Shown: positions 1 to 64,000 of the stretch, piece by piece | How positions within the stretch are numbered: position 1 is the stretch's first letter | Layout: every line of letters begins with the position of its first letter | Assembly (NCBI GenBank): GCA_028821455.1 | Contig: JAPPGE010000082.1 | Coordinates: 1 to 64,000 of the forward strand | Reading direction: 5' to 3' | DNA from: a bacterium | GTDB taxonomy: Bacteria > Pseudomonadota > Alphaproteobacteria > SP197 | Length of the DNA: 64,000 nt | Notes under the pieces: model-generated | Told to the model about the DNA's origin: nothing | What the model saw: only the letters and a program-made list of their open reading frames with translations | The model's database searches: none | Made by a program: the position numbers and the translations under genes

Positions 1-363
1 GAGTGAAAGGACGGCACTGTAGCGTCGGCCACACTGCGGCCCTCATAGGATCTGATGCGCATGCAGACCAGCCATGACATTGCCCGCGTTCGCCGGCGGG
101 AACACGACATCAAGCTCGCTCCGTTCGAAGGGCACACCGCCTGAAACGGTGGAAGTGGCAGATCGGCACCCTTCATCATCGTCGGATCCGCTGGTAACCG
201 GCTTCCCGCGCTTTCCGATCGCTATCGACAATCCGAATGTGCGGTGGCTCCTCCGCGTGCATCGATGAGGTGTGACCGGGGATGATGGGTGTCAGAAGAG
301 GTGGCGACATCGTCCATTTGCAGACAGGAACTCCGGCCGAATGCAACCTTGCGAACCGGATGA
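1..363. other. No recognisable gene at the left edge
   Basis: This stretch lies downstream of ruvX. It holds only short open frames of about 60 codons on both strands, for example 74-268 plus and 43-231 minus. None has a convincing ribosome binding site or a recognisable motif. I see no tRNA, repeat or strong terminator. It may be the tail of a feature that begins outside the window. Confidence 0.4.
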
Positions 364-900
364 TCAGCCGGGACCGGTGGGCCCTTCGGTCCGGCGGAGC
401 GCGTCGAGGGCATCCCGCAGGATGACCGAGGCAGCCACGGCATCGATCCAGTGCTTGCCGTGACGCCCCCGGTCTTCGTTTTCGGCGATGATCTCTCCGG
501 CCTCGAAGGTGCTGAGCCGCTCGTCACACATGAGGACAGGTAGTCCAAGGCCGGTCTGGAGGTTGATCCCGGTCTGCCAGGCGGACCGGGCCCGTGGTCC
601 CTCGCTTCCATCCATGTTGAGCGGCAGACCGAGAACGATGCCGGTGATGCCTCTCGTCTCGACGAGGTTCCGCAGATGCGCGAGATCGTCCCTCCAGCGC
701 TTGCGCACGAGAATCCCGACCGGCGAGGCGATGATCCTGGATGCATCGCTGGCCGCGATGCCGATGCGCTTGCGACCGGGATCGATCCCCAGGAGCGGGC
801 CCTCCGGGGCGAGCGCCAGGAAGGATGCGGCGTCCCGCTGCGGCTTGTCCGGCAGACGCGCCGCTGATAGCTTTGGTGGCGATGGGTGATGGTCGGTCAC
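364..900 (-). CDS. ruvX: RuvX/YqgF-type putative Holliday junction resolvase
   Basis: 178 residues with an RNase H-like fold of the YqgF/RuvX family. The family is implicated in pre-16S rRNA processing and in Holliday junction resolution. Visible motifs are the first catalytic Asp in 'LGIDPGRKRIG' (D40), the 'GLPLNMDGSEG' loop (about 91-101), 'CDERLST' (125-131, E127) and the last acidic residue in 'WIDAVAAS' (D153). The start is a GTG at 898-900. It leaves about 35 non-conserved N-terminal residues, so the protein is longer than the usual 140-150. No internal ATG falls before the core. It is divergent from gatC across a 56-base gap that probably holds both promoters. Confidence 0.92.
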   Translation of the reverse strand: MTDHHPSPPKLSAARLPDKPQRDAASFLALAPEGPLLGIDPGRKRIGIAASDASRIIASPVGILVRKRWRDDLAHLRNLVETRGITGIVLGLPLNMDGSEGPRARSAWQTGINLQTGLGLPVLMCDERLSTFEAGEIIAENEDRGRHGKHWIDAVAASVILRDALDALRRTEGPTGPG

Positions 901-956
901 GGCTCCATCCCCAACACTAGACTTCCATACGCCATCAGGCCAGAGCAGACCGGCAG

Positions 957-1244
957 ATGAAGTTCGACAAGGACACTGTCGCGCGGGTTGCGCGACTGGC
1001 GCGAATCGCGACAGACGATGCTGAACGCCAGCAGCTTGCGGGCGAACTCTCGTCCATCATCGAGTGGATCGACACCCTGGGCGAGGTCGATACCGATGAG
1101 GTCGAGCCCATGACCGGTGTCGGCGCCATGACGCTGAAGTGGCGCCCTGACGAAGTCACCGATGGCGGCGTCGCCGATGACATCACGGCCAACGCACCGG
1201 CTTCTTCTGAAGGGTGCTTCGTCGTGCGCAAGATTGTCGAATGA
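957..1244 (+). CDS. gatC: Asp-tRNA(Asn)/Glu-tRNA(Gln) amidotransferase subunit C
   Basis: 95 residues, the usual GatC length. GatC is the small helical subunit that stabilises GatA-GatB in the complex that amidates Glu-tRNA(Gln) and/or Asp-tRNA(Asn) in the cytoplasm. The N-terminal '[16 protein letters not shown]' helix and the downstream 'VDTDEVEPM' segment are typical. The ATG of gatA (1241) overlaps the stop in an ATGA arrangement, so the two are translationally coupled. First gene of a run of six closely spaced plus-strand genes. Confidence 0.95.
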
Positions 1245-2713
1245 CCGCCCTGACGGACCTGACGATCGCCGGCGCGCGCGATCTCCTTGCCGCCGGTGAC
1301 GTCTCGGCGGTGGAGCTTGCTCGCGCCCACCTTGCGGCGATGGAGCGCCACCGCGATCTCAATGCCTTCATCACGGAGACTCCCGAACGGGCCCTCGAAC
1401 TTGCCGATGCCTCGGACCGACGCCGCCGGAACGGTGATGCCGGCCGCCTCGAGGGCATACCGGTCGCGATCAAGGACCTGTTCTGCACGAAGGGTGTCCC
1501 GACGACCGCCGGATCGCGCATTCTCGACGGCTTCAGGCCCTTCTACGAATCGACGGTGACCGCATCCATGCTGCGCGAGGGCGCGGTGATGCTGGGCAAG
1601 ACGAACCTGGACGAGTTCGCGATGGGCTCCTCCAATCTCACGAGCTGGTATGGCCCGGCGATCAATCCCTGGCGGGCGCCAGGCGATGGCAGGGTGCGGG
1701 TTCCCGGTGGCTCGTCGGGTGGGTCCGCATCGGCGGTCGCGGCACGCATGGCGATGGCGGCGACGGGAACGGATACCGGTGGTTCCATCCGTCAGCCGGC
1801 CGCCTTCACCGGGACCGTCGGCCTCAAGCCGACCTACGGGCGGTGTTCCAGACTCGGCATTGTCGCCTTCGCGTCCTCCCTTGATCAGGCCGGTCCGCTG
1901 ACGCGCACCGTGCGCGACGCCGCGATCATGCTTGGCGCCATGGCGGGCCACGATCCCCTGGATTCGACCTCTGCGGACGAGCCTCTAGACGATCTCGAGG
2001 ACACCCTCGAAGCTGGTGTCGACGGCATGACGATCGGTGTTCCCGAGGAGTACCGGGTTGAGGGAATGCTGGAGGTGATCGATGAACTGTGGCAGCGGGG
2101 CATCGCCTGGCTCGAGGATGCAGGCGCCACCGTTCGGGAGGTCTCACTGCCGCACACGCGCTTTGCCCTGCCGGCCTACTACATCATTGCACCGGCAGAA
2201 GCCTCATCGAACCTCGCGCGTTACGATGGTGTCAGGTACGGACTGAGGTGCGAGGGCGACGACCTCGTCTCGATGTACGAGAGAACGCGGGCTGAAGGAT
2301 TCGGGGCCGAGGTGAAGAGGCGCATTCTCATCGGCACCTACGTCCTCTCCGAGGGCTACTTCGACGCCTACTATCTCAAGGCGCAGAAAGTGCGCACGCG
2401 CATCGCCGACGACTTTCGCGAGGCCTGGACATCCGTCGACGCCCTGTTGACGCCGACCACGCCGTCGGCCGCCTTTGCCGCCGACAGCCCGCCCGACGAT
2501 CCCGTTTCCATGTATCTCAACGATGTCTTCACCGTTCCGGCGAGCCTTGCCGGCTTGCCCGGCATTTCCGTGCCGGCGGGTCTTGACGGCGACGGGCTGC
2601 CGCTGGGGCTGCAGGTCATCGCCCGTCCGTTCGACGAGGCGCGCCTCCTGAGGGTGGCAAGGACGATCGAGGAGGCAGCCGGGTTCGACACGGCTCCCCG
2701 GAGTCAGACGTGA
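1241..2713 (+). CDS. gatA: Asp-tRNA(Asn)/Glu-tRNA(Gln) amidotransferase subunit A
   Basis: 490 residues from the ATG that overlaps the gatC stop. An upstream in-frame start at 1214 would only add gatC-overlapping sequence. GatA is the amidase-signature subunit that hydrolyses glutamine and channels ammonia to GatB. The Lys-cisSer-Ser triad is visible: K78 in 'VAIKDLF', S158 in 'VPGGSSGGS' and nucleophile S182 in '[10 protein letters not shown]'. Spacing matches characterised GatA. The gatB start overlaps the stop (GTGA at 2710-2713), giving a coupled gatCAB operon. Confidence 0.97.
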
Positions 2714-4182
2714 TGGCGGAACGTGTCGAAACGGAGAGCGGGCCGTTTTGCTACGCCATCGGACTCGAGGTCCACGCGCAGATCGTGTCCTCGTCAAAGC
2801 TCTTTTCCGGAGCCTCCACGGCATTCGGGGCCGACGCGAACACCCAGGTCTCGGCTGTCGATGCCGGCATGCCGGGCATGCTTCCAGTCATCAACATGGC
2901 GTGCATCGAACAGGCGGTACGGACCGGGCTTGCCCTGGGCGGCGCCGTCAACCGGCGATCCGTGTTCGAACGAAAGAACTACTTCTACCCGGATCTTCCG
3001 CAAGGCTACCAGATCTCGCAGTACCAGCAGCCGCTCGTCACGGGTGGACAACTCGTCATCGAACTCGAGGACGGCACGTCACGATCCATCGGCATCGAAC
3101 GCCTGCACGTGGAACAGGACGCCGGCAAGAGCCTGCACGACAGGGATCCCGACCACTCTCTGGTCGATCTCAACCGCTCGGGCATCGGACTGATGGAGAT
3201 CGTCTCTCTTCCCGAACTGGAATCGCCCGACGAGGCCGTGCGCTACGTCAGGACGCTGAGGAGCATCCTGCGTTATGCGGGAACGTGTGACGGCAACATG
3301 CAGGAAGGATCGCTGCGCGTGGATGCCAACGTGTCGATGAGACGCCCGGGAGAGGGACTCGGCACGCGTTGCGAGATCAAGAACCTCAATTCGCTGAGGT
3401 TCCTGCAGCGGGCCATCGAGTTCGAGGGCCATCGTCAGGCGACGATCCTGGACGAGGGGGGGACGGTCCGGCAGGAAACCAGACTCTTCGACGTGGACGC
3501 CAACGAGACCCGCAGCATGCGCAGCAAGGAGGACGCCGAGGATTATCGTTACTTTCCCGATCCGGACCTGTTGCCGCTTGACCTCGACGAGGCATGGATA
3601 GCAGGGATCGCAGCATCGATGCCGGAACTGCCCGATGCCCGAAAGCAGCGGTTCATGAGCGGTCACGGCCTTTCTTCCTATGACGCCGGCGTTCTCGTGG
3701 CGGAACGCGACAACGCTGATTTCTTTGAGGAAGTCGCCCGGGGGCGTGACAGCAAGCAGGCGGCGAACTGGGTCATGACCGAGCTCTTCGGCCGTCTCAA
3801 CCACGACGGCATCGCCATTACAGACAGTCCCGTCAGCGCCGATGCTCTCGGCGGCCTCATCGATCTCATTGTCGATGGCACCATCTCCGGGCGCATTGCC
3901 AAGGATGTCTTCGCGGAGATGTTCGCCACAGGCCGGCAGGCCGCCGTGATCGTCGAGGAACGGGGCTTGAGACAGGTGACGGATACGGCCCGGATCGAGG
4001 CGCTTGTCGACGGCGTGCTGGCAGCCCATCCTGACCGCGTGGACGAGTACCGTGCCGGCAAGACGAAACTCCTTGGATTTTTCATGGGCGAGGTCATGAA
4101 GGCGTCGCAGGGCCGCGCCAACCCGCAGGCCGTCAACCGGACGCTGTGCCTCAGGCTGGAAGCAGAGGAAGGAACCCGATGA
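2710..4182 (+). CDS. gatB: Asp-tRNA(Asn)/Glu-tRNA(Gln) amidotransferase subunit B
   Basis: 490 residues. GatB binds the mischarged tRNA, activates its side chain with ATP and receives ammonia from GatA. Family motifs include '[10 protein letters not shown]' at the N terminus, '[19 protein letters not shown]' near residue 95, '[14 protein letters not shown]' and '[13 protein letters not shown]'. The C-terminal YqeY-like tail domain is present ('NPQAVNRTL'). The start could be the GTG at 2710 or the ATG at 2713; both lie in the gatA stop region. The next gene overlaps its stop by four bases. Confidence 0.97.
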
Positions 4183-4796
4183 TCGATCTCTATACGGCGG
4201 CGACTCCCAACGGCCGCAAGGTCTCCATCATGCTGGAGGAGGTGGGTCTTGCCTACACCGTCCACCCCATCGACATCGGCGCCGACGAGCAGTTCGAGCC
4301 GTCCTTCCTCGAGATCAGTCCCAACAACAAGATTCCGGCAATCGTCGACAGCGAGGGACCGGGGGGCGAACCGGTCAGTGTTTTCGAATCGGGGGCGATT
4401 CTCATCTATCTCGCCGAAAAGACAGGTTGTCTGATGCCGTCCGAATCACGGCAGAGGCTCGTCGTGCTGCAATGGCTGATGTTCCAGATGGGCGGTGTCG
4501 GGCCGATGTTCGGGCAGGCAAACCATTTCATCAAGTTCGCCAGCGAGGACGTGCCCTACGGCAAGACCCGCTACCGCAATGAGGTGATGCGCCTCCTTGG
4601 CGTCATGGAGCGGCGCTTGGCCACGGTCCCCCATCTTGCCGGCGACTACTCCATTGCCGACGTGGCGACCTGGCCCTGGGTCATGCGCACGGAGTGGTAT
4701 GACACGGACTGGAGCCTGTTTCCGCATGTACGACGCTGGTACGACACCATCGGCGAGCGCGAGGCTGTCATCCGGGGCGTGGCGATTCCGTCGTGA
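4179..4796 (+). CDS. Glutathione S-transferase family protein (Ure2/YfcG-like)
   Basis: 205 residues from the ATG that overlaps the gatB stop (ATGA). The N-terminal thioredoxin-like half is '[18 protein letters not shown]', with an 'NNKIPAIVD' cis-proline loop and '[15 protein letters not shown]'. An all-helical C-terminal half follows with 'QANHFIKFA' and '[11 protein letters not shown]'. The 'TPNGRK' segment and the N/K-P-I loop are typical of Ure2p/YfcG-like bacterial GSTs, which act as disulfide-bond reductases or peroxidases on glutathione adducts. Substrate unknown. It is coupled to gatB upstream and to the YbaK-like gene downstream, whose GTG overlaps its stop. Confidence 0.9.
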
Positions 4797-5278
4797 GCCT
4801 CGTCGAGCGTCCTGCTGTGAAGCGGGTGCGGGCCACCCTGGAAGCACTGGGAAGCGGGGCCCGGGTGATCGAACTGGCGACCACGGCGCGCACGGCCGCG
4901 GACGCGGCGGGCGCCCTGGGCTGTCAACAGGGTGCCATCGTCAAGTCACTGGTGTTCCGGGTTGCCGGTTCGCCGGTGCTTGCTCTCATCGCCGGCGACC
5001 GCCGTGCGCGCCAGGAGAGAATTGCCGTGGCACTGGGTCTCGAGGGCCCTGTGGCGCGAGCCGATGCAGACACCGTCAGGCAGGCGACAGGGTACTCCAT
5101 CGGCGGAGTGCCACCCGTGGGACACCGGGTTTCCCTGCCCACGGTGATGGACGCCAGCCTGTGGCGTTTTCCCCTCGTCCATGCCGCGGCCGGCCACCCG
5201 CACTGCGTCTTCGGCGAGACACCCGACAGTCTCGCCTCCATGACGGGTGCGGTGGTGACCGCGGATATCGCGGCGTGA
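4793..5278 (+). CDS. YbaK/EbsC-family aminoacyl-tRNA deacylase
   Basis: 161 residues. The YbaK/ProX superfamily hydrolyses mischarged aminoacyl-tRNA in trans. Seen here are the conserved Lys in 'GAIVKSLVF', 'GDRRARQERIA' and the 'GYSIGGVPPVGH' active-site loop. A closing 'AAAGHPHCVF' block precedes the C terminus. The start is GTG at 4793 inside the stop of the GST gene (GTGA). Its place behind gatCAB and the GST fits a translation-quality role by association, but the amino acid it edits cannot be read from sequence alone. Confidence 0.9.
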   Translation: MSLVERPAVKRVRATLEALGSGARVIELATTARTAADAAGALGCQQGAIVKSLVFRVAGSPVLALIAGDRRARQERIAVALGLEGPVARADADTVRQATGYSIGGVPPVGHRVSLPTVMDASLWRFPLVHAAAGHPHCVFGETPDSLASMTGAVVTADIAA

Positions 5279-5285
5279 TGGCGCC

Positions 5286-5957
5286 ATGACCCGCAAGTCC
5301 TGGGGATATGCCGCCGACAACGGACCATCGTGCTGGGCTTGCCTTGACCCCGCCTTCCGGCTCTGCGGTTGCGGCGCCGAGCAGTCGCCGATCGACCTTG
5401 TGGAGGCGCGTGTGGCGAACGTGCCGTCCATCCGGTTCGAATACGGACCGATTCGTGCTGCCATCGAGGACACCGGCCGGACCGTCCAGTTCAATTCCGG
5501 GCCCGGGCGCGTCCTCCTGGTAGGCAGTCATCGCTACGAACTTCAGCAGTTCCATTTCCACCACGCCAGTGAACATCTCGTCGACGGCACGACGTGGCCG
5601 ATGGAACTGCACCTGGTGCACGCCGACCGCAAGGGCCGGCTGGCCGTGGTCGGAGTCCTCATCGGGGAGGGCGAGGCCAATCCCGCCGCGGACCTGCTGT
5701 GGCAGGCACTCGTGGACGAGCCGGAATCACTCGGGCATATCGACGTCGATCCTGCCGCCCTGCTTCCCGCCACGAAGAGGGCGTGGCGCTACCAGGGATC
5801 TCTCACCACGCCGCCCTGCAGCGAGGGTGTCAGCTGGATTGTTCTCGCCGACACGATCACCTTCTCCGCCCCCCAGATTGCCGCCTTCACGAACTTCCAT
5901 CCGCCTAACTGCCGGCCCGTCCAGCTCCTCGGCAGGCGCTCCCTCGTCATCGGCTGA
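5286..5957 (+). CDS. Alpha-class carbonic anhydrase, no visible signal peptide
   Basis: 223 residues. Alpha carbonic anhydrases interconvert CO2 and bicarbonate at a three-His zinc site. Ligands are H90 and H92 in 'QFHFHHASEH' and H109 in 'MELHLVHAD'; E107 is also kept. The 'QSPIDL' (33-38) and 'TTPPCSEGVSW' family blocks are present. The protein starts at MTRKSWGYAADNG with no hydrophobic leader, whereas bacterial alpha enzymes are usually periplasmic. The N terminus is unusually Cys-rich (C16, C19, C27, C29). The last 19 codons and the stop have a second, degraded copy at 6835-6894. Confidence 0.93.
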   Translation: MTRKSWGYAADNGPSCWACLDPAFRLCGCGAEQSPIDLVEARVANVPSIRFEYGPIRAAIEDTGRTVQFNSGPGRVLLVGSHRYELQQFHFHHASEHLVDGTTWPMELHLVHADRKGRLAVVGVLIGEGEANPAADLLWQALVDEPESLGHIDVDPAALLPATKRAWRYQGSLTTPPCSEGVSWIVLADTITFSAPQIAAFTNFHPPNCRPVQLLGRRSLVIG

Positions 5958-6040
5958 GTTCTTATGCTGGCCTTGAGTTGCGCGTTCCACCAGACGCGAA
6001 ACTCGATCATTGCGACGGCGCATTCTGCATTCGCAGGAGA

Positions 6041-6069
6041 TTGACGGATTGAATCGCGATCCTTAGAAT
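6041..6069 (+). promoter_or_regulatory. Sigma-70-like promoter for the toxin-antitoxin pair
   Basis: TTGACG at 6041-6046 and TAGAAT at 6064-6069 are separated by 17 bases. Each matches five of six consensus positions. The predicted transcription start, near 6076, falls inside the palindrome at 6072-6099. Confidence 0.65.
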
Positions 6070-6071
6070 AG

Positions 6072-6099
6072 GTGTATAAGAGGCTATACGCTTATACAC
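6072..6099. promoter_or_regulatory. Perfect inverted repeat, probable antitoxin operator
   Basis: The arms GTGTATAAG (6072-6080) and CTTATACAC (6091-6099) are perfect reverse complements around a 10-base centre. The repeat sits just downstream of the -10 box and just before the ribosome binding site GGAG (6100-6103) of the antitoxin gene. Autorepression by the ribbon-helix-helix antitoxin, alone or with the toxin, is the expected use. That use is inference. Confidence 0.7.
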
Positions 6100-6110
6100 G
6101 GAGATTTCCG

Positions 6111-6347
6111 ATGATCCGATGGAACCTGTCCATCCCGGAAGAAACGGACCGATCGGTTCGCACCTTTCTCGCCCGCAACGGTGGCAGGAAGGGCGATCTA
6201 TCGCGGTTCGTCGATGAAGCTGTGCGTCGCCGGGTTCTGGACCTCACCGTCAGTCAGGTCAAGGAGCGCAACGCTGCATATGATCAGCAGGACCTTCTCG
6301 ATCTCGTCGACGAGGAGGTGAAGGCGGCGCGTGCGGGTCGTTCTTGA
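6111..6347 (+). CDS. Ribbon-helix-helix antitoxin of a PIN-toxin pair
   Basis: 78 residues from the ATG at 6111, seven bases after GGAG. A GTG in frame at 6072 lies inside the operator and is an unlikely start. The N terminus, 'MIRWNLSIPEETDRSVRTFL', looks like the beta strand and first helix of a ribbon-helix-helix DNA-binding domain. 'RFVDEAVRRRVLDLTV' is the second helix. The acidic C-terminal tail would bind the toxin. It overlaps the PIN toxin gene by 17 bases, typical of an antitoxin-first type II operon. Confidence 0.75.
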   Translation: MIRWNLSIPEETDRSVRTFLARNGGRKGDLSRFVDEAVRRRVLDLTVSQVKERNAAYDQQDLLDLVDEEVKAARAGRS

Positions 6348-6759
6348 CACCAACATCCTGATCGGGGCACTCATCACCAAGGGCACTCCGCCGGACAGGC
6401 TGTATCAGGCATGGAAGCGTGGCGAGATCGAACTCGTGACGTCTACCGCGCAGATCGCCGAATTGGCCGACGTTCTTTCTCGCCAGCGTCTGCAGAGGTT
6501 TCTCGACGCCGACGAGGCAATGGCTATCCTCGAGAACATCGGCACGCGCGCCGTCATCCTTGAGAGACTGCCAAATGTGTCCCTGTCGCCTGACCCCATG
6601 GACAATCGAGTACTGGCTACAGCTCTCGCTGGAGACGCAGACCTGATCGTCTCCGGCGACAAGAAGCACGTGCTTGCGCTTCAGGAAGTTGACGGCATTC
6701 CCATCCTGACCGCTCGCCAGGCCTTGGGGCGCGTACTGACTTGGTGCCACGAGACTTAA
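6331..6759 (+). CDS. PIN-domain toxin (putative endoribonuclease)
   Basis: 142 residues from a GTG at 6331, inside the antitoxin reading frame, with GGAGG about 12 bases upstream. PIN-domain toxins cleave RNA with a metal ion held by conserved acids. These are visible as D6 in 'VVLDTNILIGAL', E44 in 'QIAELADVL', D91 in 'DPMDNRVLATA', and D103 and D110 in 'ADLIVSGDKKHV'. It resembles the COG1569 type of predicted PIN toxins. The pair lies between the intact carbonic anhydrase gene and the remnant of its 3' end. Confidence 0.85.
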   Translation: MRVVLDTNILIGALITKGTPPDRLYQAWKRGEIELVTSTAQIAELADVLSRQRLQRFLDADEAMAILENIGTRAVILERLPNVSLSPDPMDNRVLATALAGDADLIVSGDKKHVLALQEVDGIPILTARQALGRVLTWCHET

Positions 6760-6831
6760 GTAAGGACGGGTGAGCCGTCAGGGTCTTCACAGGCAATTTC
6801 GTTCCGCTTCTGGTTGCCGAGAGTGTTCTCT

Positions 6832-6894
6832 TGCCATCCACCGAATTGCCGGCCCGTCCAGCGCCTTGGCGGGCGCTCTCCTGTCATCGGCTGA
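6832..6894 (+). pseudogene. Duplicated 3' end of the carbonic anhydrase gene (remnant)
   Basis: Read in frame, this stretch encodes 'CHPPNCRPVQRLGGRSPVIG' and a TGA. The true end of the carbonic anhydrase at 5898-5957 encodes 'HPPNCRPVQLLGRRSLVIG' and a TGA. By eye, about 50 of 60 bases match, and the codon frame and stop are kept. Similarity fades on both sides. The two copies flank the toxin-antitoxin pair about 0.94 kb apart, as if a segment had been inserted into, or duplicated with, the gene end. Confidence 0.75.
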
Positions 6895-6911
6895 ACGCGG
6901 TCGTCGAATGG

Positions 6912-7886
6912 TCAGCGGTAGTCGTGGTAGTCCCGGAACCAGGCAACGAACCGCGGCATCCCCTCGTCGATGGAGGTTGACGGCTCATAGCCGAGGTCGC
7001 GGCGGGAGGCCTCGATGTCGGCGAAGGTCTCCCTGACGTCTCCCGGCTGCAGCGGGGCAAGTCGGATGTCCGCACTGATTCCCGTCGCCTCTTCAAGCAC
7101 GTGGATCAGATGCATGATCGATTCGCTGCGGTGATTGCCGAGATTGTAGATGGTGTGGGGAGGGGAGGCCGCCGGTGGCCTCGCCAGCGCCGCCAGGACG
7201 CCGGCGATGACATCGTCGATCCAGGTGAAGTCCCGGTGGAGATCGCCATGATTGTAGACCGTCAGGGGCTGCCCCTCGAAGAGAGCCTGCGTGAAGACCC
7301 AGGGGGACATGTCCGGGCGCCCCCAGGGGCCATACACCGTGAAGAAGCGCAGACCGGTGGCGGGGATGCCGTAGAGATGGCTGTAGCAGGTCGCCATCAG
7401 TTCTCCGGCACGCTTGGTGGCGGCATAGAGAGACACCGGTCGGTCGACGCGGTGCTCGACCGAGAAGGGAATGGCGTCGTTGGCGCCATAGACCGACGAG
7501 GAACTCGCATAGACGAGATGTTTCAGTCCCTTGCACGAGCGGGCCAGTTCGAGAATGGCCAGCTGTCCCTCCACATTTGCCGCGGTGTAGTCGTGCGGCG
7601 CAACCAGGGAGTGCCGGACACCGGGCTGCGCCGCCAGGTGAACGATGCTGTCGATGTTCCGGTTGTTGCAATCCAGTTCGGCCAATGCCTTGCGGTCGGC
7701 AACATCCATGAGATGGAACGAGAAGGCGGACTCCTGGCTCAGCCGGGCCAGGCGCGCCTGCTTGAGAGCGACATCATAGTATGGCGAGAGGCTGTCTATG
7801 CCGATCACCTCGTCGCCGCGCTCCAGGAGGGACCGGGCCAAGTGGTAGCCGATAAACCCGGCTGCACCGGTCACGAGCACCGTCAT
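6912..7886 (-). CDS. NAD-dependent nucleotide-sugar epimerase (UDP-glucuronate 4-epimerase-like)
   Basis: 324 residues, extended short-chain dehydrogenase fold. The N-terminal 'VTGAAGFIGYHLA' binds NAD, and 'YAATKRAGELM' is the catalytic YxxxK. 'SSSSVYGANDAIPFS' supplies the catalytic Ser/Thr region, and 'FFTVYGPWGRPDM' is typical of UDP-glucuronate 4-epimerases of the CapI type. Such enzymes supply UDP-galacturonate for surface polysaccharide. A UDP-glucose dehydrogenase that could feed it lies about 4 kb away at 12179. Its ATG overlaps the stop of the upstream dehydratase gene by four bases. Confidence 0.9.
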   Translation of the reverse strand: MTVLVTGAAGFIGYHLARSLLERGDEVIGIDSLSPYYDVALKQARLARLSQESAFSFHLMDVADRKALAELDCNNRNIDSIVHLAAQPGVRHSLVAPHDYTAANVEGQLAILELARSCKGLKHLVYASSSSVYGANDAIPFSVEHRVDRPVSLYAATKRAGELMATCYSHLYGIPATGLRFFTVYGPWGRPDMSPWVFTQALFEGQPLTVYNHGDLHRDFTWIDDVIAGVLAALARPPAASPPHTIYNLGNHRSESIMHLIHVLEEATGISADIRLAPLQPGDVRETFADIEASRRDLGYEPSTSIDEGMPRFVAWFRDYHDYR

Positions 7887-8890
7887 GACCGGCCGCGCGC
7901 CACGAGGCCGGCGTAGACGTCGGCGTCGACATTCCCGCCGGAGATGACGGCGACAACGGTCCGTCCCTTGACCGGAACCATGCCGCTTATGGCCGATGCA
8001 AGCGCCACGGCGCCACCGGGTTCAACGACAAGCTTGAAGGACGTGAGGGCGGTCACCATGGCGCCGATGACGGCCGATTCCGTGACCACGGTTCCCGAAT
8101 GAACAAGGTTCCGGTTGATGTCGAAGGTGAGCTGGCCGGGGGTGCGGGCAAGCAGGGCATCGCAGATCGAGGCGGGTGTGCCCGTGACGGACTGGCGCCT
8201 GCCACTGAGCAGGGACCGGGCCGTATCGTCCCACTCCTCCGGTTCGGCGGTGTGGATGGCGCATCCCGGGAACCGGTGGCTGATGGCCAGGGCCACGCCG
8301 GCGGTGAGACCGCCGCCGCCGCAGCAGGTGATGACGGCATCAGGGATGATGTCCCGCCGGTCGCACGCATCGGCGATCTCCAGTCCGGCCGTCCCCTGAC
8401 CGGCAATGATCATGGGATCGTCATAAGGGGGCACGATCGTCATGTCGCTCTGTCGGGCCACGGACCCGGCGATCTCTTCGCGCGATTCGTCGTGCCTGGA
8501 ATAGGTGACGATGTCGGCACCCCAGGCGCGGGTGCCGGCCATCTTGATGGCGGGTGCATCGTCAGGCATCACGATGACCGCCGGCTGTCCCAGCATGGAC
8601 GCGGCGGCGGCGACTCCCTGGGCGTGGTTGCCCGACGAGTAGGCAACAACGCCATTTCTCGTGTCGCCGCCGGCGATCCTGTTGTAGGCGCCCCGGAACT
8701 TGAAGGAACCGGTGAGCTGGAGGCATTCAGGCTTGACCAGCAACCGGCCGCCGAGGGTGTCGTTGAGCCTGGGCGATTCGAGAAGCGGTGTGACGACCGC
8801 TTTTCCGTCGAGCCGCCGGGCGGCAGACTCGATGTCCGCATATGACGGCATGTCCGGCATCGACGCCCGCCCTGTTCCGTTCGCGCTCAC
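7883..8890 (-). CDS. Threonine/serine dehydratase-like PLP enzyme
   Basis: About 335 residues from a GTG at 8890 with GGAG five bases upstream; ATG starts at 8860 or 8851 are alternatives. Fold type II PLP enzyme of the threonine dehydratase/serine racemase group. The Schiff-base Lys lies in 'LTGSFKFRGAYN', 'SSGNHAQGVA' is the substrate loop, and 'CCGGGGLTAGVA' is the phosphate-binding glycine loop. No C-terminal ACT regulatory domain, so it resembles the catabolic or biodegradative type. These enzymes release reactive enamines, the substrates of RidA proteins. A triple-RidA gene is divergently placed 119 bases away. Confidence 0.88.
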   Translation of the reverse strand: MSANGTGRASMPDMPSYADIESAARRLDGKAVVTPLLESPRLNDTLGGRLLVKPECLQLTGSFKFRGAYNRIAGGDTRNGVVAYSSGNHAQGVAAAASMLGQPAVIVMPDDAPAIKMAGTRAWGADIVTYSRHDESREEIAGSVARQSDMTIVPPYDDPMIIAGQGTAGLEIADACDRRDIIPDAVITCCGGGGLTAGVALAISHRFPGCAIHTAEPEEWDDTARSLLSGRRQSVTGTPASICDALLARTPGQLTFDINRNLVHSGTVVTESAVIGAMVTALTSFKLVVEPGGAVALASAISGMVPVKGRTVVAVISGGNVDADVYAGLVARGRS

Positions 8891-9009
8891 TCTTACTCCA
8901 TTCACCGCAGGCGTGCGACGCCAAAGAGATGACGAGCGTCCGGTCTTGTCCTCACAGGGGGACTTCACGATTATGGCCCAGGGAATGTAGACGGTGAGGG
9001 GAACGAGGC

Positions 9010-10227
9010 GTGTCTGACAGAATCTGGACCTTGCCCGGTGTGGCGACACACCACCAGTCGGCCAGTGCCGGGCCACTGACGTTTGTCGGTGGCGCCGGCG
9101 ACTTCGATGCGACGGGGACGATACGCAATCCGCGGGACCTCGATGCCCAGGCCGGTGGAGCCGTTCGCGCCATCGAGGAAGCCCTCGCCACGGAGTTCTG
9201 CACGCTCGAGGATGTGGTGCGCATCAAGGCCTACTACACGGCCGACGTCGGCGACTGGGATGTCATCGCCGCCCTGGCGCGGCACCTGCCGGGCGATCCG
9301 CTGCCGGCAATCAGTACCGTGCCCGAGCCGTTGCAGCCCTTCGAAGGTCAGGTCATCCAGGTGCAGGCGATCGCTTGCCGCGGCTGGCGCGGAAACGCCG
9401 ATGCCCGGTTATCTCTCCAGCCGGTCCCGGCGCCGGTGCGGGAGAGACTCGGTCTCGACAACGTCACGGCGGGCCTGAGGGCGGGTGAATTCATCGCCGT
9501 GGCCAACCGTACGGCTGTGGATGACGACGGCCGGGTCCTGTCGGCGGATCCCGTCGAGCAGAGCCACGCCGTCATGGCCATGCACGAGCGGACCCTGGAT
9601 GAACTGGGAGCATCGCTTCAGGACAGCGTCAAGATGGAGGGCTACTACTTCGGCACCAGCCTCGAGGATTGGGCGCCCCTGGCACGTGCGCGCGCCAGCC
9701 ATTTCCGGGAGCCGGGTCCGCCGGCGACCGTGGTGCCGTGCCACCGGCTTCATCCGGAAGGGGCACGCACCAAGATCGGCGTCCTGGCGATGCGTGGCCG
9801 CCGCGGAAGTTTCGACAAGTACATCCCGCGCCTGGATGTCTGGCCGGACCGCGTCTGGGACTGGCCCATACCCTTGCCCTACAGGCAGGCCATCTGCCTG
9901 CGTGACATGATCTGGCTGGGCGGGCAGGTGCCTCACACACCCTTCACCAACGACGGTGGACGCGTGATGCCCGGCGACCTTGCGGCGCAGACGCGATTCA
10001 CCATGTCGTTTGTGGAGGATCTGCTGAGGGGCTTCGATCGGGGGCCGTTGGATCTCAAGCTGATGGTCTGCTACTATACGTCTGCCGGCGCCGCCGACAC
10101 GCAGGTCTTTCTCGACACCTTGGTCGACACCGTGGGAGGAACCCTGCCGCCGGTCACGCTGGTGCCCAAACCGATGATGCATTCTCCGGAAAACACTGTC
10201 GAAATCTGGGGAGTTGCCCAGGCCTGA
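9010..10227 (+). CDS. Three tandem RidA/YjgF domains in one protein
   Basis: 405 residues from a GTG. Three RidA-like units follow one another at about 10-127, 150-268 and 288-405. Each repeats a beta-strand start ('LTFVGGAGD', 'FIAVANRT', 'MIWLGGQVP'), a central 'DVVRIKAYYT'-like strand and a closing hydrophobic strand ('VIQVQAIAC', 'KIGVLAMRG', 'TVEIWGVAQ'). RidA normally works as a trimer of single domains, so one chain could mimic the trimer. The Arg that binds the enamine carboxylate in active RidA is absent in all three units ('PAIS', 'PATV', 'PPVT' in its place). The function is therefore uncertain. It is divergent from the dehydratase. Confidence 0.85.
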   Translation: MSDRIWTLPGVATHHQSASAGPLTFVGGAGDFDATGTIRNPRDLDAQAGGAVRAIEEALATEFCTLEDVVRIKAYYTADVGDWDVIAALARHLPGDPLPAISTVPEPLQPFEGQVIQVQAIACRGWRGNADARLSLQPVPAPVRERLGLDNVTAGLRAGEFIAVANRTAVDDDGRVLSADPVEQSHAVMAMHERTLDELGASLQDSVKMEGYYFGTSLEDWAPLARARASHFREPGPPATVVPCHRLHPEGARTKIGVLAMRGRRGSFDKYIPRLDVWPDRVWDWPIPLPYRQAICLRDMIWLGGQVPHTPFTNDGGRVMPGDLAAQTRFTMSFVEDLLRGFDRGPLDLKLMVCYYTSAGAADTQVFLDTLVDTVGGTLPPVTLVPKPMMHSPENTVEIWGVAQA

Positions 10228-10299
10228 ACGGACGGGTTCCTCTTGTCCCGGCCCCCCATGGCGACTAGTCTCCACGGGAGAGCCGATCTGGAAACTGTC

Positions 10300-11187
10300 A
10301 TGATCACCGCGAAGCTGAAGGGTTCCTTTGTCGCACTCGTCACGCTGTTCCGCGATGGCAAGATCGACGAAAAGGGATATCAGGACTTCATCGACTGGCA
10401 GATTGCCCAGGGAACCCACGGCGTGCTGGCCATGGGTACGACTGGCGAATCGCCGACGTTGTCCCACGACGAGGACATGCATGTGGTGCGCCTCGCCGTC
10501 GAGGCTGCGGCAGGACGCGTTCCGGTGATGGCCGGAACCGGTTCGAACTCCACAGCCGAGTGCATCATGCTGACGCGTCATGCGCAGGAGGCGGGTGCGG
10601 ATGTCGCGCTGATCGTCACCGGTTACTACAACAAGCCGACCCAGGAAGGCCTCTTCCGCCATTTCGAGGCGGTCAACGATGCCGTCGACATTCCCATCAT
10701 TGTCTACAACATTCCTGGACGGACAGGCGTCGACATCGAGCCGCTGACGATGCAGCGGATTGCCGGTCTCTCCAATGTTGTCGGCTGCAAGGAATCGACG
10801 GCGGCTGCCGACCGGGCCTCCAAGCAGCGGTGGCTCTGCGGCAGGGAGTTCATCCAGATGTCGGGTGAGGACGCCGCGGTCATCGGACTTCTTGGCATGG
10901 GCGGGCACGGCTGCATTTCCGTGACGGCCAACGTGGCGCCGGCACTCTGCGCAAGAATGCACGAGGCATGGCAGGGGGGCGACCACGAAGAGGCCCGGGA
11001 GATCCAGGACCGGCTCATGCCGCTCCATGAGGCGCTGTTCAGCGAAACCAGTCCCGGGCCCGTCAAGTACGGGGCCAGCCTGCTCGGCTGGGGCGACGGC
11101 TCCGTGCGTCTGCCCCTGACGCCTCCGGCAGAGGCGACCAAGGCCAGGGTGAGGGATGCCATGAGGCAGGCCGGGATTCTCGCCTGA
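10300..11187 (+). CDS. dapA: 4-hydroxy-tetrahydrodipicolinate synthase
   Basis: 295 residues. It condenses pyruvate with aspartate semialdehyde in the lysine and diaminopimelate pathway. The catalytic residues line up with the E. coli enzyme at a constant offset of three: T47 in 'MGTTGESPT', Y110, Y136 in 'YNIPGRTG', R141 and the Schiff-base K164 in 'GCKEST'. The ATG at 10300 gives the family N terminus '[10 protein letters not shown]'; the longer frame from 10243 adds nothing conserved. smpB follows eight bases after the stop, the dapA-smpB order common in alphaproteobacteria. Confidence 0.96.
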
Positions 11188-11195
11188 CACGTGCA

Positions 11196-11669
11196 ATGGC
11201 GGGCAAGAACATCCCGGCGGGAACCACGGTTGCCCGCAACCGCAAGGCATTCCGCGACTATGCCATCGAGGACCGGATCGAGGCGGGCATCGTTCTGACC
11301 GGAAGCGAGACACAGTCTCTGCGCGCCGGGCGCGCCAACATCAACGGGGCCTTCGCCAGGGAACGGGATCGGGAAATCTGGCTGGAGGACTGTCACATCT
11401 CGCCCTGGCAACAGGCGGGCCGCGACAATCATGAGCCTGAACGGCCGCGCAAGCTGCTTCTTCACCGCCGCGAGATCGAACGGCTGGCCGGTGCTGTGAG
11501 CCGCCGCGGTTACACGCTTGTTCCGCTCAGCATCTACTTCAACCCCAGGGGTGTGGCCAAGGTCGAGCTTGGACTGGGGAAGGGCAAGCAGGCCCATGAC
11601 AAGCGGGCAGCGATTCGGGAACGGGAATGGAAGCGCCAGAAGGAACGCCTGATGCGCGATCGCGGATGA
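11196..11669 (+). CDS. smpB: SsrA-binding protein SmpB
   Basis: 157 residues. SmpB binds tmRNA and mimics the codon-anticodon helix during rescue of stalled ribosomes. The N-terminal '[25 protein letters not shown]' region (only part of the block is quoted by family), '[14 protein letters not shown]', '[16 protein letters not shown]' and the basic C-terminal tail '[15 protein letters not shown]' are all standard. It lies directly behind dapA. No ssrA gene was noticed in the window. Confidence 0.96.
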
Positions 11670-11676
11670 TGCCGCC

Positions 11677-12111
11677 GTGAACTGGCTGCTTGCGGCAATT
11701 GGCGGCGTTCTCCTGATCTGGGCACTGGCCTGGATCGGCGTCAACGCACGTGCATCAACGGTGCTGCGCTGGATCAAGTGGATCCTTACGGCGGCGATTG
11801 TTGCCGGCATTGCCACGCTGGCGGCCACGGGACAGTTCCGTGCCGCACTGATGGTCGGTCTCATGCTGTTTCCGTTGCTCTTTCCCTGGAGGAGACCGCG
11901 TGGATTCCACGCCGGGCCACGTCCTTCCGCGTCCACCATGAGCGTTGCCGAAGCCGCCGAGATCCTTGGTGTTGCTGCGGATGCCGACGAAAAGACGATC
12001 ACCGAAGCCTACCGCCGGATGATGGCCGAGCATCATCCCGACAAGGGTGGCTCCGCCTGGTTCGCCCGGCGGATCAACGAGGCAAGGGACGTGCTGATGG
12101 CTGGGCGCTGA
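11677..12111 (+). CDS. Membrane-anchored J-domain protein (TIM14/Pam18-like)
   Basis: 144 residues from a GTG. The first 70 residues carry two or three hydrophobic stretches ('WLLAAIGGVLLIWALAWIG', about 33-52 and 56-72). A basic linker rich in Arg and Pro follows. The C-terminal J-domain starts about residue 88 ('SVAEAAEILGV') and has the HPD motif in 'MAEHHPDKGGS' that stimulates Hsp70 ATPase. The layout of a membrane anchor followed by a minimal C-terminal J-domain is that of mitochondrial TIM14/Pam18 and its alphaproteobacterial relatives. It follows smpB by seven bases. Its partner DnaK and its substrate are unknown. Confidence 0.85.
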   Translation: MNWLLAAIGGVLLIWALAWIGVNARASTVLRWIKWILTAAIVAGIATLAATGQFRAALMVGLMLFPLLFPWRRPRGFHAGPRPSASTMSVAEAAEILGVAADADEKTITEAYRRMMAEHHPDKGGSAWFARRINEARDVLMAGR

Positions 12112-12178
12112 CGATGACGCGGGCCCACGGTTTCGTGTATGTGCACCCCCTGTAACTGCCTGACGGGACTCTTGAGCA

Positions 12179-13498
12179 ATGCGCATCACCATGGTGGGTG
12201 CCGGCTATGTCGGACTGGTGTCGGGCGCCTGCTTTTCCGAATTCGGCATCGACGTCGTCTGTGTCGATCGCGATGAAGGGCGGGTTGCCCGCCTGCAGTC
12301 GGGTGAGGTGCCCATCTACGAACCCGGCCTGCCGCGGCTCGTGAGCCGCAATACCGAGGCTGGCCGCCTGACGTTCACCACGGAACTTGCGCCGTCGGTG
12401 ATGGAGTCTGACGCCATCTTCATCGCTGTCGGGACACCGGGCCATCGCGGCAATGGCAAGACTGACCTCAGCTTCGTGTTCAGCGCCGCCGAGGAGGTGG
12501 CGCGGGTCATCGAGCGCTACAGCGTGATCGTCACCAAGTCGACGGTCCCCGTTGGCACCGGGCGCCGGGTCGAGGAGGTGATGCGACGGATACGGCCCCG
12601 CGCGGAGTTCGACGTCGTCTCCAATCCGGAGTTCCTGCGGGAGGGTTCGGCCGTGAGGGACTTTCTGCGTCCCGATCGCATCATCGTTGGCAGCGAGAGC
12701 GAGCGGGCGGCGCGTCTGATGGACGAGATCTACGGTCCCCTCTTCTTCGAACGCACGCCGATCCTGCATACGTCGCGGGAGACTGCAGAGCTCATCAAGT
12801 ACGCTGCCAACAGCTTTCTCGCGACCAAGATCGCCTTCATTAACGAGATGGCCGACTACTGCGAGAGTGTGGGCGCCAATGTCCTTGATGTGGCCCGTGG
12901 AATCGGTCTCGATGGCCGGATCGGCGACCGGTTTCTCCATCCCGGACCGGGCTACGGAGGCAGCTGCTTTCCCAAGGACACACAGGCGCTCGCTGGCGGG
13001 GCAAGGGAGAGCGGCACACCGCTCACCATCGTCGAGGCGGTGATCGCCGCCAACGCTGACCGCAAGCGTTCGATGGCCCAGCGCATCGTGTCCTTGCTTG
13101 GCGGCACCAGAGGGAAGACCGTGGCGCTCCTCGGTCTGAGTTTCAAGCCGGACACGGACGACATCCGCGAATCGCCGAGTCTCGCCATCGCATCGGAACT
13201 CCTCGACCGCGGCGTAGGGGTGAGAGCCTTCGATCCGGTGGCCATGGAAGCCGCCAGCGAGACCATGGAAGGGCTGGTGACCTGCACCGGTCCCTACGAG
13301 GCGGCAGCGGGGGCCGATGCCATTGTCATTGTCACGGAGTGGAACGAGTTCCGGTCGCTCGACCTCGTCCGGCTCAGGTCGCTCCTGAACCAGCCTCTCA
13401 TGATCGATCTGCGCAACATGTACAGCGCCGCCGACATCATCGACGCCGGTTTCGCATATCACGGTGTCGGTCTCGGTCATCTTGATCCGCCATCCTGA
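12179..13498 (+). CDS. ugd: UDP-glucose 6-dehydrogenase
   Basis: 439 residues. It oxidises UDP-glucose twice to UDP-glucuronate with NAD+. The N-terminal Rossmann motif is 'MVGAGYVGLVSG'. 'KSTVPVGTGRRVEE' and 'SNPEFLREGSAVRDF' are family blocks, and the catalytic Cys is C263 in 'GPGYGGSCFPKD'. The C-terminal domain has 'LGLSFKPDTDDIRESPSL'. Its product is the substrate expected for the epimerase at 6912-7886, so both may serve capsule or lipopolysaccharide sugars. It is convergent with the TerC-type gene. Confidence 0.96.
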   Translation: MRITMVGAGYVGLVSGACFSEFGIDVVCVDRDEGRVARLQSGEVPIYEPGLPRLVSRNTEAGRLTFTTELAPSVMESDAIFIAVGTPGHRGNGKTDLSFVFSAAEEVARVIERYSVIVTKSTVPVGTGRRVEEVMRRIRPRAEFDVVSNPEFLREGSAVRDFLRPDRIIVGSESERAARLMDEIYGPLFFERTPILHTSRETAELIKYAANSFLATKIAFINEMADYCESVGANVLDVARGIGLDGRIGDRFLHPGPGYGGSCFPKDTQALAGGARESGTPLTIVEAVIAANADRKRSMAQRIVSLLGGTRGKTVALLGLSFKPDTDDIRESPSLAIASELLDRGVGVRAFDPVAMEAASETMEGLVTCTGPYEAAAGADAIVIVTEWNEFRSLDLVRLRSLLNQPLMIDLRNMYSAADIIDAGFAYHGVGLGHLDPPS

Positions 13499-13522
13499 CG
13501 GATCCGCGGCGGACCGTGGCCT

Positions 13523-14158
13523 TCACAGGTGATCGACAATCTGCACGGAACCGCGCCAGATCATGTCGCCGGTGACCCATAACAGCACCGCAAGTCCGAT
13601 GTAGGCGATCCAGTGATGGCGATGAAGCAGCCTGGCAATGAAGTTGGCCGCTACGGCCATCAGGGCGATGGAGAGGACGAGGCCGAACACCAGGAGGACG
13701 TGGTATCCGTGCGCGGCTCCTCCGACAGCGAGCACGTTGTCGAGTGACATGGATACGTCGGCGACGACGATCAGCGTCAGGGCGTGACGGATGGTTGTCG
13801 GTTTGCGGTCCTTGCCGGTGGTGTGCGTTTTCGGCATGGGCTCGGGATGGCGGGTGAGCTGGCCGCTGCGAATGTCACGCCACATGCGCCAGCACACCCA
13901 TGCGAGCAGCAGGCCGCCAACGAGGAGAAGGCCGACGATGCTCAGCAGTTCAACCACGATCAGGGCAAAGCAGATGCGCAGGATGGTGGCTGCGGCGATT
14001 CCGAATACGATGGCCCTGCGCCGCATGGTGGGAGGCAGGCCCGCCACCGCCATGCCGATGACGATGGCATTGTCGCCGGACATGACGATGTCGATGACGA
14101 TGATGGACAGGAATGCGGAGAGCTGGGCAGGATCTGTCGGGTCAAAGAAGTCGGTCAC
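13523..14158 (-). CDS. TerC/YjbE-family integral membrane protein
   Basis: 211 residues from a GTG at 14158. The open frame runs further upstream, but that part is antisense to the next gene. About seven hydrophobic segments. The first holds the TerC signature 'VIDIVMSGDNAIVIGMAV' and the fifth a second copy, 'LIVVADVSMSLDNVLAVGG'. The repeated acidic D/N residues inside helices are thought to bind metal. YjbE-type members are linked to manganese export or to metal loading of exported proteins. Here the role is inference. Confidence 0.88.
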   Translation of the reverse strand: MTDFFDPTDPAQLSAFLSIIVIDIVMSGDNAIVIGMAVAGLPPTMRRRAIVFGIAAATILRICFALIVVELLSIVGLLLVGGLLLAWVCWRMWRDIRSGQLTRHPEPMPKTHTTGKDRKPTTIRHALTLIVVADVSMSLDNVLAVGGAAHGYHVLLVFGLVLSIALMAVAANFIARLLHRHHWIAYIGLAVLLWVTGDMIWRGSVQIVDHL

Positions 14159-14233
14159 GTCGCTCTCGCCTGGTGGATGGTTCCGGGCGGCAACATGTGG
14201 CAAGAGGAGAGGCTTCACAAGGGAGAACGCGCG

Positions 14234-15070
14234 ATGGCCACACCCTCCGATTCCGTCGGAAAGACCCGGGAATCGATGGACGTGCTGGGCGTGACACCCG
14301 CTCGTCACCTTGCCGCCACCTTCGACAGGGATGACGCCAATCTTACGAGCGGCGCCCGGCTCCCCTGCGGCTGGACCCTGCTCTATTTTCTTGACTGTCC
14401 ACCAACATCCCTCATTGGCCGGGACGGTCGTACGACCCCGGGCGAGTTCATTCCGGACACAGGGCTTCCCCGCAGGATGTGGGCCGGCGGCTCGTTCACC
14501 TTCGAGCGCGATCTGGTTCTTGGCCGGCCGGCTCGCCAGACGGTCACCATCACCTCGGTGGAGAGGAAGAAGGGGCGGTCCGGAGACCTGTGCTTTGTCA
14601 CAACGGAACACCGAATCGCCCAGGAAGACGGGGACGCCGTCATTGAGGTTCGCAACCTCGTGTTCCGCGACGAACCCGGAGTCTCCGGTGAGGCACGGCG
14701 TGTGGCGCCGCCGCAGGAAGCGGCCTGGCAGCGCAGTGTTGTCGCCGATCCGGTATTGCTGTTCCGGTTTTCCGCGCTCACGTTCAATGCTCACCGGATT
14801 CACTACGACGTCGAGTACTGCCGCAACGAGGAAGCCTATCCGGATCTCGTCGTGCACGGGCCGATGCAGGCGCTCTTGCTGCTTGACCTCGCGGAAAGGA
14901 CATTTCCTGAACGTCGCATCAGGCACTTCCGCTACCGCGGGACGGCGCCACTCTTCGCTCCTCACCCCTTCCTTGTCTGCGGAAAGCCGGAAGCCGGCGG
15001 TGATCTCAGGCTGTGGATCGAGGATTCGTCAGGTGGTCTGACAACATCGGCGGAACTGGAATTCGCGTGA
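14234..15070 (+). CDS. MaoC/FAS1-like acyl dehydratase (mesaconyl-CoA hydratase/HTD2-like)
   Basis: 278 residues from the ATG at 14234 with GGGAG upstream. Double hot-dog protein. The N-terminal FAS1-type half has 'LPCGWTLLYFLD' and 'RRMWAGGSFTFERDL'. The C-terminal half carries the hydratase signature 'RFSALTFNAHRIHYDVEYCR', with the catalytic Asn/His region and 'LVVHGPMQALLLLDLA'. Relatives include mesaconyl-C4-CoA hydratases and itaconyl-CoA hydratases. The stop overlaps the ATG of the amidase gene (TGATG), so the two are coupled. Substrate unknown. Confidence 0.85.
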   Translation: MATPSDSVGKTRESMDVLGVTPARHLAATFDRDDANLTSGARLPCGWTLLYFLDCPPTSLIGRDGRTTPGEFIPDTGLPRRMWAGGSFTFERDLVLGRPARQTVTITSVERKKGRSGDLCFVTTEHRIAQEDGDAVIEVRNLVFRDEPGVSGEARRVAPPQEAAWQRSVVADPVLLFRFSALTFNAHRIHYDVEYCRNEEAYPDLVVHGPMQALLLLDLAERTFPERRIRHFRYRGTAPLFAPHPFLVCGKPEAGGDLRLWIEDSSGGLTTSAELEFA

Positions 15071-16488
15071 TGCCGACTGAGGACCTCTATCGGCTGACAG
15101 CGCTTGACATTGTCCGGCATTACCGGGCCCGTGACCTGTCACCCGTCGAGGTGGCCGATGCCGTGCTCGCACGCCTCGAGGAAGTGGACGGCAATCTCAA
15201 TGCCTTCTGCCATCGGGACGACGAGGCATTCCGGGCGGCGGCGGTCGCATCGGAAGAACGCTGGGTGGCGGGCTCTCCGCTCGGTCCTCTCGACGGTGTG
15301 CCGACGAGCGTCAAGGACGTCCTGAGAATCAGGGGCTGGCCGACGCGCATGGGTTCGAAAGCGGTGGACGCCAGACAGCCGTGGACGGCGGATGCCCCTG
15401 CTGTCGCCCGCCTGCGCGAATCCGGCGCCCTCTTCATCGGCATGACGACGACGCCGGAGATGGGCTGGAAGGGCGTCACCGACAGTCCGCTTTACGGGCA
15501 GACGCGCAATCCCTGGAACCTGCGCATGACACCGGGCGGTTCGAGCGGCGGTGCCGCAGCAGCCGTTGCCTGCGGTGTCGGTCCCCTGGCTCTCGGCACG
15601 GACGGTGGGGGTTCGGTGCGCATTCCGGCATCGTTCTGTGGCATTGTCGGCTTCAAGCCGACCTTCGGCAGGGTGGCGGCGTGGCCGCCGGGCCTCTATG
15701 GCACGCTTTCCCACGTCGGACCGATGGCCCGGACCGTGAGCGATGCGGCCCTTCTTCTCGACGTGATCGGCAAACCCGATTCACGCGACCCGTGGTCGCT
15801 GGCCGACCAAGGGATCGACCATCTCGAAGAGACACGGTCCACCGTGGCCGGTCTGAGGGTTGCCTACAGTCGGGACCTCGGCCACGTCAGGGTGGCCCAC
15901 GCAGTCGCAGATGTGGTGGATCAGGCGGTGCGCGATCTGGGCGATCTCGGCATGGAGATCGAGGAGATCGAATTCGACATACCGAAGGCGGAGGAGGCCT
16001 TCCGCACCCTGTGGTATGCCGCCGCCGCTGCGGCCATCCGTACCCAGAGCCGGCACCGGCGACGGTTTCTTGACTATGGCCTCACCAAGATCGCCGCCGA
16101 GGGTGAAGCCATCAGGGCGGTTGACCTTGTCGAGGCCGAGCGGGCACGCACGCGCTATGCGACAGATGTCGGTGCTCTCCTTGAACGCTTTGATCTTCTC
16201 GTGACGCCCACCCTGCCGATTTCCGCATTCGAGGTGGGCCTCGAGGTGCCGTCAGGCTGGCCTCATGAACGCTGGTACACCTGGACGCCGTTCACCTGGC
16301 CGTTCAATCTTACAGGACAACCGGCACTGTCGGTGCCGTGCGGATTCACCGCAGACGGACTGCCGGTGGGCCTGCAGATCGTGGCACGTCGCCAGGCCGA
16401 TGCGCTTGCCCTGAGAGCTGGCGCCGCCTACCAGGAACGGTTCCCGACCCTGTCTTCGTGGCCCACGGCGGGACGGGCTTCCGGGTGA
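15070..16488 (+). CDS. Amidase-signature-family hydrolase
   Basis: 472 residues. Ser-cisSer-Lys amidase related to GatA but not part of the transamidase. The catalytic Lys is in 'VPTSVKDVLRI', the cis-Ser in 'PGGSSGGAAAAV' and the nucleophile in 'LGTDGGGSVRIPA'. C-terminal 'FTWPFNLTGQPALSVPC' is typical of bacterial amidases that act on small or aryl amides. The ATG overlaps the stop of the dehydratase gene. No nitrile hydratase lies beside it; the nitrile hydratase genes are 27 kb away. Confidence 0.88.
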   Translation: MPTEDLYRLTALDIVRHYRARDLSPVEVADAVLARLEEVDGNLNAFCHRDDEAFRAAAVASEERWVAGSPLGPLDGVPTSVKDVLRIRGWPTRMGSKAVDARQPWTADAPAVARLRESGALFIGMTTTPEMGWKGVTDSPLYGQTRNPWNLRMTPGGSSGGAAAAVACGVGPLALGTDGGGSVRIPASFCGIVGFKPTFGRVAAWPPGLYGTLSHVGPMARTVSDAALLLDVIGKPDSRDPWSLADQGIDHLEETRSTVAGLRVAYSRDLGHVRVAHAVADVVDQAVRDLGDLGMEIEEIEFDIPKAEEAFRTLWYAAAAAAIRTQSRHRRRFLDYGLTKIAAEGEAIRAVDLVEAERARTRYATDVGALLERFDLLVTPTLPISAFEVGLEVPSGWPHERWYTWTPFTWPFNLTGQPALSVPCGFTADGLPVGLQIVARRQADALALRAGAAYQERFPTLSSWPTAGRASG

Positions 16489-16571
16489 CATGCGCTGCCT
16501 TCAGGCACGACGGGGGCCTGTGGATGGATAGCCGGATCCTGCGAGTTTGACCGTCGCGCGATGAATACAAC

Positions 16572-16601
16572 ATGCAGTGTGCATGGCCTGAATTGTTCAG
16601 G
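16572..16601. promoter_or_regulatory. Two adjacent palindromes upstream of the carboxypeptidase gene
   Basis: ATGCA-GTG-TGCAT (16572-16584) and CCTGAA-TTG-TTCAGG (16587-16601) are perfect inverted repeats side by side. They lie about 125 bases before the ATG of the PBP gene. They look like binding sites for dimeric regulators. The first resembles the TGC-rich operators at the phasin gene. No clear -35/-10 pair was assigned here. Confidence 0.4.
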
Positions 16602-16727
16602 AAATCCCCTCGGTATGGTTCAATCCGTTGGCCGCTTTGGTTCATCCCCGGCACCTGTGGAAGAATTGCTGGACTGGCACGCGTCATCGTCTGTAATGAG
16701 CCAGAGCCAAGCATCAGGGGATTGTTG

Positions 16728-17975
16728 ATGGCCGGTCGTGTTCCTGTTCGCCGCACCCGGTGCCTTCTGGCAGGACTGGTGTTTGGCCTGCTGGCGGGTG
16801 TGATGGACGCCGAGGCTGCCAAGGAGACGACATACTTCGTGATTGATGCCACCAACGGCAATGTTCTCGCCCAACGCAAGCCGGACAAGGAGATGTACCC
16901 GGCCTCCCTGGCAAAGATGATGACGCTCTATCTCGTGTTCGAGGCACTCGAGAAGGGCACCATCACGCTCGATACCCGGTTTACCTTCTCGCGCAAGGCG
17001 AGCGATCAGGTGCCTTCCAAACTCGGCATTCCCAGAGGCGGTTCGATCTCCGCCCAAGATGCCATCATGGCTCTCGTCATCAAGTCGGCCAACGATGTTG
17101 CCGTGGCGGTCGCCGAAGGTCTTGGCGGCAGCGAGGCGGGGTTCACGACCATGATGACGAACAAGGCCCGTGAACTCGGCATGCGGCGCACGGTCTTCAC
17201 CAACGCCTCGGGCCTGCACCGCCGTAGCATGACATCGACGGCGAGGGACATGGCCGTGCTGGCCCTGCGCCTGCAGTTCGATTTTCCGGAATACTACCCG
17301 CTCTTTTCCTCCCGGTCGTTCACCTACGGCGACAGGACCTACAGGAGTCACAACAAGCTTCTGGGCAGAGTCGACGGTGTCGACGGCATCAAGACCGGAT
17401 ACACGAAAGCGGCCGGGTGGAATCTCGCGGCGTCGGCCGTCGTGGACGGCAGGCGCATCGTTGGTGTCGTGATTGGCGGCAAGGACCGGATTTCGAGGGA
17501 CAGGCTCATGACGGACCTGATCCGGAAGGCCTTCGTTACGGCCGCCTCCGTTGACAGAACTGTGCCCCTGCCAACGTCCCATCCACGGCGCGACGTGGCG
17601 GCACAGTTCACCGCCGCCCTTACCAGTGGCGTTGACGATGAGCTTGTTGCCAGCCTCGAGCAGTCGCTCGGGCTCGGATCGTCAGGCTTCGCCGTCGACG
17701 AAGGCAGCGCCGGCGATGACCGCAACTGGGCCATCCAGGTGGGCGCCTTTTCCCAACGCGACAACGCAGTGCGTGCCAGCGCCGATACCGGCCGTTTTCT
17801 GGCGCCTCTGCTGGCGGGCGACAGCGAAACGGTCCTGGCAACCGTCGAGATGGACGGCGCCACGCTCTATCGGGTGCGCATTCTCAATCTTGGTGAGGTC
17901 CAGGCGCGGGAGAGTTGCCGCTTTCTCAACAGCAATGATCGTCCTTGCTCGGTGATCTACACGGGCGATTCCTGA
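16728..17975 (+). CDS. D-alanyl-D-alanine carboxypeptidase with C-terminal SPOR domain
   Basis: 415 residues from the ATG at 16728. An N-terminal signal peptide (basic start, hydrophobic 11-26, cleavage near 'DAEA-AKE') sends it to the periplasm. The penicillin-binding active site is complete: SxxK at S60-K63 ('SLAK'), SxN at S120-N122 ('SAN') and KTG at 222-224. It trims pentapeptide side chains in peptidoglycan. After a low-complexity linker, a SPOR domain (about 334-410, 'NWAIQVGAFSQRDNA') should bind denuded glycans at the division site. It lies upstream of the phasin and clpSA genes, an order common in this class. Confidence 0.94.
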   Translation: MAGRVPVRRTRCLLAGLVFGLLAGVMDAEAAKETTYFVIDATNGNVLAQRKPDKEMYPASLAKMMTLYLVFEALEKGTITLDTRFTFSRKASDQVPSKLGIPRGGSISAQDAIMALVIKSANDVAVAVAEGLGGSEAGFTTMMTNKARELGMRRTVFTNASGLHRRSMTSTARDMAVLALRLQFDFPEYYPLFSSRSFTYGDRTYRSHNKLLGRVDGVDGIKTGYTKAAGWNLAASAVVDGRRIVGVVIGGKDRISRDRLMTDLIRKAFVTAASVDRTVPLPTSHPRRDVAAQFTAALTSGVDDELVASLEQSLGLGSSGFAVDEGSAGDDRNWAIQVGAFSQRDNAVRASADTGRFLAPLLAGDSETVLATVEMDGATLYRVRILNLGEVQARESCRFLNSNDRPCSVIYTGDS

Positions 17976-18134
17976 GCGGCCGTGAACGGCAACGCGGTGC
18001 GTCGGTGGAGCGCACGCTTGACGGACATGCACGAGGGCTGGTTCCAGGCGACCTGAGCGGACGAAGACTGCCGTTCGGCATGCCCTGCTGGAGCCCTGAC
18101 GATTGCCTGGTCCGGACTGGTGATTGTATCAGGC

Positions 18135-19283
18135 TCAGCTGACCATGCGGTTGATGGTCTCGAAAAGCGAGTCGGGGGTGAATTCATGGGCATCCCCCCT
18201 GAGCATCACCATGTTCTCGGGCTCGAAGCACAGTGTGGCGATCGCCCTGGCATCCTCCTTGTCGAGTTCCTCCAGTGTCAGATCGAAGCCGATGTCCGCG
18301 AGGAAACGCCGATAAAGCGATGGAGCCTGCCTCGCCGTTGCTCCTTCGTCTCCGCCGAGAGCCGCCGAGACTGCCGCATAGGCGTCAGCTGCCGCCTCGG
18401 CCGAGTGCTCCATGGTCGCGGCAAGGGCGAGGCCGACGGCGCGTCCGTGGTGAACTCCGGCGTGCTGTCCCAGGGCATGGCCGATGGCATGGGCGACGGC
18501 GACACCCGTCACGTCGAAGGCGATACCGGCCAGTGTGGCGGCAATCTGGACATGGCCGCGCGCCTGCGTGTCGGCCGGGTCACGCACCGCCTGCGGGAGC
18601 CACGCGCGAAGCGTCCTGATGGCGCCGAGTGCAATGGCCGAGGACACCGGGTTGCGCCGCCGGCATGTCGCCGATTCGATCGCATGGACCATGGCGTCGA
18701 CTCCCGTGGCGGCTGTCAGCGGCGCCGGCATGGTGACTGTGAGGAGCGGGTCGAGCAGGGCAAGGTTGAATCGCAGGCTCTCTCCCCAGGCCCACAACTT
18801 GCGCTCTCCGGTACTGAAGACCGAGGTGCGTGTCACCTCGGACCCGGTGCCCGCAGTGGTTGGCACGGCGATCTTGGGAAGTCCGCCGGCAGGCACGGGC
18901 GTTTCGCCGAGGGCGAAGGTCATCGCGCCCCGGCCGTCGAGTGCAAGACAGGCGGCGAGTTTGGCGGCATCGAGCGTCGAACCGCCTCCCACGGCAACGA
19001 TGCAGGCCGCGGCCCGGGAGCGGCTCCTTTCCGCAATGGCATCGACCGTCTCGGCCGTGGGATCGCTGGCGATGTCGCTGAACACACTGCAGCCATGCCC
19101 GGACTCGCGGAGGACTCCGGCGGCACGCTCGGCGAGGCCATTGCCGGTGTGAACGGGATCCGTCACGAGGAGGACCTCGGCGCCGTCACCGGCAAGACGT
19201 CTGACGTCACGGCCGAGTTTCATCAGGCGATCGTCGCCGAATGCCAGAGGTACCGGTGCCGCGAAACTGAATGGAAGAGGCAT
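18135..19283 (-). CDS. Iron-containing (group III) alcohol dehydrogenase
   Basis: 382 residues from the ATG at 19283. The dinucleotide-binding region has 'IVAVGGGSTLDAAK', followed by 'IAVPTTAGTGSEVT'. Metal ligands are in 'ATGVDAMVHAIE' (Asp and His), 'VAHAIGHALG' (His) and 'QHAGVHHGRAVGLAL' (His). Related enzymes reduce or oxidise short-chain alcohols, maleylacetate or hydroxyacid semialdehydes. The substrate cannot be assigned. It is divergent from the phasin gene, so the shared intergenic region with two palindromes may control both. Confidence 0.9.
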   Translation of the reverse strand: MPLPFSFAAPVPLAFGDDRLMKLGRDVRRLAGDGAEVLLVTDPVHTGNGLAERAAGVLRESGHGCSVFSDIASDPTAETVDAIAERSRSRAAACIVAVGGGSTLDAAKLAACLALDGRGAMTFALGETPVPAGGLPKIAVPTTAGTGSEVTRTSVFSTGERKLWAWGESLRFNLALLDPLLTVTMPAPLTAATGVDAMVHAIESATCRRRNPVSSAIALGAIRTLRAWLPQAVRDPADTQARGHVQIAATLAGIAFDVTGVAVAHAIGHALGQHAGVHHGRAVGLALAATMEHSAEAAADAYAAVSAALGGDEGATARQAPSLYRRFLADIGFDLTLEELDKEDARAIATLCFEPENMVMLRGDAHEFTPDSLFETINRMVS

Positions 19284-19359
19284 GGAGAGTAGTCCGGTGG
19301 CTGATGTCGGCTGCCTTATCGTGGATCGCACTCCTTGCGTCAAACAGCCATTCCCGGCC

Positions 19360-19376
19360 ATTGTGCAGTGCACAAT
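19360..19376. promoter_or_regulatory. 17-base palindrome, putative phasin operator (upstream site)
   Basis: ATTGTGCA-G-TGCACAAT is a perfect odd-length palindrome ending six bases before the -35 box of the phasin promoter. It shares the core TGCAGTGCA with the second site at 19419-19429. TGC-rich inverted repeats are the known operator type of PhaR, the repressor that controls phasins in related bacteria. Assignment to PhaR is inference. Confidence 0.6.
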
Positions 19377-19382
19377 TTATTC

Positions 19383-19411
19383 TTGACAACTCCCGACACA
19401 GTAACCATATC
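19383..19411 (+). promoter_or_regulatory. Phasin gene promoter
   Basis: Consensus TTGACA at 19383-19388 and CATATC at 19406-19411 with 17-base spacing. The -10 match is weak (three of six), which fits a promoter under operator control. Palindromes lie on both sides. Confidence 0.5.
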
Positions 19412-19418
19412 GGGCATG

Positions 19419-19429
19419 TTGCAGTGCAA
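19419..19429. promoter_or_regulatory. 11-base palindrome, putative phasin operator (downstream site)
   Basis: TTGCA-G-TGCAA, centred 56 bases from the centre of the upstream palindrome and with the same core. It lies at the expected transcription start, between the -10 box and the ribosome binding site GGAG (19446-19449). A repressor bound here would block initiation. Confidence 0.55.
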
Positions 19430-19456
19430 TATTGCCTGCCCAAGCGGAGATGAGAC

Positions 19457-19993
19457 ATGGCCAACGCCAAGACAACCAGCGAGACGACGCCGATCCCGGG
19501 TGTGGACGAAGCCATCGAAACCGGCTTCAAGGTTTCCGAAGACGTCGTGAAGTGCAACGCGGATGCCACCAGGAAGGGCTTCGAGACCATGGTCACCATG
19601 GGGCGTGACGCGTTCGATACCGCTGCCCGGACGGGTGGCGACAACACCGTTTTCGAACAGATCAACGACATTCGCCGCGCCAACTTCGAAGCGATGGTGG
19701 AGGCCGGCGCCACGTTCATGAAGGGTGTCGAGGGATTCAACGGCTGCGTACTCGAGATTGCCAGGCGTCGGGCCGCCGAAGGCGCCGAGACACGCAAGGC
19801 GCTTGCCGGTGCGAAGTCGTTCGGCGAGGCGGTCGAGATCCAGCAGGGTTATGTGCGCAAGACTCTCGACCACGCCATCCAGGACAGCATGGACATGACG
19901 AATGCCTGGCTGCGTATCGCCACCGAAAGTGGCCAGCCGCTCGGCCAGCGGTTCACCGATGCCTGGAGCCGGGCCATTCGCCCGACCGCCTGA
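19457..19993 (+). CDS. phaP: Phasin family protein
   Basis: 178 residues, hydrophilic and almost wholly helical, with no signal peptide. The phasin_2-type pattern is visible: 'AIETGFKVSEDVVKCNADA', 'FDTAARTGGDNTVFEQINDI', then 'RRANFEAMVEAGATFMKG' and a C-terminal 'QQGYVRKTLDHAIQDS' helix. Phasins coat polyhydroxyalkanoate granules and control their number. No PHA synthase is in the window. Its promoter is flanked by TGC-rich palindromes, and a strong terminator follows the stop, so it is a single-gene unit. Confidence 0.88.
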   Translation: MANAKTTSETTPIPGVDEAIETGFKVSEDVVKCNADATRKGFETMVTMGRDAFDTAARTGGDNTVFEQINDIRRANFEAMVEAGATFMKGVEGFNGCVLEIARRRAAEGAETRKALAGAKSFGEAVEIQQGYVRKTLDHAIQDSMDMTNAWLRIATESGQPLGQRFTDAWSRAIRPTA

Positions 19994-20011
19994 CCCGCGT
20001 TCCTCCCTGGC

Positions 20012-20058
20012 AACACCCCCGTCGGGCAAGCAGGGTCCCGGCGGGGGTGTTGTCGTTT
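20012..20058 (+). terminator. Rho-independent terminator after the phasin gene
   Basis: AACACCCCCGTCGGG (20012-20026) pairs with CCCGGCGGGGGTGTT (20037-20051) apart from one mismatch or bulge. A T-rich GTCGTTTTG follows. The strong stem sits 19 bases after the phasin stop codon. Confidence 0.8.
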
Positions 20059-20566
20059 TGCTCGCTGGCCGGCGTACACCGGCTGACCTGGTGTCGGGGT
20101 TCGTCCGAGTCAGTCGACGGGCTTTATCGCCAACCATGTCCGTGACCCCGATCGATCGAGCGCAATCACAAGGGGCATGTGAAGCGCCGCCGTCTTGTTG
20201 CGTCACATCGTCAGGCGTCCTGATGCGAGAACCAGGCGGCGTGCCGTGAGGGCGCGCACTGCGGGTTCGAGCCGGACATCTGTCCTTGCCTTGCCGATCT
20301 CAGCCGCCGGCCGGCCGTGACGGAAGGGTTCATCTTGGCCGAACCACTGAAATCACCAATCTCGAGCACAGAAATCCGGTCCGGGACGTCGACCGCGCAC
20401 TTCGCGGCGACGAATGCGCTGTCTTCGGCGAAGATACTGCCGCTACGCCCGGGGACCTTGCACATCGGTATCGTCCACAGTGTCGTTGACCCCACCATCT
20501 TGCACACGACATCCTGCAAAGGGCTGCTTGCATCGGGATCCGGGAGTGACGCCAGTTCTGGGTGAG
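20059..20566. other. Intergenic stretch with no supported gene
   Basis: About 500 bases between the phasin terminator and the next promoter. Open frames of 60-170 codons exist on both strands, but they lack ribosome binding sites, family motifs or credible codon use. GCGGGTTCGAGCC at 20261-20273 resembles a tRNA T-loop, but no cloverleaf can be built around it. The stretch may hold decayed accessory DNA, since it begins the region that separates the phasin gene from clpS. Confidence 0.4.
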
Positions 20567-20600
20567 TTGACAACAACAGTACACAACAATAAAGTTGTGT
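20567..20600 (+). promoter_or_regulatory. Promoter with overlapping palindrome, predicted leaderless start
   Basis: TTGACA (20567-20572) and TAAAGT (20590-20595) are 17 bases apart. ACACAAC (20581-20587) and GTTGTGT (20594-20600) form a perfect inverted repeat over the -10 box. The expected transcription start (about 20602) coincides with the ATG at 20603. No Shine-Dalgarno sequence is visible, so a leaderless mRNA repressed by its own Xre partner is likely. Confidence 0.6.
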
Positions 20601-20602
20601 TA

Positions 20603-21040
20603 ATGATACCCGATCTTGACCCGAATACCGGCTACCTCCCGCCAGGTATCCATCGTGCCAGCTGGTGTGACGTCGTCGGTCGCTTCGGCGGCAACAGCCA
20701 CCGCGAGCGGTTGGTCGAGGCACTGCTCAGCGCGTGTCGCAGCCTGGCGGCAGCGGGATGCACGGAACTGCTGCTAGACGGGAGTTTCGTGACGGCAAAG
20801 GCACTGCCGGAAGACCACGATGCAGCGTGGGAAACAGCGGGTGTGGATCCGGACCGATTGGACCCGGTGCTTCTCGACGTGAAGCGCCCCCGCACGGCAA
20901 TGAAAGAGAGATATCTCGGAGACCTTTTCCCGGCGTCGGCACACGCCGCACCGGGAGTGCTCTTTCGAGACTTCTTCATGGCCGACCGCAACGGTGTCGA
21001 GAAGGGCGTCGTGCTGGTCGATCTGGGGAGTTTGCCATGA
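20603..21040 (+). CDS. DUF6932-type nucleotidyltransferase-like protein
   Basis: 145 residues from the ATG at 20603. The N terminus 'MIPDLDPNTGYLPPGIHRA' and the central 'LLLDGSFVTAKALPEDHDA' are hallmarks of the DUF6932 group. The GSF-x-T-x-K-x-x-P-x-D pattern resembles a minimal nucleotidyltransferase active site, but catalysis has not been shown to my knowledge. The stop overlaps the ATG of an Xre-type gene (ATGA). That arrangement and the autoregulatory-looking operator suggest a toxin-antitoxin or defence pair with this protein as effector. That role is inference. Confidence 0.7.
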   Translation: MIPDLDPNTGYLPPGIHRASWCDVVGRFGGNSHRERLVEALLSACRSLAAAGCTELLLDGSFVTAKALPEDHDAAWETAGVDPDRLDPVLLDVKRPRTAMKERYLGDLFPASAHAAPGVLFRDFFMADRNGVEKGVVLVDLGSLP

Positions 21041-21516
21041 TTACCAACGAGAGACAGTATCGAATCACGCGAAAGAGGGCGCACGATTTCGCTCACGCAA
21101 TCAAGGAATTCGATGCCGGGCCGAACGATCGGACAGACCTGCACCCACGGCTCTTGCAGGCCGAACGAGAAGCCATGGAGAGCCAACTGGCAGACTTGCG
21201 GGAAGAACTCGAGGAGTACGAGCGGTTGAAGTCGTCCGAGGTGTCGGTCATTTCGGTAGACTCCCTCGAGGAGCTTGCAGACGGTCTGATCAGGGCCAGG
21301 ATTGCAGGGAGTCTGAGCCAACGGGCGCTTGCGCAACGGCTCGAGCTCAAGGAACAACAGATCCAACGGTATGAGGCGGAGCGCTACGCGTCGGCGAGTT
21401 TTCTGCGACTGTGCCAGATAGCGCGTGCGCTGGAACTTCGGGCAGAAATGAAGTTCTATCCGTCGCACCGGACAGCTTCGACGGGCTGCCCGCCAAGGTC
21501 AGCCAACCGGAGTTGA
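21037..21516 (+). CDS. Xre-family helix-turn-helix protein paired with DUF6932
   Basis: 159 residues from the ATG overlapping the upstream stop. The N-terminal half is a helical, possibly coiled-coil segment ('MESQLADLREELEEYERLKS', about 48-67). The C-terminal half carries a Cro/C1-type HTH: 'GSLSQRALAQRLELKEQQIQ' and 'RYEAERYASASFLRLCQIA', at about 90-130. It probably represses the promoter at 20567-20600 and neutralises the DUF6932 protein. The last 15 residues are Pro/Ser/Arg-rich and may be non-native read-through at the edge of the module. Confidence 0.75.
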   Translation: MITNERQYRITRKRAHDFAHAIKEFDAGPNDRTDLHPRLLQAEREAMESQLADLREELEEYERLKSSEVSVISVDSLEELADGLIRARIAGSLSQRALAQRLELKEQQIQRYEAERYASASFLRLCQIARALELRAEMKFYPSHRTASTGCPPRSANRS

Positions 21517-21657
21517 GCCGGTACCTTGTAGGCCGGCACCTGATGTCTTCCGCGGATGGCGAAGTGTCAGGTCGGTCTGCGAGGGGACCATTCCGTGGCG
21601 CGCCAGGCGGCGGCGGTAGGCCATCGAGCGCCTGTCGGCCGGGACCTCGACTCCCCA

Positions 21658-21840
21658 ATGGAGCCATCGCACACGTACCGTCGGCCTCCCACGCCTGAGT
21701 CCAACCACGCCTCGATCTTCGGCGATCCCCACAGGGCTACGGCGCAGTCGGGCCGGGCATTCATCGAGGCCTCGCTTGAGGCCCTCGTCAACATGATGGA
21801 GAACCTGCAGGCGTCTTACGAGAAACGCGGGACACGCTGA
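21658..21840 (+). pseudogene. C-terminal remnant of a creatininase-family amidohydrolase
   Basis: A 60-codon frame ends 'FGDPHRATAQSGRAFIEASL', then 'EALVNMMENL'. This matches the C-terminal pattern of creatininase-family proteins: G-D-P, A-T-A-x-x-G, then an amphipathic helix. The first 15-18 codons and everything upstream do not match the family, and the metal-binding parts are missing. It looks like a gene fragment left by deletion or recombination between the two toxin-antitoxin-type modules. Confidence 0.4.
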
Positions 21841-22112
21841 GTCCGGCGCACAGCCGTTCACAGGGATGCAGCGTGCCGTCCAGTCCATCAGATCGCGTGT
21901 GCATGCGAGGACAGTTTGATTACAGGCCCGGTTCGGTGCGCAGTTGCGCCTCAATTCACTCTCGATGAATGTCGGTCGTCCACTTCGCGCAGATGAGATT
22001 CTCGGTTGGTTATGTGCCGCTGGGCCAGGGACGTGACCCTGTCTAGGTCGGTTTGATCGATACAGGGGGCTATGTCAGCAACGGACATGATCGGATATGG
22101 AGAGATTTCCCG

Positions 22113-22355
22113 ATGCCGAACGTCCACTTGACCGACCAGATGCGTCGATATGCTCAAAGGCAAATCAATGCCGGCGCCTACGCCAACCTCAGCGAGGTCG
22201 TGCGCGCTGGCCTGCGATTGCTCATGGAACGCGATGGCGCACGACGATTCTACTCACTGAAGGCAGAGTTGGAGGCGGCTATCCGGGAAGCAGAAGGCGG
22301 TGGGTTCGAGGAATTCGATCCTCGCGTTTACGAGCCGAGCGCAGGCTCGAGATAG
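22113..22355 (+). CDS. ParD-like ribbon-helix-helix antitoxin
   Basis: 80 residues from the ATG at 22113, eight bases after GGAGAG; the in-frame start at 22053 has no such site. The N-terminal beta strand is 'MPNVHLTDQM', and the helices 'RRYAQRQINAGAYANLSEVV' and 'RAGLRLLMERD' are standard for type II ParD/CopG antitoxins. A charged C-terminal tail would bind the toxin. The ParE-like gene follows after a seven-base gap. ATGTC/GACAT (22072-22088) is a weak inverted repeat just upstream that may be the operator. Confidence 0.78.
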   Translation: MPNVHLTDQMRRYAQRQINAGAYANLSEVVRAGLRLLMERDGARRFYSLKAELEAAIREAEGGGFEEFDPRVYEPSAGSR

Positions 22356-22362
22356 CCGCCCC

Positions 22363-22653
22363 ATGACGATCCGGCTCTCCCGGCAAGCGCGTCGGGATGT
22401 GGACGAGACACGCCGCTACACCGTCGAGACTTGGGGCCGCGAACAGTGGCTCACCTACTATGAGGGACTGGTGCACACGTTTGAACGGATTGCGGCAGAC
22501 CCCGCGCATCCCACAGAGGATGATGCTTCGAACCGACCTCCATGCGCGAATGCGGTTCAACGCGGTGGCTGCCCGCTCGAACAATTCGTCTCGCCCTGCA
22601 AGTCCGGGGAGGGGGCCGGTGCCTGGCGCCCAAGGGTTCTGCCTGGAGTCTGA
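22363..22653 (+). pseudogene. Truncated or frameshifted ParE-like toxin
   Basis: The first 47 codons are a good RelE/ParE start: 'MTIRLSRQARRDVDETRRYT', then 'ETWGREQWLTYYEGLVHTFE' and 'RIAADPA'. After that the family pattern (conserved Arg-x-x-x-Y-x-x-H-x-I-x-Y/F strands) is lost in all three frames. The frame runs on to 22653 with Cys/Gly/Pro-rich sequence unlike a toxin. The C-terminal strands needed for ribosome or gyrase poisoning appear missing, so the toxin is probably inactive. Confidence 0.6.
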
Positions 22654-22672
22654 TTTGAGTCACCTTACCCAA

Positions 22673-22693
22673 GTTTATCTTGTGGAGATAAAC
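22673..22693. repeat. Short inverted repeat upstream of clpS
   Basis: GTTTATC (22673-22679) and GATAAAC (22687-22693) are perfect arms around a seven-base spacer. They lie in the gap between the broken ParE gene and clpS. It could be an operator or a remnant of the inserted DNA. Nothing else supported is seen in 22654-22915. Confidence 0.35.
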
Positions 22694-22915
22694 CGACATG
22701 AGCTCGACAGGAATGAATGCCAAACCCGGCCTGGGACAGTCGGGCCGTAGCGATTCTCGGTGTCGTGCCACCCGGATTCGCGGCGGGCGCCTCCACGGTG
22801 ACCGGGTTGGTCTGAGCATCTGGGATCGGTACGCTGCCACGGTCTCCGTCTGGTCTGCCGATGACTTTGGGAGTATGGTTGCTCTCGTAGCATTCGTAGC
22901 GTCCGATGGTGCCTC

Positions 22916-23242
22916 ATGAGTGACGACAAGCGCCGGAACGGTGATGGCAGCGGGACCGGCGTCGCGACCCAGGTTCGGCAAAAGACGCAGAAACCCTCCA
23001 TGTACAAGGTGTTTCTGCTCAACGACGACTACACGCCGATGGAGTTTGTCGTTCACGTGCTGGTCAGGTTCTTCCACAAGGGGCCCGAGGAGGCGGCCCG
23101 GATCATGCTTCACGTGCACCGTCACGGCGTCGGACTGTGCGGTGTCTATCCCTTCGATGTGGCCGAGAGTAAGGTAACCCAGGTCATCGACTTCGCCCGG
23201 CACAACGAGCATCCCCTGCAGGCCACGCTCGAGAAGGAATGA
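22916..23242 (+). CDS. clpS: ATP-dependent Clp protease adaptor ClpS
   Basis: 108 residues. ClpS recognises N-end-rule substrates and delivers them to ClpA. Motifs are '[17 protein letters not shown]' (the NDD acidic binding pocket), '[20 protein letters not shown]' and '[20 protein letters not shown]'. A disordered N-terminal tail of about 25 residues precedes the core. It lies seven bases upstream of clpA. Confidence 0.96.
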
Positions 23243-23249
23243 GCCCTCC

Positions 23250-25559
<2,310 letters not shown>

Positions 25560-25580
<21 letters not shown>

Positions 25581-26741
25581 CAGTTCGCGTTCGATGTAGT
25601 CGGCCTGCTCTCCGATGTGGACACCTTCGTCAGCGAAGTACCGGGACACGGCATCGTGCATGCTGCGGTTGGCAAACCAGTGCGACGAACAGGTCGTGAC
25701 CGGCATGTAGCCACGCTGGATCTTGTGGCCGCCCTGGGCGCCGGCCTCGACCCGGGCAAGTCCGTTGCAGATGGCATGCTCGATCGCCTGGTAGTAGCAG
25801 CATTCGAAATGAAGCATCCGGTGATCCTCGATGCAGCCCCAGTAGCGGCCGAAGAGTGTCGATGAACCCCTGATGTTGAGGGCGCCCGCGATCCAGCGGC
25901 CGTCCCGCCGGCACATGATGAGGACGACGTTGTCGGCCATGCGCTGGCCAAGCTGTTCGAAGAAGGCGCGGGTGAGGTAGGGGATGCCCCACTTGCGGTT
26001 TCCGGTATCGCGGTAGAAGCCGTAGAAGGCGTCCCAGATCTCGTCGGTCAGCGCCTCACCGGTCAACCGGTGGATGGAGATGTCGCTGGCCGCAATCTCG
26101 CGGCGCTCGCGCCGGATGGCCTTGCGCTTTCGCGATGACAGGCTGGCCAGAAATCCGTCGAAGGATGCGTAGCCCCTGTTCTCCCAGTGAAACTGGATGC
26201 CGGTCCGCTGGAGGAACCCGAGGCGGGAGACCACGCGCGATTCCTGCGATGTCAGAAAATTGATGTGGGCTGACGAGACTTCGGCGTTCCTGGCCAGACC
26301 GACAATGGCGGATGCCAGGGCACGCTGCCGTACCTCACACTCCGCGGCCTGCGTCTCTCCGACCAGCAGCCTCGGTCCGGTGACCGGGGTGAAGGGCACC
26401 GCGACGAGGAGTTTGGGGTAGTAGTCGCCACCGGCACGCTCGAAGGCGTCGGCAAGCCCCTGATCGAAGACATATTCGCCCATCGAATGGCTCTTGAACC
26501 AGGCGGGAGCTGCGCCGACGAGGTGGTGGCGGGAGTCCTCGAGAAGGACATGTGCCGGACCCCAACCCGTTTCGGGGGATGCAGAGCCGCTGTCCTCGAG
26601 ACAGGCGAGAAAGTCATGGAGGACAAATGGATTGTCGGTGCCTGCAAGACGATCCCACTCATCCCGGCCGATGTCGTGGATGCTGTTGATACAGCGTGCG
26701 CTGTAACGGTCCTGTCCTCCTCTGTCTGTTCCTGGAGCCAT
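25560..26741 (-). CDS. GNAT-fold protein of the COG3146 (DUF482) family
   Basis: 393 residues. The family is annotated as predicted N-acyltransferases with two GNAT-like lobes related to FemX/peptidoglycan-bridge enzymes. Seen are 'NPFVLHDFLACLEDSGSA' near the N terminus, 'FDQGLADAFERAGGDYYPKL', 'SSRKRKAIRRERREI' and 'GALNIRGSSTLFGRYWG'. A 'HFECCYYQAIEHAI' segment lies toward the C terminus. It commonly sits beside clpA in alphaproteobacteria. Substrate and reaction are unknown. It is convergent with clpA, sharing 21 bases. Confidence 0.85.
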
Positions 26742-26917
26742 CCTGCCCTCGGCTGTTTTGGCGGCCTGTTCCTCAGGCGATACGTTGCCGCTGACAGCGG
26801 CAGGCCGAACGGATTGTCAAGTGATGCATCGGCATAGTAAAGTGCAACGCGCGACGGTTCCCGGTGACAGGAGCGGATCACCGGGGCCCGTCGCCTGACG
26901 TTCAAGACACTACCAAC

Positions 26918-28765
26918 ATGGCCTCTGACAGGACCCGAACCGGGCGTCGCATCGATATCGAGTTCGACGGTCGATACAACATCGATGTTTCGCGGGTTGA
27001 CGCCGGGGTGCTGTGGCGAATCACGGCCATGGCGTTCCGCAACCGCTGGCGCATGACGCTCGGTATCGTTGCCGCGCTCGCCGCAGGTTTCTTCCAGCTG
27101 TTCGTCCCGCAGTTTCTCGGGCGTGCGGTTGACCAGGCACAGGGTCTGCTGGGGGCCGGGATAAGCCGGGATCTCGCAGGCGAGGCACTGATGACGACCG
27201 CCATGCTGCTGGTCGCCACGAGCGTGCTGCGCGGCCTCTTTGCCATGGTGCAGAACTATCAGGGTGAATCGGTCGGCCAGATCATCGGCTACGACCTGCG
27301 CATGGCCTACTACAGACAGCTGCAGACCCTGAGCCTGTCGTGGCACGACCGCGTTCACTCCGGCGAGCTGATGACCAGGGGAATCCTCGACATCGAGGGT
27401 GTGCGTCTCTGGGTGGATACCGGAATCCTGCGTTGCGTGCTGCTGTCGACCCTGGTTGTCGGCGGCGCCATCCTGCTTGTCCGCATCGACCTGGTGCTGG
27501 GACTGCTGGCCCTCGGGTTCGTTCCCGTCATTGCGGTGATGGCTTCGGGCGCCCGTCTGAGATTGCGGGATGCCTGGCTTGCCCTGCAGGAGGAGCTCTC
27601 GCAGCTCACCAAGGTCATGGAGGAGAATCTCGGCGGGATTCGCGTGGTTCGCGCCTTTGCCTCAACGGCCTATGAAATGATGCGCTACGACACCATCGCC
27701 GCACGCGCGCTTGCCCTGTCGCATCGCCGGATAGCCCTCTTCGTGCGCTCCAGCACGCGCATGACATTCATTTTCCTCGCCGCCATGGGCCTCGTCCTGT
27801 GGGTTGGCGGAGAAAAGGCGATGGCCGGCGAGATCACGCTCGGCCAGCTCGCCGAGTGCCTCGCCTTCATGGCCATTCTGCAGATGCCGGTGCGCCAGAT
27901 CGGCTGGATGATCAACTCCGTCGCCCGTGCCTCGACGTGCGGCGGACGCCTCTTCAACGTGCTGGACCTCGAGCCAAGCATCGCCGATCACCCGGATGCC
28001 GGACCGCTCGAGGTGCGCGACGGTGTCCTGAGGTTCGAGCAGGTGGACTTCGCTTACCCTGCCTCGGCGCGTGACAGGCGCACATTGAGCAACATCGAAT
28101 TCGAGGTGGGTCCCGGCAGGACACTCGGCATCGTCGGCCCTCCCGGCAGTGGCAAGAGCACCATCGGACAGCTGGTCGGCAGGTACTACGACGTGACGGC
28201 CGGACGCATCACCATCGATGGCGTCGATGTTCGCTCGGTGACTCTCGCCAGCTTGCGCCGGCAGGTCAGCATCGTGCCGCAGCAGCCGTTCCTGTTCACC
28301 GCAGGCATCGATCACAATGTGGCCTATGGCGACCCCTGGGCGGGAAGGGCGGCCATCGAGCATTCCGCCGCGGCGGCGCAGCTCCACAACTACATCAGGA
28401 AACTGCCGACCGGATACTCCACCCTTGTCGGCGAACGGGGCGTGTCGCTGTCGGGAGGCCAGCGCCAGCGCCTTTCGATCGCCCGCGGCGTCCTGCCGGA
28501 CAGCGCCGTGATCGTGTTCGACGATTCCACGGCCGCCGTGGATGCGGCCACCGAACAGCGCATCCACGAGGCCCTGCATGACCTGACCCGCGAGCGGGCC
28601 GTCATCATCATCGCCCACCGCCTGCGTTCGCTGCTCCACGCCGATGAGATCATTTTCCTGGAGGAGGGAACGATCGTCGAGCGTGGGAGTCACGAAGAAC
28701 TGCTGGCGCTCGAGAAACGCTATCGCGCTCTCTGGGACCTGCAGGCCAGCGGCGGAGAGTCATGA
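26918..28765 (+). CDS. ABC exporter half-transporter with degenerate Walker B
   Basis: About 615 residues from the ATG at 26918; a GTG at 26864 would add 18. The six-helix exporter transmembrane domain is followed by a nucleotide-binding domain: Walker A 'GPPGSGKST' (about 407), signature 'LSGGQRQRLSIARG' and Walker B 'VIVFDDSTAAVD'. The catalytic Glu after Walker B is Asp (D536). This is the mark of the non-canonical site in heterodimeric exporters such as TM287/288. The next gene starts inside its stop (ATGA). It probably exports lipids, drugs or peptides as a heterodimer. Confidence 0.92.
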   Translation: MASDRTRTGRRIDIEFDGRYNIDVSRVDAGVLWRITAMAFRNRWRMTLGIVAALAAGFFQLFVPQFLGRAVDQAQGLLGAGISRDLAGEALMTTAMLLVATSVLRGLFAMVQNYQGESVGQIIGYDLRMAYYRQLQTLSLSWHDRVHSGELMTRGILDIEGVRLWVDTGILRCVLLSTLVVGGAILLVRIDLVLGLLALGFVPVIAVMASGARLRLRDAWLALQEELSQLTKVMEENLGGIRVVRAFASTAYEMMRYDTIAARALALSHRRIALFVRSSTRMTFIFLAAMGLVLWVGGEKAMAGEITLGQLAECLAFMAILQMPVRQIGWMINSVARASTCGGRLFNVLDLEPSIADHPDAGPLEVRDGVLRFEQVDFAYPASARDRRTLSNIEFEVGPGRTLGIVGPPGSGKSTIGQLVGRYYDVTAGRITIDGVDVRSVTLASLRRQVSIVPQQPFLFTAGIDHNVAYGDPWAGRAAIEHSAAAAQLHNYIRKLPTGYSTLVGERGVSLSGGQRQRLSIARGVLPDSAVIVFDDSTAAVDAATEQRIHEALHDLTRERAVIIIAHRLRSLLHADEIIFLEEGTIVERGSHEELLALEKRYRALWDLQASGGES

Positions 28766-30627
28766 TGGTGACCGCCAGCCGGAAACCTGCCCTTGCCGTC
28801 GTCGGCGCCCAGGTGTCGCGTGACGAGGAACTCTTCGGCCGTGCCTTCGATCGCTGGGTGATTGCGCGTTTTCTTGTGCACCTGGCTCCCTACCGCGCCC
28901 GGATCGCCTTCGCGGTGATCGCCGTCCTCTTCTTCGTTGCCACGCAGCTCATGGTGCCGCTCGTCATACGCTGGGCGATCGACGATGCGCTGACGGCAGG
29001 CGACGGTGCCCGCGTCCTCCTTGTCGTCATCATGGGTGTGTTCTTCAGCGTCGTCGTCGTCAACTACGTGTCGATGTTCCTTCTCGAGAGCATTGTCGGG
29101 CGCATCGCAGGTCACCTGCTGTTCGACCTGCGCCGGGCCATGTATGCCCACCTGCAGGCGGTGTCCCTGGGGTTCATGGACCAGACGGAAGTCGGCCGGC
29201 TGATGTCGCGCCTGCAGGGAGACGTCTACGCTCTCCAGGAGTTCCTCGAGTCCTCGATCTTCGCTATCGGCGATCTGGTCCTCCTTGTGGGCATCATCTC
29301 GGTTCTTCTCGTCCTCGATGTCCGGCTTGCGTCCCTGACGCTCGCCGTCCTGCCCGTCCTGATCGTCGTGCGCATGGTCTGGCTTCCCATGGCCCGCCGG
29401 GCGTTCCTGCACGCCCGCGAGACCAGCAGCGCCGTCAACGCGGCGCTGGCAGAAAATGTCCATGGCATCAGGGCCATACAGGAACTCGGCCGCGAGGGCG
29501 TCAATCTCGACCTCTTCGAGGAGATGGCGGCCGACAACCGCAATGCCCACTTGAGGGCGTCACGCTTTGCCAACATTCTGATCCCCGTGGTCGACCTTCT
29601 GACCGGCTGCGCCATGGCGATCGTCGTCATCATCGGCGGGCGACTGGTGCTGGACAACAGCCTCGACATCGGCGTCATGGTTGCTTTTCTCTTCTATGTG
29701 CAGCGCTTCTTCGATCCCATTCGTTCGCTCTCCATCCAGTACAGCATCATGCAACGCGCCATGGCGGCCGGTCACCGTATCTTCGAGGTCCTCGATGTGG
29801 ACGTGGAGGTGCGCGACCGACGGGACGCCATCGAACTCGACCGCAACAACGGCGCCGTCGAATTCACGAATGTCACCTTCGGATATGTCGAGAACCAGCC
29901 GGTTCTCAAGGACGTGAGCTTCCGGGTGAAGGACGGGGAAACCGTCGCCCTGGTCGGGCCCACCGGTTCGGGAAAGACCAGCGCCATGGCGCTGATACAC
30001 CGCTTCTACGATGTCTGGGAGGGTTCCGTCAGGGTTGGCGGTCACGATGTCCGCGATGTCACCCAGGAGTCTCTCGGCCACCACGTGGCCATGGTCCTGC
30101 AGGAACCCTATCTCTTCACCGGGACGGTCTTCGAGAACATCCGCTACAACAGGACCGGCGCCAGCCGCCACGTGGTGTCCGAAGCGGCGCGTGCAGTCGG
30201 AGCCCACGACTTCATCATGAATCTGCCGAAGGGATACGACACCCTGCTGGATCAGGGTGCGGTGACCCTGTCGCTCGGCGAACGCCAGCTGCTGAGCTTT
30301 GCCCGGGCCCTGGTGGCCGATGCCCCCATTCTCGTGCTCGACGAGGCGACGGCAAACGTCGACAGCTACACGGAACTGAAGATCCAGCAGGCCCTTGCCC
30401 GACTCCTTGAGGGACGCACGGCCCTGGTGATCGCTCACCGCCTGACCACCATCAGGGGAGCGGACCGCATCATCGTGCTGCAGGACGGCCGCATCGTCGA
30501 GGAAGGGCCCCACGACGCCCTCATGGTCTCTGGCGGTCTCTACAGCATGCTCTATCGCATGAACTACGCCAGCTTCGATGATATCGGCGCTGCGGGCGGT
30601 CTGATGCCGACGGCCGAAGACACCTGA
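28762..30627 (+). CDS. ABC exporter half-transporter with degenerate signature motif
   Basis: 621 residues. Transmembrane domain with six hydrophobic helices and a nucleotide-binding domain: Walker A 'GPTGSGKTS', Walker B 'ILVLDEATANVD' with catalytic E528 and 'IAHRL' H-loop. The signature reads 'LSLGERQ' (503-509) instead of LSGGQ. In an exporter dimer this signature faces the Walker site of the partner, which lacks the Glu. Both defects therefore fall in the same composite ATP site. It is coupled to the preceding gene by ATGA. TGAACC-C-GGTTCA at 30625-30637 spans its stop and that of the convergent gene. Confidence 0.92.
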   Translation: MMVTASRKPALAVVGAQVSRDEELFGRAFDRWVIARFLVHLAPYRARIAFAVIAVLFFVATQLMVPLVIRWAIDDALTAGDGARVLLVVIMGVFFSVVVVNYVSMFLLESIVGRIAGHLLFDLRRAMYAHLQAVSLGFMDQTEVGRLMSRLQGDVYALQEFLESSIFAIGDLVLLVGIISVLLVLDVRLASLTLAVLPVLIVVRMVWLPMARRAFLHARETSSAVNAALAENVHGIRAIQELGREGVNLDLFEEMAADNRNAHLRASRFANILIPVVDLLTGCAMAIVVIIGGRLVLDNSLDIGVMVAFLFYVQRFFDPIRSLSIQYSIMQRAMAAGHRIFEVLDVDVEVRDRRDAIELDRNNGAVEFTNVTFGYVENQPVLKDVSFRVKDGETVALVGPTGSGKTSAMALIHRFYDVWEGSVRVGGHDVRDVTQESLGHHVAMVLQEPYLFTGTVFENIRYNRTGASRHVVSEAARAVGAHDFIMNLPKGYDTLLDQGAVTLSLGERQLLSFARALVADAPILVLDEATANVDSYTELKIQQALARLLEGRTALVIAHRLTTIRGADRIIVLQDGRIVEEGPHDALMVSGGLYSMLYRMNYASFDDIGAAGGLMPTAEDT

Positions 30628-30634
30628 ACCCGGT

Positions 30635-32257
30635 TCAGCTGCCGGCGGAGAGGTCCCGGATGTCGGTGATGACATGGATGAGGGCAGGGCCGTCGAGGCC
30701 GAGGGCCTCATCGAAGGCCGGCGCGAACTCCTCGGTGCGCTCGACACGCCAGGAAGGCGCCCCGTAGGCCGTGCCGATGGCCCGGAAGTCCGGACTGTCG
30801 AGAGCCACGGCGATGGTGTTCTCCGGCCCGGCATAGCGTTGCTGGTGCATCAGGATGGTGCCGTAGTGCCCGTTGTCGCAGACGATGGCAAAGACCTTGA
30901 GGCTATTCTCGACGGCGATGGTGAGTTCCTGGCCGGTCATCATGAAACCGCCATCACCGGCAAAGGCCACCACCCGGGCGCCGGGCCGGGCGAGCGCCGC
31001 GCCGACTGCGGCCGGGATACCGTAGCCCATGGCGCCCGACATGGGTCCGGCCTGGCTTGCCGGCAGACGATAGCGGAAATGGCGCTGCACCCAGGTCGAG
31101 AAGTTGCCGGCATCGTTGGTGATGACGTGATCCCCAGATGCGAGCCGCCGGTTTACGTGGCGGACGACTGCTGTCATGTCGACGAGTCCCCTGGCTGCCG
31201 GCGCTGCCTCCTGGAATCGCTTCCACGCACTTCTCAGACCGTCCCGCCATGCGAGCCGGGCAGGAGTCGCTTCGGCAAGCCGGCTGGCGATGGCATCGAG
31301 AGCCGGCCCAACGTCCGACACCAGACCAAGGCGGGGACGAAGGGCGGCGACGGTGGCAGCGTCCGGGTGGATGGCGACGAGGGGTTTCGATCCGTCCCTG
31401 AAGCGGAAGTCGTCTGAGCTGATGGCGTCGAACCTGGCGCCGGCGACCACCACGAGGTCCGCCGCGTCCCAGGCTTCGTCGAGGAAGGCTGCCCGGCCCG
31501 TGGCAAAGGATCCCGCATAGGCCTCATGGTCGTTTGAAAGGCAGTCCTGGCAGCGAAATGCCGATACCACCGCAGCGCCGGACCGCCGTGCCAGGCGGTC
31601 GAGCTGGGCGTGGGCCGCTTCATGGCGCAGCATCTCGCCCGCCAGAACGAGAACGCGGTCGGCCCCCTCGATCATCGATGCGGCACGTTCGAGTTCATCC
31701 GCTGATGCCCTGATGGCGGATCCGCCAGCCGGTCCCGGAATGACGGGGGTTCCGGCATCGCCAAGGGTGACGTCCTCGGGAAGCACCACGACCACCGGAC
31801 CCGGTCTGCCCGTGGCGGCGACCGCGAGGGCACGTGCCGTGGCATCTGCCACGTCCACGGGACTGGCAGGTTCGATCACCGCCTTGGCGACGGTGCCGTA
31901 GAAGGAGGCGTAGTCGATTTCCTGGAATGCCTCGTGGCCGATCTCGCGGGTCGGCACCTGACCGACAAAGAGAACCACCGGCACGCTGTCCTGGGCGGCC
32001 GTGTGAATGCCGATGGCGGCATTGGCCGCGCCCGGACCGCGGCTTACCAGGACAATGCCGGGGCGGGTCGAGATCTTGGCGTAGCCGTTGGCGGCAAAGG
32101 CCGCTCCCGATTCGTGGCGGTGGGTGACGAGGCGTATGGCGTTGCCGTGGCGGCGCAACGCCTCGAGAACGGCGAGATAGCTTTCTCCGGGGACGCAGAA
32201 TGCCGTTGTGACATCGTGCTCGAGAAGGGTGGCGACAAGCGCCTCGCCGCCATTCAT
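30635..32257 (-). CDS. Thiamine-diphosphate enzyme, acetolactate synthase-like
   Basis: 540 residues from the ATG at 32257; an upstream frame to 32302 would overlap the RidA gene. The N-terminal PYR domain has the cofactor-activating Glu in 'FCVPGESYLAVLEAL' and 'SRGPGAANAAIGIHTA'. The C-terminal PP domain binds ThDP with 'FAGDGGFMMTGQELTIAVEN' and 'CDNGHYGT'. FAD-dependent acetolactate synthase is one option, but related catabolic decarboxylases and oxoacid enzymes fit equally. No regulatory small subunit is adjacent. It follows a RidA gene directly, which suggests a shared transcript. Confidence 0.85.
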   Translation of the reverse strand: MNGGEALVATLLEHDVTTAFCVPGESYLAVLEALRRHGNAIRLVTHRHESGAAFAANGYAKISTRPGIVLVSRGPGAANAAIGIHTAAQDSVPVVLFVGQVPTREIGHEAFQEIDYASFYGTVAKAVIEPASPVDVADATARALAVAATGRPGPVVVVLPEDVTLGDAGTPVIPGPAGGSAIRASADELERAASMIEGADRVLVLAGEMLRHEAAHAQLDRLARRSGAAVVSAFRCQDCLSNDHEAYAGSFATGRAAFLDEAWDAADLVVVAGARFDAISSDDFRFRDGSKPLVAIHPDAATVAALRPRLGLVSDVGPALDAIASRLAEATPARLAWRDGLRSAWKRFQEAAPAARGLVDMTAVVRHVNRRLASGDHVITNDAGNFSTWVQRHFRYRLPASQAGPMSGAMGYGIPAAVGAALARPGARVVAFAGDGGFMMTGQELTIAVENSLKVFAIVCDNGHYGTILMHQQRYAGPENTIAVALDSPDFRAIGTAYGAPSWRVERTEEFAPAFDEALGLDGPALIHVITDIRDLSAGS

Positions 32258-32261
32258 CGGA

Positions 32262-32729
32262 TCAGGCGATTTCAGCCACGGCTTCAACTTCGGTCGCGAC
32301 ATTGAGCGGCAGGGACGCGCAGCCCACCGCAGCCCTCGCGTGGTGACCCTTGTCGCCGAACACCTCGACCATGAGATCGCTGGCGCCGTTGATGACCTTC
32401 GGATGGTCGTGAAAATCCCCCGAGGCGTTCACGAATCCGCCAAGCCTCACGATCCTGACGATACGGTCGAGATCACCGCCACAGGCAGCCTTGAGCTGGG
32501 CAATGACGTTGAGGCCGCACAGGCGGGCGGCTGCGTAGCCCTCCTCGAGAGTAATGTCCGCGCCGAGCTTGCCCTGGTGTTTCAGTGCGCCATCGGCAAG
32601 GGTGATCTGCCCGGCCACGAAGACCAGGTTGCCAGTCACGGTCCAGGGCACATAATTCGCCGCGGGAGCGGCGGCTTCGGGAAGCCTGATGCCGAGTTCG
32701 GCGAGACGTGATTCGATCTTCCCAGCCAT
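32262..32729 (-). CDS. RidA/YjgF-family protein
   Basis: 155 residues, a single RidA-like domain with the family blocks 'NLVFVAGQITLADG', 'VRIVRLGGFVNAS' and 'ARAAVGCASLPLNVATEVEA'. The Arg after the last Ala-Arg pair matches the position that binds the enamine carboxylate in active RidA, unlike the triple-domain protein at 9010. The protein may hydrolyse reactive enamines or imines, or protect the neighbouring ThDP enzyme, whose ATG lies four bases after this stop. The longer N terminus, 'MAGKIESRLAELGIRLPEA', is typical of the YjgF subgroup often next to amino acid catabolic genes. Confidence 0.88.
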   Translation of the reverse strand: MAGKIESRLAELGIRLPEAAAPAANYVPWTVTGNLVFVAGQITLADGALKHQGKLGADITLEEGYAAARLCGLNVIAQLKAACGGDLDRIVRIVRLGGFVNASGDFHDHPKVINGASDLMVEVFGDKGHHARAAVGCASLPLNVATEVEAVAEIA

Positions 32730-32786
32730 GATCGTTGCCTTTCCTCAGGTGCCATCGTCGGATCGCCTGCATAAAGGAGTTCATGC

Positions 32787-33671
32787 GTGAGCGTCAACGA
32801 GGCAAACCGGCCGGCCATGGTGGCGGGTGTGCTCCTGGTCGTTGCCGGGGCCGTCTGTTACGGACTGCTTCCGCTGCCCCTGGAGATCCTGAGGGACGAG
32901 GGAGTTGGCTCGACGTCGTCACTCCTGGTCAGGTTCGGCGTTTCCATCGTGGTCCTCGGAGCCATCGTCGCCTGGCGGCGATGCCCCGGGGGAGCCTTGA
33001 GAGCTCCCCTCTTCGCCGGTCTCGGTATCGGGGCCGCCACGATCTTTCTCTTCGAGGGCTATGCGCGGCTGCCGGCCTCGACCACGATTCTCGTCTTCTA
33101 CACCTACCCTGCTTTCACGCTCGTTCTGGCAAGCCTCCTGTTCCGGGCCGGCCTGGAATGGCGCACGATCCTGGCCATCGCCCTGGTCCTGGGTGCGGCG
33201 GGACTCATCGTCACTCCCGGCAGTCTTGAAGCGACACCGCTTGGCGCAGTGTTGATCACGTTCGGCGCCCCGTTGGGTTACGGGCTCTATCTCGCCTGCC
33301 TGGGCGCGGCGGATGGCCATGTCCTGTGGCGCACCCTTGTCGTCAGCATGGCTGCCTGCGTCGTAACCCTGGTCTGGCACCTCGTGTCGGATGCCTCGCT
33401 CGGCTGGCCGGTCTCGACGAATGGCTGGATCTCCCTTGGCTGGGTCGGTCTGGGCACCGGGATCCTGGCAACCTGCCTGGTGGTGGCCGGGACCGCGATG
33501 GCAGGGAGCGGCCGTTCCGCCGTGGCCGGTTCGGCCGAACTCGTCACCGTGCTTCTCACCGGCTGGCTGCTGTTCGGCGAAGCGCTGCACTGGCAAGCCG
33601 TGGCTGGCGCGCTCGCGATCCTTGCGGCCATCGTTGTCAGCCTGCCGCGTGCCTCTCGGCGATCGTGGTGA
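32787..33671 (+). CDS. EamA/DMT-family transporter
   Basis: 294 residues with about ten hydrophobic helices in two EamA repeats. It starts at a GTG seven bases after AAGGAG (32774-32779). 'AATIFLFEGYARLPASTTIL' and 'TCLVVAGTAMAGSGRSAVAG' are the characteristic second-helix and eighth-helix regions. Family members export amino acids, nucleobases or other small metabolites; the substrate is unknown. The 3' end overlaps the convergent uracil-DNA glycosylase gene by 35 bases. Confidence 0.88.
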   Translation: MSVNEANRPAMVAGVLLVVAGAVCYGLLPLPLEILRDEGVGSTSSLLVRFGVSIVVLGAIVAWRRCPGGALRAPLFAGLGIGAATIFLFEGYARLPASTTILVFYTYPAFTLVLASLLFRAGLEWRTILAIALVLGAAGLIVTPGSLEATPLGAVLITFGAPLGYGLYLACLGAADGHVLWRTLVVSMAACVVTLVWHLVSDASLGWPVSTNGWISLGWVGLGTGILATCLVVAGTAMAGSGRSAVAGSAELVTVLLTGWLLFGEALHWQAVAGALAILAAIVVSLPRASRRSW

Positions 33672-34278
33672 AGATGCGCCTGAACATTTTCCAGGTCAGG
33701 CGACCGGTGTTGGTGTTCAGCCGGGAGCAGTGGTAGCTGTCGACGAGGACGAGGCCATCAGCCAGGTCATGCACGGCGCCATGGGCGAACGGGAAGGCGG
33801 AGCGCCTGACGCTGACGGCATCGAGGATGGCCTGGTGGGCGAGACCACCGAGGGCAAGTACGGTATCGAGATGCGGCAGGGCCTTCAGTTCCCGTGAAAG
33901 GAACGTGTTGCAGGACCGGATTTCGGCAGCAAGCGGCCTGTTCCCGGGCGGAACGCATCGCACCGCATTGGTGATCCGGCACTCCACCAGTTCCAGACCG
34001 TCATCCGGGCGGGCGCCATAGCTGCCCCTGGCGTAGCCTGCCCCGATCAGTGCCGGGTAGAGGAAATCGCCCGCACCGTCACCCGTGAAGGGACGCCCGG
34101 TCGCGTTGGCGCCCCTCAGGCCCGGAGCGAGTCCCACCACCAGAAGACGGGCATTCCGGGGTCCGAATGTGGGAACGGGAGCATTGAACCAGTCCGGCTC
34201 CTTCTCCCGCCAGGCGTGACGGAAGGCCACGAGGCGTGGGCACAGGGGGCAGTCGGGAAGGGGCTCGCCAGCGGTCAT
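33637..34278 (-). CDS. Uracil-DNA glycosylase, family 5 (UdgB-like)
   Basis: 213 residues from the ATG at 34278. Iron-sulfur uracil-DNA glycosylase: four Cys ligands appear as 'CPLCPRL' (C10, C13) and 'RCVPPGNRPLAAEIRSC'. Motif A reads 'VGLAPGLRGANATGRPFTGD', matching family 5 with G/A instead of the catalytic Asp of family 1. Motif B is 'HCSRLNTNTGRLT', where family members usually have HPS; the Pro is Cys here. It removes uracil or deaminated bases from DNA. It is divergent from folK, with a long palindrome between. Confidence 0.85.
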   Translation of the reverse strand: MTAGEPLPDCPLCPRLVAFRHAWREKEPDWFNAPVPTFGPRNARLLVVGLAPGLRGANATGRPFTGDGAGDFLYPALIGAGYARGSYGARPDDGLELVECRITNAVRCVPPGNRPLAAEIRSCNTFLSRELKALPHLDTVLALGGLAHQAILDAVSVRRSAFPFAHGAVHDLADGLVLVDSYHCSRLNTNTGRLTWKMFRRIFTTIAERHAAG

Positions 34279-34304
34279 CAAGGCGCCTCGTCTTCTTCAG
34301 TGAC

Positions 34305-34348
34305 GGCACCTGCAACCCTTCGCCGCACGGCGAAGGGTTGCAGGTGCC
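34305..34348. repeat. Perfect 44-base palindrome beside the folK ribosome binding site
   Basis: The arms GGCACCTGCAACCCTTCGCC plus G (34305-34325) and the exact reverse complement (34328-34348) enclose only CA. No mismatch is seen over 21 base pairs. It ends one base before GGAGG (34350-34354) of folK and lies 27 bases upstream of the divergent glycosylase gene. It could act as a transcript-end or translation-control hairpin, or be a REP-like mobile palindrome. No T-run follows on the plus strand. Confidence 0.8.
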
Positions 34349-34362
34349 CGGAGGCACTCTAT

Positions 34363-34923
34363 ATGAAGCATCCGCAGATGTCGGCAAACTCCTCCCGCCT
34401 TAAGGGCGGCATATACGTGGCACTGGGCGCCAATCTTGCTTCGGCGGTTGGACCACCGCGGCGCACTCTCGAAGAGGCGCTGGCGCGGTTCCGCCATGCC
34501 GGTGTGGACGTTCTCGATGTGTCGCACTGGTACGAAACGCGACCCATGGGCGGCCGTGATCAACCCCGGTACGTCAACGGGGTCGCAGAGGTCGCCACGG
34601 AGCGCGACCCGGAGGCACTGCTCGAATTCCTTCACGGCATCGAGGAGAGCCTCGGCCGGCAGCGTCGCCGGCGCTGGGAATCCCGCACCGTGGATCTCGA
34701 CCTCATCGACTACCGGGGTCTTGAAAGAACCGGCCCACCTCCCGTACTGCCCCATCCCGGTGCGGTCTCAAGACTCTTCGTCCTGCTGCCGCTCAACGAT
34801 GTGGCGCCCGCCTGGAGACATCCGGTGACCGGGCAGGCCATCGATTGCCTCATCCGGGCGCTGCCCAGGCGCGATGGCGATATCGAGCGTCTTGCCCCCG
34901 ACTCCCGGCAGGGGTTGTCATGA
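34363..34923 (+). CDS. folK: 2-amino-4-hydroxy-6-hydroxymethyldihydropteridine pyrophosphokinase
   Basis: 186 residues from the ATG at 34363, eight bases after GGAGG; an ATG at 34378 is the alternative. HPPK transfers pyrophosphate from ATP to the pterin in folate synthesis. Blocks: 'IYVALGANLASAVGPPRRTL', 'YETRPMGGRDQPRYVNGVAE', 'RRRRWESRTVDLDLIDY' (magnesium-binding D-x-D) and 'LPHPGAVSRLFVLLPLNDVA'. The usual neighbours folP and folB are absent. rpoZ follows 56 bases downstream. Confidence 0.94.
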   Translation: MKHPQMSANSSRLKGGIYVALGANLASAVGPPRRTLEEALARFRHAGVDVLDVSHWYETRPMGGRDQPRYVNGVAEVATERDPEALLEFLHGIEESLGRQRRRRWESRTVDLDLIDYRGLERTGPPPVLPHPGAVSRLFVLLPLNDVAPAWRHPVTGQAIDCLIRALPRRDGDIERLAPDSRQGLS

Positions 34924-34979
34924 CGACGTGATGCTGGCATTTTCAGGCCCTGCTCCGGCTCCCAAGATCGAGGTGATGA

Positions 34980-35345
34980 ATGGCCCGATTGACTGTTGAA
35001 GACTGTGTCGAACGCGTGAGCAACCGTTTCGAACTGGTTCTCCTGGCCGCCCAGCGGGCCCGCGATTTGGGCAAGGGGGCGGAACTGACTGTCGACAAGG
35101 ACAACGACAAGCATCCTGTCATCGCCCTGCGCGAGATCGCGGACGACACGATTTCGCTGGATGCCGTGCGCCGCAAGCTGGTCTATGGCAGCGAGACCGA
35201 AGAGGACGAGAATGTCGACAATGTCGAGGAACTCGGCCTGGCGGCGGACAATCCACTGGATCGGGCCTTTGCCAATCTCGACCTCGACAGCGATCAGCAC
35301 AACGAAGCCTGGGGCACCGGCATCGAAGACGGATCCACCCGCTAG
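34980..35345 (+). CDS. rpoZ: DNA-directed RNA polymerase omega subunit
   Basis: 121 residues. Omega assists folding of beta prime and is part of the ppGpp-binding site. The N-terminal '[20 protein letters not shown]' and '[16 protein letters not shown]' are diagnostic. The following helix ('[20 protein letters not shown]') and a long acidic tail complete it. It lies 19 bases upstream of the (p)ppGpp synthetase gene, a conserved and functionally sensible pairing. Confidence 0.96.
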
Positions 35346-35364
35346 CAGAATGTGAGCCCGGACG

Positions 35365-37479
35365 ATGCTCCGGCAGTTTGAACTGGTTGAGCGGGTCAGG
35401 AGCTACGACGCAGAGGTCGACGAGGCGGCTCTCAACAGCGCCTACGTGTTCGCCATGGTCAAGCACGGCTCCCAGACACGTGACTCAGGCGATCCCTACT
35501 TCTCCCACCCCGTCGAGGTCGCCGGCATCCTTGCCGACATGAAGCTGGACAGCCAGTCCATCATCACAGGGCTGTTGCACGACACCGTCGAGGATACCGA
35601 CACCACGCTCGATGAGATTTCCGGCAAGTTCGGCCCCCAGATTGCCCATCTGGTTGACGGTGTCACCAAACTTTCGCAACTCGAGAACCAGGCCGAGGAA
35701 GGCCAGCGCACCATGGGCAACTATGCCAAGCTGTTTCTGGCCATGTCGGAGGACCTGCGTGTCCTCCTGGTCAAGCTGGCGGACCGGCTCCACAACATGC
35801 GTACGCTGCACTACGTGCGGCGCGAGGACAAGCGCCTGCGTATCGCCCGCGAGACCATGGAAATCTACGTTCCCATGGCCGAACGGATCGGCATGCAATG
35901 GCTCAAGGAGGAGCTCGAGGATCTCGCTTTCAGCCATATCAACGGGGACGCCCGCAACTCCATCCTGGAGCGCCTGCGCTTCCTGCGGCCGGACTCCAAC
36001 CTTGCCAAGATCGAGCGCCATCTCAAACAAGTCCTCAAGAACGGCGGCCTCACTGCCAGGGTCGACGGTCGCGAGAAGAAGCCGCACGCCATCTGGCGCA
36101 AGATGCAGCGCAAGAATGTTTCCTTCGATCAGCTCTCGGATATCGTCGCCTTCCGGGTGGTGGTTTCGGAGGTTGCAGACTGCTATGCAGCGCTTGGCGT
36201 CATTCACGGCGTCTGGCCGATGATTCCCGATCGCTTCAAGGACTACATCTCGACGCCGAAGCCCAATGGTTACCGTTCCATCCATACGACCGTGCACGGG
36301 CCCGAGGGCAAGCGTCTCGAGATCCAGATACGGACCCGGGAGATGGACGAAGTCGCCGAGTATGGAGTCGCCGCCCACTGGAGCTATACGGCCGGCGAAG
36401 ACCGTGCCTCGGCAAGCGAGGGCAGCCAGTACCGGTGGGTGCGCCAGCTGCTGGACTCCATCGACAGCACGTCGGACCCCGAGGAATTCATCAAGAACAC
36501 CAAGCTGCAACTCTTCCAGGACAGGGTGTACTGCTTCACCCCAATGGGCGAAATCCACGAATTGCCGCGCAATGCGACTCCCGTCGACTTTGCCTATGCC
36601 ATCCACACGAGGATCGGGGACACCTGTGTTGGCGCCAAGATCAACGGTGTGTCCAAGCGCCTTGACACGATCCTGCAGAATGGCGACCAGGTCGAAATCA
36701 TGCGGTCGCGCTACGCTTCGCCCAACCCGTTGTGGGCGCGATTTGTCGTCACCGGTCGTGCCCACTCGAGAATCCGCCGCCACATCCGCATCAAGGAACG
36801 CGGCGAGTACATCCGGCTGGGGCGGGCCATAATCCAGCAGACCTGCGCCTCGCTGCGTCGCGCGGCCGATGACGATCTTCTCGAGAAATTTGCGGAGGCG
36901 TTCGGCAAGCGCACCGTGGATGATCTCCTCGAGGCCGTGGGACGTGGCGAGATCACCAGCGAGAGGGTCCGCCGTCTCCTGACGTCGAAACGGTCGCCGT
37001 CACGCAGGCGCTTCCAGTCGTCGAGCAAGCATGCCGTCTCGATCGACGGTCTCACTCCTGGAATAACCGTTCACCATGCCGAGTGCTGTCACCCTCTTCC
37101 TGGCGACCGCATCGTCGGCATTGTCGAGTCCGGCAAGGGCGTGGCCATCCATACAATCGACTGCGACACCCTGCAAAAGCACGAGAATTCGATCGAGGAG
37201 TGGCTCGATGTCTCGTGGTCGCCCGATGGCGCCGCACCTGAACACTACGTCGGGCGCATTGCCGTTGACGTCATCAACCAGCCCGGCGCCCTTGGCGAGA
37301 TCACCACCGAAATCGGCAATCAGGACGCCAACATCACCAACCTGAAGATCAATGCGCGTACCGCCGATTTCTTTGGCATGCTCATTGACCTTGAGGTCCA
37401 TGACGTCCATCACCTGACATCCATCATCGCCGCCCTGCGGTCGATTGCGATTGTCATGGACATTTCCAGAGCTCCCTGA
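35365..37479 (+). CDS. rsh: Bifunctional (p)ppGpp synthetase/hydrolase (RelA/SpoT homologue)
   Basis: 704 residues. The N-terminal HD hydrolase domain has 'GLLHDTVEDT' (H72-D73) and 'LVKLADRLHNMRTL'. The synthetase domain has 'DRFKDYISTPKPNGYRSIHT' with the RFKD form seen in bifunctional enzymes, and 'EIQIRTREMDEVAEYG'. A TGS domain ('RVYCFTPMGEIHELPRNATP'), a helical/zinc-finger-like region and a C-terminal ACT domain follow. It is the likely only long RSH of this organism and governs the stringent response. Confidence 0.96.
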   Translation: MLRQFELVERVRSYDAEVDEAALNSAYVFAMVKHGSQTRDSGDPYFSHPVEVAGILADMKLDSQSIITGLLHDTVEDTDTTLDEISGKFGPQIAHLVDGVTKLSQLENQAEEGQRTMGNYAKLFLAMSEDLRVLLVKLADRLHNMRTLHYVRREDKRLRIARETMEIYVPMAERIGMQWLKEELEDLAFSHINGDARNSILERLRFLRPDSNLAKIERHLKQVLKNGGLTARVDGREKKPHAIWRKMQRKNVSFDQLSDIVAFRVVVSEVADCYAALGVIHGVWPMIPDRFKDYISTPKPNGYRSIHTTVHGPEGKRLEIQIRTREMDEVAEYGVAAHWSYTAGEDRASASEGSQYRWVRQLLDSIDSTSDPEEFIKNTKLQLFQDRVYCFTPMGEIHELPRNATPVDFAYAIHTRIGDTCVGAKINGVSKRLDTILQNGDQVEIMRSRYASPNPLWARFVVTGRAHSRIRRHIRIKERGEYIRLGRAIIQQTCASLRRAADDDLLEKFAEAFGKRTVDDLLEAVGRGEITSERVRRLLTSKRSPSRRRFQSSSKHAVSIDGLTPGITVHHAECCHPLPGDRIVGIVESGKGVAIHTIDCDTLQKHENSIEEWLDVSWSPDGAAPEHYVGRIAVDVINQPGALGEITTEIGNQDANITNLKINARTADFFGMLIDLEVHDVHHLTSIIAALRSIAIVMDISRAP

Positions 37480-37572
37480 GCGAACCAAGGGTCAAGGATC
37501 ATTGCGACAGTCAGTTCCATCCGGCGCCAACGCGCCACGAACGACCACTATCAGCAACCGGAAGCACAACCG

Positions 37573-38502
37573 GTGAAGGCTGCGTTCAGAGCAGTCGTGA
37601 CCCGGCTGACCGGGGTTCACCCCGGTGAGGGCTCCTCGTCGGTCCTGCGGGTTGTCCTGGCCGTGCTGTTGCTGCCCTTCAGTCTGATCGGCCTCATGCT
37701 GAGACCACTGGAGTGGTTGTTGAAGGTGGTGTTCAGCCCCATCGAACGCCTGCTCCCCGCCGGCCTGAGGGGTGACGAGGGGATGATTGGCACCGTCAAG
37801 ACCATGGTCTATGCGGTCATCATCGCGCTGGCCGTGCGCACGCTCGCCTACGAACCCTTCAACATCCCCTCCGGCTCCATGAAACCCACCCTCCTGGTCG
37901 GGGACTATCTGTTTGTCTCGAAGTTCTCCTACGGGTACAGCGACTACTCCTTGGGGTTCGGCACGGATCTCGGACTCCTTGACGCGCGCCTGTTTGATGG
38001 CGAACCGCAGCGTGGCGACGTCATCGTGTTCCGCCAGCCGACAGACACCTCGGTGGACTTCATCAAGCGGCTCGTCGGTCTTCCCGGCGATCGCATTCGC
38101 ATGATCGATGGCGTCCTCCACGTCAATGACGTGGCGGTCACCCTGGAAGAGGACTCCGTTTTCGAGGATCGCTCGTGTTCCGCGTCGAGGACCATCGAAC
38201 GCCAGACCGAAACCCTGCCGAACGGGGCGCGCCACAGCGTTCTCAACATCACGGACAGCGGGCGGCTCGACAACACGCCCGAGTACGTGGTGCCGCCGGA
38301 ACACTACTTCATGATGGGAGACAACCGCGACAGCTCGAACGACAGCCGAGTCACGCATCTCGTCGGATTCGTGCCAAAGGAGAACCTCATCGGCCGCGCC
38401 GAGTTCCTCTTCTTTTCCACGAATGGTTGCGGCTCGCTCATCAATCCCCTGTCGTGGCCGGCATCGATTCGCTGGGACCGTCTGTTCCGGTCGATTTCAT
38501 GA
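37573..38502 (+). CDS. lepB: Signal peptidase I
   Basis: 309 residues if started at the GTG at 37573 (GGAAG eight bases before), or 239 from the ATG at 37783, which also follows a G-rich site. The catalytic dyad is S102 in 'NIPSGSMKPTLLVGDY' and K165 in 'DFIKRLVGLPGD'. 'YFMMGDNRDSSNDSR' is box E. The anchor helix is 'VYAVIIALAVRTLAYEPF'. The longer form adds a hydrophobic N-terminal segment (about 24-44) not usual in alphaproteobacterial LepB. It removes signal peptides at the cytoplasmic membrane. rnc overlaps its stop (ATGA). Confidence 0.93.
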   Translation: MKAAFRAVVTRLTGVHPGEGSSSVLRVVLAVLLLPFSLIGLMLRPLEWLLKVVFSPIERLLPAGLRGDEGMIGTVKTMVYAVIIALAVRTLAYEPFNIPSGSMKPTLLVGDYLFVSKFSYGYSDYSLGFGTDLGLLDARLFDGEPQRGDVIVFRQPTDTSVDFIKRLVGLPGDRIRMIDGVLHVNDVAVTLEEDSVFEDRSCSASRTIERQTETLPNGARHSVLNITDSGRLDNTPEYVVPPEHYFMMGDNRDSSNDSRVTHLVGFVPKENLIGRAEFLFFSTNGCGSLINPLSWPASIRWDRLFRSIS

Positions 38503-39176
38503 GTGCGGAGACTGGCGAACTCGAGACCATTCTCGGGCATGCCTTCACCGACAGGAGTCTCCTCGGACAGGCCGTGACCCACCGCAGTGCTGCATGCGTG
38601 GTCGACAGTCGCGGTTATCAGCGCCTCGAGTTTCTCGGTGACCACGTTCTGGGCGCCATCGTCGCCACCATGGTTTTCCACGACCACATGAACGCGACCG
38701 AGGGGGAGCTTTCCAGGCGCTACGCGAAGCTGGTCGCCAATCAGACCCTCGGCGACATTGCCCTGGAGTTGGGGATCGACCGTTTCGTTGTGGTTGGCCC
38801 GCACGAACGAAAGGGCGGGATGCGACGCAACGTCTCGATTCTCGCAGACGTTATCGAGGCGTTGATCGGCGCCCTCTTCCTCGATGCCGGGTACGCTGCC
38901 GCGGAGTCCTTCGTTCATCGCTGCTGGAAGACGCGCCTGCGTCTGGAAAGTGGCGGTGCACGTGACGACAAGACCCGCCTCCAGGAATGGGCGCTCAGGC
39001 AGGGCCTGGCGCTTCCCGGATACCGCTTGCTCGACATGACCGGCCCGGATCATGCCCCGCTCATTACCGTGGAAGTTCACATCGAGGGTTTTGCCGGCGT
39101 CCGGGCGAGCGGGCGCACCAGGCGGGCGGCGGAACAGCTGGCTGCCCGCACCTTTCTGATGGACGTGCCGCGGTGA
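38499..39176 (+). CDS. rnc: Ribonuclease III
   Basis: 225 residues from the ATG overlapping the lepB stop. The RNase III signature is 'RLEFLGDHVLGAIVATMV', with the second acidic set in 'ILADVIEALIGALFLDAGY' that holds two metal ions. A C-terminal double-stranded RNA-binding domain covers about 155-225 ('DDKTRLQEWALRQGLALPGY' to 'AAEQLAARTFL'). It processes rRNA and structured mRNAs. The era gene begins with a GTG inside its stop. Confidence 0.95.
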   Translation: MSAETGELETILGHAFTDRSLLGQAVTHRSAACVVDSRGYQRLEFLGDHVLGAIVATMVFHDHMNATEGELSRRYAKLVANQTLGDIALELGIDRFVVVGPHERKGGMRRNVSILADVIEALIGALFLDAGYAAAESFVHRCWKTRLRLESGGARDDKTRLQEWALRQGLALPGYRLLDMTGPDHAPLITVEVHIEGFAGVRASGRTRRAAEQLAARTFLMDVPR

Positions 39177-40069
39177 CAGCCGAGCGGTGTGGCCATGTTG
39201 CCATCCTCGGAGCACCGAACGCCGGAAAGTCGACCCTCGTCAACACACTGGTCGGTGCCAAGGTCTCGATCGTCACCCACAAGGTGCAGACCACGCGAGG
39301 GCGCGTTGCCGGTATCTGCAACGTCGGCCGCACGCAAATCGTGCTTGTCGACACACCAGGCATTTTCCAGCCCAGGAAGCGCCTGGAGCGCGCCCTGGTC
39401 AAGACTGCGTGGAACGGAGCCGTCGACGCCGATGCCACACTGCTGGTGATCGATGCGCGACGCGGCCTTGATGATTCCGCGACGTCCATCCTCTCTCGCC
39501 TGAGCCGGCACCGACATGTGCTGTGCGCCATCAACAAGATCGACCTGGTAGCGCGCGACGCTCTGTTGCCCCTTGCCGGGCGAATCGGCGGGTATGAGGT
39601 GGTCGAGGAGATCTTCTACATTTCTGCACTGAACGGTGATGGCATCGATGACGTCGTGGCAGCGCTTGCCGAAAGGCTGCCTTCCCAGCCATGGCTGTTT
39701 CCCGCCGATCACCTGAGCGACCAGCCGTTGGCCCGCCTTGCTGCCGAGATCACCCGCGAGAAGCTCTTTGTCAGGGTCCATCAGGAACTTCCCTATGAGC
39801 TCTCCGTCGAGACCGAGCTGTGGACAGATATGCCGGAGGAGGAGGCGGTCAGGATCGATCAGGTGATCTATGTGGCGCGGCGCGGCCACAAGCCCATCGT
39901 CCTGGGCAGAAACGGCCGCACCATCCGCGAGGTCGGCAAGGCGGCACGCCGGGAACTCGAGGCCCTGCTGGAGTGCAGGGTGCATCTCTTTCTCCACGTC
40001 AAGGTGCGGACCGGCTGGCTGGACGATCCGGCGCGATACCGCGAGATCGGTCTCGAGTTTCCGGGCTGA
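39173..40069 (+). CDS. era: GTPase Era
   Basis: 298 residues from a GTG overlapping the rnc stop. G1 is 'GAPNAGKSTLVNTLVG', G2 'QTTRGRVAGI', G3 'VDTPGIF' and G4 'NKIDLV'. A C-terminal KH domain includes 'VIYVARRGHKPIVLGRNG' and 'RELEALLECRVHLFLHVKV'. Era binds the 3' end of 16S rRNA during 30S assembly. It is part of the conserved lepB-rnc-era-recO block. Confidence 0.96.
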   Translation: MTAERCGHVAILGAPNAGKSTLVNTLVGAKVSIVTHKVQTTRGRVAGICNVGRTQIVLVDTPGIFQPRKRLERALVKTAWNGAVDADATLLVIDARRGLDDSATSILSRLSRHRHVLCAINKIDLVARDALLPLAGRIGGYEVVEEIFYISALNGDGIDDVVAALAERLPSQPWLFPADHLSDQPLARLAAEITREKLFVRVHQELPYELSVETELWTDMPEEEAVRIDQVIYVARRGHKPIVLGRNGRTIREVGKAARRELEALLECRVHLFLHVKVRTGWLDDPARYREIGLEFPG

Positions 40070-40074
40070 CGGCG

Positions 40075-40827
40075 ATGGAATGGCACGATCGCGCCATTGT
40101 CCTGGGCGTGCGTCCGCATGGCGAGGCCTCCGTGATCGCCAGCCTGTTGACGACCGGCCACGGACGTCATGCCGGTCTCGTGCGGGGAGGGCGCAGCCGC
40201 CGCCATGCCGGCGTGCTGCAGACCGGCAACATCGTCGCCGCGCGGTGGCGTGCCCGGTTGCCTGATCACCTCGGAACCTTCGTCATCGAGCCCGAGGAGG
40301 CCGTGGCGTCGGCCCTGCTGGGAGATCCGATGCGCCTTGCCTGCCTCGCCAGCGCCTGTGCGCTTGCCGAGAGGACGTTGGCCGATCGCCTTCCCTGTGA
40401 AGCACTGTTCAACGCCACAGAGATGCTGGTGCGGCAGTTGCGGCTGGGTGTCAGCCACTGGGATGCGGCCTATGTCCGATGGGAACTCGGTCTGCTGAAT
40501 GTTCTCGGGTACGGACTTGATCTCAAGCGCTGTGCGCTCACCGGATCCACGGAAGAGCTCGTCTGGGTATCGCCACGCAGCGGTCGTGCCGTCTCGGCTG
40601 CGGCAGGAGAACCGTGGAAGGGGAAACTCCTCGATCTGCCGGGATTTCTGGTTGGGGCGCCGGAGGCCCGGGCGGCCGACGTTCTCGCCGGCCTCAGATT
40701 GTCCGGGTACTTTCTCGAGCGTCATGCCCTGGCCGGGGAACCAACCGGACTGCCTCCGGCCCGACAACGCTTTGTAGACCTTCTGTCTGGACAGTCCACC
40801 ATATGTAGTGGTAATCTGGACTCATGA
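40075..40827 (+). CDS. recO: DNA repair protein RecO
   Basis: 250 residues from the ATG at 40075, five bases after the era stop. An N-terminal OB fold ('[20 protein letters not shown]' and '[20 protein letters not shown]') is followed by a helical domain with '[20 protein letters not shown]'. RecO loads RecA on SSB-coated DNA with RecR. Only one Cys of the usual zinc site is evident in this region. The parC gene overlaps its stop by four bases. Confidence 0.92.
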
Positions 40828-43046
40828 TCGAGCGAGACCATGATGGCGCCGTCGAGACCGTCGGTCTCGCCGATGCGCTCACGGAACGCTATCTCGCCTA
40901 CGCGATGTCGACCATCACGTCGCGCTCGCTGCCTGACGTCAGGGATGGCCTCAAGCCGGTTCATCGGCGGATTCTCTATGCCATGCGGCAGCTCCGCCTC
41001 GATCCGAGTGAGGGATTCAAGAAGTCGGCGCGCGTGGTGGGCGATGTCATCGGCAAGTACCATCCCCACGGCGACCAGGCCATCTACGACGCCCTCGTAC
41101 GTCTCGCCCAGGAGTTTGCGGCGCGCTACCCGTTGGTTGACGGCCAGGGCAACTTCGGCAATGTCGACGGCGACAATGCCGCGGCCATGCGCTACACAGA
41201 GGCGCGCCTGACCGCGGTGGCGGTGGCCCTGCTTGACGGACTCGACGACGATGTCGTCGATTTCCGCGACACCTACGACGGCTCGGAATCGGAACCGGTG
41301 GTGCTGCCGTCGCGATTCCCCAATCTTCTGGCCAACGGAGCCAGCGGCATTGCCGTGGGCATGGCGACGAGTATCCCGCCCCACAATGTCGCAGAACTGT
41401 GTGCGGCGCTGATCCACCTTGTGGGGACGCCCGGGGCTTCCGTTGCCGAGCTTGTGACCATGGTGAAGGGACCGGACTTTCCCACCGGCGGTGAACTGGT
41501 GGACGATCCCGACACCATCCGCGAGGCCTATGAAACGGGACGGGGATCGTTCCGTGTCAGGGCACGCTGGGACATCGAGAAGCAGGCCCGGGGCACTTGG
41601 CGAATCGTCGTGACCGAGTTGCCCTTTCAGGTCCAGAAGTCACGCCTGATCGAACGCATCGCCGAACTCATCGAGGCCCGCAAGCTGCCGTTGCTGGAGG
41701 GCGTGAGCGACGAGTCGACCGAAGACATTCGTCTCGTTCTGCAACCGAGAAACCGGTCTGTGGATCCCGCCATCCTCATGGAGTCCCTGTTCCGCGTCAC
41801 GGACCTGGAGTCGCGGTTCGCGCTCAACATGAACGTCCTCGACGCCTCCGGCATTCCCGGAGTCATGGATCTCAATCGCGTGCTGACCGCCTTCATCGGC
41901 CATCGGCGCGAAGTTCTGGTTCGCCGGTCACGCAACCGCCTTGCTGCCATCCGCCGCCGGCTGGAAATCCTCGAGGGGCATCGCATCGTCTATCTCAATC
42001 TCGACGAGGTGATTCGCATCATCCGCGACGAGGACGATCCGGCCGCGGCGCTGGCCCGGCGCTTCGGGCTCTCCGAGGTCCAGACAGAGGCCATTCTCAA
42101 CATGCGCCTGCGCTCGCTGCGCCGTCTGGAGGAGATGAGAATTGCCCGTGAGAGGAAGGAGCTGAAGGCGGAATCGGGCGACCTCCGGAGTCTTCTGGAA
42201 TCGGATGAAAGGCAGAAGGAGGCGCTGAAGGCCGAGTTCGCGGATATCGCCCGGCAGTTCGGGGAGGAGAGCGGGCTTGGCAGACGGCGCACCGTCTTCG
42301 GCCGTCCGCCGTTGGTCGACGACATCCCGGTCGACGCCACGGTGCACCGGGAGGCCGTCACGGTGGTGCTTTCCGACAAGGGCTGGATCCGCGCGGCCAA
42401 GGGCCATGGCGATCAGGTGGGCGAGCTGCGCTTCAAGGAAGGCGATCGCGAGAGGCTGCGTCTCGAGGCGTGGACGACCGACAGGTTGCTCGTACTCGCC
42501 ACCGACGGAAAGTTCTTCACCCTGGCCTGCGAAAGGCTGCCTGCAGCGAGAGGTTTCGGTGACCCGCTGCGCCTCATGCTCGATATGGGCAACGATGTCG
42601 ATGTAGCCGCCATGGTCGTCTTCCAGGGCGGACGCAAGTTCCTGGTGGTGTCGTCTTTCGGCAAGGGGTTTGTGGTGAGCGAAGATCTCGTGGATTCCCG
42701 GAAACGCGGGGGAAAGCAGGTGCTCATCCCCGCCTCCGGTGACGAGGCGAAGGTGTTGAAGATCGTCGAGGGGGACCATGTGGCAGTCGTCGGCGAGAAT
42801 GGCAGATTGCTCGTCTTTCCACTCCGGGACGTGCCGGAACAGCCCAGGGGTTCGGGCGTCATCCTGCAGCGCTACCGGCAGGGAGGCGTCTCGGATGCGA
42901 CGGTCTTTGAACTCGACGCCGGCCTCTCCTGGCAGTCGGGGACCCGCACGCGCACACAGCACGACCTTGCAAGATGGCTCGGCAAGCGCGGCCAGGCAGG
43001 CCAGCCCGCTCCCGCCGGGTTTTCCCGAAACAACCGCTTTGGTTGA
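40824..43046 (+). CDS. parC: DNA topoisomerase IV subunit A
   Basis: 740 residues. The N-terminal breakage-reunion domain has '[20 protein letters not shown]' and the quinolone-resistance region '[20 protein letters not shown]'. The catalytic Tyr is Y124 in '[12 protein letters not shown]'. A coiled coil ('[20 protein letters not shown]') and a C-terminal beta-pinwheel half follow. The pinwheel is shorter than in GyrA and lacks a clear GyrA box, which supports ParC. It decatenates chromosomes together with ParE. Its start overlaps recO. Confidence 0.94.
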
Positions 43047-43104
43047 CGCCGGGCGTCCGGGACGGGAATACTCGAACAGGATTGAACCTGCCCCGGCGAG
43101 GGAG

Positions 43105-43692
43105 ATGTCACAGCACCATCATCAGCCCCCATCGGCCATGGCTCTGCGTGTCGCCGCTCTCGAGCAGCTTCTGACGGACAAGGGCTATTGCGATCCCGAC
43201 ACCATTGATCGCCTCGTGGAACTGTACGAGACCAGGGTCGGGCCGCACCATGGCGCCAGCGTGGTGGCCGAGGCGTGGAGTGACGCCGCCTTCCGTGAAC
43301 GCCTTCTCGCCAACGCCTCGGGGGCCATGGCGGGGCTCGGCATATCGGGCATGCAGGGCGAGAACATGGTGGTCGTGGAAAACACGCCGGGAGTCCACAA
43401 CGTGGTCGTCTGCACCCTGTGTTCCTGCTACCCGTGGCCCGTGCTCGGCCTGCCGCCGCGCTGGTACAAGAGCGAGCCCTACCGGGCACGCGTCGTGCGC
43501 GAGCCGCGAACCGTGCTTGCCGAGATGGGATGTGACGTGGCGGACGATGTCGAGATCCGCGTCTGGGACTCGAGTGCGGACCTGCGCTACATGGTCCTGC
43601 CGCAACGCCCCGCGGGCAGCGACGAACTCACCCGTGAGGAACTTGCCGGTCTCGTGACACGAGACGGCATGATCGGCGTGGCCATGGTGTGA
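43105..43692 (+). CDS. nthA: Cobalt-type nitrile hydratase alpha subunit
   Basis: 195 residues from the ATG at 43105. Nitrile hydratase converts nitriles to amides at a low-spin metal held by a claw of oxidised Cys. The motif '[15 protein letters not shown]' gives C103, C106 and C108. Thr after the first Cys (CTLCSC, not CSLCSC) marks the cobalt class. '[20 protein letters not shown]' is also conserved. The beta-subunit gene follows 10 bases downstream. No gene for the usual cobalt-inserting activator protein is next to it. Confidence 0.93.
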
Positions 43693-43702
43693 CGAGGGCA
43701 TC

Positions 43703-44386
43703 ATGGATGGCATTCACGACATGGGCGGCATGATGGGTTTCGGCGCTGTCGCGCGCGAGGCGGACGAGCCCCTGTTCCATGAAGACTGGGAAAAGGTGGC
43801 CTTCGGAATCCTCCTGCAGGTGTCGGGTCGTGTCGGATTCTCGGACGATCACCTGCGCGCCCATATCGAGCGCATTCCGCCTCTCGCCTATCTTGAGGCG
43901 AGTTACTACGAGCGATGGACGCGCGCATTGGAGTCCTATCTCGAGGAACGTGGTCTCCTGTCACCGGACGCAGTCGAGGCCTGCTTGGCGAACATGGCGG
44001 TGCCGGCGCGTCCCGGTGGCGGCCGGGGCACCACTCTCGACGACATCGAGGAAGCCGTGGCGAAAGGCGCATCGACACGACGCGATGGCGCCGGAACGCC
44101 GGCGCGATTTCGTCCCGGCGACCGGGTGCGGGTCCTCAATGAACACCCTTGGCATCATACCCGCGCTCCGCGCTACACGAGGGGGCGCATCGGCGAGATT
44201 GTCAGTGACCATGGTGTCTTCGTGTACCCCGATACCCATGCCCGCGACCTCGGGGAGTGCCCGGAGCACTGCTACACGGTGGCCTTCAGGGCTCGTGAGC
44301 TGTGGGGTGCGGACGCCGCCGCATCGGACCTCGTCAACGTCGATCTCTACGATTCCTATCTCGAGGCGGTTGATACGTCGGCCTGA
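43703..44386 (+). CDS. nthB: Nitrile hydratase beta subunit
   Basis: 227 residues. N-terminal 'MDGIHDMGGMMGFGAV' and 'EPLFHEDWEKVAFGI' are the family start. 'YLEASYYERWTRALESYLEE' and the C-terminal SH3-like barrel ('FRPGDRVRVLNEHPWHHTRA', 'YTRGRIGEIVSDHGVFVYPD') complete the subunit. It packs against the alpha subunit and helps form the metal site. The order alpha then beta is usual for cobalt enzymes of proteobacteria. A TRAP transporter operon begins 142 bases later. Confidence 0.93.
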   Translation: MDGIHDMGGMMGFGAVAREADEPLFHEDWEKVAFGILLQVSGRVGFSDDHLRAHIERIPPLAYLEASYYERWTRALESYLEERGLLSPDAVEACLANMAVPARPGGGRGTTLDDIEEAVAKGASTRRDGAGTPARFRPGDRVRVLNEHPWHHTRAPRYTRGRIGEIVSDHGVFVYPDTHARDLGECPEHCYTVAFRARELWGADAAASDLVNVDLYDSYLEAVDTSA

Positions 44387-44528
44387 CGGATGGGCGCGGT
44401 TGCGGGCTGACCGTGCATGTGTCTCTGCGGTGTGCATAATGATGTTTCAGGAAAGCAAGTGCTGTCCCGCGAGACGGGTACGGCTAACATGTCATGTGGA
44501 ACCTTGAAGAACTGGGAGAAGGAGAACC

Positions 44529-45623
44529 ATGAACAGACGCAAGTTTCTGGCTGGCACCGGTATCGCGGCGGCAGGCGCAGCCGGCACGGTGGCCACAGCA
44601 TTTCCGACACCGGCGATATCACAGGGCCGCAAGACCCTGACCATGGTGACGTCGTGGGGACGCGGCCTCGCCGGCGTCCATGATGCCGCCCAGCGTTGTG
44701 CGGACAGCATTGTCGCCATGTCCGACGGCATGATCGAAATCGACTTCAAGGCGGCAGGTGAACTCGTTGGCGCCTTCGAGTGCTTCGATGCGGTGTCGTC
44801 CGGGCAGGCCGACATCTACCATGCCGCCGACTACTATTTCGTCGGTCAGCATCCGGCGTTCGCCTTCTACACGTCGGTTCCCTTCGGCATGACGGCCGAG
44901 GAACTGAACAACTGGTACTACCACATGGGCGGCCGCGAGCTGCAGGACGAGCTCACCTCGATCTTCAACTTGAAGACCTTCCTTGCCGGCAACACCGGAT
45001 CTCAGGCCGGTGGCTGGTTCCACAAGGAGATCAACGGGCCGGATGATTTCGAGGGCCTGCGGTTCCGCATGCCCGGTCTCGGAGGCAAGGCGCTCGGCGA
45101 ACTTGGCGCTTCCGTCCAGAACATTCCCGGAGCCGAGGTCTACAACGCGCTCTCCAAGGGCGAGATCGACGGTACGGAATGGATCGGCCCGTGGGCCGAC
45201 GAGAAGGCCGGATTCTTCGAGATCACGAAGATCTACTATACGTCCGGCTTCCATGAGCCGGGTCCGGGACTCTCGCTTGCCGTCAACCGGCAGGTCTACG
45301 ACGGGCTTTCGGCCTCTGAACAGAAGATCATCGAGTGTGCGGCAGGCGAGGCCAACGTGTGGAATCTCTCGCAGTTCCTCGCCAACAACTCGGCCGCCCT
45401 GCAGAGGCTGATTGCTTCGGGCGTCCAGACCTTCGCCTTCCCCGACAGTGTCTGGGACGCCTTTGGCGTGGCCGCCGAAAAGGTGTACGCGGAAAACATG
45501 GGGGATCCTCTGTTCAAGACGATCTACGACTCCTATCGCGATTCGCTCGTCAAGTCGGCGAGCTGGAATGCGCTGTCGTCCATTGCCTATGCGCAGCAGC
45601 GCAACCGCGTCATGGGTATCTGA
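44529..45623 (+). CDS. TRAP transporter substrate-binding protein (DctP/TakP type)
   Basis: 364 residues. The N terminus 'MNRRKFLAGTGIAAAGAAG' carries a twin-arginine-type signal (RRKFL plus a weakly hydrophobic stretch), so it is exported to the periplasm, perhaps folded. The mature part shows 'TMVTSWGRGLAGVHDAAQRC', 'GLRFRMPGLGGKALGELGAS' (ligand Arg) and 'KGEIDGTEWIGPWADE', the pattern of TakP-like binders of 2-oxoacids. AAGGAG precedes the start by six bases. It is first in an operon with the two membrane subunits. Confidence 0.9.
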   Translation: MNRRKFLAGTGIAAAGAAGTVATAFPTPAISQGRKTLTMVTSWGRGLAGVHDAAQRCADSIVAMSDGMIEIDFKAAGELVGAFECFDAVSSGQADIYHAADYYFVGQHPAFAFYTSVPFGMTAEELNNWYYHMGGRELQDELTSIFNLKTFLAGNTGSQAGGWFHKEINGPDDFEGLRFRMPGLGGKALGELGASVQNIPGAEVYNALSKGEIDGTEWIGPWADEKAGFFEITKIYYTSGFHEPGPGLSLAVNRQVYDGLSASEQKIIECAAGEANVWNLSQFLANNSAALQRLIASGVQTFAFPDSVWDAFGVAAEKVYAENMGDPLFKTIYDSYRDSLVKSASWNALSSIAYAQQRNRVMGI

Positions 45624-45631
45624 ATTCCAAG

Positions 45632-45662
45632 GGCGCCCGCATCGTGAGACGGTGCGGGCGCC
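45632..45662 (+). promoter_or_regulatory. Stem-loop between binding-protein and permease genes
   Basis: GGCGCCCGCA (45632-45641) and TGCGGGCGCC (45653-45662) pair perfectly; three more pairs and a G-T wobble extend the stem to a GAG loop. No T-run follows. In transporter operons such hairpins often stabilise the upstream binding-protein mRNA or reduce read-through to the permease genes. Confidence 0.65.
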
Positions 45663-45680
45663 GGTCCCCGTGCGCGACAC

Positions 45681-46589
45681 ATGTCGGACGCCATTCTCTG
45701 GCTTCTGCGCCATCTTCTCGACGGGCTGGCCAATCTCTTTTACCTGTTGATCGAGCCAGGGGCGTGGCCTGACCCTTCCGATGGCATCGGCCTGGTGAGG
45801 ATTGTCTACTTCGGCGCCTCCCTCGAGTTCCTGTTCGTCATCGTTGATCTTGCCCTCATCATCCTCGTCATCGGCCTTCTGAAACCCGGATTCCTCTGGC
45901 TCGTGGTGCGTGGCATCGAGGGCCTCTCCAACATCATCGGCCGCGTTGCCGCCTGGGCAGTTCTCATCATGGTCATCCAGCAGATCATGATCATCGCCCT
46001 GCAGCGTATCTTTCTCGTTTCGGAAATCACCGTAGGGCCGTTCGGCGTCGTGTTTACCAGGGACCTCAGCTGGTTCAGCGAGGAACTCAAGCTCTACAAT
46101 GCGGCAATCGTAACCCTGTGCGCGGCCTACACGTTCGTCCAGGGCGGTCATGTGCGGGTCGACCTTGTCTATGCTTCGGTGTCCTTCCGCACGAAGCGGC
46201 TGCTGGACATGTTCGGTTCAGTCTTCTTCGTGATGCCGTTCTGTGGCGTGGTGTGGCTGTTCGGCTGGTTCTTCCTGTGGCGCCACCTCGTCACGCCGAA
46301 GGTGTCGGCGATTGATACCCTCGAGCTCCTGGAACGCAAGGCGCAACTGCTCCGCTGGAATGTCGAGACCATCGGCTTCTCGCCGAACGGCTTCGATGCC
46401 TACTTCCTCTTCAAGGTTCTGCTGGTTTCGTTCGCCGGGCTGATGTTCCTCCAGGGACTGGGGCACTTCTACCGCAGCCTGCTGGAGTTCAGGGAAGGGA
46501 AGGCATCGGCCAACCGCTACAAGGATCTCGACACCATACCGGACGTCGTGCCCGACAAGCCGGCCGATGGCGCCGGGGCAGGCGCCTGA
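45681..46589 (+). CDS. TRAP transporter small permease (DctQ), enlarged
   Basis: 302 residues, well above the 160-200 usual for DctQ. Hydrophobic segments appear near 42-65, 85-108, 135-155, 170-195 and 235-260. The DctQ-like pattern is 'AAYTFVQGGHVRVDLVYASV'. Additional N-terminal helices and a long loop before the last helix account for the extra length. A Pro/Asp/Gly/Ala-rich C-terminal tail is cytoplasmic by prediction. Its stop overlaps the ATG of the large permease (TGATG). Confidence 0.85.
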   Translation: MSDAILWLLRHLLDGLANLFYLLIEPGAWPDPSDGIGLVRIVYFGASLEFLFVIVDLALIILVIGLLKPGFLWLVVRGIEGLSNIIGRVAAWAVLIMVIQQIMIIALQRIFLVSEITVGPFGVVFTRDLSWFSEELKLYNAAIVTLCAAYTFVQGGHVRVDLVYASVSFRTKRLLDMFGSVFFVMPFCGVVWLFGWFFLWRHLVTPKVSAIDTLELLERKAQLLRWNVETIGFSPNGFDAYFLFKVLLVSFAGLMFLQGLGHFYRSLLEFREGKASANRYKDLDTIPDVVPDKPADGAGAGA

Positions 46590-48943
46590 TGTTCGGATTT
46601 GACGGTGTCGAGGTCGGGCTCCTCATTACCCTGGTGTGCCTGTTTGGCGGGATCCTCTCGGGGTATCCCGTGGCCTTCGCCATTGGCGGATCCGCACTTG
46701 TCGCCTTCGCCATCATCGCCGGCCTGAGTGAATCCGGCCTGCTGGTCAAGGAAGTCATCGACAGCCGCAGCGACGACTATGCGGCACTGATCGGCTCGGG
46801 CGTGAAGGAACACGCGATCACCCTCTTTCGCTATCCCGACCTGCCGACACTGACCGTTCCGGTCTTCGAGAAGGGTGTGGATGGCGCCTTCTTCCGCATC
46901 CTCACCTTCATCGTCAACCGGATGAATGAACGCGTGCTCGCCGGCCCCTCCATCGAACTGCTCCTGGCCGTCGCCATGTTCATTCTCATGGGCATCTCCC
47001 TGGAGCGCTCGCGGATCGCCCAGGACCTGTTGACGTCCATGGCCCGTGTCTTCGGCGCTCTCCCCGGGGGCCTGGCTGTCTCTGTGGTGGTGGTGGGCGC
47101 CTTTCTCGCCGCTTCGACCGGTATCGTCGGCGCCACCGTCGTCACCATGGGGCTGCTGTCTCTGCCCACCATGCTGCGCAACCGGTATTCGCCCGAGCTG
47201 GCGACCGGAGTGATATCGGCCTCGGGTACCCTGGGGCAGATCATCCCGCCATCGATCGTGATCGTTCTCCTTGGAACCCTCGCCGGCGACCTCTACTCGA
47301 CCGCTCAGGAGGAACGTGCGGTGACCGCGGGGTGCCGTGATGCTCTCACATATCTCGGCGAAGCGGCCGTGGTCTCCGTGGGCACTCTCTTCAAGGCGGC
47401 AATCGTTCCCGGCCTGCTTCTGGCGTTCATCTATGCCGCCTATGTGTTCTGCTATGCCCTGGTGCGCCCCTCGAAGGCGCCTCCCGTGCGTGTCGCCGCC
47501 GCCAGCCTGGCGGATGAGGGTGCCACTCTCAACCATCGTCTCTTCTGGTTCCTCGCCGTCCCGGGTCTGGTGATTGCCCTGGCAGGAGGAATGGTGACCG
47601 CCGGCATTGCCGGCCCGCAAACGGTTGACCGGCTGGCTCTCGTCGAGCGACCGGAATCACCGGAGCTGCGCACCAACGTTACCGACGATTGCAAGAAATC
47701 CATGATCGAGCTCCACGGGCAGGAAAAATGGGACCGGTCGGTTGCCGTGGCGGGATCCGGAGCAGCGGCCGAATTCGTGACGCCGACGGACGAGGAGCTC
47801 GATGTTCTCGAGGCCGAAGCCATTGCCTTCCTGCCACCGGTGTCCGAAAAACTGCTGGTCGGCCTCGTCATCCTGGGTCTGGTCATGTCGATCGCCTGGG
47901 GTGTCGCGCCATCCGCGTCCCGCCGGCCCCTTCTCGTCGGTGCCGGCGGGATTGCCGCCACGCTGGCGGCGGACGCCTGGCTGGTGACACCGGTGATGAG
48001 CACCGGCACCGCCTGGCTCATCCTCGCGCTACCGGTCGTTGCCGTGCTCTACGGCGTGCGCCATGCGCTGCCGCGCCTTGCCGAGGTCGAAGTCCTGCGC
48101 GTCGTCTTCCCGCCTCTCGTTCTCATCGTTGCCGTGCTCGGTTCCATACTCGGTGGCGTGACGAGCCCGACCGCCGCCGCCGGTCTCGGCGCGTCGGGAG
48201 CGCTGATGCTGTCGGCCTACCGCCGCCTCTCCGAGCGCAAGGACCACCGCAAGGGGAGGTTCATCATCATGTCGGCGTGGGCCGTGGTGGTGTTCCTGCT
48301 CGTCGGCACCAGTTTCGATCTCAGAACGTCGATCGAGGTGGTCGGTTTCGAGAACTGGCTGGCCTTCATCGTTTCCGTCGTCGCCTACCACATTGCATTT
48401 GCGGGGCTGATCTACTCCTGTGTCATTCTCTATCGCGACGGGATTCTGGGTTCCGTGGTGCGCGATACGGCGAAGGTGACGGCGATGGTGTTCGCCATCC
48501 TGATCGGTTCCCAGATGCTCAACCTCGTGGTGATTTCCTATGGCGGCGAAGAGCACATCCAGGAGTTCCTGCGCTCGTTCGACGACGAGATGGTCGTCTT
48601 CCTGGTGGTCATGGCCGTGCTCTTCATCTTGGGGTTCGTCCTTGATTTCCTGGAGATCATCTACATCGTCATTCCCATCGTCGGGCCGGTGATCTACGGC
48701 GGTACACTCGATCCCAAGTGGGTGACGATCATGATCGCCGTCAACCTGCAGACCTCCTTCCTGACACCGCCCTTCGGCTTTGCGCTCTTCTATCTGCGTG
48801 GCGTGGCGCCGCCGAACATCACCACGGGCCAGATCTACAGGGGTGTGGTGCCCTTCGTCATCATCCAGTTGATTGCGCTCACACTGATGTGGCTCATCCC
48901 TGACATCACCACATTCCTCCCGGACTTCCTGCCGGAGCATTGA
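46589..48943 (+). CDS. TRAP transporter large permease (DctM), with extra domains
   Basis: 784 residues, against about 430 for standard DctM. The family core is split: 'GGILSGYPVAFAIGGSALVA' at the N terminus, then 'STGIVGATVVTMGLLSLPTM' and 'SASGTLGQIIPPSIVIVLLG' near 185-235. The closing half, 'GGVTSPTAAAGLGASGALML' and 'NLQTSFLTPPFGFALFYLRG', lies at about 520-760. Inserts sit near 50-120 (hydrophilic) and 290-460 (a soluble stretch flanked by helices). The protein moves substrate with a sodium gradient. Confidence 0.88.
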   Translation: MFGFDGVEVGLLITLVCLFGGILSGYPVAFAIGGSALVAFAIIAGLSESGLLVKEVIDSRSDDYAALIGSGVKEHAITLFRYPDLPTLTVPVFEKGVDGAFFRILTFIVNRMNERVLAGPSIELLLAVAMFILMGISLERSRIAQDLLTSMARVFGALPGGLAVSVVVVGAFLAASTGIVGATVVTMGLLSLPTMLRNRYSPELATGVISASGTLGQIIPPSIVIVLLGTLAGDLYSTAQEERAVTAGCRDALTYLGEAAVVSVGTLFKAAIVPGLLLAFIYAAYVFCYALVRPSKAPPVRVAAASLADEGATLNHRLFWFLAVPGLVIALAGGMVTAGIAGPQTVDRLALVERPESPELRTNVTDDCKKSMIELHGQEKWDRSVAVAGSGAAAEFVTPTDEELDVLEAEAIAFLPPVSEKLLVGLVILGLVMSIAWGVAPSASRRPLLVGAGGIAATLAADAWLVTPVMSTGTAWLILALPVVAVLYGVRHALPRLAEVEVLRVVFPPLVLIVAVLGSILGGVTSPTAAAGLGASGALMLSAYRRLSERKDHRKGRFIIMSAWAVVVFLLVGTSFDLRTSIEVVGFENWLAFIVSVVAYHIAFAGLIYSCVILYRDGILGSVVRDTAKVTAMVFAILIGSQMLNLVVISYGGEEHIQEFLRSFDDEMVVFLVVMAVLFILGFVLDFLEIIYIVIPIVGPVIYGGTLDPKWVTIMIAVNLQTSFLTPPFGFALFYLRGVAPPNITTGQIYRGVVPFVIIQLIALTLMWLIPDITTFLPDFLPEH

Positions 48944-49047
48944 TCCGCCGAGGTTCAAGTCCCTCCGGTTGCACGTCCGTCGTCAGCGGGGCGTCGTCGC
49001 GGCAGGGTCCTGGGTGATGGAGCGTGCTTGCCTTCGCCCGTCCACGG

Positions 49048-49788
49048 TCAGGCGGACCTTGGCGGGAGATCGATCCAGCTGTCGTCGGTCAGGGCCTGCA
49101 GCGGTCGGAAGTTGCCCTTGTAGGACATCGTTTCGCTGCCAGCGATCCAGTAGCCCAGATAGACATGGGCGCGGCCTGTTTCCAGCGCGTGGGCGATGTG
49201 CCAGAGAATGAGCCAGGTGCCGAGGCTCCTGCGCGACATCTGCGGATCGTAGAACTTGTAGACTCCGGAAAGCCCGTTCTCCATCCAGTCGGTGAGCGAG
49301 ACGGCGACGAGGATACCGTCTGTGGTGCGGGCCTCGACAAGGCGTGTATCGACAGGCGTGTCACAGACCATCTCCCTGAAGTCGCCGTAGTCCATCATCG
49401 ACATGCCGCCACCCTGATGGCGCGCCTCGATGTAGCGACGAAAAAGCGCATGGTGTTCCGGCGTGGCCTCCGGCGCGGCAACGTTGACCTCGAGATCCCG
49501 GTTGCGGCGCAGGATGCGGCGGTGGCTGCGCGACGCACGGTAGTCCGTCACCGGTATCCTGACCGGAACGCAGGCATCGCATCCGACACACGCAGGCCGG
49601 TAGGCCACCTGGTGGGAACGTCGGAATCCGGCCTGGCTCAGAACGTCGTGGAGACGTGCCGGCTCGTCCGACGCCTGGAAATCGGTCAGCACCATCTGTT
49701 CCTCACGATCCGGCAGGTAGGAACAGGTGCGTTCCCTCGAGGCGGAAAACAGGACAAGTGGCCTGCCTTTGTCCCTTCCTTCCTTCAT
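49048..49788 (-). CDS. bpt: Aspartate/glutamate leucyltransferase
   Basis: 246 residues. It transfers Leu from Leu-tRNA to N-terminal Asp or Glu, making substrates for the ClpS-ClpAP N-end-rule pathway whose genes lie at 22.9-25.6 kb. Family blocks: 'CSYLPDREEQMVLTDF', 'FRRSHQVAYRPACVGCDACV' and 'PVRIPVTDYRASRSHRRILR' (conserved Cys pair), then 'YLGYWIAGSETMSYKGNFRP' near the C terminus. It is divergent from the next gene across 69 bases. Confidence 0.94.
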   Translation of the reverse strand: MKEGRDKGRPLVLFSASRERTCSYLPDREEQMVLTDFQASDEPARLHDVLSQAGFRRSHQVAYRPACVGCDACVPVRIPVTDYRASRSHRRILRRNRDLEVNVAAPEATPEHHALFRRYIEARHQGGGMSMMDYGDFREMVCDTPVDTRLVEARTTDGILVAVSLTDWMENGLSGVYKFYDPQMSRRSLGTWLILWHIAHALETGRAHVYLGYWIAGSETMSYKGNFRPLQALTDDSWIDLPPRSA

Positions 49789-49857
49789 GTGAGACGCGGA
49801 CTCCCGCTTTCCGGTTGTTCCCGATCATGGCATGGTGGCGCGATCCGGGATCGAGCC

Positions 49858-50841
49858 ATGCAGTATACCAGACACCCCCCGGCGAACGGTGCCATACCGG
49901 AGATCGACATTGCGCCCTTCAGTGAGCGCGATGAGAAGGCCCGCGATCTCGTCGCAGCGAGAGTTCGTGCGGCGTGCGAGGATACCGGGTTCTTCCTGAT
50001 TTCCGGTCACGGGTTTCCCCGGGCACTCCTCTCCCGCATCGGTGAGGCATCCCGCGAATTCTTCGATCTCCCCCTTGAGCAGAAGAGGCAGGTCGGCGAG
50101 AGCGGACCCGTCCCGGGCGGATTGATGTATTTCGGGCATGGCGCCGAAGCGCTTGGGGCCACTCTGGGAGCGGAATTGATCGGCGACTTCAAGGAGACCC
50201 TCGACTTCGGACCGGGATTCCATGGTGACGCGTGGCCGTGCGAACCGGCGGACCTGGAGCCGGCGTGGCGGGCGTGTTACGGGGCGATGTCGGAGCTGGC
50301 GCAGACATTGCGCCATGTGTTCGCCAGGTCCCTCGATCTTGACGCCGACGGTTTCGACAAACTGTTCGAGGGGCACCTGTCGTCATTGAGGGTCATCAAC
50401 TATCCGGAGCAGACCCGTCCGCCGCGTCCGGGCCAGTTGCGGGCGGGCGCCCACTCGGACTATGGCGTCCTGACAATTCTCGCGACGGATGATGCGCCGG
50501 GTGGCCTTGAAGTCCTGAAACGGGACGGTTCATGGTGTGCCGTTCCCCACGTGGCCGGCGCATTCGTGGTCAACATCGGGGACGCGATGATGCGCTGGAC
50601 GGATGATCACTGGGTGTCGACCCGGCACCGCGTGGTCAACCCGCCGCGTGACTCGACAAGGCCCACGCGCCGCCAGTCGATCGCCTACTTCCACAACCTG
50701 CCGCGTGATACCACCATCGCGTGCCTGGAACCGTTTCGCCAGGCGGGGCGTCAGCCGAAGTACCCGCCCATCACCTATGGTGAGTATGCGACGCTCCGCT
50801 ATCGCCAGGCTCATGGCGACGACAAGAACCTCGAATTGTAG
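49858..50841 (+). CDS. Isopenicillin N synthase-like 2-oxoglutarate/Fe(II) oxygenase
   Basis: 327 residues from the ATG at 49858. An N-terminal DIOX_N region ('IPEIDIAPFSERDEKARDLV' and 'ACEDTGFFLISGHGFPRALL') is followed by the jelly-roll core. The iron triad is H and D in 'GAHSDYGVLTIL' and the distal H in 'STRHRVVNPP'. The Arg-x-Ser that holds 2-oxoglutarate is 'RRQSIAYFHN'. Typical reactions are hydroxylation or oxidative demethylation of small metabolites. It lies 11 bases upstream of a Rieske oxygenase gene, so it may share its amine-degrading role. Confidence 0.9.
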   Translation: MQYTRHPPANGAIPEIDIAPFSERDEKARDLVAARVRAACEDTGFFLISGHGFPRALLSRIGEASREFFDLPLEQKRQVGESGPVPGGLMYFGHGAEALGATLGAELIGDFKETLDFGPGFHGDAWPCEPADLEPAWRACYGAMSELAQTLRHVFARSLDLDADGFDKLFEGHLSSLRVINYPEQTRPPRPGQLRAGAHSDYGVLTILATDDAPGGLEVLKRDGSWCAVPHVAGAFVVNIGDAMMRWTDDHWVSTRHRVVNPPRDSTRPTRRQSIAYFHNLPRDTTIACLEPFRQAGRQPKYPPITYGEYATLRYRQAHGDDKNLEL

Positions 50842-50852
50842 CGGAGGTCCAG

Positions 50853-51971
50853 ATGACATCGCATTCAGCAGCCGCACTGGGCATCGATATCGAAGAGATT
50901 GACCGCAGACTTTCGGAGAACTGGAGTCTGCCCACCCGGTTCTACTCGGATCCGGATATCTTCAGTCTCGAGCTTGAGGCGATCTTTGCGCGGCGTTGGC
51001 AGTTCTTCTGCCCGCTCCACAAGGTGAAGAATCCGGGAGACGCTGCTGTGAGGCAGGTTGGACGCTATCCCGTCGTCGTCGTGCGCGGCCGTGACGGCCG
51101 CCTCAACGGATTTCTCAATGTCTGCCGGCACCGCGGCTACACCGTCGTTGAAAGGGACAAGCGTTCCTGCGTGCGCCTCGTCTGCCGGTACCACGGGTGG
51201 TCCTACAATCTCGACGGTTCGCTGGCTCATGCACCCGACGCCGCCGGCGAAGCCGGGTTCTGTTCCGCAGACCTTGGTCTCAGACGGGTAGCGGTCGACG
51301 AGTGGGGCGCCATGGTGCTGGTCCATCCCGATCCCGATGCGGCGCCCCTGCGCGATACCTACCCGGAGATGTTCCGCACGGCCCGCGAGGCCGGATTCGA
51401 CATCGATACGGACGACTGGATCCCCTACAGGGAGGTCGTCTATGACATCCCCACCAACTGGAAGCTGTGGTACGACAACGGTACCGAATGCTACCACTGT
51501 CCCAACATCCACTCGGAATCCTTCGGCAAGGCCTTCAACGTGGATCCCGCTCTGACCGACATGCGCCTGGGTGAGGGTTTCACGTCGTACACGTTCATGA
51601 GCCCGGCAGAGAGGTCGGCCAACGACCTGATGGCGAACAGCTATATCTCGTTTCAGCTTTTTCCCGGCATGACCTACATCGCGCAGGATGAGTTCATGCA
51701 CATGACCGGCATGACGCCCCTGGAACCCGGCCTGACGCGGCACACCGCGTACTACATGGCGCACAGAGGCGCTGACGAGGAGCGACTCGAAGGCTGGTTC
51801 AGGATCTGGGATGACACCTATCGCGAGGACAACGAGATCACGGCGGTGCAGTACGAGAACCTCAAGTGTGCCCGTCAGCCCCACAATCGCTATGTCGCCG
51901 GGCGTGAAGCACCGGCACAGCACATCAACGCCATGGTGTGGAAGGATTGCAAGGCGGCCCTGCTCGCCTGA
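50853..51971 (+). CDS. Rieske non-haem iron oxygenase, alpha subunit (betaine/carnitine-type)
   Basis: 372 residues. The Rieske [2Fe-2S] centre is C91-H93 ('NVCRHRGYT') and C111-H114 ('VCRYHGWSY'). The mononuclear iron site has H215 and H220 in 'NGTECYHCPNIH'. A Glu (E212) sits where other oxygenases carry the bridging Asp, as in carnitine monooxygenase CntA. Members of this subgroup oxidise or demethylate quaternary amines such as carnitine, stachydrine or glycine betaine. The partner reductase gene is not nearby. Confidence 0.88.
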   Translation: MTSHSAAALGIDIEEIDRRLSENWSLPTRFYSDPDIFSLELEAIFARRWQFFCPLHKVKNPGDAAVRQVGRYPVVVVRGRDGRLNGFLNVCRHRGYTVVERDKRSCVRLVCRYHGWSYNLDGSLAHAPDAAGEAGFCSADLGLRRVAVDEWGAMVLVHPDPDAAPLRDTYPEMFRTAREAGFDIDTDDWIPYREVVYDIPTNWKLWYDNGTECYHCPNIHSESFGKAFNVDPALTDMRLGEGFTSYTFMSPAERSANDLMANSYISFQLFPGMTYIAQDEFMHMTGMTPLEPGLTRHTAYYMAHRGADEERLEGWFRIWDDTYREDNEITAVQYENLKCARQPHNRYVAGREAPAQHINAMVWKDCKAALLA

Positions 51972-52063
51972 CCGCCGCGCCGCGCACAGCCTCGGCCAGG
52001 GCATGCCGGCCGCCTGAAGGCAAGGAGGGCGGTCACCCTCGAATTGTCTGAAGGAGGACCGTC

Positions 52064-52936
52064 ATGCATGGCACGATCTGCGTGGTCGGGCTGGGAACCA
52101 TGGGCCGTCCCATGGCCCGGTGTCTTGGCTCGGCAGGATGCGACCTGGTCGGTTGGGACAGAGATGCCGAGGCGAGGAAGGGGCTGGCCCTGGCATCTCT
52201 CGAGGAGACAGCGCTCGGGGCGGATACGGTGATGACCATGCTCCCGGATGGCGAGAGCGTGGCTTCGGTGATCGAAACCCTCCTTGAACAGCGGAAGGAT
52301 CGCATCTTTCTCGACTGTTCCTCGATCGATGTGGCCACCACGCGCCGCCTTGCCGGGATGGCGGCAGCAGCGGGCTGCGGATTTGTCGATGCGCCGGTGT
52401 CGGGTGGCCCCGAAGGCGCAGCGAACGGAACCCTGAGCTTCATGGTTGGCGGATCGCCGGGCCATGTCGCCCGGGTCCGGCCCCTGCTCGACATCATGGG
52501 ACAGCAGGTCATTCATTTCGGCGAGACCGGATCGGGCCAGGCCGCCAAGGCCTGCCACAACATGATCTGCGGCATCACCATGCTCGGTGTTTGCGAGGCT
52601 TTCGCGCTGGCGGAGTCTCTCGACCTCGATGCCGGGAAGTTCCACGACCTGTGCCGCGGAGCCGCGGCGCAGAGCTGGATTCTGGACAACCGCTGTCCGG
52701 TACCCGGACTGATGTCCGATGCGCCGGCAACCCATGACTACACCCCGGGGTTTGCCGCACGGCTGATGGCCAAGGATCTTTCCCTCGCCCAGCAGGCGGC
52801 ATTGATCTCCGGTCAGACAACGCCCTTCGGAGCCGAGGCCGCACGGCGTTTCGCACACTTTGATGCATCCGGGCATGGTGACCTCGACATCTCCGCCATC
52901 TACCGGGCGATCCGTCGTGGATCGATGACGGGGTGA
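52064..52936 (+). CDS. Beta-hydroxyacid dehydrogenase (3-hydroxyisobutyrate dehydrogenase-like)
   Basis: 290 residues, starting with 'VVGLGTMGRPMARCLGSAG' (Rossmann motif for NAD(P)). The substrate-binding block 'FVDAPVSGGPEGAANGTLSF' and the catalytic Lys in 'SGQAAKACHNM' define the family. It oxidises short hydroxyacids or reduces semialdehydes. It is placed after the Rieske oxygenase and before the convergent dimethylglycine-dehydrogenase-like gene, so it may handle the carbon skeleton left after amine removal. The two convergent stops are only two bases apart. Confidence 0.9.
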   Translation: MHGTICVVGLGTMGRPMARCLGSAGCDLVGWDRDAEARKGLALASLEETALGADTVMTMLPDGESVASVIETLLEQRKDRIFLDCSSIDVATTRRLAGMAAAAGCGFVDAPVSGGPEGAANGTLSFMVGGSPGHVARVRPLLDIMGQQVIHFGETGSGQAAKACHNMICGITMLGVCEAFALAESLDLDAGKFHDLCRGAAAQSWILDNRCPVPGLMSDAPATHDYTPGFAARLMAKDLSLAQQAALISGQTTPFGAEAARRFAHFDASGHGDLDISAIYRAIRRGSMTG

Positions 52937-52938
52937 TG

Positions 52939-55344
52939 TCAGGCCTTCAGGCGAGCGTTGTCCGGATCGTAGAAGGGCAGGGGCGACGGTGCCGCGGGAC
53001 AGTCGTTCCCGAGGATCCTGATGGACCAGGAGCCCGGTCGCGTGTTGGCCCTGACATAACCCAGGGCAAGACGTTTCATCATGCGAAAGCCGGTGCCGGC
53101 CGATGTCACGTAGCCGACCGGCACCGAATCGAGGAGGATCGGATCACCGGGCAGCGCGTCCGCATCGCTGTCGGCTATGGTGAATCCGGCGAATCGCCAG
53201 GCGGATCCGGTTCGGCGCTGTCGCGCCACGGCATCGCAGCCCATGAAATCCGTCCTGTCGAAGGCAATGAAGCGCTCCAGTCCGGCATCGAACGGGGTGT
53301 ACTCGATGCCGATGTCGAGACCCCAGGCGTGATAGCCCTTTTCGAGACGCAGTGAATCGAGGGCCCATGAGCCGAAGTCGACGAGACCCAGGTCCCGTCC
53401 GGGGTGCCGCAAGGCGTCGTGGACCGTCCGGAGATCGGCTGAAGCGAGATGAAGTTCCCAGCCCAGTTCGCCGGCATAGGAGACGCGCAGGGCCGTCGCT
53501 GCACATCCGGCGACGGTGACGGGGCTCGCGGTGAGCCAGGGCATCGCATCGTTCCCGAGACCGGCATCGGTTACGGTTGCCAGAAGGTCGCGTGACAGGG
53601 GTCCGGCCAGCATGAGGGTGGCGTCCTGCGCATATCCGCGGCGCAGTGTGACACGCCATCCCGCCGGCAGGGCTTCTCGCAACCAGTCGTGGTCACGCTG
53701 TTCGGCCAGGGTCGGACCGCACAGAAGATAGTGGTTCTCGCCCAAACGGGTGATGGTGGCCTCGCTCCAGATCCTGCCTGACGGGGTGAGCATGTAGGCA
53801 AGGCGCGTGCGGAGTGCTGCCGGAATCCGGCCACAGAACACCCGTTCGAGATACCGCGTTGCATCCGGTCCCTCGACCTCGAACTTGGAGAAACCGCCGT
53901 GGTCCATGATGCCAACACGATCGCGAACTCCCTCGCATTCACGCCGCACCGCATCGCGCCACGGTTCCCGGTCGCGGAAACTCAAACGCGCATCGTCCCT
54001 TCTGCCGTCGGTGTCGAACCAGGAGGCGCGTTCCCAGCCACCGATTTCACCGAAGACCGCACCCCTGGAAGCCAGGGAGCGATAGAGAGGTGTTGTCCTC
54101 ATGGGCCGTGAAGAAGAGAGAAGACGCCGGGGGTAGGGAATGGCGTACTGCAGGCCGTAGACCTCGACCGCTCGTTCGACAGCCATCCCTTGCGTGGCCC
54201 AGTCGCCAAAGCGGCGGGGATCCCAGGCCGCCATGTCCCACTCGGTTTCGCCTTCGCTGATCCACTCTGCAATGGCTTTGCCGGCGGCGGCAGAATGGGT
54301 GATGCCGATCTGGATGCCGCAGGCATGAAAGAAGTTCCTCAGGCCATAGGCCGGACCGCACAGCGGCAGGGCATCCGGAGAGTAGGCGATGGGGCCGTTG
54401 ACGAAACGCCGGACTCCGGTCTCCCGAAGCAGCGGAAAATGATCAAGCGCCTTTTCGAAGGCCAACGCGATATCGTCGGGTGACTCGTTGAAGAGCTGGT
54501 GGGCAAAGTCCTGTGGCAGCCCGTCGACGAAGGCTGGCCGGCCGGGATGATCGTAGGAACCCAGCAGCATCCCGGCGCCTTCGCGCCTCAGGTAGAAACC
54601 GAGATCGGGATCCCGCACCAGGGGGAAGGCTTCCTTCGATTCCAGGAGAGCGGTGAGGGGCTCGGTGACCAGGTACTGGTGCTTGAGTGTTGCCACCGGA
54701 ATGGACTGTCCGGCAAGGCGCGCCACGGCTCCGCCGTAGAAGCCGGCGGCATTGACGACGGTGTGGGCGATCACGTCACCCTTGTCGGTCGTCACGCGCC
54801 ATTCACCGCTGCGCGTGGCCGAAAGATCCGTGACCCGGGTGAACCGCTCGATCGCAGCACCGGCCTGGCGGGCCTGTCCGGCGAGCGCCTGCGTGAGTTG
54901 GGAGGGGTCGATGTCCCCTTCACCGGGATCGAGAATGCCACCGATAACGTCCGGTCCGGCCTTATAGTGGGGATGCAGCGCCTCCATCTCGCCAGGCGTG
55001 ATCATCACGAGCTCCACGCCGGCGGAGGTCGCCAGACCGGCGAGGTGCCGGAACAGATCGATGCGATCCTCGCCGTGGGCCGGCCAGAAGGCGCCGGTAT
55101 GGTGATAGCTGACGTCCTCTCCGAGATCGCCATAGAGACGCCGCGCATAGGCGCCTGCGCGCATTCCGAGCCAGCTTGTCGCATAGATCGGAATGTTGCC
55201 CGCAGCATGCCATGTGGAACCGGATGTGAGTTCATCCCTTTCGATCAGCAGGCACTCGGTGACACCGGCCCGGACCAGATGCCACAAGCAGGAAACGCCG
55301 ACGGCACCGCCGCCGATGACAACGACCCTCGCCGAACTCTGCAT
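52939..55344 (-). CDS. FAD oxidoreductase with GcvT domain (dimethylglycine dehydrogenase-like)
   Basis: 801 residues. An N-terminal DAO-type FAD domain has 'VVVIGGGAVGVSCLWHLVRA' and the covalent-flavin His in 'SGSTWHAAGN'. The C-terminal half (about 430-800) is GcvT/aminomethyltransferase-like: 'DHGGFSKFEVEGPDATRYLE', 'GELGWELHLASADLRTVHDA' and 'KGYHAWGLDIGIEYTPFDAG'. Such enzymes demethylate dimethylglycine or sarcosine and pass the one-carbon unit to tetrahydrofolate. With the Rieske oxygenase it supports stepwise N-demethylation of a betaine. Next upstream on its strand is the racemase-like gene. Confidence 0.9.
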   Translation of the reverse strand: MQSSARVVVIGGGAVGVSCLWHLVRAGVTECLLIERDELTSGSTWHAAGNIPIYATSWLGMRAGAYARRLYGDLGEDVSYHHTGAFWPAHGEDRIDLFRHLAGLATSAGVELVMITPGEMEALHPHYKAGPDVIGGILDPGEGDIDPSQLTQALAGQARQAGAAIERFTRVTDLSATRSGEWRVTTDKGDVIAHTVVNAAGFYGGAVARLAGQSIPVATLKHQYLVTEPLTALLESKEAFPLVRDPDLGFYLRREGAGMLLGSYDHPGRPAFVDGLPQDFAHQLFNESPDDIALAFEKALDHFPLLRETGVRRFVNGPIAYSPDALPLCGPAYGLRNFFHACGIQIGITHSAAAGKAIAEWISEGETEWDMAAWDPRRFGDWATQGMAVERAVEVYGLQYAIPYPRRLLSSSRPMRTTPLYRSLASRGAVFGEIGGWERASWFDTDGRRDDARLSFRDREPWRDAVRRECEGVRDRVGIMDHGGFSKFEVEGPDATRYLERVFCGRIPAALRTRLAYMLTPSGRIWSEATITRLGENHYLLCGPTLAEQRDHDWLREALPAGWRVTLRRGYAQDATLMLAGPLSRDLLATVTDAGLGNDAMPWLTASPVTVAGCAATALRVSYAGELGWELHLASADLRTVHDALRHPGRDLGLVDFGSWALDSLRLEKGYHAWGLDIGIEYTPFDAGLERFIAFDRTDFMGCDAVARQRRTGSAWRFAGFTIADSDADALPGDPILLDSVPVGYVTSAGTGFRMMKRLALGYVRANTRPGSWSIRILGNDCPAAPSPLPFYDPDNARLKA

Positions 55345-55349
55345 TGTCT

Positions 55350-56054
55350 CTAGCGTTGTGCCAGGAGTTGACCGAAGCCGTCGATCGGGTCCGTGATCCC
55401 GAGATGCCGCAGGGTCTGCCAGTAGAGGGCCGCATTGCAGGCGACCACCGGTTTGCCTGTCAGTGTCTCCAGGGACGCGACGAGGTGGCAGACCGGAAGG
55501 GCCGTTCCCACCTGGAGGATGGCATCGCAGTCACTGGCAGCGACCTCGAGAAAGGCCGCCTCGATGTCCTCCGGCGACGTCTTGCAGATTTCCGGCAGCG
55601 ATGGTGCGTCGGTGCCGGCGACCGCGGCCACGGCGAACCCGGCGTCCACCGCATTGCCGGTGACGACCTCATTGGTGGCAGCATCGAAGGGTGTGACGAT
55701 GGAGATCCTCCTGGCATCGAGGCGCCGCAGGGCCTCATGACAGGCGGACGAGGCATTGAAGACCGGGATTCCCAGCGACGAAGCCAGACCGCGGCAGCGC
55801 TCCTGGAGTTTCTTCACGCCACCCGGCCCGGCGTCCGTGGTCAGGCCGATCGCCAGGGCTGCCGGATTGCAGTCCATCAATCTGGTGGCCTCGGCGTCGA
55901 GGTCCTCCGAAATCTTCTCGCCGCCCAGGCGGAATCTCTGCATCTGGTTTGTCACGCCAGGCGGACGCAGGGATTCAAGTTCCGGCTGCACGACGGTGTT
56001 CATCGCCGGTGTCATCACACCGATGATCGAGCGATAGCCCAGAGTGTCGGTCAT
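55350..56054 (-). CDS. Asp/Glu racemase superfamily protein (arylmalonate decarboxylase/maleate isomerase-like)
   Basis: 234 residues. 'YRSIIGVMTPAMNTVVQPEL' is the N-terminal active-site region of the maleate isomerase and arylmalonate decarboxylase branch. The second Cys is kept, C206 in 'KPVVACNAALYW'. At the first Cys position the sequence reads 'IGLTTDAGPGG' (T72/T73), so only one catalytic thiol is visible. That arrangement matches decarboxylase-type more than racemase-type members. The reaction is unknown. It lies between the flavoprotein and an SRPBCC gene in the amine cluster. Confidence 0.8.
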   Translation of the reverse strand: MTDTLGYRSIIGVMTPAMNTVVQPELESLRPPGVTNQMQRFRLGGEKISEDLDAEATRLMDCNPAALAIGLTTDAGPGGVKKLQERCRGLASSLGIPVFNASSACHEALRRLDARRISIVTPFDAATNEVVTGNAVDAGFAVAAVAGTDAPSLPEICKTSPEDIEAAFLEVAASDCDAILQVGTALPVCHLVASLETLTGKPVVACNAALYWQTLRHLGITDPIDGFGQLLAQR

Positions 56055-56492
56055 TCAGCTGTTTTCCGTCAGCCAGGCGGCGAGCCCTTTCATCCCGTCG
56101 CGGTAGATGAGATCGCCGACGATCGACTCCAGTTTCTCTTCATCCTCCCTGGCACAGTCGAATGTTCCTTCCCAGATGCCGAGTGTCCAGTTGCCTTCGG
56201 TAATCGGGACGAAGCGGTGCGTGGAGAGATAGCCGGTGCAGGGCAGGGGCCCCTCGATGATGTCGTAGGTGTAGAAACGGTCGACATCGGAATGGGCCAG
56301 CAGCGTTTCGCGAAAGACGGTGCCGTCGACGATGTCAAGATGCCGCACCGACCCGACCGAGGTCGATGTACCTGTCTCCATGCGGGCGGCCGAGACGGCC
56401 GGATTCCACGCACCCACACTGTCGAATTCCCTGACGGCCGCCCATGTCCTGTCGATCGGGGCCTCGATGACGATACTGCGGTAAACGTTCAT
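56055..56492 (-). CDS. SRPBCC (START-like) family protein
   Basis: 145 residues with the polyketide cyclase/dehydrase (SRPBCC) pattern: 'VYRSIVIEAPIDRTWAAVRE' and 'WNPAVSAARMETG', then a C-terminal helix 'EEKLESIVGDLIYRDGMKGL'. These proteins form a deep pocket for hydrophobic ligands; many have no known reaction. It abuts the MttB-like gene upstream, whose stop is one base before its ATG, and the racemase-like gene downstream. It probably belongs to the same transcript. Confidence 0.82.
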   Translation of the reverse strand: MNVYRSIVIEAPIDRTWAAVREFDSVGAWNPAVSAARMETGTSTSVGSVRHLDIVDGTVFRETLLAHSDVDRFYTYDIIEGPLPCTGYLSTHRFVPITEGNWTLGIWEGTFDCAREDEEKLESIVGDLIYRDGMKGLAAWLTENS

Positions 56493-58022
56493 TCACTCGT
56501 CTCCAGTTGCCGGAAGTCTGATGGGAAAGCGCGAGCGGATGACCTGATCCGCTGTTGCTTCGAGGTGAGACGGCGCCGGGGCGTCGACGATGCGGGCGAC
56601 TCTGGACCGTGCCCTTTCCCAGAGCGATACCGGACCGGACTCGACCCACTCGTGCACGCTGCGCCTGTCACCCAGGCACGGGTAGACATACTCGCTCTTC
56701 ATGAGCGCCAGTGTCTGCGGTTCGCCAAGGTAGTGGCCATCGCCCCGAACAACGCGCTCCATGGCGTCAAGGTCGATGGCATCCGGCGTGACGTCAACGC
56801 CGCGCACCGAACGCAGGATGGCGCCCAGCATTTCGTCATCGATGACAAGGGCCTCTGGCGAGGCCACAGTGATGGATCCCAGCATGCCGACGGACAGATT
56901 GATCATGTCTGCTCCCGCGTGAGCAGCCAGGGCAATGGTGTAGGCCTTCTCATACCCGGCCTGGACGTCCGCCTCCTTGGAGTCTGTCATGCCGGCGGCA
57001 ACCGTGGACGGCAGCTGAAGATGGCGCAGGAGCTGGGCTGCTGCTGCATTCGCAATGGCCGATTCGCCGCCTCCACCACTCATGGCGCCGGTTCTGAGAT
57101 CGGAGATGAACGGCATGAAGGCGTGGATGACGGGGTAGCCGGGCTTGAGGAGGTCCACCACCATGAGGCCGGCGAGGGTCTCGGCGAGTCCCTGGGCGAG
57201 GGCGCCGGCCAGTGTGACGGGGCTTGTGGCGCCCGCCTGGCCCGCCGAACATGTCTGCAGCGGTATGCCTTCGGCGATGGCGGCGCGCATGATGTCGACA
57301 CCATCGGGTGCATAGCGAAGAGGTGAGACTGCATGCACCACAACCGCCATGCAGAAGGGGTGCCGGCGAAAGCCGCCTTCGGCCCCAAGAGCGCAGTCGA
57401 ACATGGACACCACCGGAGCGACGTGACCGGCATGGGCGAATGAGGTGCCGATGGGCTTGCTCGTTCCGGCAAGGCAGGCATAGGCGGTGTTAATGTCGAT
57501 TTCGAAGGTGTCGGTCATGTCCCGCGCCACAAGGGGGCGGATGCCGTAGTGCACGTTTGGACACGCATCCACCACCCGCATGATGGAAAGGAGATCACGA
57601 AGCGTGGCGGCTCGATAGCATCCGGTGGCGGCATCGAGCACATCGATGGCGGCTCCGCCGGTGCCGGTATGGACCAGACCATTGCCCGCATCGATGCCCC
57701 GGTCCTCGACGAAGCCCGGCACGGTCACGCTCTTCGCCGCCCGCGCCACGGCCTTCTCGACCCGCAGGCGGGGGAAGATAATGCGCCCGTCCCCGTGCCG
57801 CCTGGCGCCATCATCAATCGCAAGCCGGATGAACCAGTCCGGAGCCGATGCCATGCCGATCCGTTCGAGAATGGAAAAGGCGCTGTCGATGATCGTGTCG
57901 CGGGACGTGTCATCGAGCGGCGAGAACCGGCCACCCCGGTCCCTGCGCGGAGCGTTTGCCGGGAGACTGGCCGATCCTCGGGATCTCGGCCGCGCCGCCC
58001 GCTGGTTGTCGGTCCGGCTCAT
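56493..58022 (-). CDS. MttB-family trimethylamine/betaine methyltransferase homologue without pyrrolysine
   Basis: 509 residues, a TIM-barrel methyltransferase of the COG5598 family. 'LVHTGTGGAAIDVLDAATGC' near the N-terminal third and 'QTCSAGQAGATSPVTLAGAL' in the core match the family. The reading frame is continuous, with no in-frame UAG, so the pyrrolysine of archaeal MttB is absent. Known non-pyrrolysine members act on glycine betaine or related quaternary amines and pass the methyl to a corrinoid protein. No corrinoid protein gene is adjacent. The 40-residue N terminus is basic and disordered. Confidence 0.88.
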   Translation of the reverse strand: MSRTDNQRAARPRSRGSASLPANAPRRDRGGRFSPLDDTSRDTIIDSAFSILERIGMASAPDWFIRLAIDDGARRHGDGRIIFPRLRVEKAVARAAKSVTVPGFVEDRGIDAGNGLVHTGTGGAAIDVLDAATGCYRAATLRDLLSIMRVVDACPNVHYGIRPLVARDMTDTFEIDINTAYACLAGTSKPIGTSFAHAGHVAPVVSMFDCALGAEGGFRRHPFCMAVVVHAVSPLRYAPDGVDIMRAAIAEGIPLQTCSAGQAGATSPVTLAGALAQGLAETLAGLMVVDLLKPGYPVIHAFMPFISDLRTGAMSGGGGESAIANAAAAQLLRHLQLPSTVAAGMTDSKEADVQAGYEKAYTIALAAHAGADMINLSVGMLGSITVASPEALVIDDEMLGAILRSVRGVDVTPDAIDLDAMERVVRGDGHYLGEPQTLALMKSEYVYPCLGDRRSVHEWVESGPVSLWERARSRVARIVDAPAPSHLEATADQVIRSRFPIRLPATGDE

Positions 58023-58386
58023 GGAAAATTGTTGTCACGCTCCGGGTGCAGGTTCAATTCCGAATACGTGCGAGCCTCATTCGCATTCGCCCGAAACACC
58101 TGATCGGAGAACATCAAGTCGCATTATGGCCAAACGGCGCACGTCCGTGCGAGCGCCAGATAAGGTTGAACCGTGCTTCCGGTGAGAACCTGCGATCCGG
58201 TTTCCTCGACGTGCGGCTGGCGAGGCAGAAAGCAGGTGTTCAGGTCGTTGATCGTCGATTGCGACCCCGCAATCATCGCATCCTGTTGTTCGCGGCGGTT
58301 CCCGGGATAGAGTGGCTTGCGCCACTCACGGGACGAGAGCTCAGCTGTCTTCCTGGCGACGGAACGACAGTGAAGAGTGCATCACC
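58023..58386. other. Divergent intergenic region with a stem-loop
   Basis: The 364 bases between the MttB-like gene and the transporter gene hold no credible open frame. GAGTGGC (58310-58316) and GCCACTC (58321-58327) form a perfect stem with a four-base loop about 60 bases upstream of the transporter ATG. No T-run follows it. Both promoters should lie here, but I could not pick reliable -35/-10 pairs. No known riboswitch core was recognised. Confidence 0.45.
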
Positions 58387-59277
58387 ATGGGTCGACAGTT
58401 GTGGCTGACAGGCTGCCTGCTCTTTATCGGTATCGCCTGGGGCGTGGTGCCAAGTCTGGCGCGGCTGGCCACGACCGAGGGGGCGGATACTCTCAATGCA
58501 ACGTTCCTGCAGTCCCTGGCCGGTGGACTTGTGCTCCTGGCCCTGACGCTCGTGCGCGGCAAGAGGTTTATCCTGTCCTGGCGTCACATGTGGTTCTACA
58601 CGGTGTGCGGCTTCACCGGGACCACGATCCCGACAGCCATCATTTTCGCGGCCTCTCCTGAAGTCGGAGCCGGCATGATCGCCATAGTGATCGCGCTTGC
58701 ACCCATCCTCACCTACTTTGGCGCCCTCGTTCTCGGATTCGAACCGCACCGCTTCTGGCGTCTTGTCGGCATTGCCCTGGGCTTTGCCGCCGTGCTTCTC
58801 ATCGTTCTCCCGGATCTCGAGATCGGGCTGGAGTCCCTGACCGCGTGGCTCCTCATAACCTTGTTCATTCCCACTTGCTATGCCATTGAAAGCCTGATCA
58901 TTGCTCTCAGGCGACCACCGGAAGGCGATGCCATCATGCTGGTGGCGGGCATGCTGCTTTCGAGCGCGCTGGTGCTGCTGCCGGTTGTGCTGCTCGGCGG
59001 TTCTGCGGACACCCTGCTGCCCGGTTGGGATACGGCGTCCATGGCCGTGGGCAGCATTGCCCTCATCAACGTCACCGCTTACGTGATCTTTCTCTACCTG
59101 ATCTCTGCTGCAGGCCCGATATTCGCGACGTTCGCCGGCTACCTCAACATGGTGTCCGGCGTCGTCTGGGGCATCGTGCTGTGGCAGGAAAGCCATTCGC
59201 CGTGGGTCTGGGGCGCGGTCGTCCTGCTGGCCGCGGCGATGTATCTCGTCACGGAACGCAGGACTGCACAGACGTGA
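58387..59277 (+). CDS. EamA/DMT-family transporter
   Basis: 296 residues from the ATG at 58387; the frame from 58312 adds a hydrophilic, non-conserved stretch. Ten hydrophobic segments in two EamA repeats: 'GCLLFIGIAWGVVPSLARLA', 'IVIALAPILTYFGALVLGFE' and 'AGPIFATFAGYLNMVSGVVW'. It probably moves a small metabolite, perhaps related to the amine cluster that diverges from it. The direction and substrate are unknown. Confidence 0.88.
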   Translation: MGRQLWLTGCLLFIGIAWGVVPSLARLATTEGADTLNATFLQSLAGGLVLLALTLVRGKRFILSWRHMWFYTVCGFTGTTIPTAIIFAASPEVGAGMIAIVIALAPILTYFGALVLGFEPHRFWRLVGIALGFAAVLLIVLPDLEIGLESLTAWLLITLFIPTCYAIESLIIALRRPPEGDAIMLVAGMLLSSALVLLPVVLLGGSADTLLPGWDTASMAVGSIALINVTAYVIFLYLISAAGPIFATFAGYLNMVSGVVWGIVLWQESHSPWVWGAVVLLAAAMYLVTERRTAQT

Positions 59278-59430
59278 CCGACAGCTGGCGGCGCAAGTGA
59301 GTGTGCACCCGTGTCGGGCCGGACCGGCTGACAGGTGCAGCCGACCACGGTTGCGTTCCACGAGGTGAAGGTCCTTGTGGCGGTTGACAGCCTTAGCTGG
59401 TACAACGGCTGGGGAGGCATGGGTGATGGC

Positions 59431-59946
59431 ATGAGTCGCAAGCGGACCTTCACCAAACGCCAGTTGCGTGATGCACTGGGCATGTTCGCGACTGGGGTGA
59501 CGATCATCACGTCCTCGACGCGCGACGGCGAACTCCTCGGAATCACGGCGAATTCCTTCAACGCGGTGTCGCTCGATCCGCCCATGGTGCTGTTCAGCCT
59601 GTCCCGCGAAGCGCACAGTCTCAACAAGTTCGAGACATCGGACTTCTTCGCCGTCAACGTCCTGTCGACGCGTCAGCGTTCCCTCTCCGATCGTTTCGCC
59701 CGGGCATCGGTCGACAAGTGGAAGGATGTCGCCTATGAGACCGGCGTGACAGGATGCCCGATGTTTCCGGGTTCACTGGCGCGCTTCGAGTGCTACACGC
59801 GGTTTCACTACGATGGCGGCGATCACGTCATCTTTGTCGGTGAGGCCTTTTCGATGATGCTGGGTGATCCGGCCGATCCTCTTCTCTACTTCCAGGGACA
59901 CTACCGTTCGCTGACACCCGATGTTTCAGACCTTGAATGGTCCTGA
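59431..59946 (+). CDS. Flavin reductase (FMN-binding split-barrel) domain protein
   Basis: 171 residues from the ATG at 59431 (in-frame ATG at 59419 possible). 'QLRDALGMFATGVTIITSST', 'GITANSFNAVSLDPPMVLFS' and 'FAVNVLSTRQRSLSDRFARA' are the flavin-reductase-like pattern that binds FMN. These proteins supply reduced flavin to monooxygenases or act as reductases. No two-component monooxygenase gene is adjacent. Its 3' end overlaps the convergent amidohydrolase gene by 46 bases. Confidence 0.88.
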   Translation: MSRKRTFTKRQLRDALGMFATGVTIITSSTRDGELLGITANSFNAVSLDPPMVLFSLSREAHSLNKFETSDFFAVNVLSTRQRSLSDRFARASVDKWKDVAYETGVTGCPMFPGSLARFECYTRFHYDGGDHVIFVGEAFSMMLGDPADPLLYFQGHYRSLTPDVSDLEWS

Positions 59947-60758
59947 AGAGGTATGCTGGAGCCGGTGTTGCCGTTGATCCAGTCGAGGGCTGCTGTCACG
60001 TATCGGGTGATGATGTCGCAAACGCGACGCGCGGAGTCGTCACGCCAGCGCAGGGGCAGGATCTCTTCCATGTAGATCGCCTGGGAGAGTTCCAGCTGGA
60101 TGGCATGGACACCCTGTGATGGATTGCCGTAGTGACGGGTGATGTAGCCCCCCTTGAAGCGGCCATTGACGGCGATGCTGAACGCGTTCTGCGCTGTCAG
60201 AGGCGCCACGACGCGCTCGAGGAGTTCCGGGTGGGCCGCCGCGCCGTCCGCCGTTCCGACATTGAAGTCGGCCAGCCTGCCATCGAAGAGGCGCGGCACC
60301 TCGGAGCGGATGGAGTGACCATCGAGAAGGACGATCTGCCGGTGGTGCTTCTGCAGCCTGGCGATTTCGCCGGAGAGAGTGTCGTGCCATGGCTTCCAGT
60401 AAAGCGCGATGCGTTCCTCGATTGCCCGGGAGTCGGGACGCTGTCCGGGTAGGTAGATTTCCTCGTGGTCGAAGGTCGTGAGGGGGACCAGTTCGGAGGT
60501 ATCCTCTCCCGGATAGAGGACCCGTTCGTCCGTCGCCCGGTTGAGGTCGACGACATAGCGGGAATGGGTGGCGGTCACCACGGTCGCATCGAGGTCTTCG
60601 GCACAAGCGTAGAGCCTGTCGACATGCCAGTCGGTGTCGGGAAGGTGCCGGGCGATCGGTGTCATCCGGTCGGCGATTGCCGCGGGGAGCCAGGTGCCGA
60701 CGTGGGGGAAACTGATGACAAGAGGGGCTTGACCCCGTTTCACGATGGATGTCTGCAC
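59901..60758 (-). CDS. N-formylglutamate amidohydrolase family protein
   Basis: 285 residues. The family hydrolyses N-formylglutamate to glutamate and formate in one branch of histidine degradation. 'LVISFPHVGTWLP' carries the first metal His, 'TDWHVDRLY' a second region and 'LLDGHSIRSEVPRLFDGRLA' the signature. 'DFNVGTADG' and the C-terminal 'QGVHAIQLELSQAIYM' also match. No other hut genes are nearby, so a role on other N-formyl amino acids is possible. The C-terminal tail overlaps the flavin reductase gene. Confidence 0.88.
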   Translation of the reverse strand: MQTSIVKRGQAPLVISFPHVGTWLPAAIADRMTPIARHLPDTDWHVDRLYACAEDLDATVVTATHSRYVVDLNRATDERVLYPGEDTSELVPLTTFDHEEIYLPGQRPDSRAIEERIALYWKPWHDTLSGEIARLQKHHRQIVLLDGHSIRSEVPRLFDGRLADFNVGTADGAAAHPELLERVVAPLTAQNAFSIAVNGRFKGGYITRHYGNPSQGVHAIQLELSQAIYMEEILPLRWRDDSARRVCDIITRYVTAALDWINGNTGSSIPLQDHSRSETSGVSER

Positions 60759-60770
60759 AGGCGGGATCCC

Positions 60771-63161
60771 TTACGGCGTTGTCGGGCTGGCGGGCGCAAG
60801 AACGAGGTGGTGGGCGGCATTGGCGATCCTGCTGCCTGGAACAATGGCCACAGGTTGATTGGCATGCCAGCGCTCAACCAGGTTGTCATAGTATGGCGAA
60901 AAGGGATTGCCTGACTGTCCGGGCATGGTGATGAAGTGCCCTGTTACGGGATCGTCGAGGTCGATCACGGCGCGCAGCACCGGACCGTGGAAAGTGTCGA
61001 ACGTCTCATCTGGGGATGCGAGACGGTAGCTCGTGGCAGCGACGCTGTAGCCGTCACCGCCCAACGGGATGCTGACACCGGTCACGGCGTCGAGAATGGG
61101 AACGAGACCAAAGAGCGGGTGGCGCAGGTCCATCGCATGGACATCACCCCAGACCCAGCGGGACGGATCTCTGCCATGTTCCCTGGCAAGGGTGTCCGCT
61201 GCCTCGTCGAGGGCGCGGCCGGAGACCTCGGCACACGTGAGGGTCTCGCCGGTCAGCGTATCGTTGCACCAGCCGTGGATGTCATCGGTGAGCGTTTCAA
61301 GAACAAACAGCGGGCGATCCCTCCATGCCCTTGTGAAGAGGTCGCCCAGTTCGTCCGCGTAGATGGCCCGCGTGAGAGCGCGATACCAGGTATGAAAGAT
61401 CGTGGGCGCCACAAGGTCGGCATCCATGGAGTAGTCCCAGTTCTCCAGGCGAATCTGCAACAATCGGCCGGCCGTGGTCTGTGGTTCGCCAGTGAGGGCA
61501 TGGGGAACCAGAGCCGAGGCAAGACCCGACCATGTGTCAAGCTGGAGGCGGAAGAAACTGGCCGGGTCGTGAGGCATCCCGCCTTCCAGAACGCCATGAA
61601 TGCGCTGCGCCCGCCATTCAGGTTCCCATCGATGACTGAGGAAGTAGGGGTAGTCCCTGCCGACGGGGCGGTTGTTGGCCGCGGCGATGATGCCGGAGGG
61701 TGGATCCAGCACGCGGGGCAGTTCGTCGAAGGGGATGCGCCCTGCCCAATCCGATTCGCCGGAACTCCCGTCGACCGGGAGGCGGCCGTCGCCGGAACGC
61801 CGCACGGGCACGAGCCCTGGAGACAGCATTCCGATTGATCCCTTCCTGTCGGCATAGATGATGTTCTGCATCGGACCGGCGAAGTTGCGGCCAGCGCTGT
61901 CGAAGGCCTGCCAGTTCTCGGCCGTGTGGAGGAGAAGTGCGGCATTGGCGCTCTGGTCGTCGTCATGCAGCATGGTCCAGGCAAGTGCGAGCACTTCGTC
62001 GTCGTCGGTGTCGCCTTGGAGGGAACTGACCATTCCCGTCAGGACCGGACCGTGGCGGGTTTCGAGCATCGTGACCTGCTGGTTTCTGGAAAACCTGACG
62101 GCGATGGTCTCATCACGCACCGCAAAGGGCAGAGATCCGCCAGGCGTCATGTAGCGATCCGGGTTGTCGGGGTCACGACGTTCGATGAAGAGATCCTGGG
62201 TGTCGGGGCCGGTGTTGGAGAGCGTCCAGGCGATGGCGCCGTTGGTGCCGACGAGAACCATTGGCAGACCGGGCATGGTGGCGCCGGCAACGTTCAGACC
62301 GGGCGCCGCCATGTGGGCGAGATACCACACCGAGGGAATGGCGAAACCGAGATGAGGGTCGTTGGCGGCGAGCGGGGATCCCGAAACGGTATGATCGCCG
62401 CTCACGGCCCAGTTGTTGGAGCCGTTGTTGGTGTCGGGAAGAAGGCGGGCGAAGAGTGCCGCGTATTCCGCGAAATCAATTCCCTCCTCGAGGCCGATGA
62501 CGGTTGTGTCGCTGTCAGGAGAGAAAGGAAAGAAACTCGCGGCCTTCTCCGGTCCCAGTTGCTGCACCAGCGCAGCATGCAGCGCTTCTTCGCGCCAGTT
62601 TCCCGAGAGCATGAGAGCCATGACCTTCAGCCAGGAGACGGAATCGGCGGGATGCCAGGGTCCAGGCTCGTTGGCCAGCAGGAGCGCAAGTTCCGGCGCC
62701 GGGGGGCCGGAGCGTGTAACGAGCCAGGCATTCACGCCTGCCGAATAGGCCTCGAGGACAGCACGCGCTTCGGGAGACAGGGTGGCAAAGGACGATCGTG
62801 CCGCCCGGTAGAGGTCGAGCAAGCGCAGGAACCGGTCGTTGTCCAAAGCCAGCGAACCCACGAGTTCCGCGATCCGTCCCTGAGCGCCGCGGCGTTGCAT
62901 CTCCATCTGGAAGAAGCGATCCTGGGCGTGGGCGAAGCCGAGTCCGAAGTAGGCATCCTCGGGCGAGCTTGCGTGGATGTGGGGAATGCCCCATTCATCG
63001 CGCAGGATGTCGACCGGCCCGGAGATGCCTTCGACCGTGATCGTGCCGTCAATGTCGGGAAGGGAGGTCCTGAGCCAGAAGTAAAGGCCGGCGCCAATGG
63101 CCGGCACCAACAGCAGGATGACGAGGAAGACGCCGGCCATGCGGCGCACGAATGTCCTCAT
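60771..63161 (-). CDS. Penicillin acylase family (Ntn) hydrolase
   Basis: 796 residues with an N-terminal hydrophobic segment (about 9-30), either a signal peptide or an anchor. The alpha-chain part has 'RDEWGIPHIHASSPEDAYFG' and 'GFAHAQDRFFQMEMQRRGAQ'. Self-cleavage is expected before the nucleophile S248 in 'NNGSNNWAVSG'. The beta chain continues with 'ANDPHLGFAIPSVWYLAHMA' and 'GTNGAIAWTLSNTGPDTQD'. Members hydrolyse penicillins, acyl-homoserine lactones or other N-acyl compounds in the periplasm; the natural substrate is unknown. It overlaps the CoA-transferase stop by one base. Confidence 0.9.
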   Translation of the reverse strand: MRTFVRRMAGVFLVILLLVPAIGAGLYFWLRTSLPDIDGTITVEGISGPVDILRDEWGIPHIHASSPEDAYFGLGFAHAQDRFFQMEMQRRGAQGRIAELVGSLALDNDRFLRLLDLYRAARSSFATLSPEARAVLEAYSAGVNAWLVTRSGPPAPELALLLANEPGPWHPADSVSWLKVMALMLSGNWREEALHAALVQQLGPEKAASFFPFSPDSDTTVIGLEEGIDFAEYAALFARLLPDTNNGSNNWAVSGDHTVSGSPLAANDPHLGFAIPSVWYLAHMAAPGLNVAGATMPGLPMVLVGTNGAIAWTLSNTGPDTQDLFIERRDPDNPDRYMTPGGSLPFAVRDETIAVRFSRNQQVTMLETRHGPVLTGMVSSLQGDTDDDEVLALAWTMLHDDDQSANAALLLHTAENWQAFDSAGRNFAGPMQNIIYADRKGSIGMLSPGLVPVRRSGDGRLPVDGSSGESDWAGRIPFDELPRVLDPPSGIIAAANNRPVGRDYPYFLSHRWEPEWRAQRIHGVLEGGMPHDPASFFRLQLDTWSGLASALVPHALTGEPQTTAGRLLQIRLENWDYSMDADLVAPTIFHTWYRALTRAIYADELGDLFTRAWRDRPLFVLETLTDDIHGWCNDTLTGETLTCAEVSGRALDEAADTLAREHGRDPSRWVWGDVHAMDLRHPLFGLVPILDAVTGVSIPLGGDGYSVAATSYRLASPDETFDTFHGPVLRAVIDLDDPVTGHFITMPGQSGNPFSPYYDNLVERWHANQPVAIVPGSRIANAAHHLVLAPASPTTP

Positions 63162-64000
63162 CAGGCTGATTTCCTGGCGCGAAGTTCCCGAAGAATGGAC
63201 TCGCGATGTTCGTCGAGGCCCGGGATGTTGCCGCGTCGCGCAGGATCCTCGAACGCGGAAAACTTGATGGGATTGCCTGACATCCTGATGGCGCCCGCCT
63301 GGGCATCCTCGGCGGTGACGATCATGTTGCGCGACGCAACGTGCGGGTCAGACATGACATCCGCGACCGAGTTGATGGAGCCGCAGGGAACTCCGGCATC
63401 CTGCAGAAGGGCGAGCCAGTGATCGCCCGGTCTGCTGATCAGCACCTTCTCGATCTCCTCCTGGAGGGCATCGACGTAATCCGCCCGGGCGGCGTTGGTG
63501 GCAAACCGGCTGTCGGCGGCAAGGTGCGGGAGTTCGAGGAGGTCACAGAGCCTTTGGAAGAGGTCGTCATTGCCTGCTGCAATGACGATATGGCCGTCAC
63601 TCGTCCTGAACGCATCAAAGGGCACGATCGAAGGGTGGCGTGTGCCAAGTGGACCGGGGATCTCACCGGTGGCGGCATGGCGGACGATGGCATTTTCCAG
63701 TATGGCTATCTGGCAATCGAGCATCGCCACGTCGATCATGCCCCCTTCACCGGTCCGGGCCCTGTGGTGGAGGGCCGACGTGATGCCGATTGCCGTGAAG
63801 AGAGCCGCCGCGATGTCACCGATCGAGGTCCCGACACGCGTCGGTTCGCCCCCCGGATGTCCGGTGAGACTCATGACGCCGCCCATGGCCTGGACAACCA
63901 GATCGTATGCCGGTCGGTTGCTGTAGGGGCCGTTCTGGCCGAATCCGGACACTGCAGCATAGATGAGGCCCGGATGCCGTTCCTTCAGAATTGACCACGG
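63161..64000 (-). CDS. Class III CoA-transferase (CaiB/BaiF family), 5' end outside the window
   Basis: C-terminal 279 or more residues; the reading frame runs open through position 64000. 'AAVSGFGQNGPYSNRPAYDL', 'VVQAMGGVMSLTGHPGGEPT' and 'VGTSIGDIAAALFTAIGITS' are typical. 'RTGEGGMIDVAMLDCQIAIL' and 'DGHIVIAAGNDDLFQRLCDL' lie further on. The N-terminal part with the catalytic Asp is missing from the window. Such enzymes move CoA between acids such as carnitine, formate or oxalate, and some are racemases. It is coupled to the penicillin acylase gene (TGATG). Confidence 0.88.
   Translation of the reverse strand, partial: PWSILKERHPGLIYAAVSGFGQNGPYSNRPAYDLVVQAMGGVMSLTGHPGGEPTRVGTSIGDIAAALFTAIGITSALHHRARTGEGGMIDVAMLDCQIAILENAIVRHAATGEIPGPLGTRHPSIVPFDAFRTSDGHIVIAAGNDDLFQRLCDLLELPHLAADSRFATNAARADYVDALQEEIEKVLISRPGDHWLALLQDAGVPCGSINSVADVMSDPHVASRNMIVTAEDAQAGAIRMSGNPIKFSAFEDPARRGNIPGLDEHRESILRELRARKSA

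Follow-up and report, generated by a model that had tools for sequence, protein, structure and literature searches.

Three kinds of described sequence come closest to the long palindrome analysed here. Perfect inverted repeats close to the starts and ends of bacterial transcripts have been surveyed; their arms are reported to be conserved and their spacers variable, a pattern that is clearest at terminators, where such repeats are reported to be enriched (PMC13155455). Quasipalindromes form the second kind, and template switching is reported to make them more perfect (PMC7202029). The third kind comprises the REP/RAYT elements (PMC8266576), which are palindromic and extragenic. Elements of this kind have many dispersed copies in a genome that also carries a Y1-type transposase. 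Our palindrome resembles the surveyed repeats in being intergenic and in having arms that are more conserved than the centre, and differs from them in that it has no terminator signature and lies between divergent genes. Like the template-switch sites, it has an imperfect stem in relatives and a perfect one in our sequence; here, however, a comparison of four genomes leads to the mutation only indirectly, and the conservation of the arms between species suggests a function besides. It shares its palindromic and extragenic character with the REP/RAYT elements but was found in a single copy, in a genome with no match to PF01797.

The analysed sequence comprises 64,000 bases of an alphaproteobacterial genome (assembly GCA_028821455.1, contig JAPPGE010000082.1, positions 1 to 64,000; the whole stretch is called the window below). 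The palindrome is housed in the 99-base junction (34279-34377) between a uracil-DNA glycosylase superfamily gene and folK, and the folK side of this junction consists of the folK, rpoZ and relA/spoT genes. The features of the locus are as follows.

33637-34278, minus strand: uracil-DNA glycosylase superfamily gene (UDG), divergent from folK (Pfam PF03167, E 1.9e-25)
34305-34325, no strand: left arm, GGCACCTGCAACCCTTCGCCG, 21 nt
34326-34327, no strand: two-base centre CA between the arms
34328-34348, no strand: right arm, 21 nt, 100% complementary to the left arm
34338-34365, plus strand: putative promoter-like element, TTGCAG (34338-34343, within the right arm), 16 nt, TATATG (34360-34365)
34350-34354, plus strand: GGAGG, Shine-Dalgarno-like, in the window only (absent in the relatives L033, L034 and L035)
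34363-34365, plus strand: first possible folK start, ATG (ATA in L033)
34378-34923, plus strand: folK (HPPK) from the start codon common to four genomes (Pfam PF01288, E 7.2e-32)

The original prediction described a 44-base palindrome, with 21 perfect pairs and a two-base centre, that ends one base before GGAGG. We confirmed it at 34305-34348, with a single C separating the end of the right arm (34348) from GGAGG (34350-34354). The stem had also been expected to be very stable as RNA, and indeed the 44-mer folds at -44.1 kcal/mol with 20 pairs and a 4-base loop, while the 119-nt context around the palindrome has a fold z-score of -6.06 relative to 200 shuffles. The rarity of such a structure was assessed in a sample of 358,907 bp, comprising the window and 20 stretches of its own genome (8% of the genome). 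When arms of at least 11 bases and loops of 0-10 bases are required, this sample yields 12 perfect inverted repeats, among which the UDG-folK palindrome has the longest arm (21), the next being 15, 14 and 13; in two sequences simulated from the sample with a first-order Markov model, no arm exceeded 13. The palindrome is exceptional within the sampled 8% of the genome, and chance is excluded. Elsewhere in the window, two direct repeats of 61 bases (5897-5957 and 6834-6894; 85% identical, starts 937 bases apart) both end in TGA on the plus strand.

Searches with folK led to three genomes at 82-85% protein identity, and a related sequence occupies the same place in the window and in their loci L033, L034 and L035 (over the 350 bases compared, these equal L004, L006 and L005, respectively). 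Because other MAGs carry it there too, an assembly error is an unlikely source of the palindrome. L033 (MPMV01000005.1) is bin56 of a marine sponge study, which lists it as Alphaproteobacteria, Rickettsiales, EF100-94H03 (PMC5649159). The stems of the relatives differ from that of the window. As DNA, the stem of L033 consists of 15 perfect pairs that enclose a 10-base centre, and that of L035 is broken by G-T and becomes full only when G-U is allowed; as folK-sense RNA, L035 forms 20 pairs including G-U, and L033 forms 17 outer and 2 inner pairs. In L034 the right arm is intact, and the left arm is shorter and altered over most of its length. The central tetranucleotide is GCAC in the window, TTGG in L033, CTGG in L035 and CCGG in L034, and near the end of the right arm the window has C where all three relatives have T. 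Since all relatives share this T and have another central tetranucleotide, the changes that complete the window's stem fall on the branch between the window and the relatives, and could have run in either direction if the root lies there. In the tree built from UDG, folK, rpoZ and relA (2,919 columns), L034 groups with L035 with a support of 100. By parsimony, the stem would predate all four genomes and would have been lost in L034, unless the root is placed on the L034 branch. The L034 change itself (2006-2081), with the left arm heavily altered on a short branch and the right arm untouched, is clustered and possibly represents a template-switch or hairpin-cleavage event.

We compared gene order at 33 loci (the window, L033-L035, L007-L032 and L036-L038), a set that was not de-duplicated, L009 and L036 apparently being one locus, and that leaves out L039-L042 and the folK matches without a locus. 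The order UDG(-) NYN(-) folK(+) is found at 22 of these loci, where NYN is the label we presume for a protein with FIDGPNL near its start. Six loci have UDG(-) directly followed by folK(+), namely the four of the palindrome's clade together with L022 and L026; two have NYN(-) folK(+), and at the remaining three folK stands alone within the examined stretch. An NYN representative had no match anywhere in G000 (the own genome), G001 and G004, three of the four clade genomes, and two weak matches in G007 (contamination 8%), which lie on another contig and show 56% and 42% identity over 66 residues each. Good matches were obtained in G003, G005 and G008, and in G005 the NYN and UDG genes are adjacent on contig C38. 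NYN is absent between UDG and folK in all four clade genomes; this clade has thus lost a gene from the site, and the palindrome occupies the new UDG-folK junction. The pairing of junction and palindrome is not a rule, because the genes of L022 and L026 are arranged likewise without a long arm (longest perfect arm 5 in the 150 bases before folK). Across the 150 bases upstream of folK at 37 loci, the longest perfect arm is that of the window (21), with 15 in L033 and 10 in L007. The last of these, from another genome of the genus, carries a perfect 20-base palindrome, GATGTCCGGATCCGGACATC, within this distance 5' of folK.

The arms, with columns defined from the window alone, are more conserved than their surroundings. 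Among the window, L033 and L035, 36 of 42 arm columns are identical. By one-sided Fisher tests, this share exceeds both that of the other intergenic columns (35 of 57; p = 0.0066) and that of fourfold sites (344 of 483; p = 0.028). When all four genomes are considered, 18 of 21 columns of the right arm remain identical, and the corresponding figure for fourfold sites is 311 of 474 (p = 0.041). In the left arm, 18 of 21 columns are identical among the window, L033 and L035, and 7 of 21 once L034 is added. Identity in the UDG-side flank is 14 of 26 columns for three genomes and 11 of 26 for four, and in the folK-side flank 21 of 29 and 19 of 29; the arms are therefore not sharply distinct on the folK side, where the flank is also fairly conserved. 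These comparisons of four genomes give moderate evidence that the arms are constrained, strongest for the right one. The perfection of the stem had been read as a sign of strong selection or recent spread. For strong selection, the p values above, from three to four genomes, are no more than moderate evidence, and recent spread is not borne out, as related stems stand at the same locus in two relatives. None of the 20 pairs has changed on both sides, so covariation neither supports nor excludes pairing.

The start of folK bears on the proposed role of GGAGG as its Shine-Dalgarno sequence. The ATG at 34378 is common to the window, L033, L034 and L035, and its counterpart, judged by eye, is exact in L010 and L012 and one codon later in L036. 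Within the window, GGAGG-N8-ATG could work as a ribosome binding site; however, none of the three relatives has GGAGG, and L033 has ATA in place of the ATG at 34363. The designation of GGAGG as the folK Shine-Dalgarno sequence is therefore doubtful and would apply to the window at most. For the same reasons, and with 29 nt between the stem and the common ATG, the suggested blocking or exposure of ribosome access is doubtful, though it could apply in the window. The right arm also contributes to a promoter-like element. A strict sigma-70 consensus scan found no site, and the weaker TTGCAG-N16-TATATG is present; the spacing of TTGCAG-N16 is kept in all four genomes, with TATATG in three and CATATA in L033. 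The pattern TTGC[AC][GA]-N16-18-TATA, chosen after the site had been seen, occurs five times on both strands of the 358,907 bases. For the mirrored TTGCAG facing UDG, we looked for a TATAAT-like hexamer at the right distance and found none.

Copies of the palindrome were sought in its own genome and beyond. With up to 3 mismatches, the 21-base arm matches only the palindrome's two arms in the own 4.36-Mb assembly (one match for the backwards control), and this is a firmer test of single-copy status than the covariance model described below. A 14-base half-site with at most 1 mismatch matched the own genome at four places, namely at both arms and at C60:51178 and C87:73863 (backwards control, 1); by eye, no second arm was seen within about 60-70 bases on either side of the latter two. 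The full palindrome, at up to 3 mismatches in 96 genomes (the own genome and relatives), matches the own genome alone, a search that speaks only to near-exact copies, since the more divergent stems of L033/G004 and L035/G007 escaped it. The covariance model, built from four sequences and run on 16 family genomes with 150 first-look candidates scored per genome (of 1863 in G000), so that weak copies could escape, had strong matches in four genomes, each at the orthologous site. It also returned seven weak matches (E 0.0174 to 0.855), of which the three inspected (G000 C91:32302, G001 C219:5041 and G004 C11:43838) were rejected, as they lie inside long stop-free frames and have no like stem. The intergenic region had no match in plasmid and phage collections. 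An exact 17-mer of the left arm occurs in three stretches of the viral_contigs set with one match apiece, so these stretches have no exact second arm; the single folK pattern match in that set is not a relative. The own genome (G000) has no match to PF01797, the Y1 transposase family, which we take to cover RAYT; in the control for this search, 5 of 14 named genomes had matches.

A palindromic, intergenic sequence invites the reading as a REP-like or other mobile repeat with a RAYT-type transposase, which the original prediction had raised and proposed to check by a search for further copies and for the transposase. Both came back empty, nothing in the plasmid and phage collections matched, and the strong model matches among the 16 family genomes (150 candidates each) are confined to the orthologous site. 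Within the assembly (completeness 98.63%), and for copies that differ by at most 3 of 21 bases, the mobile reading is refuted, and we consider it extremely improbable overall. The stem had also been proposed to end the divergent transcript. A bidirectional transcription terminator or insulator would agree with its strength and GC-richness and with the reported enrichment of perfect inverted repeats at terminators (PMC13155455). However, the flanks contain no T-run on either side of the stem, there are no terminator-like sites in 33500-35500, and two other hairpins of the sample (L071 and L083) do have T-rich tails. By gene order, moreover, the palindrome is upstream (5') of UDG and folK alike. 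A terminator is thus very improbable, and the proposed transcript end fails on these points. At the palindrome, Rfam 15 has no family at gathering score, its five matches (E 0.33-0.69) all being far below. The only match in the window at gathering score is PYLIS_3 (46.1 bits, 56891-56990, minus strand), away from the palindrome and inside an MTTB-family gene (PF06253; 56493-58022, minus strand), whose open frame of 509 codons includes no amber codon; this match probably reflects a resemblance to the mttB coding sequence rather than a pyrrolysine signal.

Two further readings are unlikely but deserve more weight. In one of them, the slightly less unlikely of the two, the stem would be transcribed in the folK operon leader as a 5' hairpin acting on mRNA stability or translation. 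The very stable fold given above agrees with this, as do the pairing of 91.3% of cells (41-53% with the partner slid) and the G-U pairs that the full stem of L035 needs. Several changes in the relatives leave G-U pairs in the folK sense, and their isolated 44/45-mers accordingly fold better in folK sense than in antisense (L033, -32.8 vs -29.5; L035, -40.4 vs -34.7; L034, -12.7 vs -9.4). The 81-base context of L033, however, folds better in antisense (-39.0 vs -35.4 in folK sense). An attempt to read the strand of action from the G-U pairs was set aside, the lean to folK sense amounting to about three sites for and one against (outside L034), with the longer L033 context opposite. Against an RNA leader also stand the lack of two-sided changes, for which the shuffle control was uninformative (500/500), the loss of the stem in L034 with its right arm kept, the unconserved GGAGG and distant common ATG, and the lack of an Rfam family at cut-off. 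In addition, the promoter-like element would put the transcript start downstream of the stem. The other reading, rather unlikely in our estimate, takes the palindrome for a mutational by-product, a functionless quasipalindrome at the NYN-loss junction that was perfected or broken by template switching. The palindrome lies where the NYN gene is missing, stem-completing changes set the window apart from all three relatives, the short L034 branch shows a heavily altered left arm, and template switching is reported to make quasipalindromes more perfect (PMC7202029). On the other hand, the arms are better conserved between species than other intergenic columns and fourfold sites, and template switching equalises arms within one genome, not between species. 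L022 and L026, where UDG adjoins folK too, have no such stem.

The explanation that we prefer, with a probability of roughly 45%, is that the palindrome is a single-copy, clade-specific cis-regulatory inverted repeat in the UDG/folK divergent control region, where it would serve as a DNA-level promoter/operator. The right arm would act at the DNA level within a folK promoter/operator (TTGCAG-16-TATATG), and the inverted left arm would supply dyad symmetry for a putative regulator. The perfect stem of the window, next to the slightly imperfect ones of its relatives, may result from template switching along the window branch, an ordinary way in which quasipalindromes are corrected. A DNA-level promoter/operator is favoured because the right arm is conserved in L034, where the stem is lost, and this survival would fit a role without need of pairing. 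As would suit a divergent promoter, both position and sequence are conserved, the right arm in all four genomes and the left arm in three. The shared position, the conservation of the arms above the intergenic and fourfold background and the constant TTGCAG spacing also argue for this explanation, as do the T and the differing central tetranucleotide of the relatives and the absence of NYN from between the genes in all four genomes. Against it, the significance is moderate and comes from three to four genomes, and the folK-proximal flank is fairly conserved as well. The site is single in its own genome, the sigma-70 scan was empty, and the mirrored TTGCAG has no -10-like hexamer; L034 is without most of the left arm, and L022 and L026 are without a long palindrome. 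The better folK-sense folding of the relatives' isolated hairpin would favour RNA.

A more specific history, which we regard as very improbable, is that UDG faced folK without its former promoter after the loss of NYN, and that the promoter-proximal segment of folK was duplicated in inverted orientation, the copy being fixed and kept as the present left arm. Such a fold-back duplication would have provided two unrelated genes with a symmetric control region in common. Among open-licence PMC articles, we found no paper on this UDG-folK intergenic region. The case shows that a perfect palindrome, however striking, need not be a mobile repeat but can be a single-copy element that is inherited at one locus. 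The fold-back duplication, if true, would provide a worked example of how a gene stripped of its operon promoter acquires a new control region.

Follow-up and report, generated by a model that had tools for sequence, protein, structure and literature searches.

A conserved alphaproteobacterial gene set with an MttB homologue outside the MtgB clade that most likely demethylates a betaine

Marine animals and algae hold a large pool of nitrogen and C1 units in the form of methylated amines. For glycine betaine, demethylation in aerobic marine bacteria proceeds through the corrinoid MtgBCD system, and the genes for the later demethylations are often found near mtgBCD (PMC12478193, 2025). In Ruegeria, the system includes MtgBCD, MetF2 and reactivation genes (PMC12478193). 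Furthermore, relatives of MttB from Eubacterium limosum demethylate specific quaternary amines (PMC8604678). Here, we analyzed a window of 64,000 nucleotides from an alphaproteobacterium, probably marine and invertebrate-associated, in which a conserved gene set most likely removes methyl groups from a betaine by B12-type methyl transfer and then by oxidation. While the route as such has a precedent in that for glycine betaine, the enzyme lineage, the partner genes and probably the substrate are new.

All the genes named in an earlier note on this DNA were found, with coordinates and strands confirmed, in two facing blocks. The plus strand carries a 2-oxoglutarate (2OG)-Fe(II) oxygenase resembling isopenicillin N synthase (49858-50841; DIOX_N and 2OG-FeII_Oxy, with HxD...H and RxS motifs), a Rieske non-haem iron oxygenase of the stachydrine demethylase/GbcA/CntA type (50853-51971; PF00355 and PF00848) and a beta-hydroxyacid dehydrogenase resembling 3-hydroxyisobutyrate dehydrogenase (HIBDH; 52064-52936). 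The minus strand encodes a DMGDH/SarDH-type flavoprotein (52939-55344), a racemase-fold protein of 234 aa resembling arylmalonate decarboxylase (AMDase) and EutA (55350-56054; PF17645, 52.5 bits), a small ligand-binding-fold protein of the SRPBCC type (56055-56492; PF10604) and the MttB homologue (56493-58022); these four genes are spaced by 0, 0 and 5 bp, as in an operon. Three other plus-strand features lie close by: an EamA-type transporter (58387-59277; PF00892), possibly an exporter or an importer, an HpaC-like flavin reductase (59431-59946; PF01613, 136 bits) whose association with the locus is doubtful, and a TRAP transporter made of DctP (PF03480), a small permease and a large permease (44529-48943), which lies outside the interval of the earlier note and is a candidate importer for the locus. 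Since Pfam scores are far above their cut-offs, orthologous loci with 80-93% identity keep the start sites and gene order, and the core turns up again in further families and phyla, the locus is not a chance assemblage.

The pairing of MttB with the DMGDH-like gene, on the same strand and within 1.5 kb, is found in 22 of the 23 loci of this MttB subfamily; the paired loci belong to Alphaproteobacteria, one Acidiferrobacterales MAG and Actinomycetota, i.e. two phyla. In proteobacteria, the SRPBCC and racemase-fold genes accompany this pair. SRPBCC adjoins MttB in 12 of the 23 loci and HIBDH is near MttB in 11. Moreover, the four genomes, of 385 in the class, that have a close copy of MttB are exactly those with close copies of the SRPBCC and racemase-fold genes; hence, for these three genes, the unrelated phylogenetic distributions that would speak against a common function were not seen. 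The EamA gene, present only in L042 and L043 among the loci compared, and the 2OG/Rieske pair do not share the conservation of the core; the HpaC-like reductase is conserved in L042 only. TRAP genes adjoin the core also in L053 and L123. Two plasmids from cultured Rhodobacterales combine the MttB/DMGDH-like pair with a second DMGDH-like gene, an aminotransferase and a LysR gene, and in L123 with an aldehyde dehydrogenase (ALDH) gene too, while HIBDH lies directly beside an ALDH gene in L045, L046 and L059. The window's own genome has no orthologues of these aminotransferase and ALDH genes at comparable identity. The cultured carriers are Ruegeria sp. HKCCD8929, R. arenilitoris HKCCD8929-2 and Alisedimentitalea scapharcae KCTC 42119; carriers of the subfamily thus include Ruegeria isolates and one clam-associated isolate. 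We know of none in culture that has the Rieske/2OG block.

We therefore consider it likely that the core operon (MttB, SRPBCC, racemase-fold and DMGDH-like genes), together with a corrinoid hub and later steps, constitutes an aerobic route for betaine N-demethylation. A wider reading, that of the earlier note, in which all eight genes form one pathway, is doubtful: the 2OG and Rieske enzymes would act first, by hydroxylation, oxidative N-demethylation or C-N cleavage as in Stc2/CntA, before HIBDH and the MttB/DMGDH block take over. The facing blocks are kept tight in the three nearest genomes, and at another locus of the own genome (C60) an MttB gene overlaps a Rieske gene. The window Rieske protein is of the quaternary-ammonium type: its best solved relatives are Stc2 (3vca/4qup) and CntA, and its Rieske and mononuclear iron motifs are intact, as in Stc2, GbcA and CntA (CxH..CxxH as C91-H...C-H, ECxHxxxxH as E212-C-Y-H....H, EDxxI as E-D-N-E-I at 325). 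However, it differs from these enzymes by a score far under the GbcA equivalog cut-off (NF058607, 137.6 bits versus 670) and by the lack of a recognized cognate reductase among the adjoining genes, which hold only the HpaC-type flavin reductase. Furthermore, the Rieske and 2OG genes are common only to the two nearest genomes and were not found in any more distant subfamily locus that keeps the core, and in L043 the Rieske and HIBDH genes have an unrelated gene of 618 aa between them. The view that all eight genes serve one pathway is therefore not sustained, Rieske, 2OG and EamA being confined to the nearest relatives. The two oxygenase genes may instead be a lineage-specific addition that feeds or widens the core route.

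The MttB homologue matches PF06253 (MTTB) with 307.9 bits against a cut-off of 25, over profile positions 4-489 of 500, which places it in the MttB superfamily. It is only distantly related to characterized members. As the earlier note had proposed, it is not a pyrrolysine enzyme: there is no in-frame amber codon or other internal stop, Met345 stands at the position of Pyl334 of Methanosarcina MttB, and the protein scores 266 bits against the pyrrolysine MttB cut-off of 525 (TIGR02369). Its gene belongs to the core of the locus, and the protein is predicted to be a betaine:corrinoid methyltransferase. Could it be another glycine betaine methyltransferase, with the DMGDH-like protein as an ordinary dimethylglycine dehydrogenase? 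MtgB is its nearest solved relative (9yce/2qne; best PDB matches at about 147 bits), and colocation of MtgB and DMGDH genes is reported for glycine betaine (PMC12478193). However, the tree places the window MttB in a separate clade of 23 rows (support 100/100), with MtgB 2qne in the other main clade alongside S. meliloti 4yyc and 11 of the other MttB paralogues of the own genome. In addition, conversion of glycine betaine to glycine needs no HIBDH, transaminase or ALDH. We thus hold this explanation to be improbable, and the tree disfavours glycine betaine as the substrate. Loss of corrinoid use by the MttB homologue, in favour of a role other than methyl transfer, is more improbable still: the protein is very divergent and the locus itself has no corrinoid protein gene, but, as we read the alignment, its Gly123 corresponds to Gly110 of MttB, a corrinoid contact (PMC9842639), and most carrier genomes have both a corrinoid protein and a RACo-type reactivator.

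The own genome encodes 15 MttB homologues versus one corrinoid protein and one reactivator (RACo), which are clustered (L041, on contig C24) with Pterin_bind, two MTHFR, DUF5981 and DUF1638 genes. Since a corrinoid protein, a reactivator, a pterin methyltransferase and two MTHFR genes are present, the gene complement for methyl transfer to folate is complete, and this one aerobic hub probably serves many MttBs. The hub is on a different contig from the MttB locus, and that this MttB interacts with it is an assumption. Among the carriers of this MttB and the own genome, the corrinoid protein was detected in 16 of the 17 genomes searched and RACo in 13 of 16. At the thresholds used, neither was found in carrier G401 and RACo was not found in G010 and G260, the corrinoid match of the latter being weak (34%); these gaps may reflect incomplete assemblies.

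In the route that we favour, MttB would transfer the first methyl group of a quaternary ammonium compound to Co(I) of the single MtgC-like corrinoid protein, from which the pterin-binding methyltransferase encoded in the C24 cluster would hand it to tetrahydrofolate. MTHFR-like enzymes would then oxidize the methyl-folate, and the RACo-type protein would re-reduce inactivated corrinoid. The resulting tertiary amine would be demethylated oxidatively by the DMGDH-like flavoprotein, with its C1 unit passed to folate. This protein has the DAO, FAO_M, GCV_T and GCV_T_C domains of the DMGDH/SarDH family and a TWHAAG motif at residue 44, which carries the histidine for covalent FAD; it passed no NCBIfam equivalog cut-off. 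Its gene belongs to the core, and the protein is predicted to be an oxidative N-demethylase that donates C1 to folate. The HIBDH-like protein, likely involved in a later step, would act on the leftover carbon skeleton in the form of a beta-hydroxy acid or a semialdehyde. It retains the catalytic lysine and scores 281.3 bits with TIGR01692, just under the cut-off of 291.6 (298.2 for the L053 orthologue). It is not the ordinary enzyme of the valine pathway, for which a separate gene of the own genome is the better match (true HIBADH, 365 bits). In relatives, a transaminase and an aldehyde dehydrogenase from the same cluster would complete the breakdown of the carbon skeleton.

The SRPBCC and racemase-fold proteins are the most novel part of the locus; to our knowledge, and in agreement with the earlier note, they have no place in known glycine betaine or carnitine pathways. 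The predicted model of the racemase-fold protein matches maleate isomerase and AMDase folds (Foldseek E down to 3e-13, TM 0.7-0.75) at a pLDDT of only 70 (seven sequences used), so that active-site arguments are limited to the sequence alignment. It shares fold and Pfam family with arylmalonate decarboxylase, maleate isomerase and EutA. However, whereas AMDase has one catalytic cysteine and the isomerase and racemase have two, neither position holds a cysteine in any of 41 sequences (12 close and 29 more distant), and racemase, isomerase or AMDase chemistry was rejected accordingly. The ectoine pathway was also rejected, with an EutA (TIGR02990) score of 71.8 bits versus a cut-off of 318. A search for relatives in viral contigs gave none. 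The SRPBCC protein has a predicted SRPBCC fold (pLDDT 85) with PYL/YPO0625/XoxI-like matches. Both proteins probably bind or act on the demethylated skeleton.

Overall, the locus looks catabolic for an N-methylated, probably quaternary, amine, in support of what had been proposed from the sequence. The substrate is probably other than glycine betaine, and the best fit to the partner genes is the betaine of a beta- or omega-amino acid. One speculative candidate, to which we give very little weight, is 2-(hydroxymethyl)-3-(trimethylammonio)propanoate, the headgroup of the betaine lipid DGTA from algae, which amounts to 3-hydroxyisobutyrate bearing a trimethylammonium group. It would be demethylated by MttB and the DMGDH-like protein, HIBDH (with the ALDH of relatives) would oxidize its hydroxymethyl group, and the malonate so formed would be decarboxylated to beta-alanine by the racemase-fold protein without cysteine, a chemistry fitted to the gene families. 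If true, this would be a first route in bacteria for the headgroup of a betaine lipid. Literature searches found no pathway for the catabolism of beta-alanine betaine or the breakdown of betaine-lipid headgroups, and nothing usable on this gene combination or on what the MttB of the R. pomeroyi megaplasmid does.

Like the MtgBCD(E)/MetF2 system of Ruegeria pomeroyi and other marine bacteria, the present one is aerobic and combines a PF06253 methyltransferase, an MtgC-like corrinoid protein, a pterin methyltransferase, MTHFR and a reactivation protein. Demethylation genes are also colocated, as beside mtgBCD in many genomes (PMC12478193). The joining of methyl-transfer and oxidative demethylation in one locus, called unusual in the earlier note, is thus not so: besides the glycine betaine case, two further loci of the own genome pair MttB with DMGDH-like genes, and another pairs it with a Rieske gene. 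Unlike in the MtgBCD(E) system, the window MttB falls outside the MtgB clade and has SRPBCC, cysteine-less racemase-fold and HIBDH partners; moreover, the 15 MttB homologues compare with up to seven reported there (PMC12478193). MtpB, MtcB and MtyB of Eubacterium limosum are likewise non-pyrrolysine MttB paralogues, which share corrinoid partners and are specialized for different betaines (PMC8604678). This comparison is by description, not sequence, and E. limosum is an anaerobic acetogen. We know of no further oxidation of the demethylated product by flavoprotein demethylases in the E. limosum operon.

Hence, an uncharacterized MttB subfamily outside the MtgB clade, with its own accessory set that includes a racemase-fold partner devoid of both catalytic cysteines, is defined in marine Alphaproteobacteria. 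The data also suggest that, in relatives of this bacterium, a single corrinoid hub serves many MttBs (15 here), each specific for its substrate. With carriers in culture, routine growth tests and knockouts would be enough to identify the substrate. Its identification would carry the glycine betaine model of 2025 over to another compound and assign a function to a branch of the racemase/AMDase fold that lacks the cysteines.

The genes listed in the earlier note are present according to gene calls and family matches, and they do form two facing blocks. On the plus strand, a 2OG-Fe(II) oxygenase gene (49858-50841) is followed by a Rieske oxygenase gene (50853-51971), which starts 11 bp 3' of it, and by a gene for a beta-hydroxyacid dehydrogenase related to 3-hydroxyisobutyrate dehydrogenase (HIBDH; 52064-52936). 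The minus-strand block, read from 58022 to 52939, encodes successively an MttB homologue, an SRPBCC protein, a protein of the racemase/arylmalonate decarboxylase (AMDase) fold and a dimethylglycine dehydrogenase (DMGDH)-like flavoprotein, with intergenic gaps of 0, 0 and 5 bp. An EamA transporter gene starts at 58387 (plus strand) after this block, and a TRAP transporter (44529-48943, plus strand) lies just beyond the interval initially considered. The Rieske, 2OG and DMGDH-like proteins all retain intact catalytic motifs. Immediately 5' of the TRAP transporter, at 43138-44386, lie a nitrile hydratase alpha gene (NHase_alpha) and an adjoining 227-aa gene that looks like the beta subunit; a VCTLCSCY motif at this locus suggests, by our reading, the cobalt type. 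At 59901-64000, an N-formylglutamate deformylase-like gene (HutG) is followed 3' by large ORFs resembling, by our reading, a penicillin acylase and a family III CoA-transferase.

Twenty-three loci of a single MttB subfamily came from one genome-contig scan and from searches at order and class level; their genes were called by our own simple caller. In these loci, whose carriers are often metagenome bins and whose counts are inflated by kinship, a DMGDH-like gene lies within 1.5 kb of MttB on the same strand in 22, SRPBCC adjoins MttB in 12, and the racemase-fold and HIBDH genes each occur in 11. Close copies (at least 63% identity, the next matches reaching only about 44% after a gap) of MttB, SRPBCC and the racemase-fold protein are confined to the same four of 385 class genomes, which supports their earlier grouping, although these genomes represent two families and hence fewer than four independent events. 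Conversely, the Rieske, 2OG and EamA genes cannot be counted with the core, being shared only with the two nearest relatives (L042 and L043); in L043, an unrelated gene lies between Rieske and HIBDH. Proteobacterial loci repeatedly carry LysR, aminotransferase and ALDH orthologues (52-77% identity), as well as HyuAB (caprolactamase-like), DHDPS-like, sulfatase and GS-like genes. Two plasmids of cultured Rhodobacterales carry ABC transporter-MttB-DMGDH-DMGDH with LysR, aminotransferase and TRAP genes, and one (L123) also ALDH. L045 and L046, devoid of SRPBCC and racemase-fold genes, have a SelA-like PLP enzyme and a D-glutamate-cyclase-like protein upstream of MttB.

The window MttB, with Met at the pyrrolysine position, is by homology a putative betaine:corrinoid methyltransferase. 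In a 62-row tree, MtgB (2qne), S. meliloti 4yyc and 11 of the other paralogues encoded by the window's own genome (G000) form one clade; the window protein belongs, with full support, to a separate 23-row subfamily including Ruegeria, Acidiferrobacterales and Acidimicrobiales members. Glycine betaine is probably not its substrate. Since E. limosum MtcB and MtyB differ in preferred substrate at 53% identity (PMC8604678), MttB orthologues at 60-66% need not share one.

Genome-wide profile searches of G000 found 15 PF06253 (MttB superfamily) proteins (contigs C5, C11, C12, C42, C51, C54, C55, C60, C65, C78, C79 (two), C87, C89 and C101), one B12-binding_2 protein and one RACo C-terminal domain. 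MetH also bears the B12-binding_2 domain, which partly explains matches in other, control genomes; this single match therefore suggests that G000 lacks MetH. Most MtgBCD genomes are reported without MetH (PMC12478193). Contig C24 clusters an MtgC-like corrinoid protein, DUF1638, two MTHFR, DUF5981, a Pterin_bind protein and the RACo protein. A hub for the methyl group thus exists, since corrinoid protein, Pterin_bind, MTHFR and RACo are present, and we infer that the window MttB works through it. The corrinoid protein occurs in 16 of 17 MttB carriers, own genome included (at least 73% identity in 15), and RACo in 13 of 16 genomes bearing the window-type MttB. Elsewhere in G000, MttB and Rieske genes of the same orientation overlap (L068:5449-8045, C60), forming a second such pair. 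Two further MttB genes each accompany two DMGDH-like genes, in the orders DMGDH-MttB-DMGDH (L067:3753-10344, C89) and DMGDH-DMGDH-MttB (L076:2307-8852, C11).

In fold, the modelled racemase-fold protein resembles maleate isomerase and AMDase. However, neither catalytic position is Cys in any of the 41 aligned sequences (this protein and relatives), so racemase, isomerase or AMDase chemistry of the known, Cys-dependent kinds does not apply. Alphaproteobacteria commonly carry a wider Cys-less branch of the AMDase family, with the motifs MGMSAETFWDG and VQVGTNL and 30-43% identical to the window protein, as in L082-L107 and further genomes of the class. The confident SRPBCC model is similar to small ligand-binding START/PYL-type proteins. 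HIBDH scores slightly below the HIBADH cut-off and retains the catalytic Lys; the true HIBADH is another gene, on C83. ALDH immediately adjoins HIBDH in L045, L046 and L059.

In the route that we propose, MttB would transfer the first methyl to the corrinoid, from which it would pass to folate for oxidation through MTHFR, and the DMGDH-like flavoprotein would remove the second and perhaps the third. In relatives, a class III transaminase would then remove the leftover amine and HIBDH/ALDH would oxidise the skeleton. These proposed steps point to a beta- or omega-amino-acid betaine as substrate. In G000 the proposal covers demethylation rather than the steps before and after it, since the relatives' transaminase and ALDH have no match of comparable identity there; the Rieske/2OG pair may substitute for both enzymes.

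The combination of methyl-transfer and oxidative demethylation, first considered unusual in one locus, is already known from the demethylation of glycine betaine by marine bacteria (PMC12478193). The window would share it with that MtgBCD system but has an MttB of a different subfamily, and G000 encodes 15 MttB homologues whereas up to seven are reported for those bacteria (PMC12478193). Pyrrolysine-free mttB genes are reported as expressed in sponge microbiomes (PMC9999580). The relatives of G000 suggest a marine, invertebrate-associated setting for it. What is new is a subfamily of MttB so far uncharacterised, the accessory set defined for it, a Cys-less racemase-fold partner and a single genome with 15 MttBs probably served by one hub. 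On the Ruegeria pomeroyi DSS-3 megaplasmid (L125, 341780-355201), a LysR gene precedes a run of genes for MttB, a class III aminotransferase and two FAD oxidoreductases, offering a related operon open to genetics.
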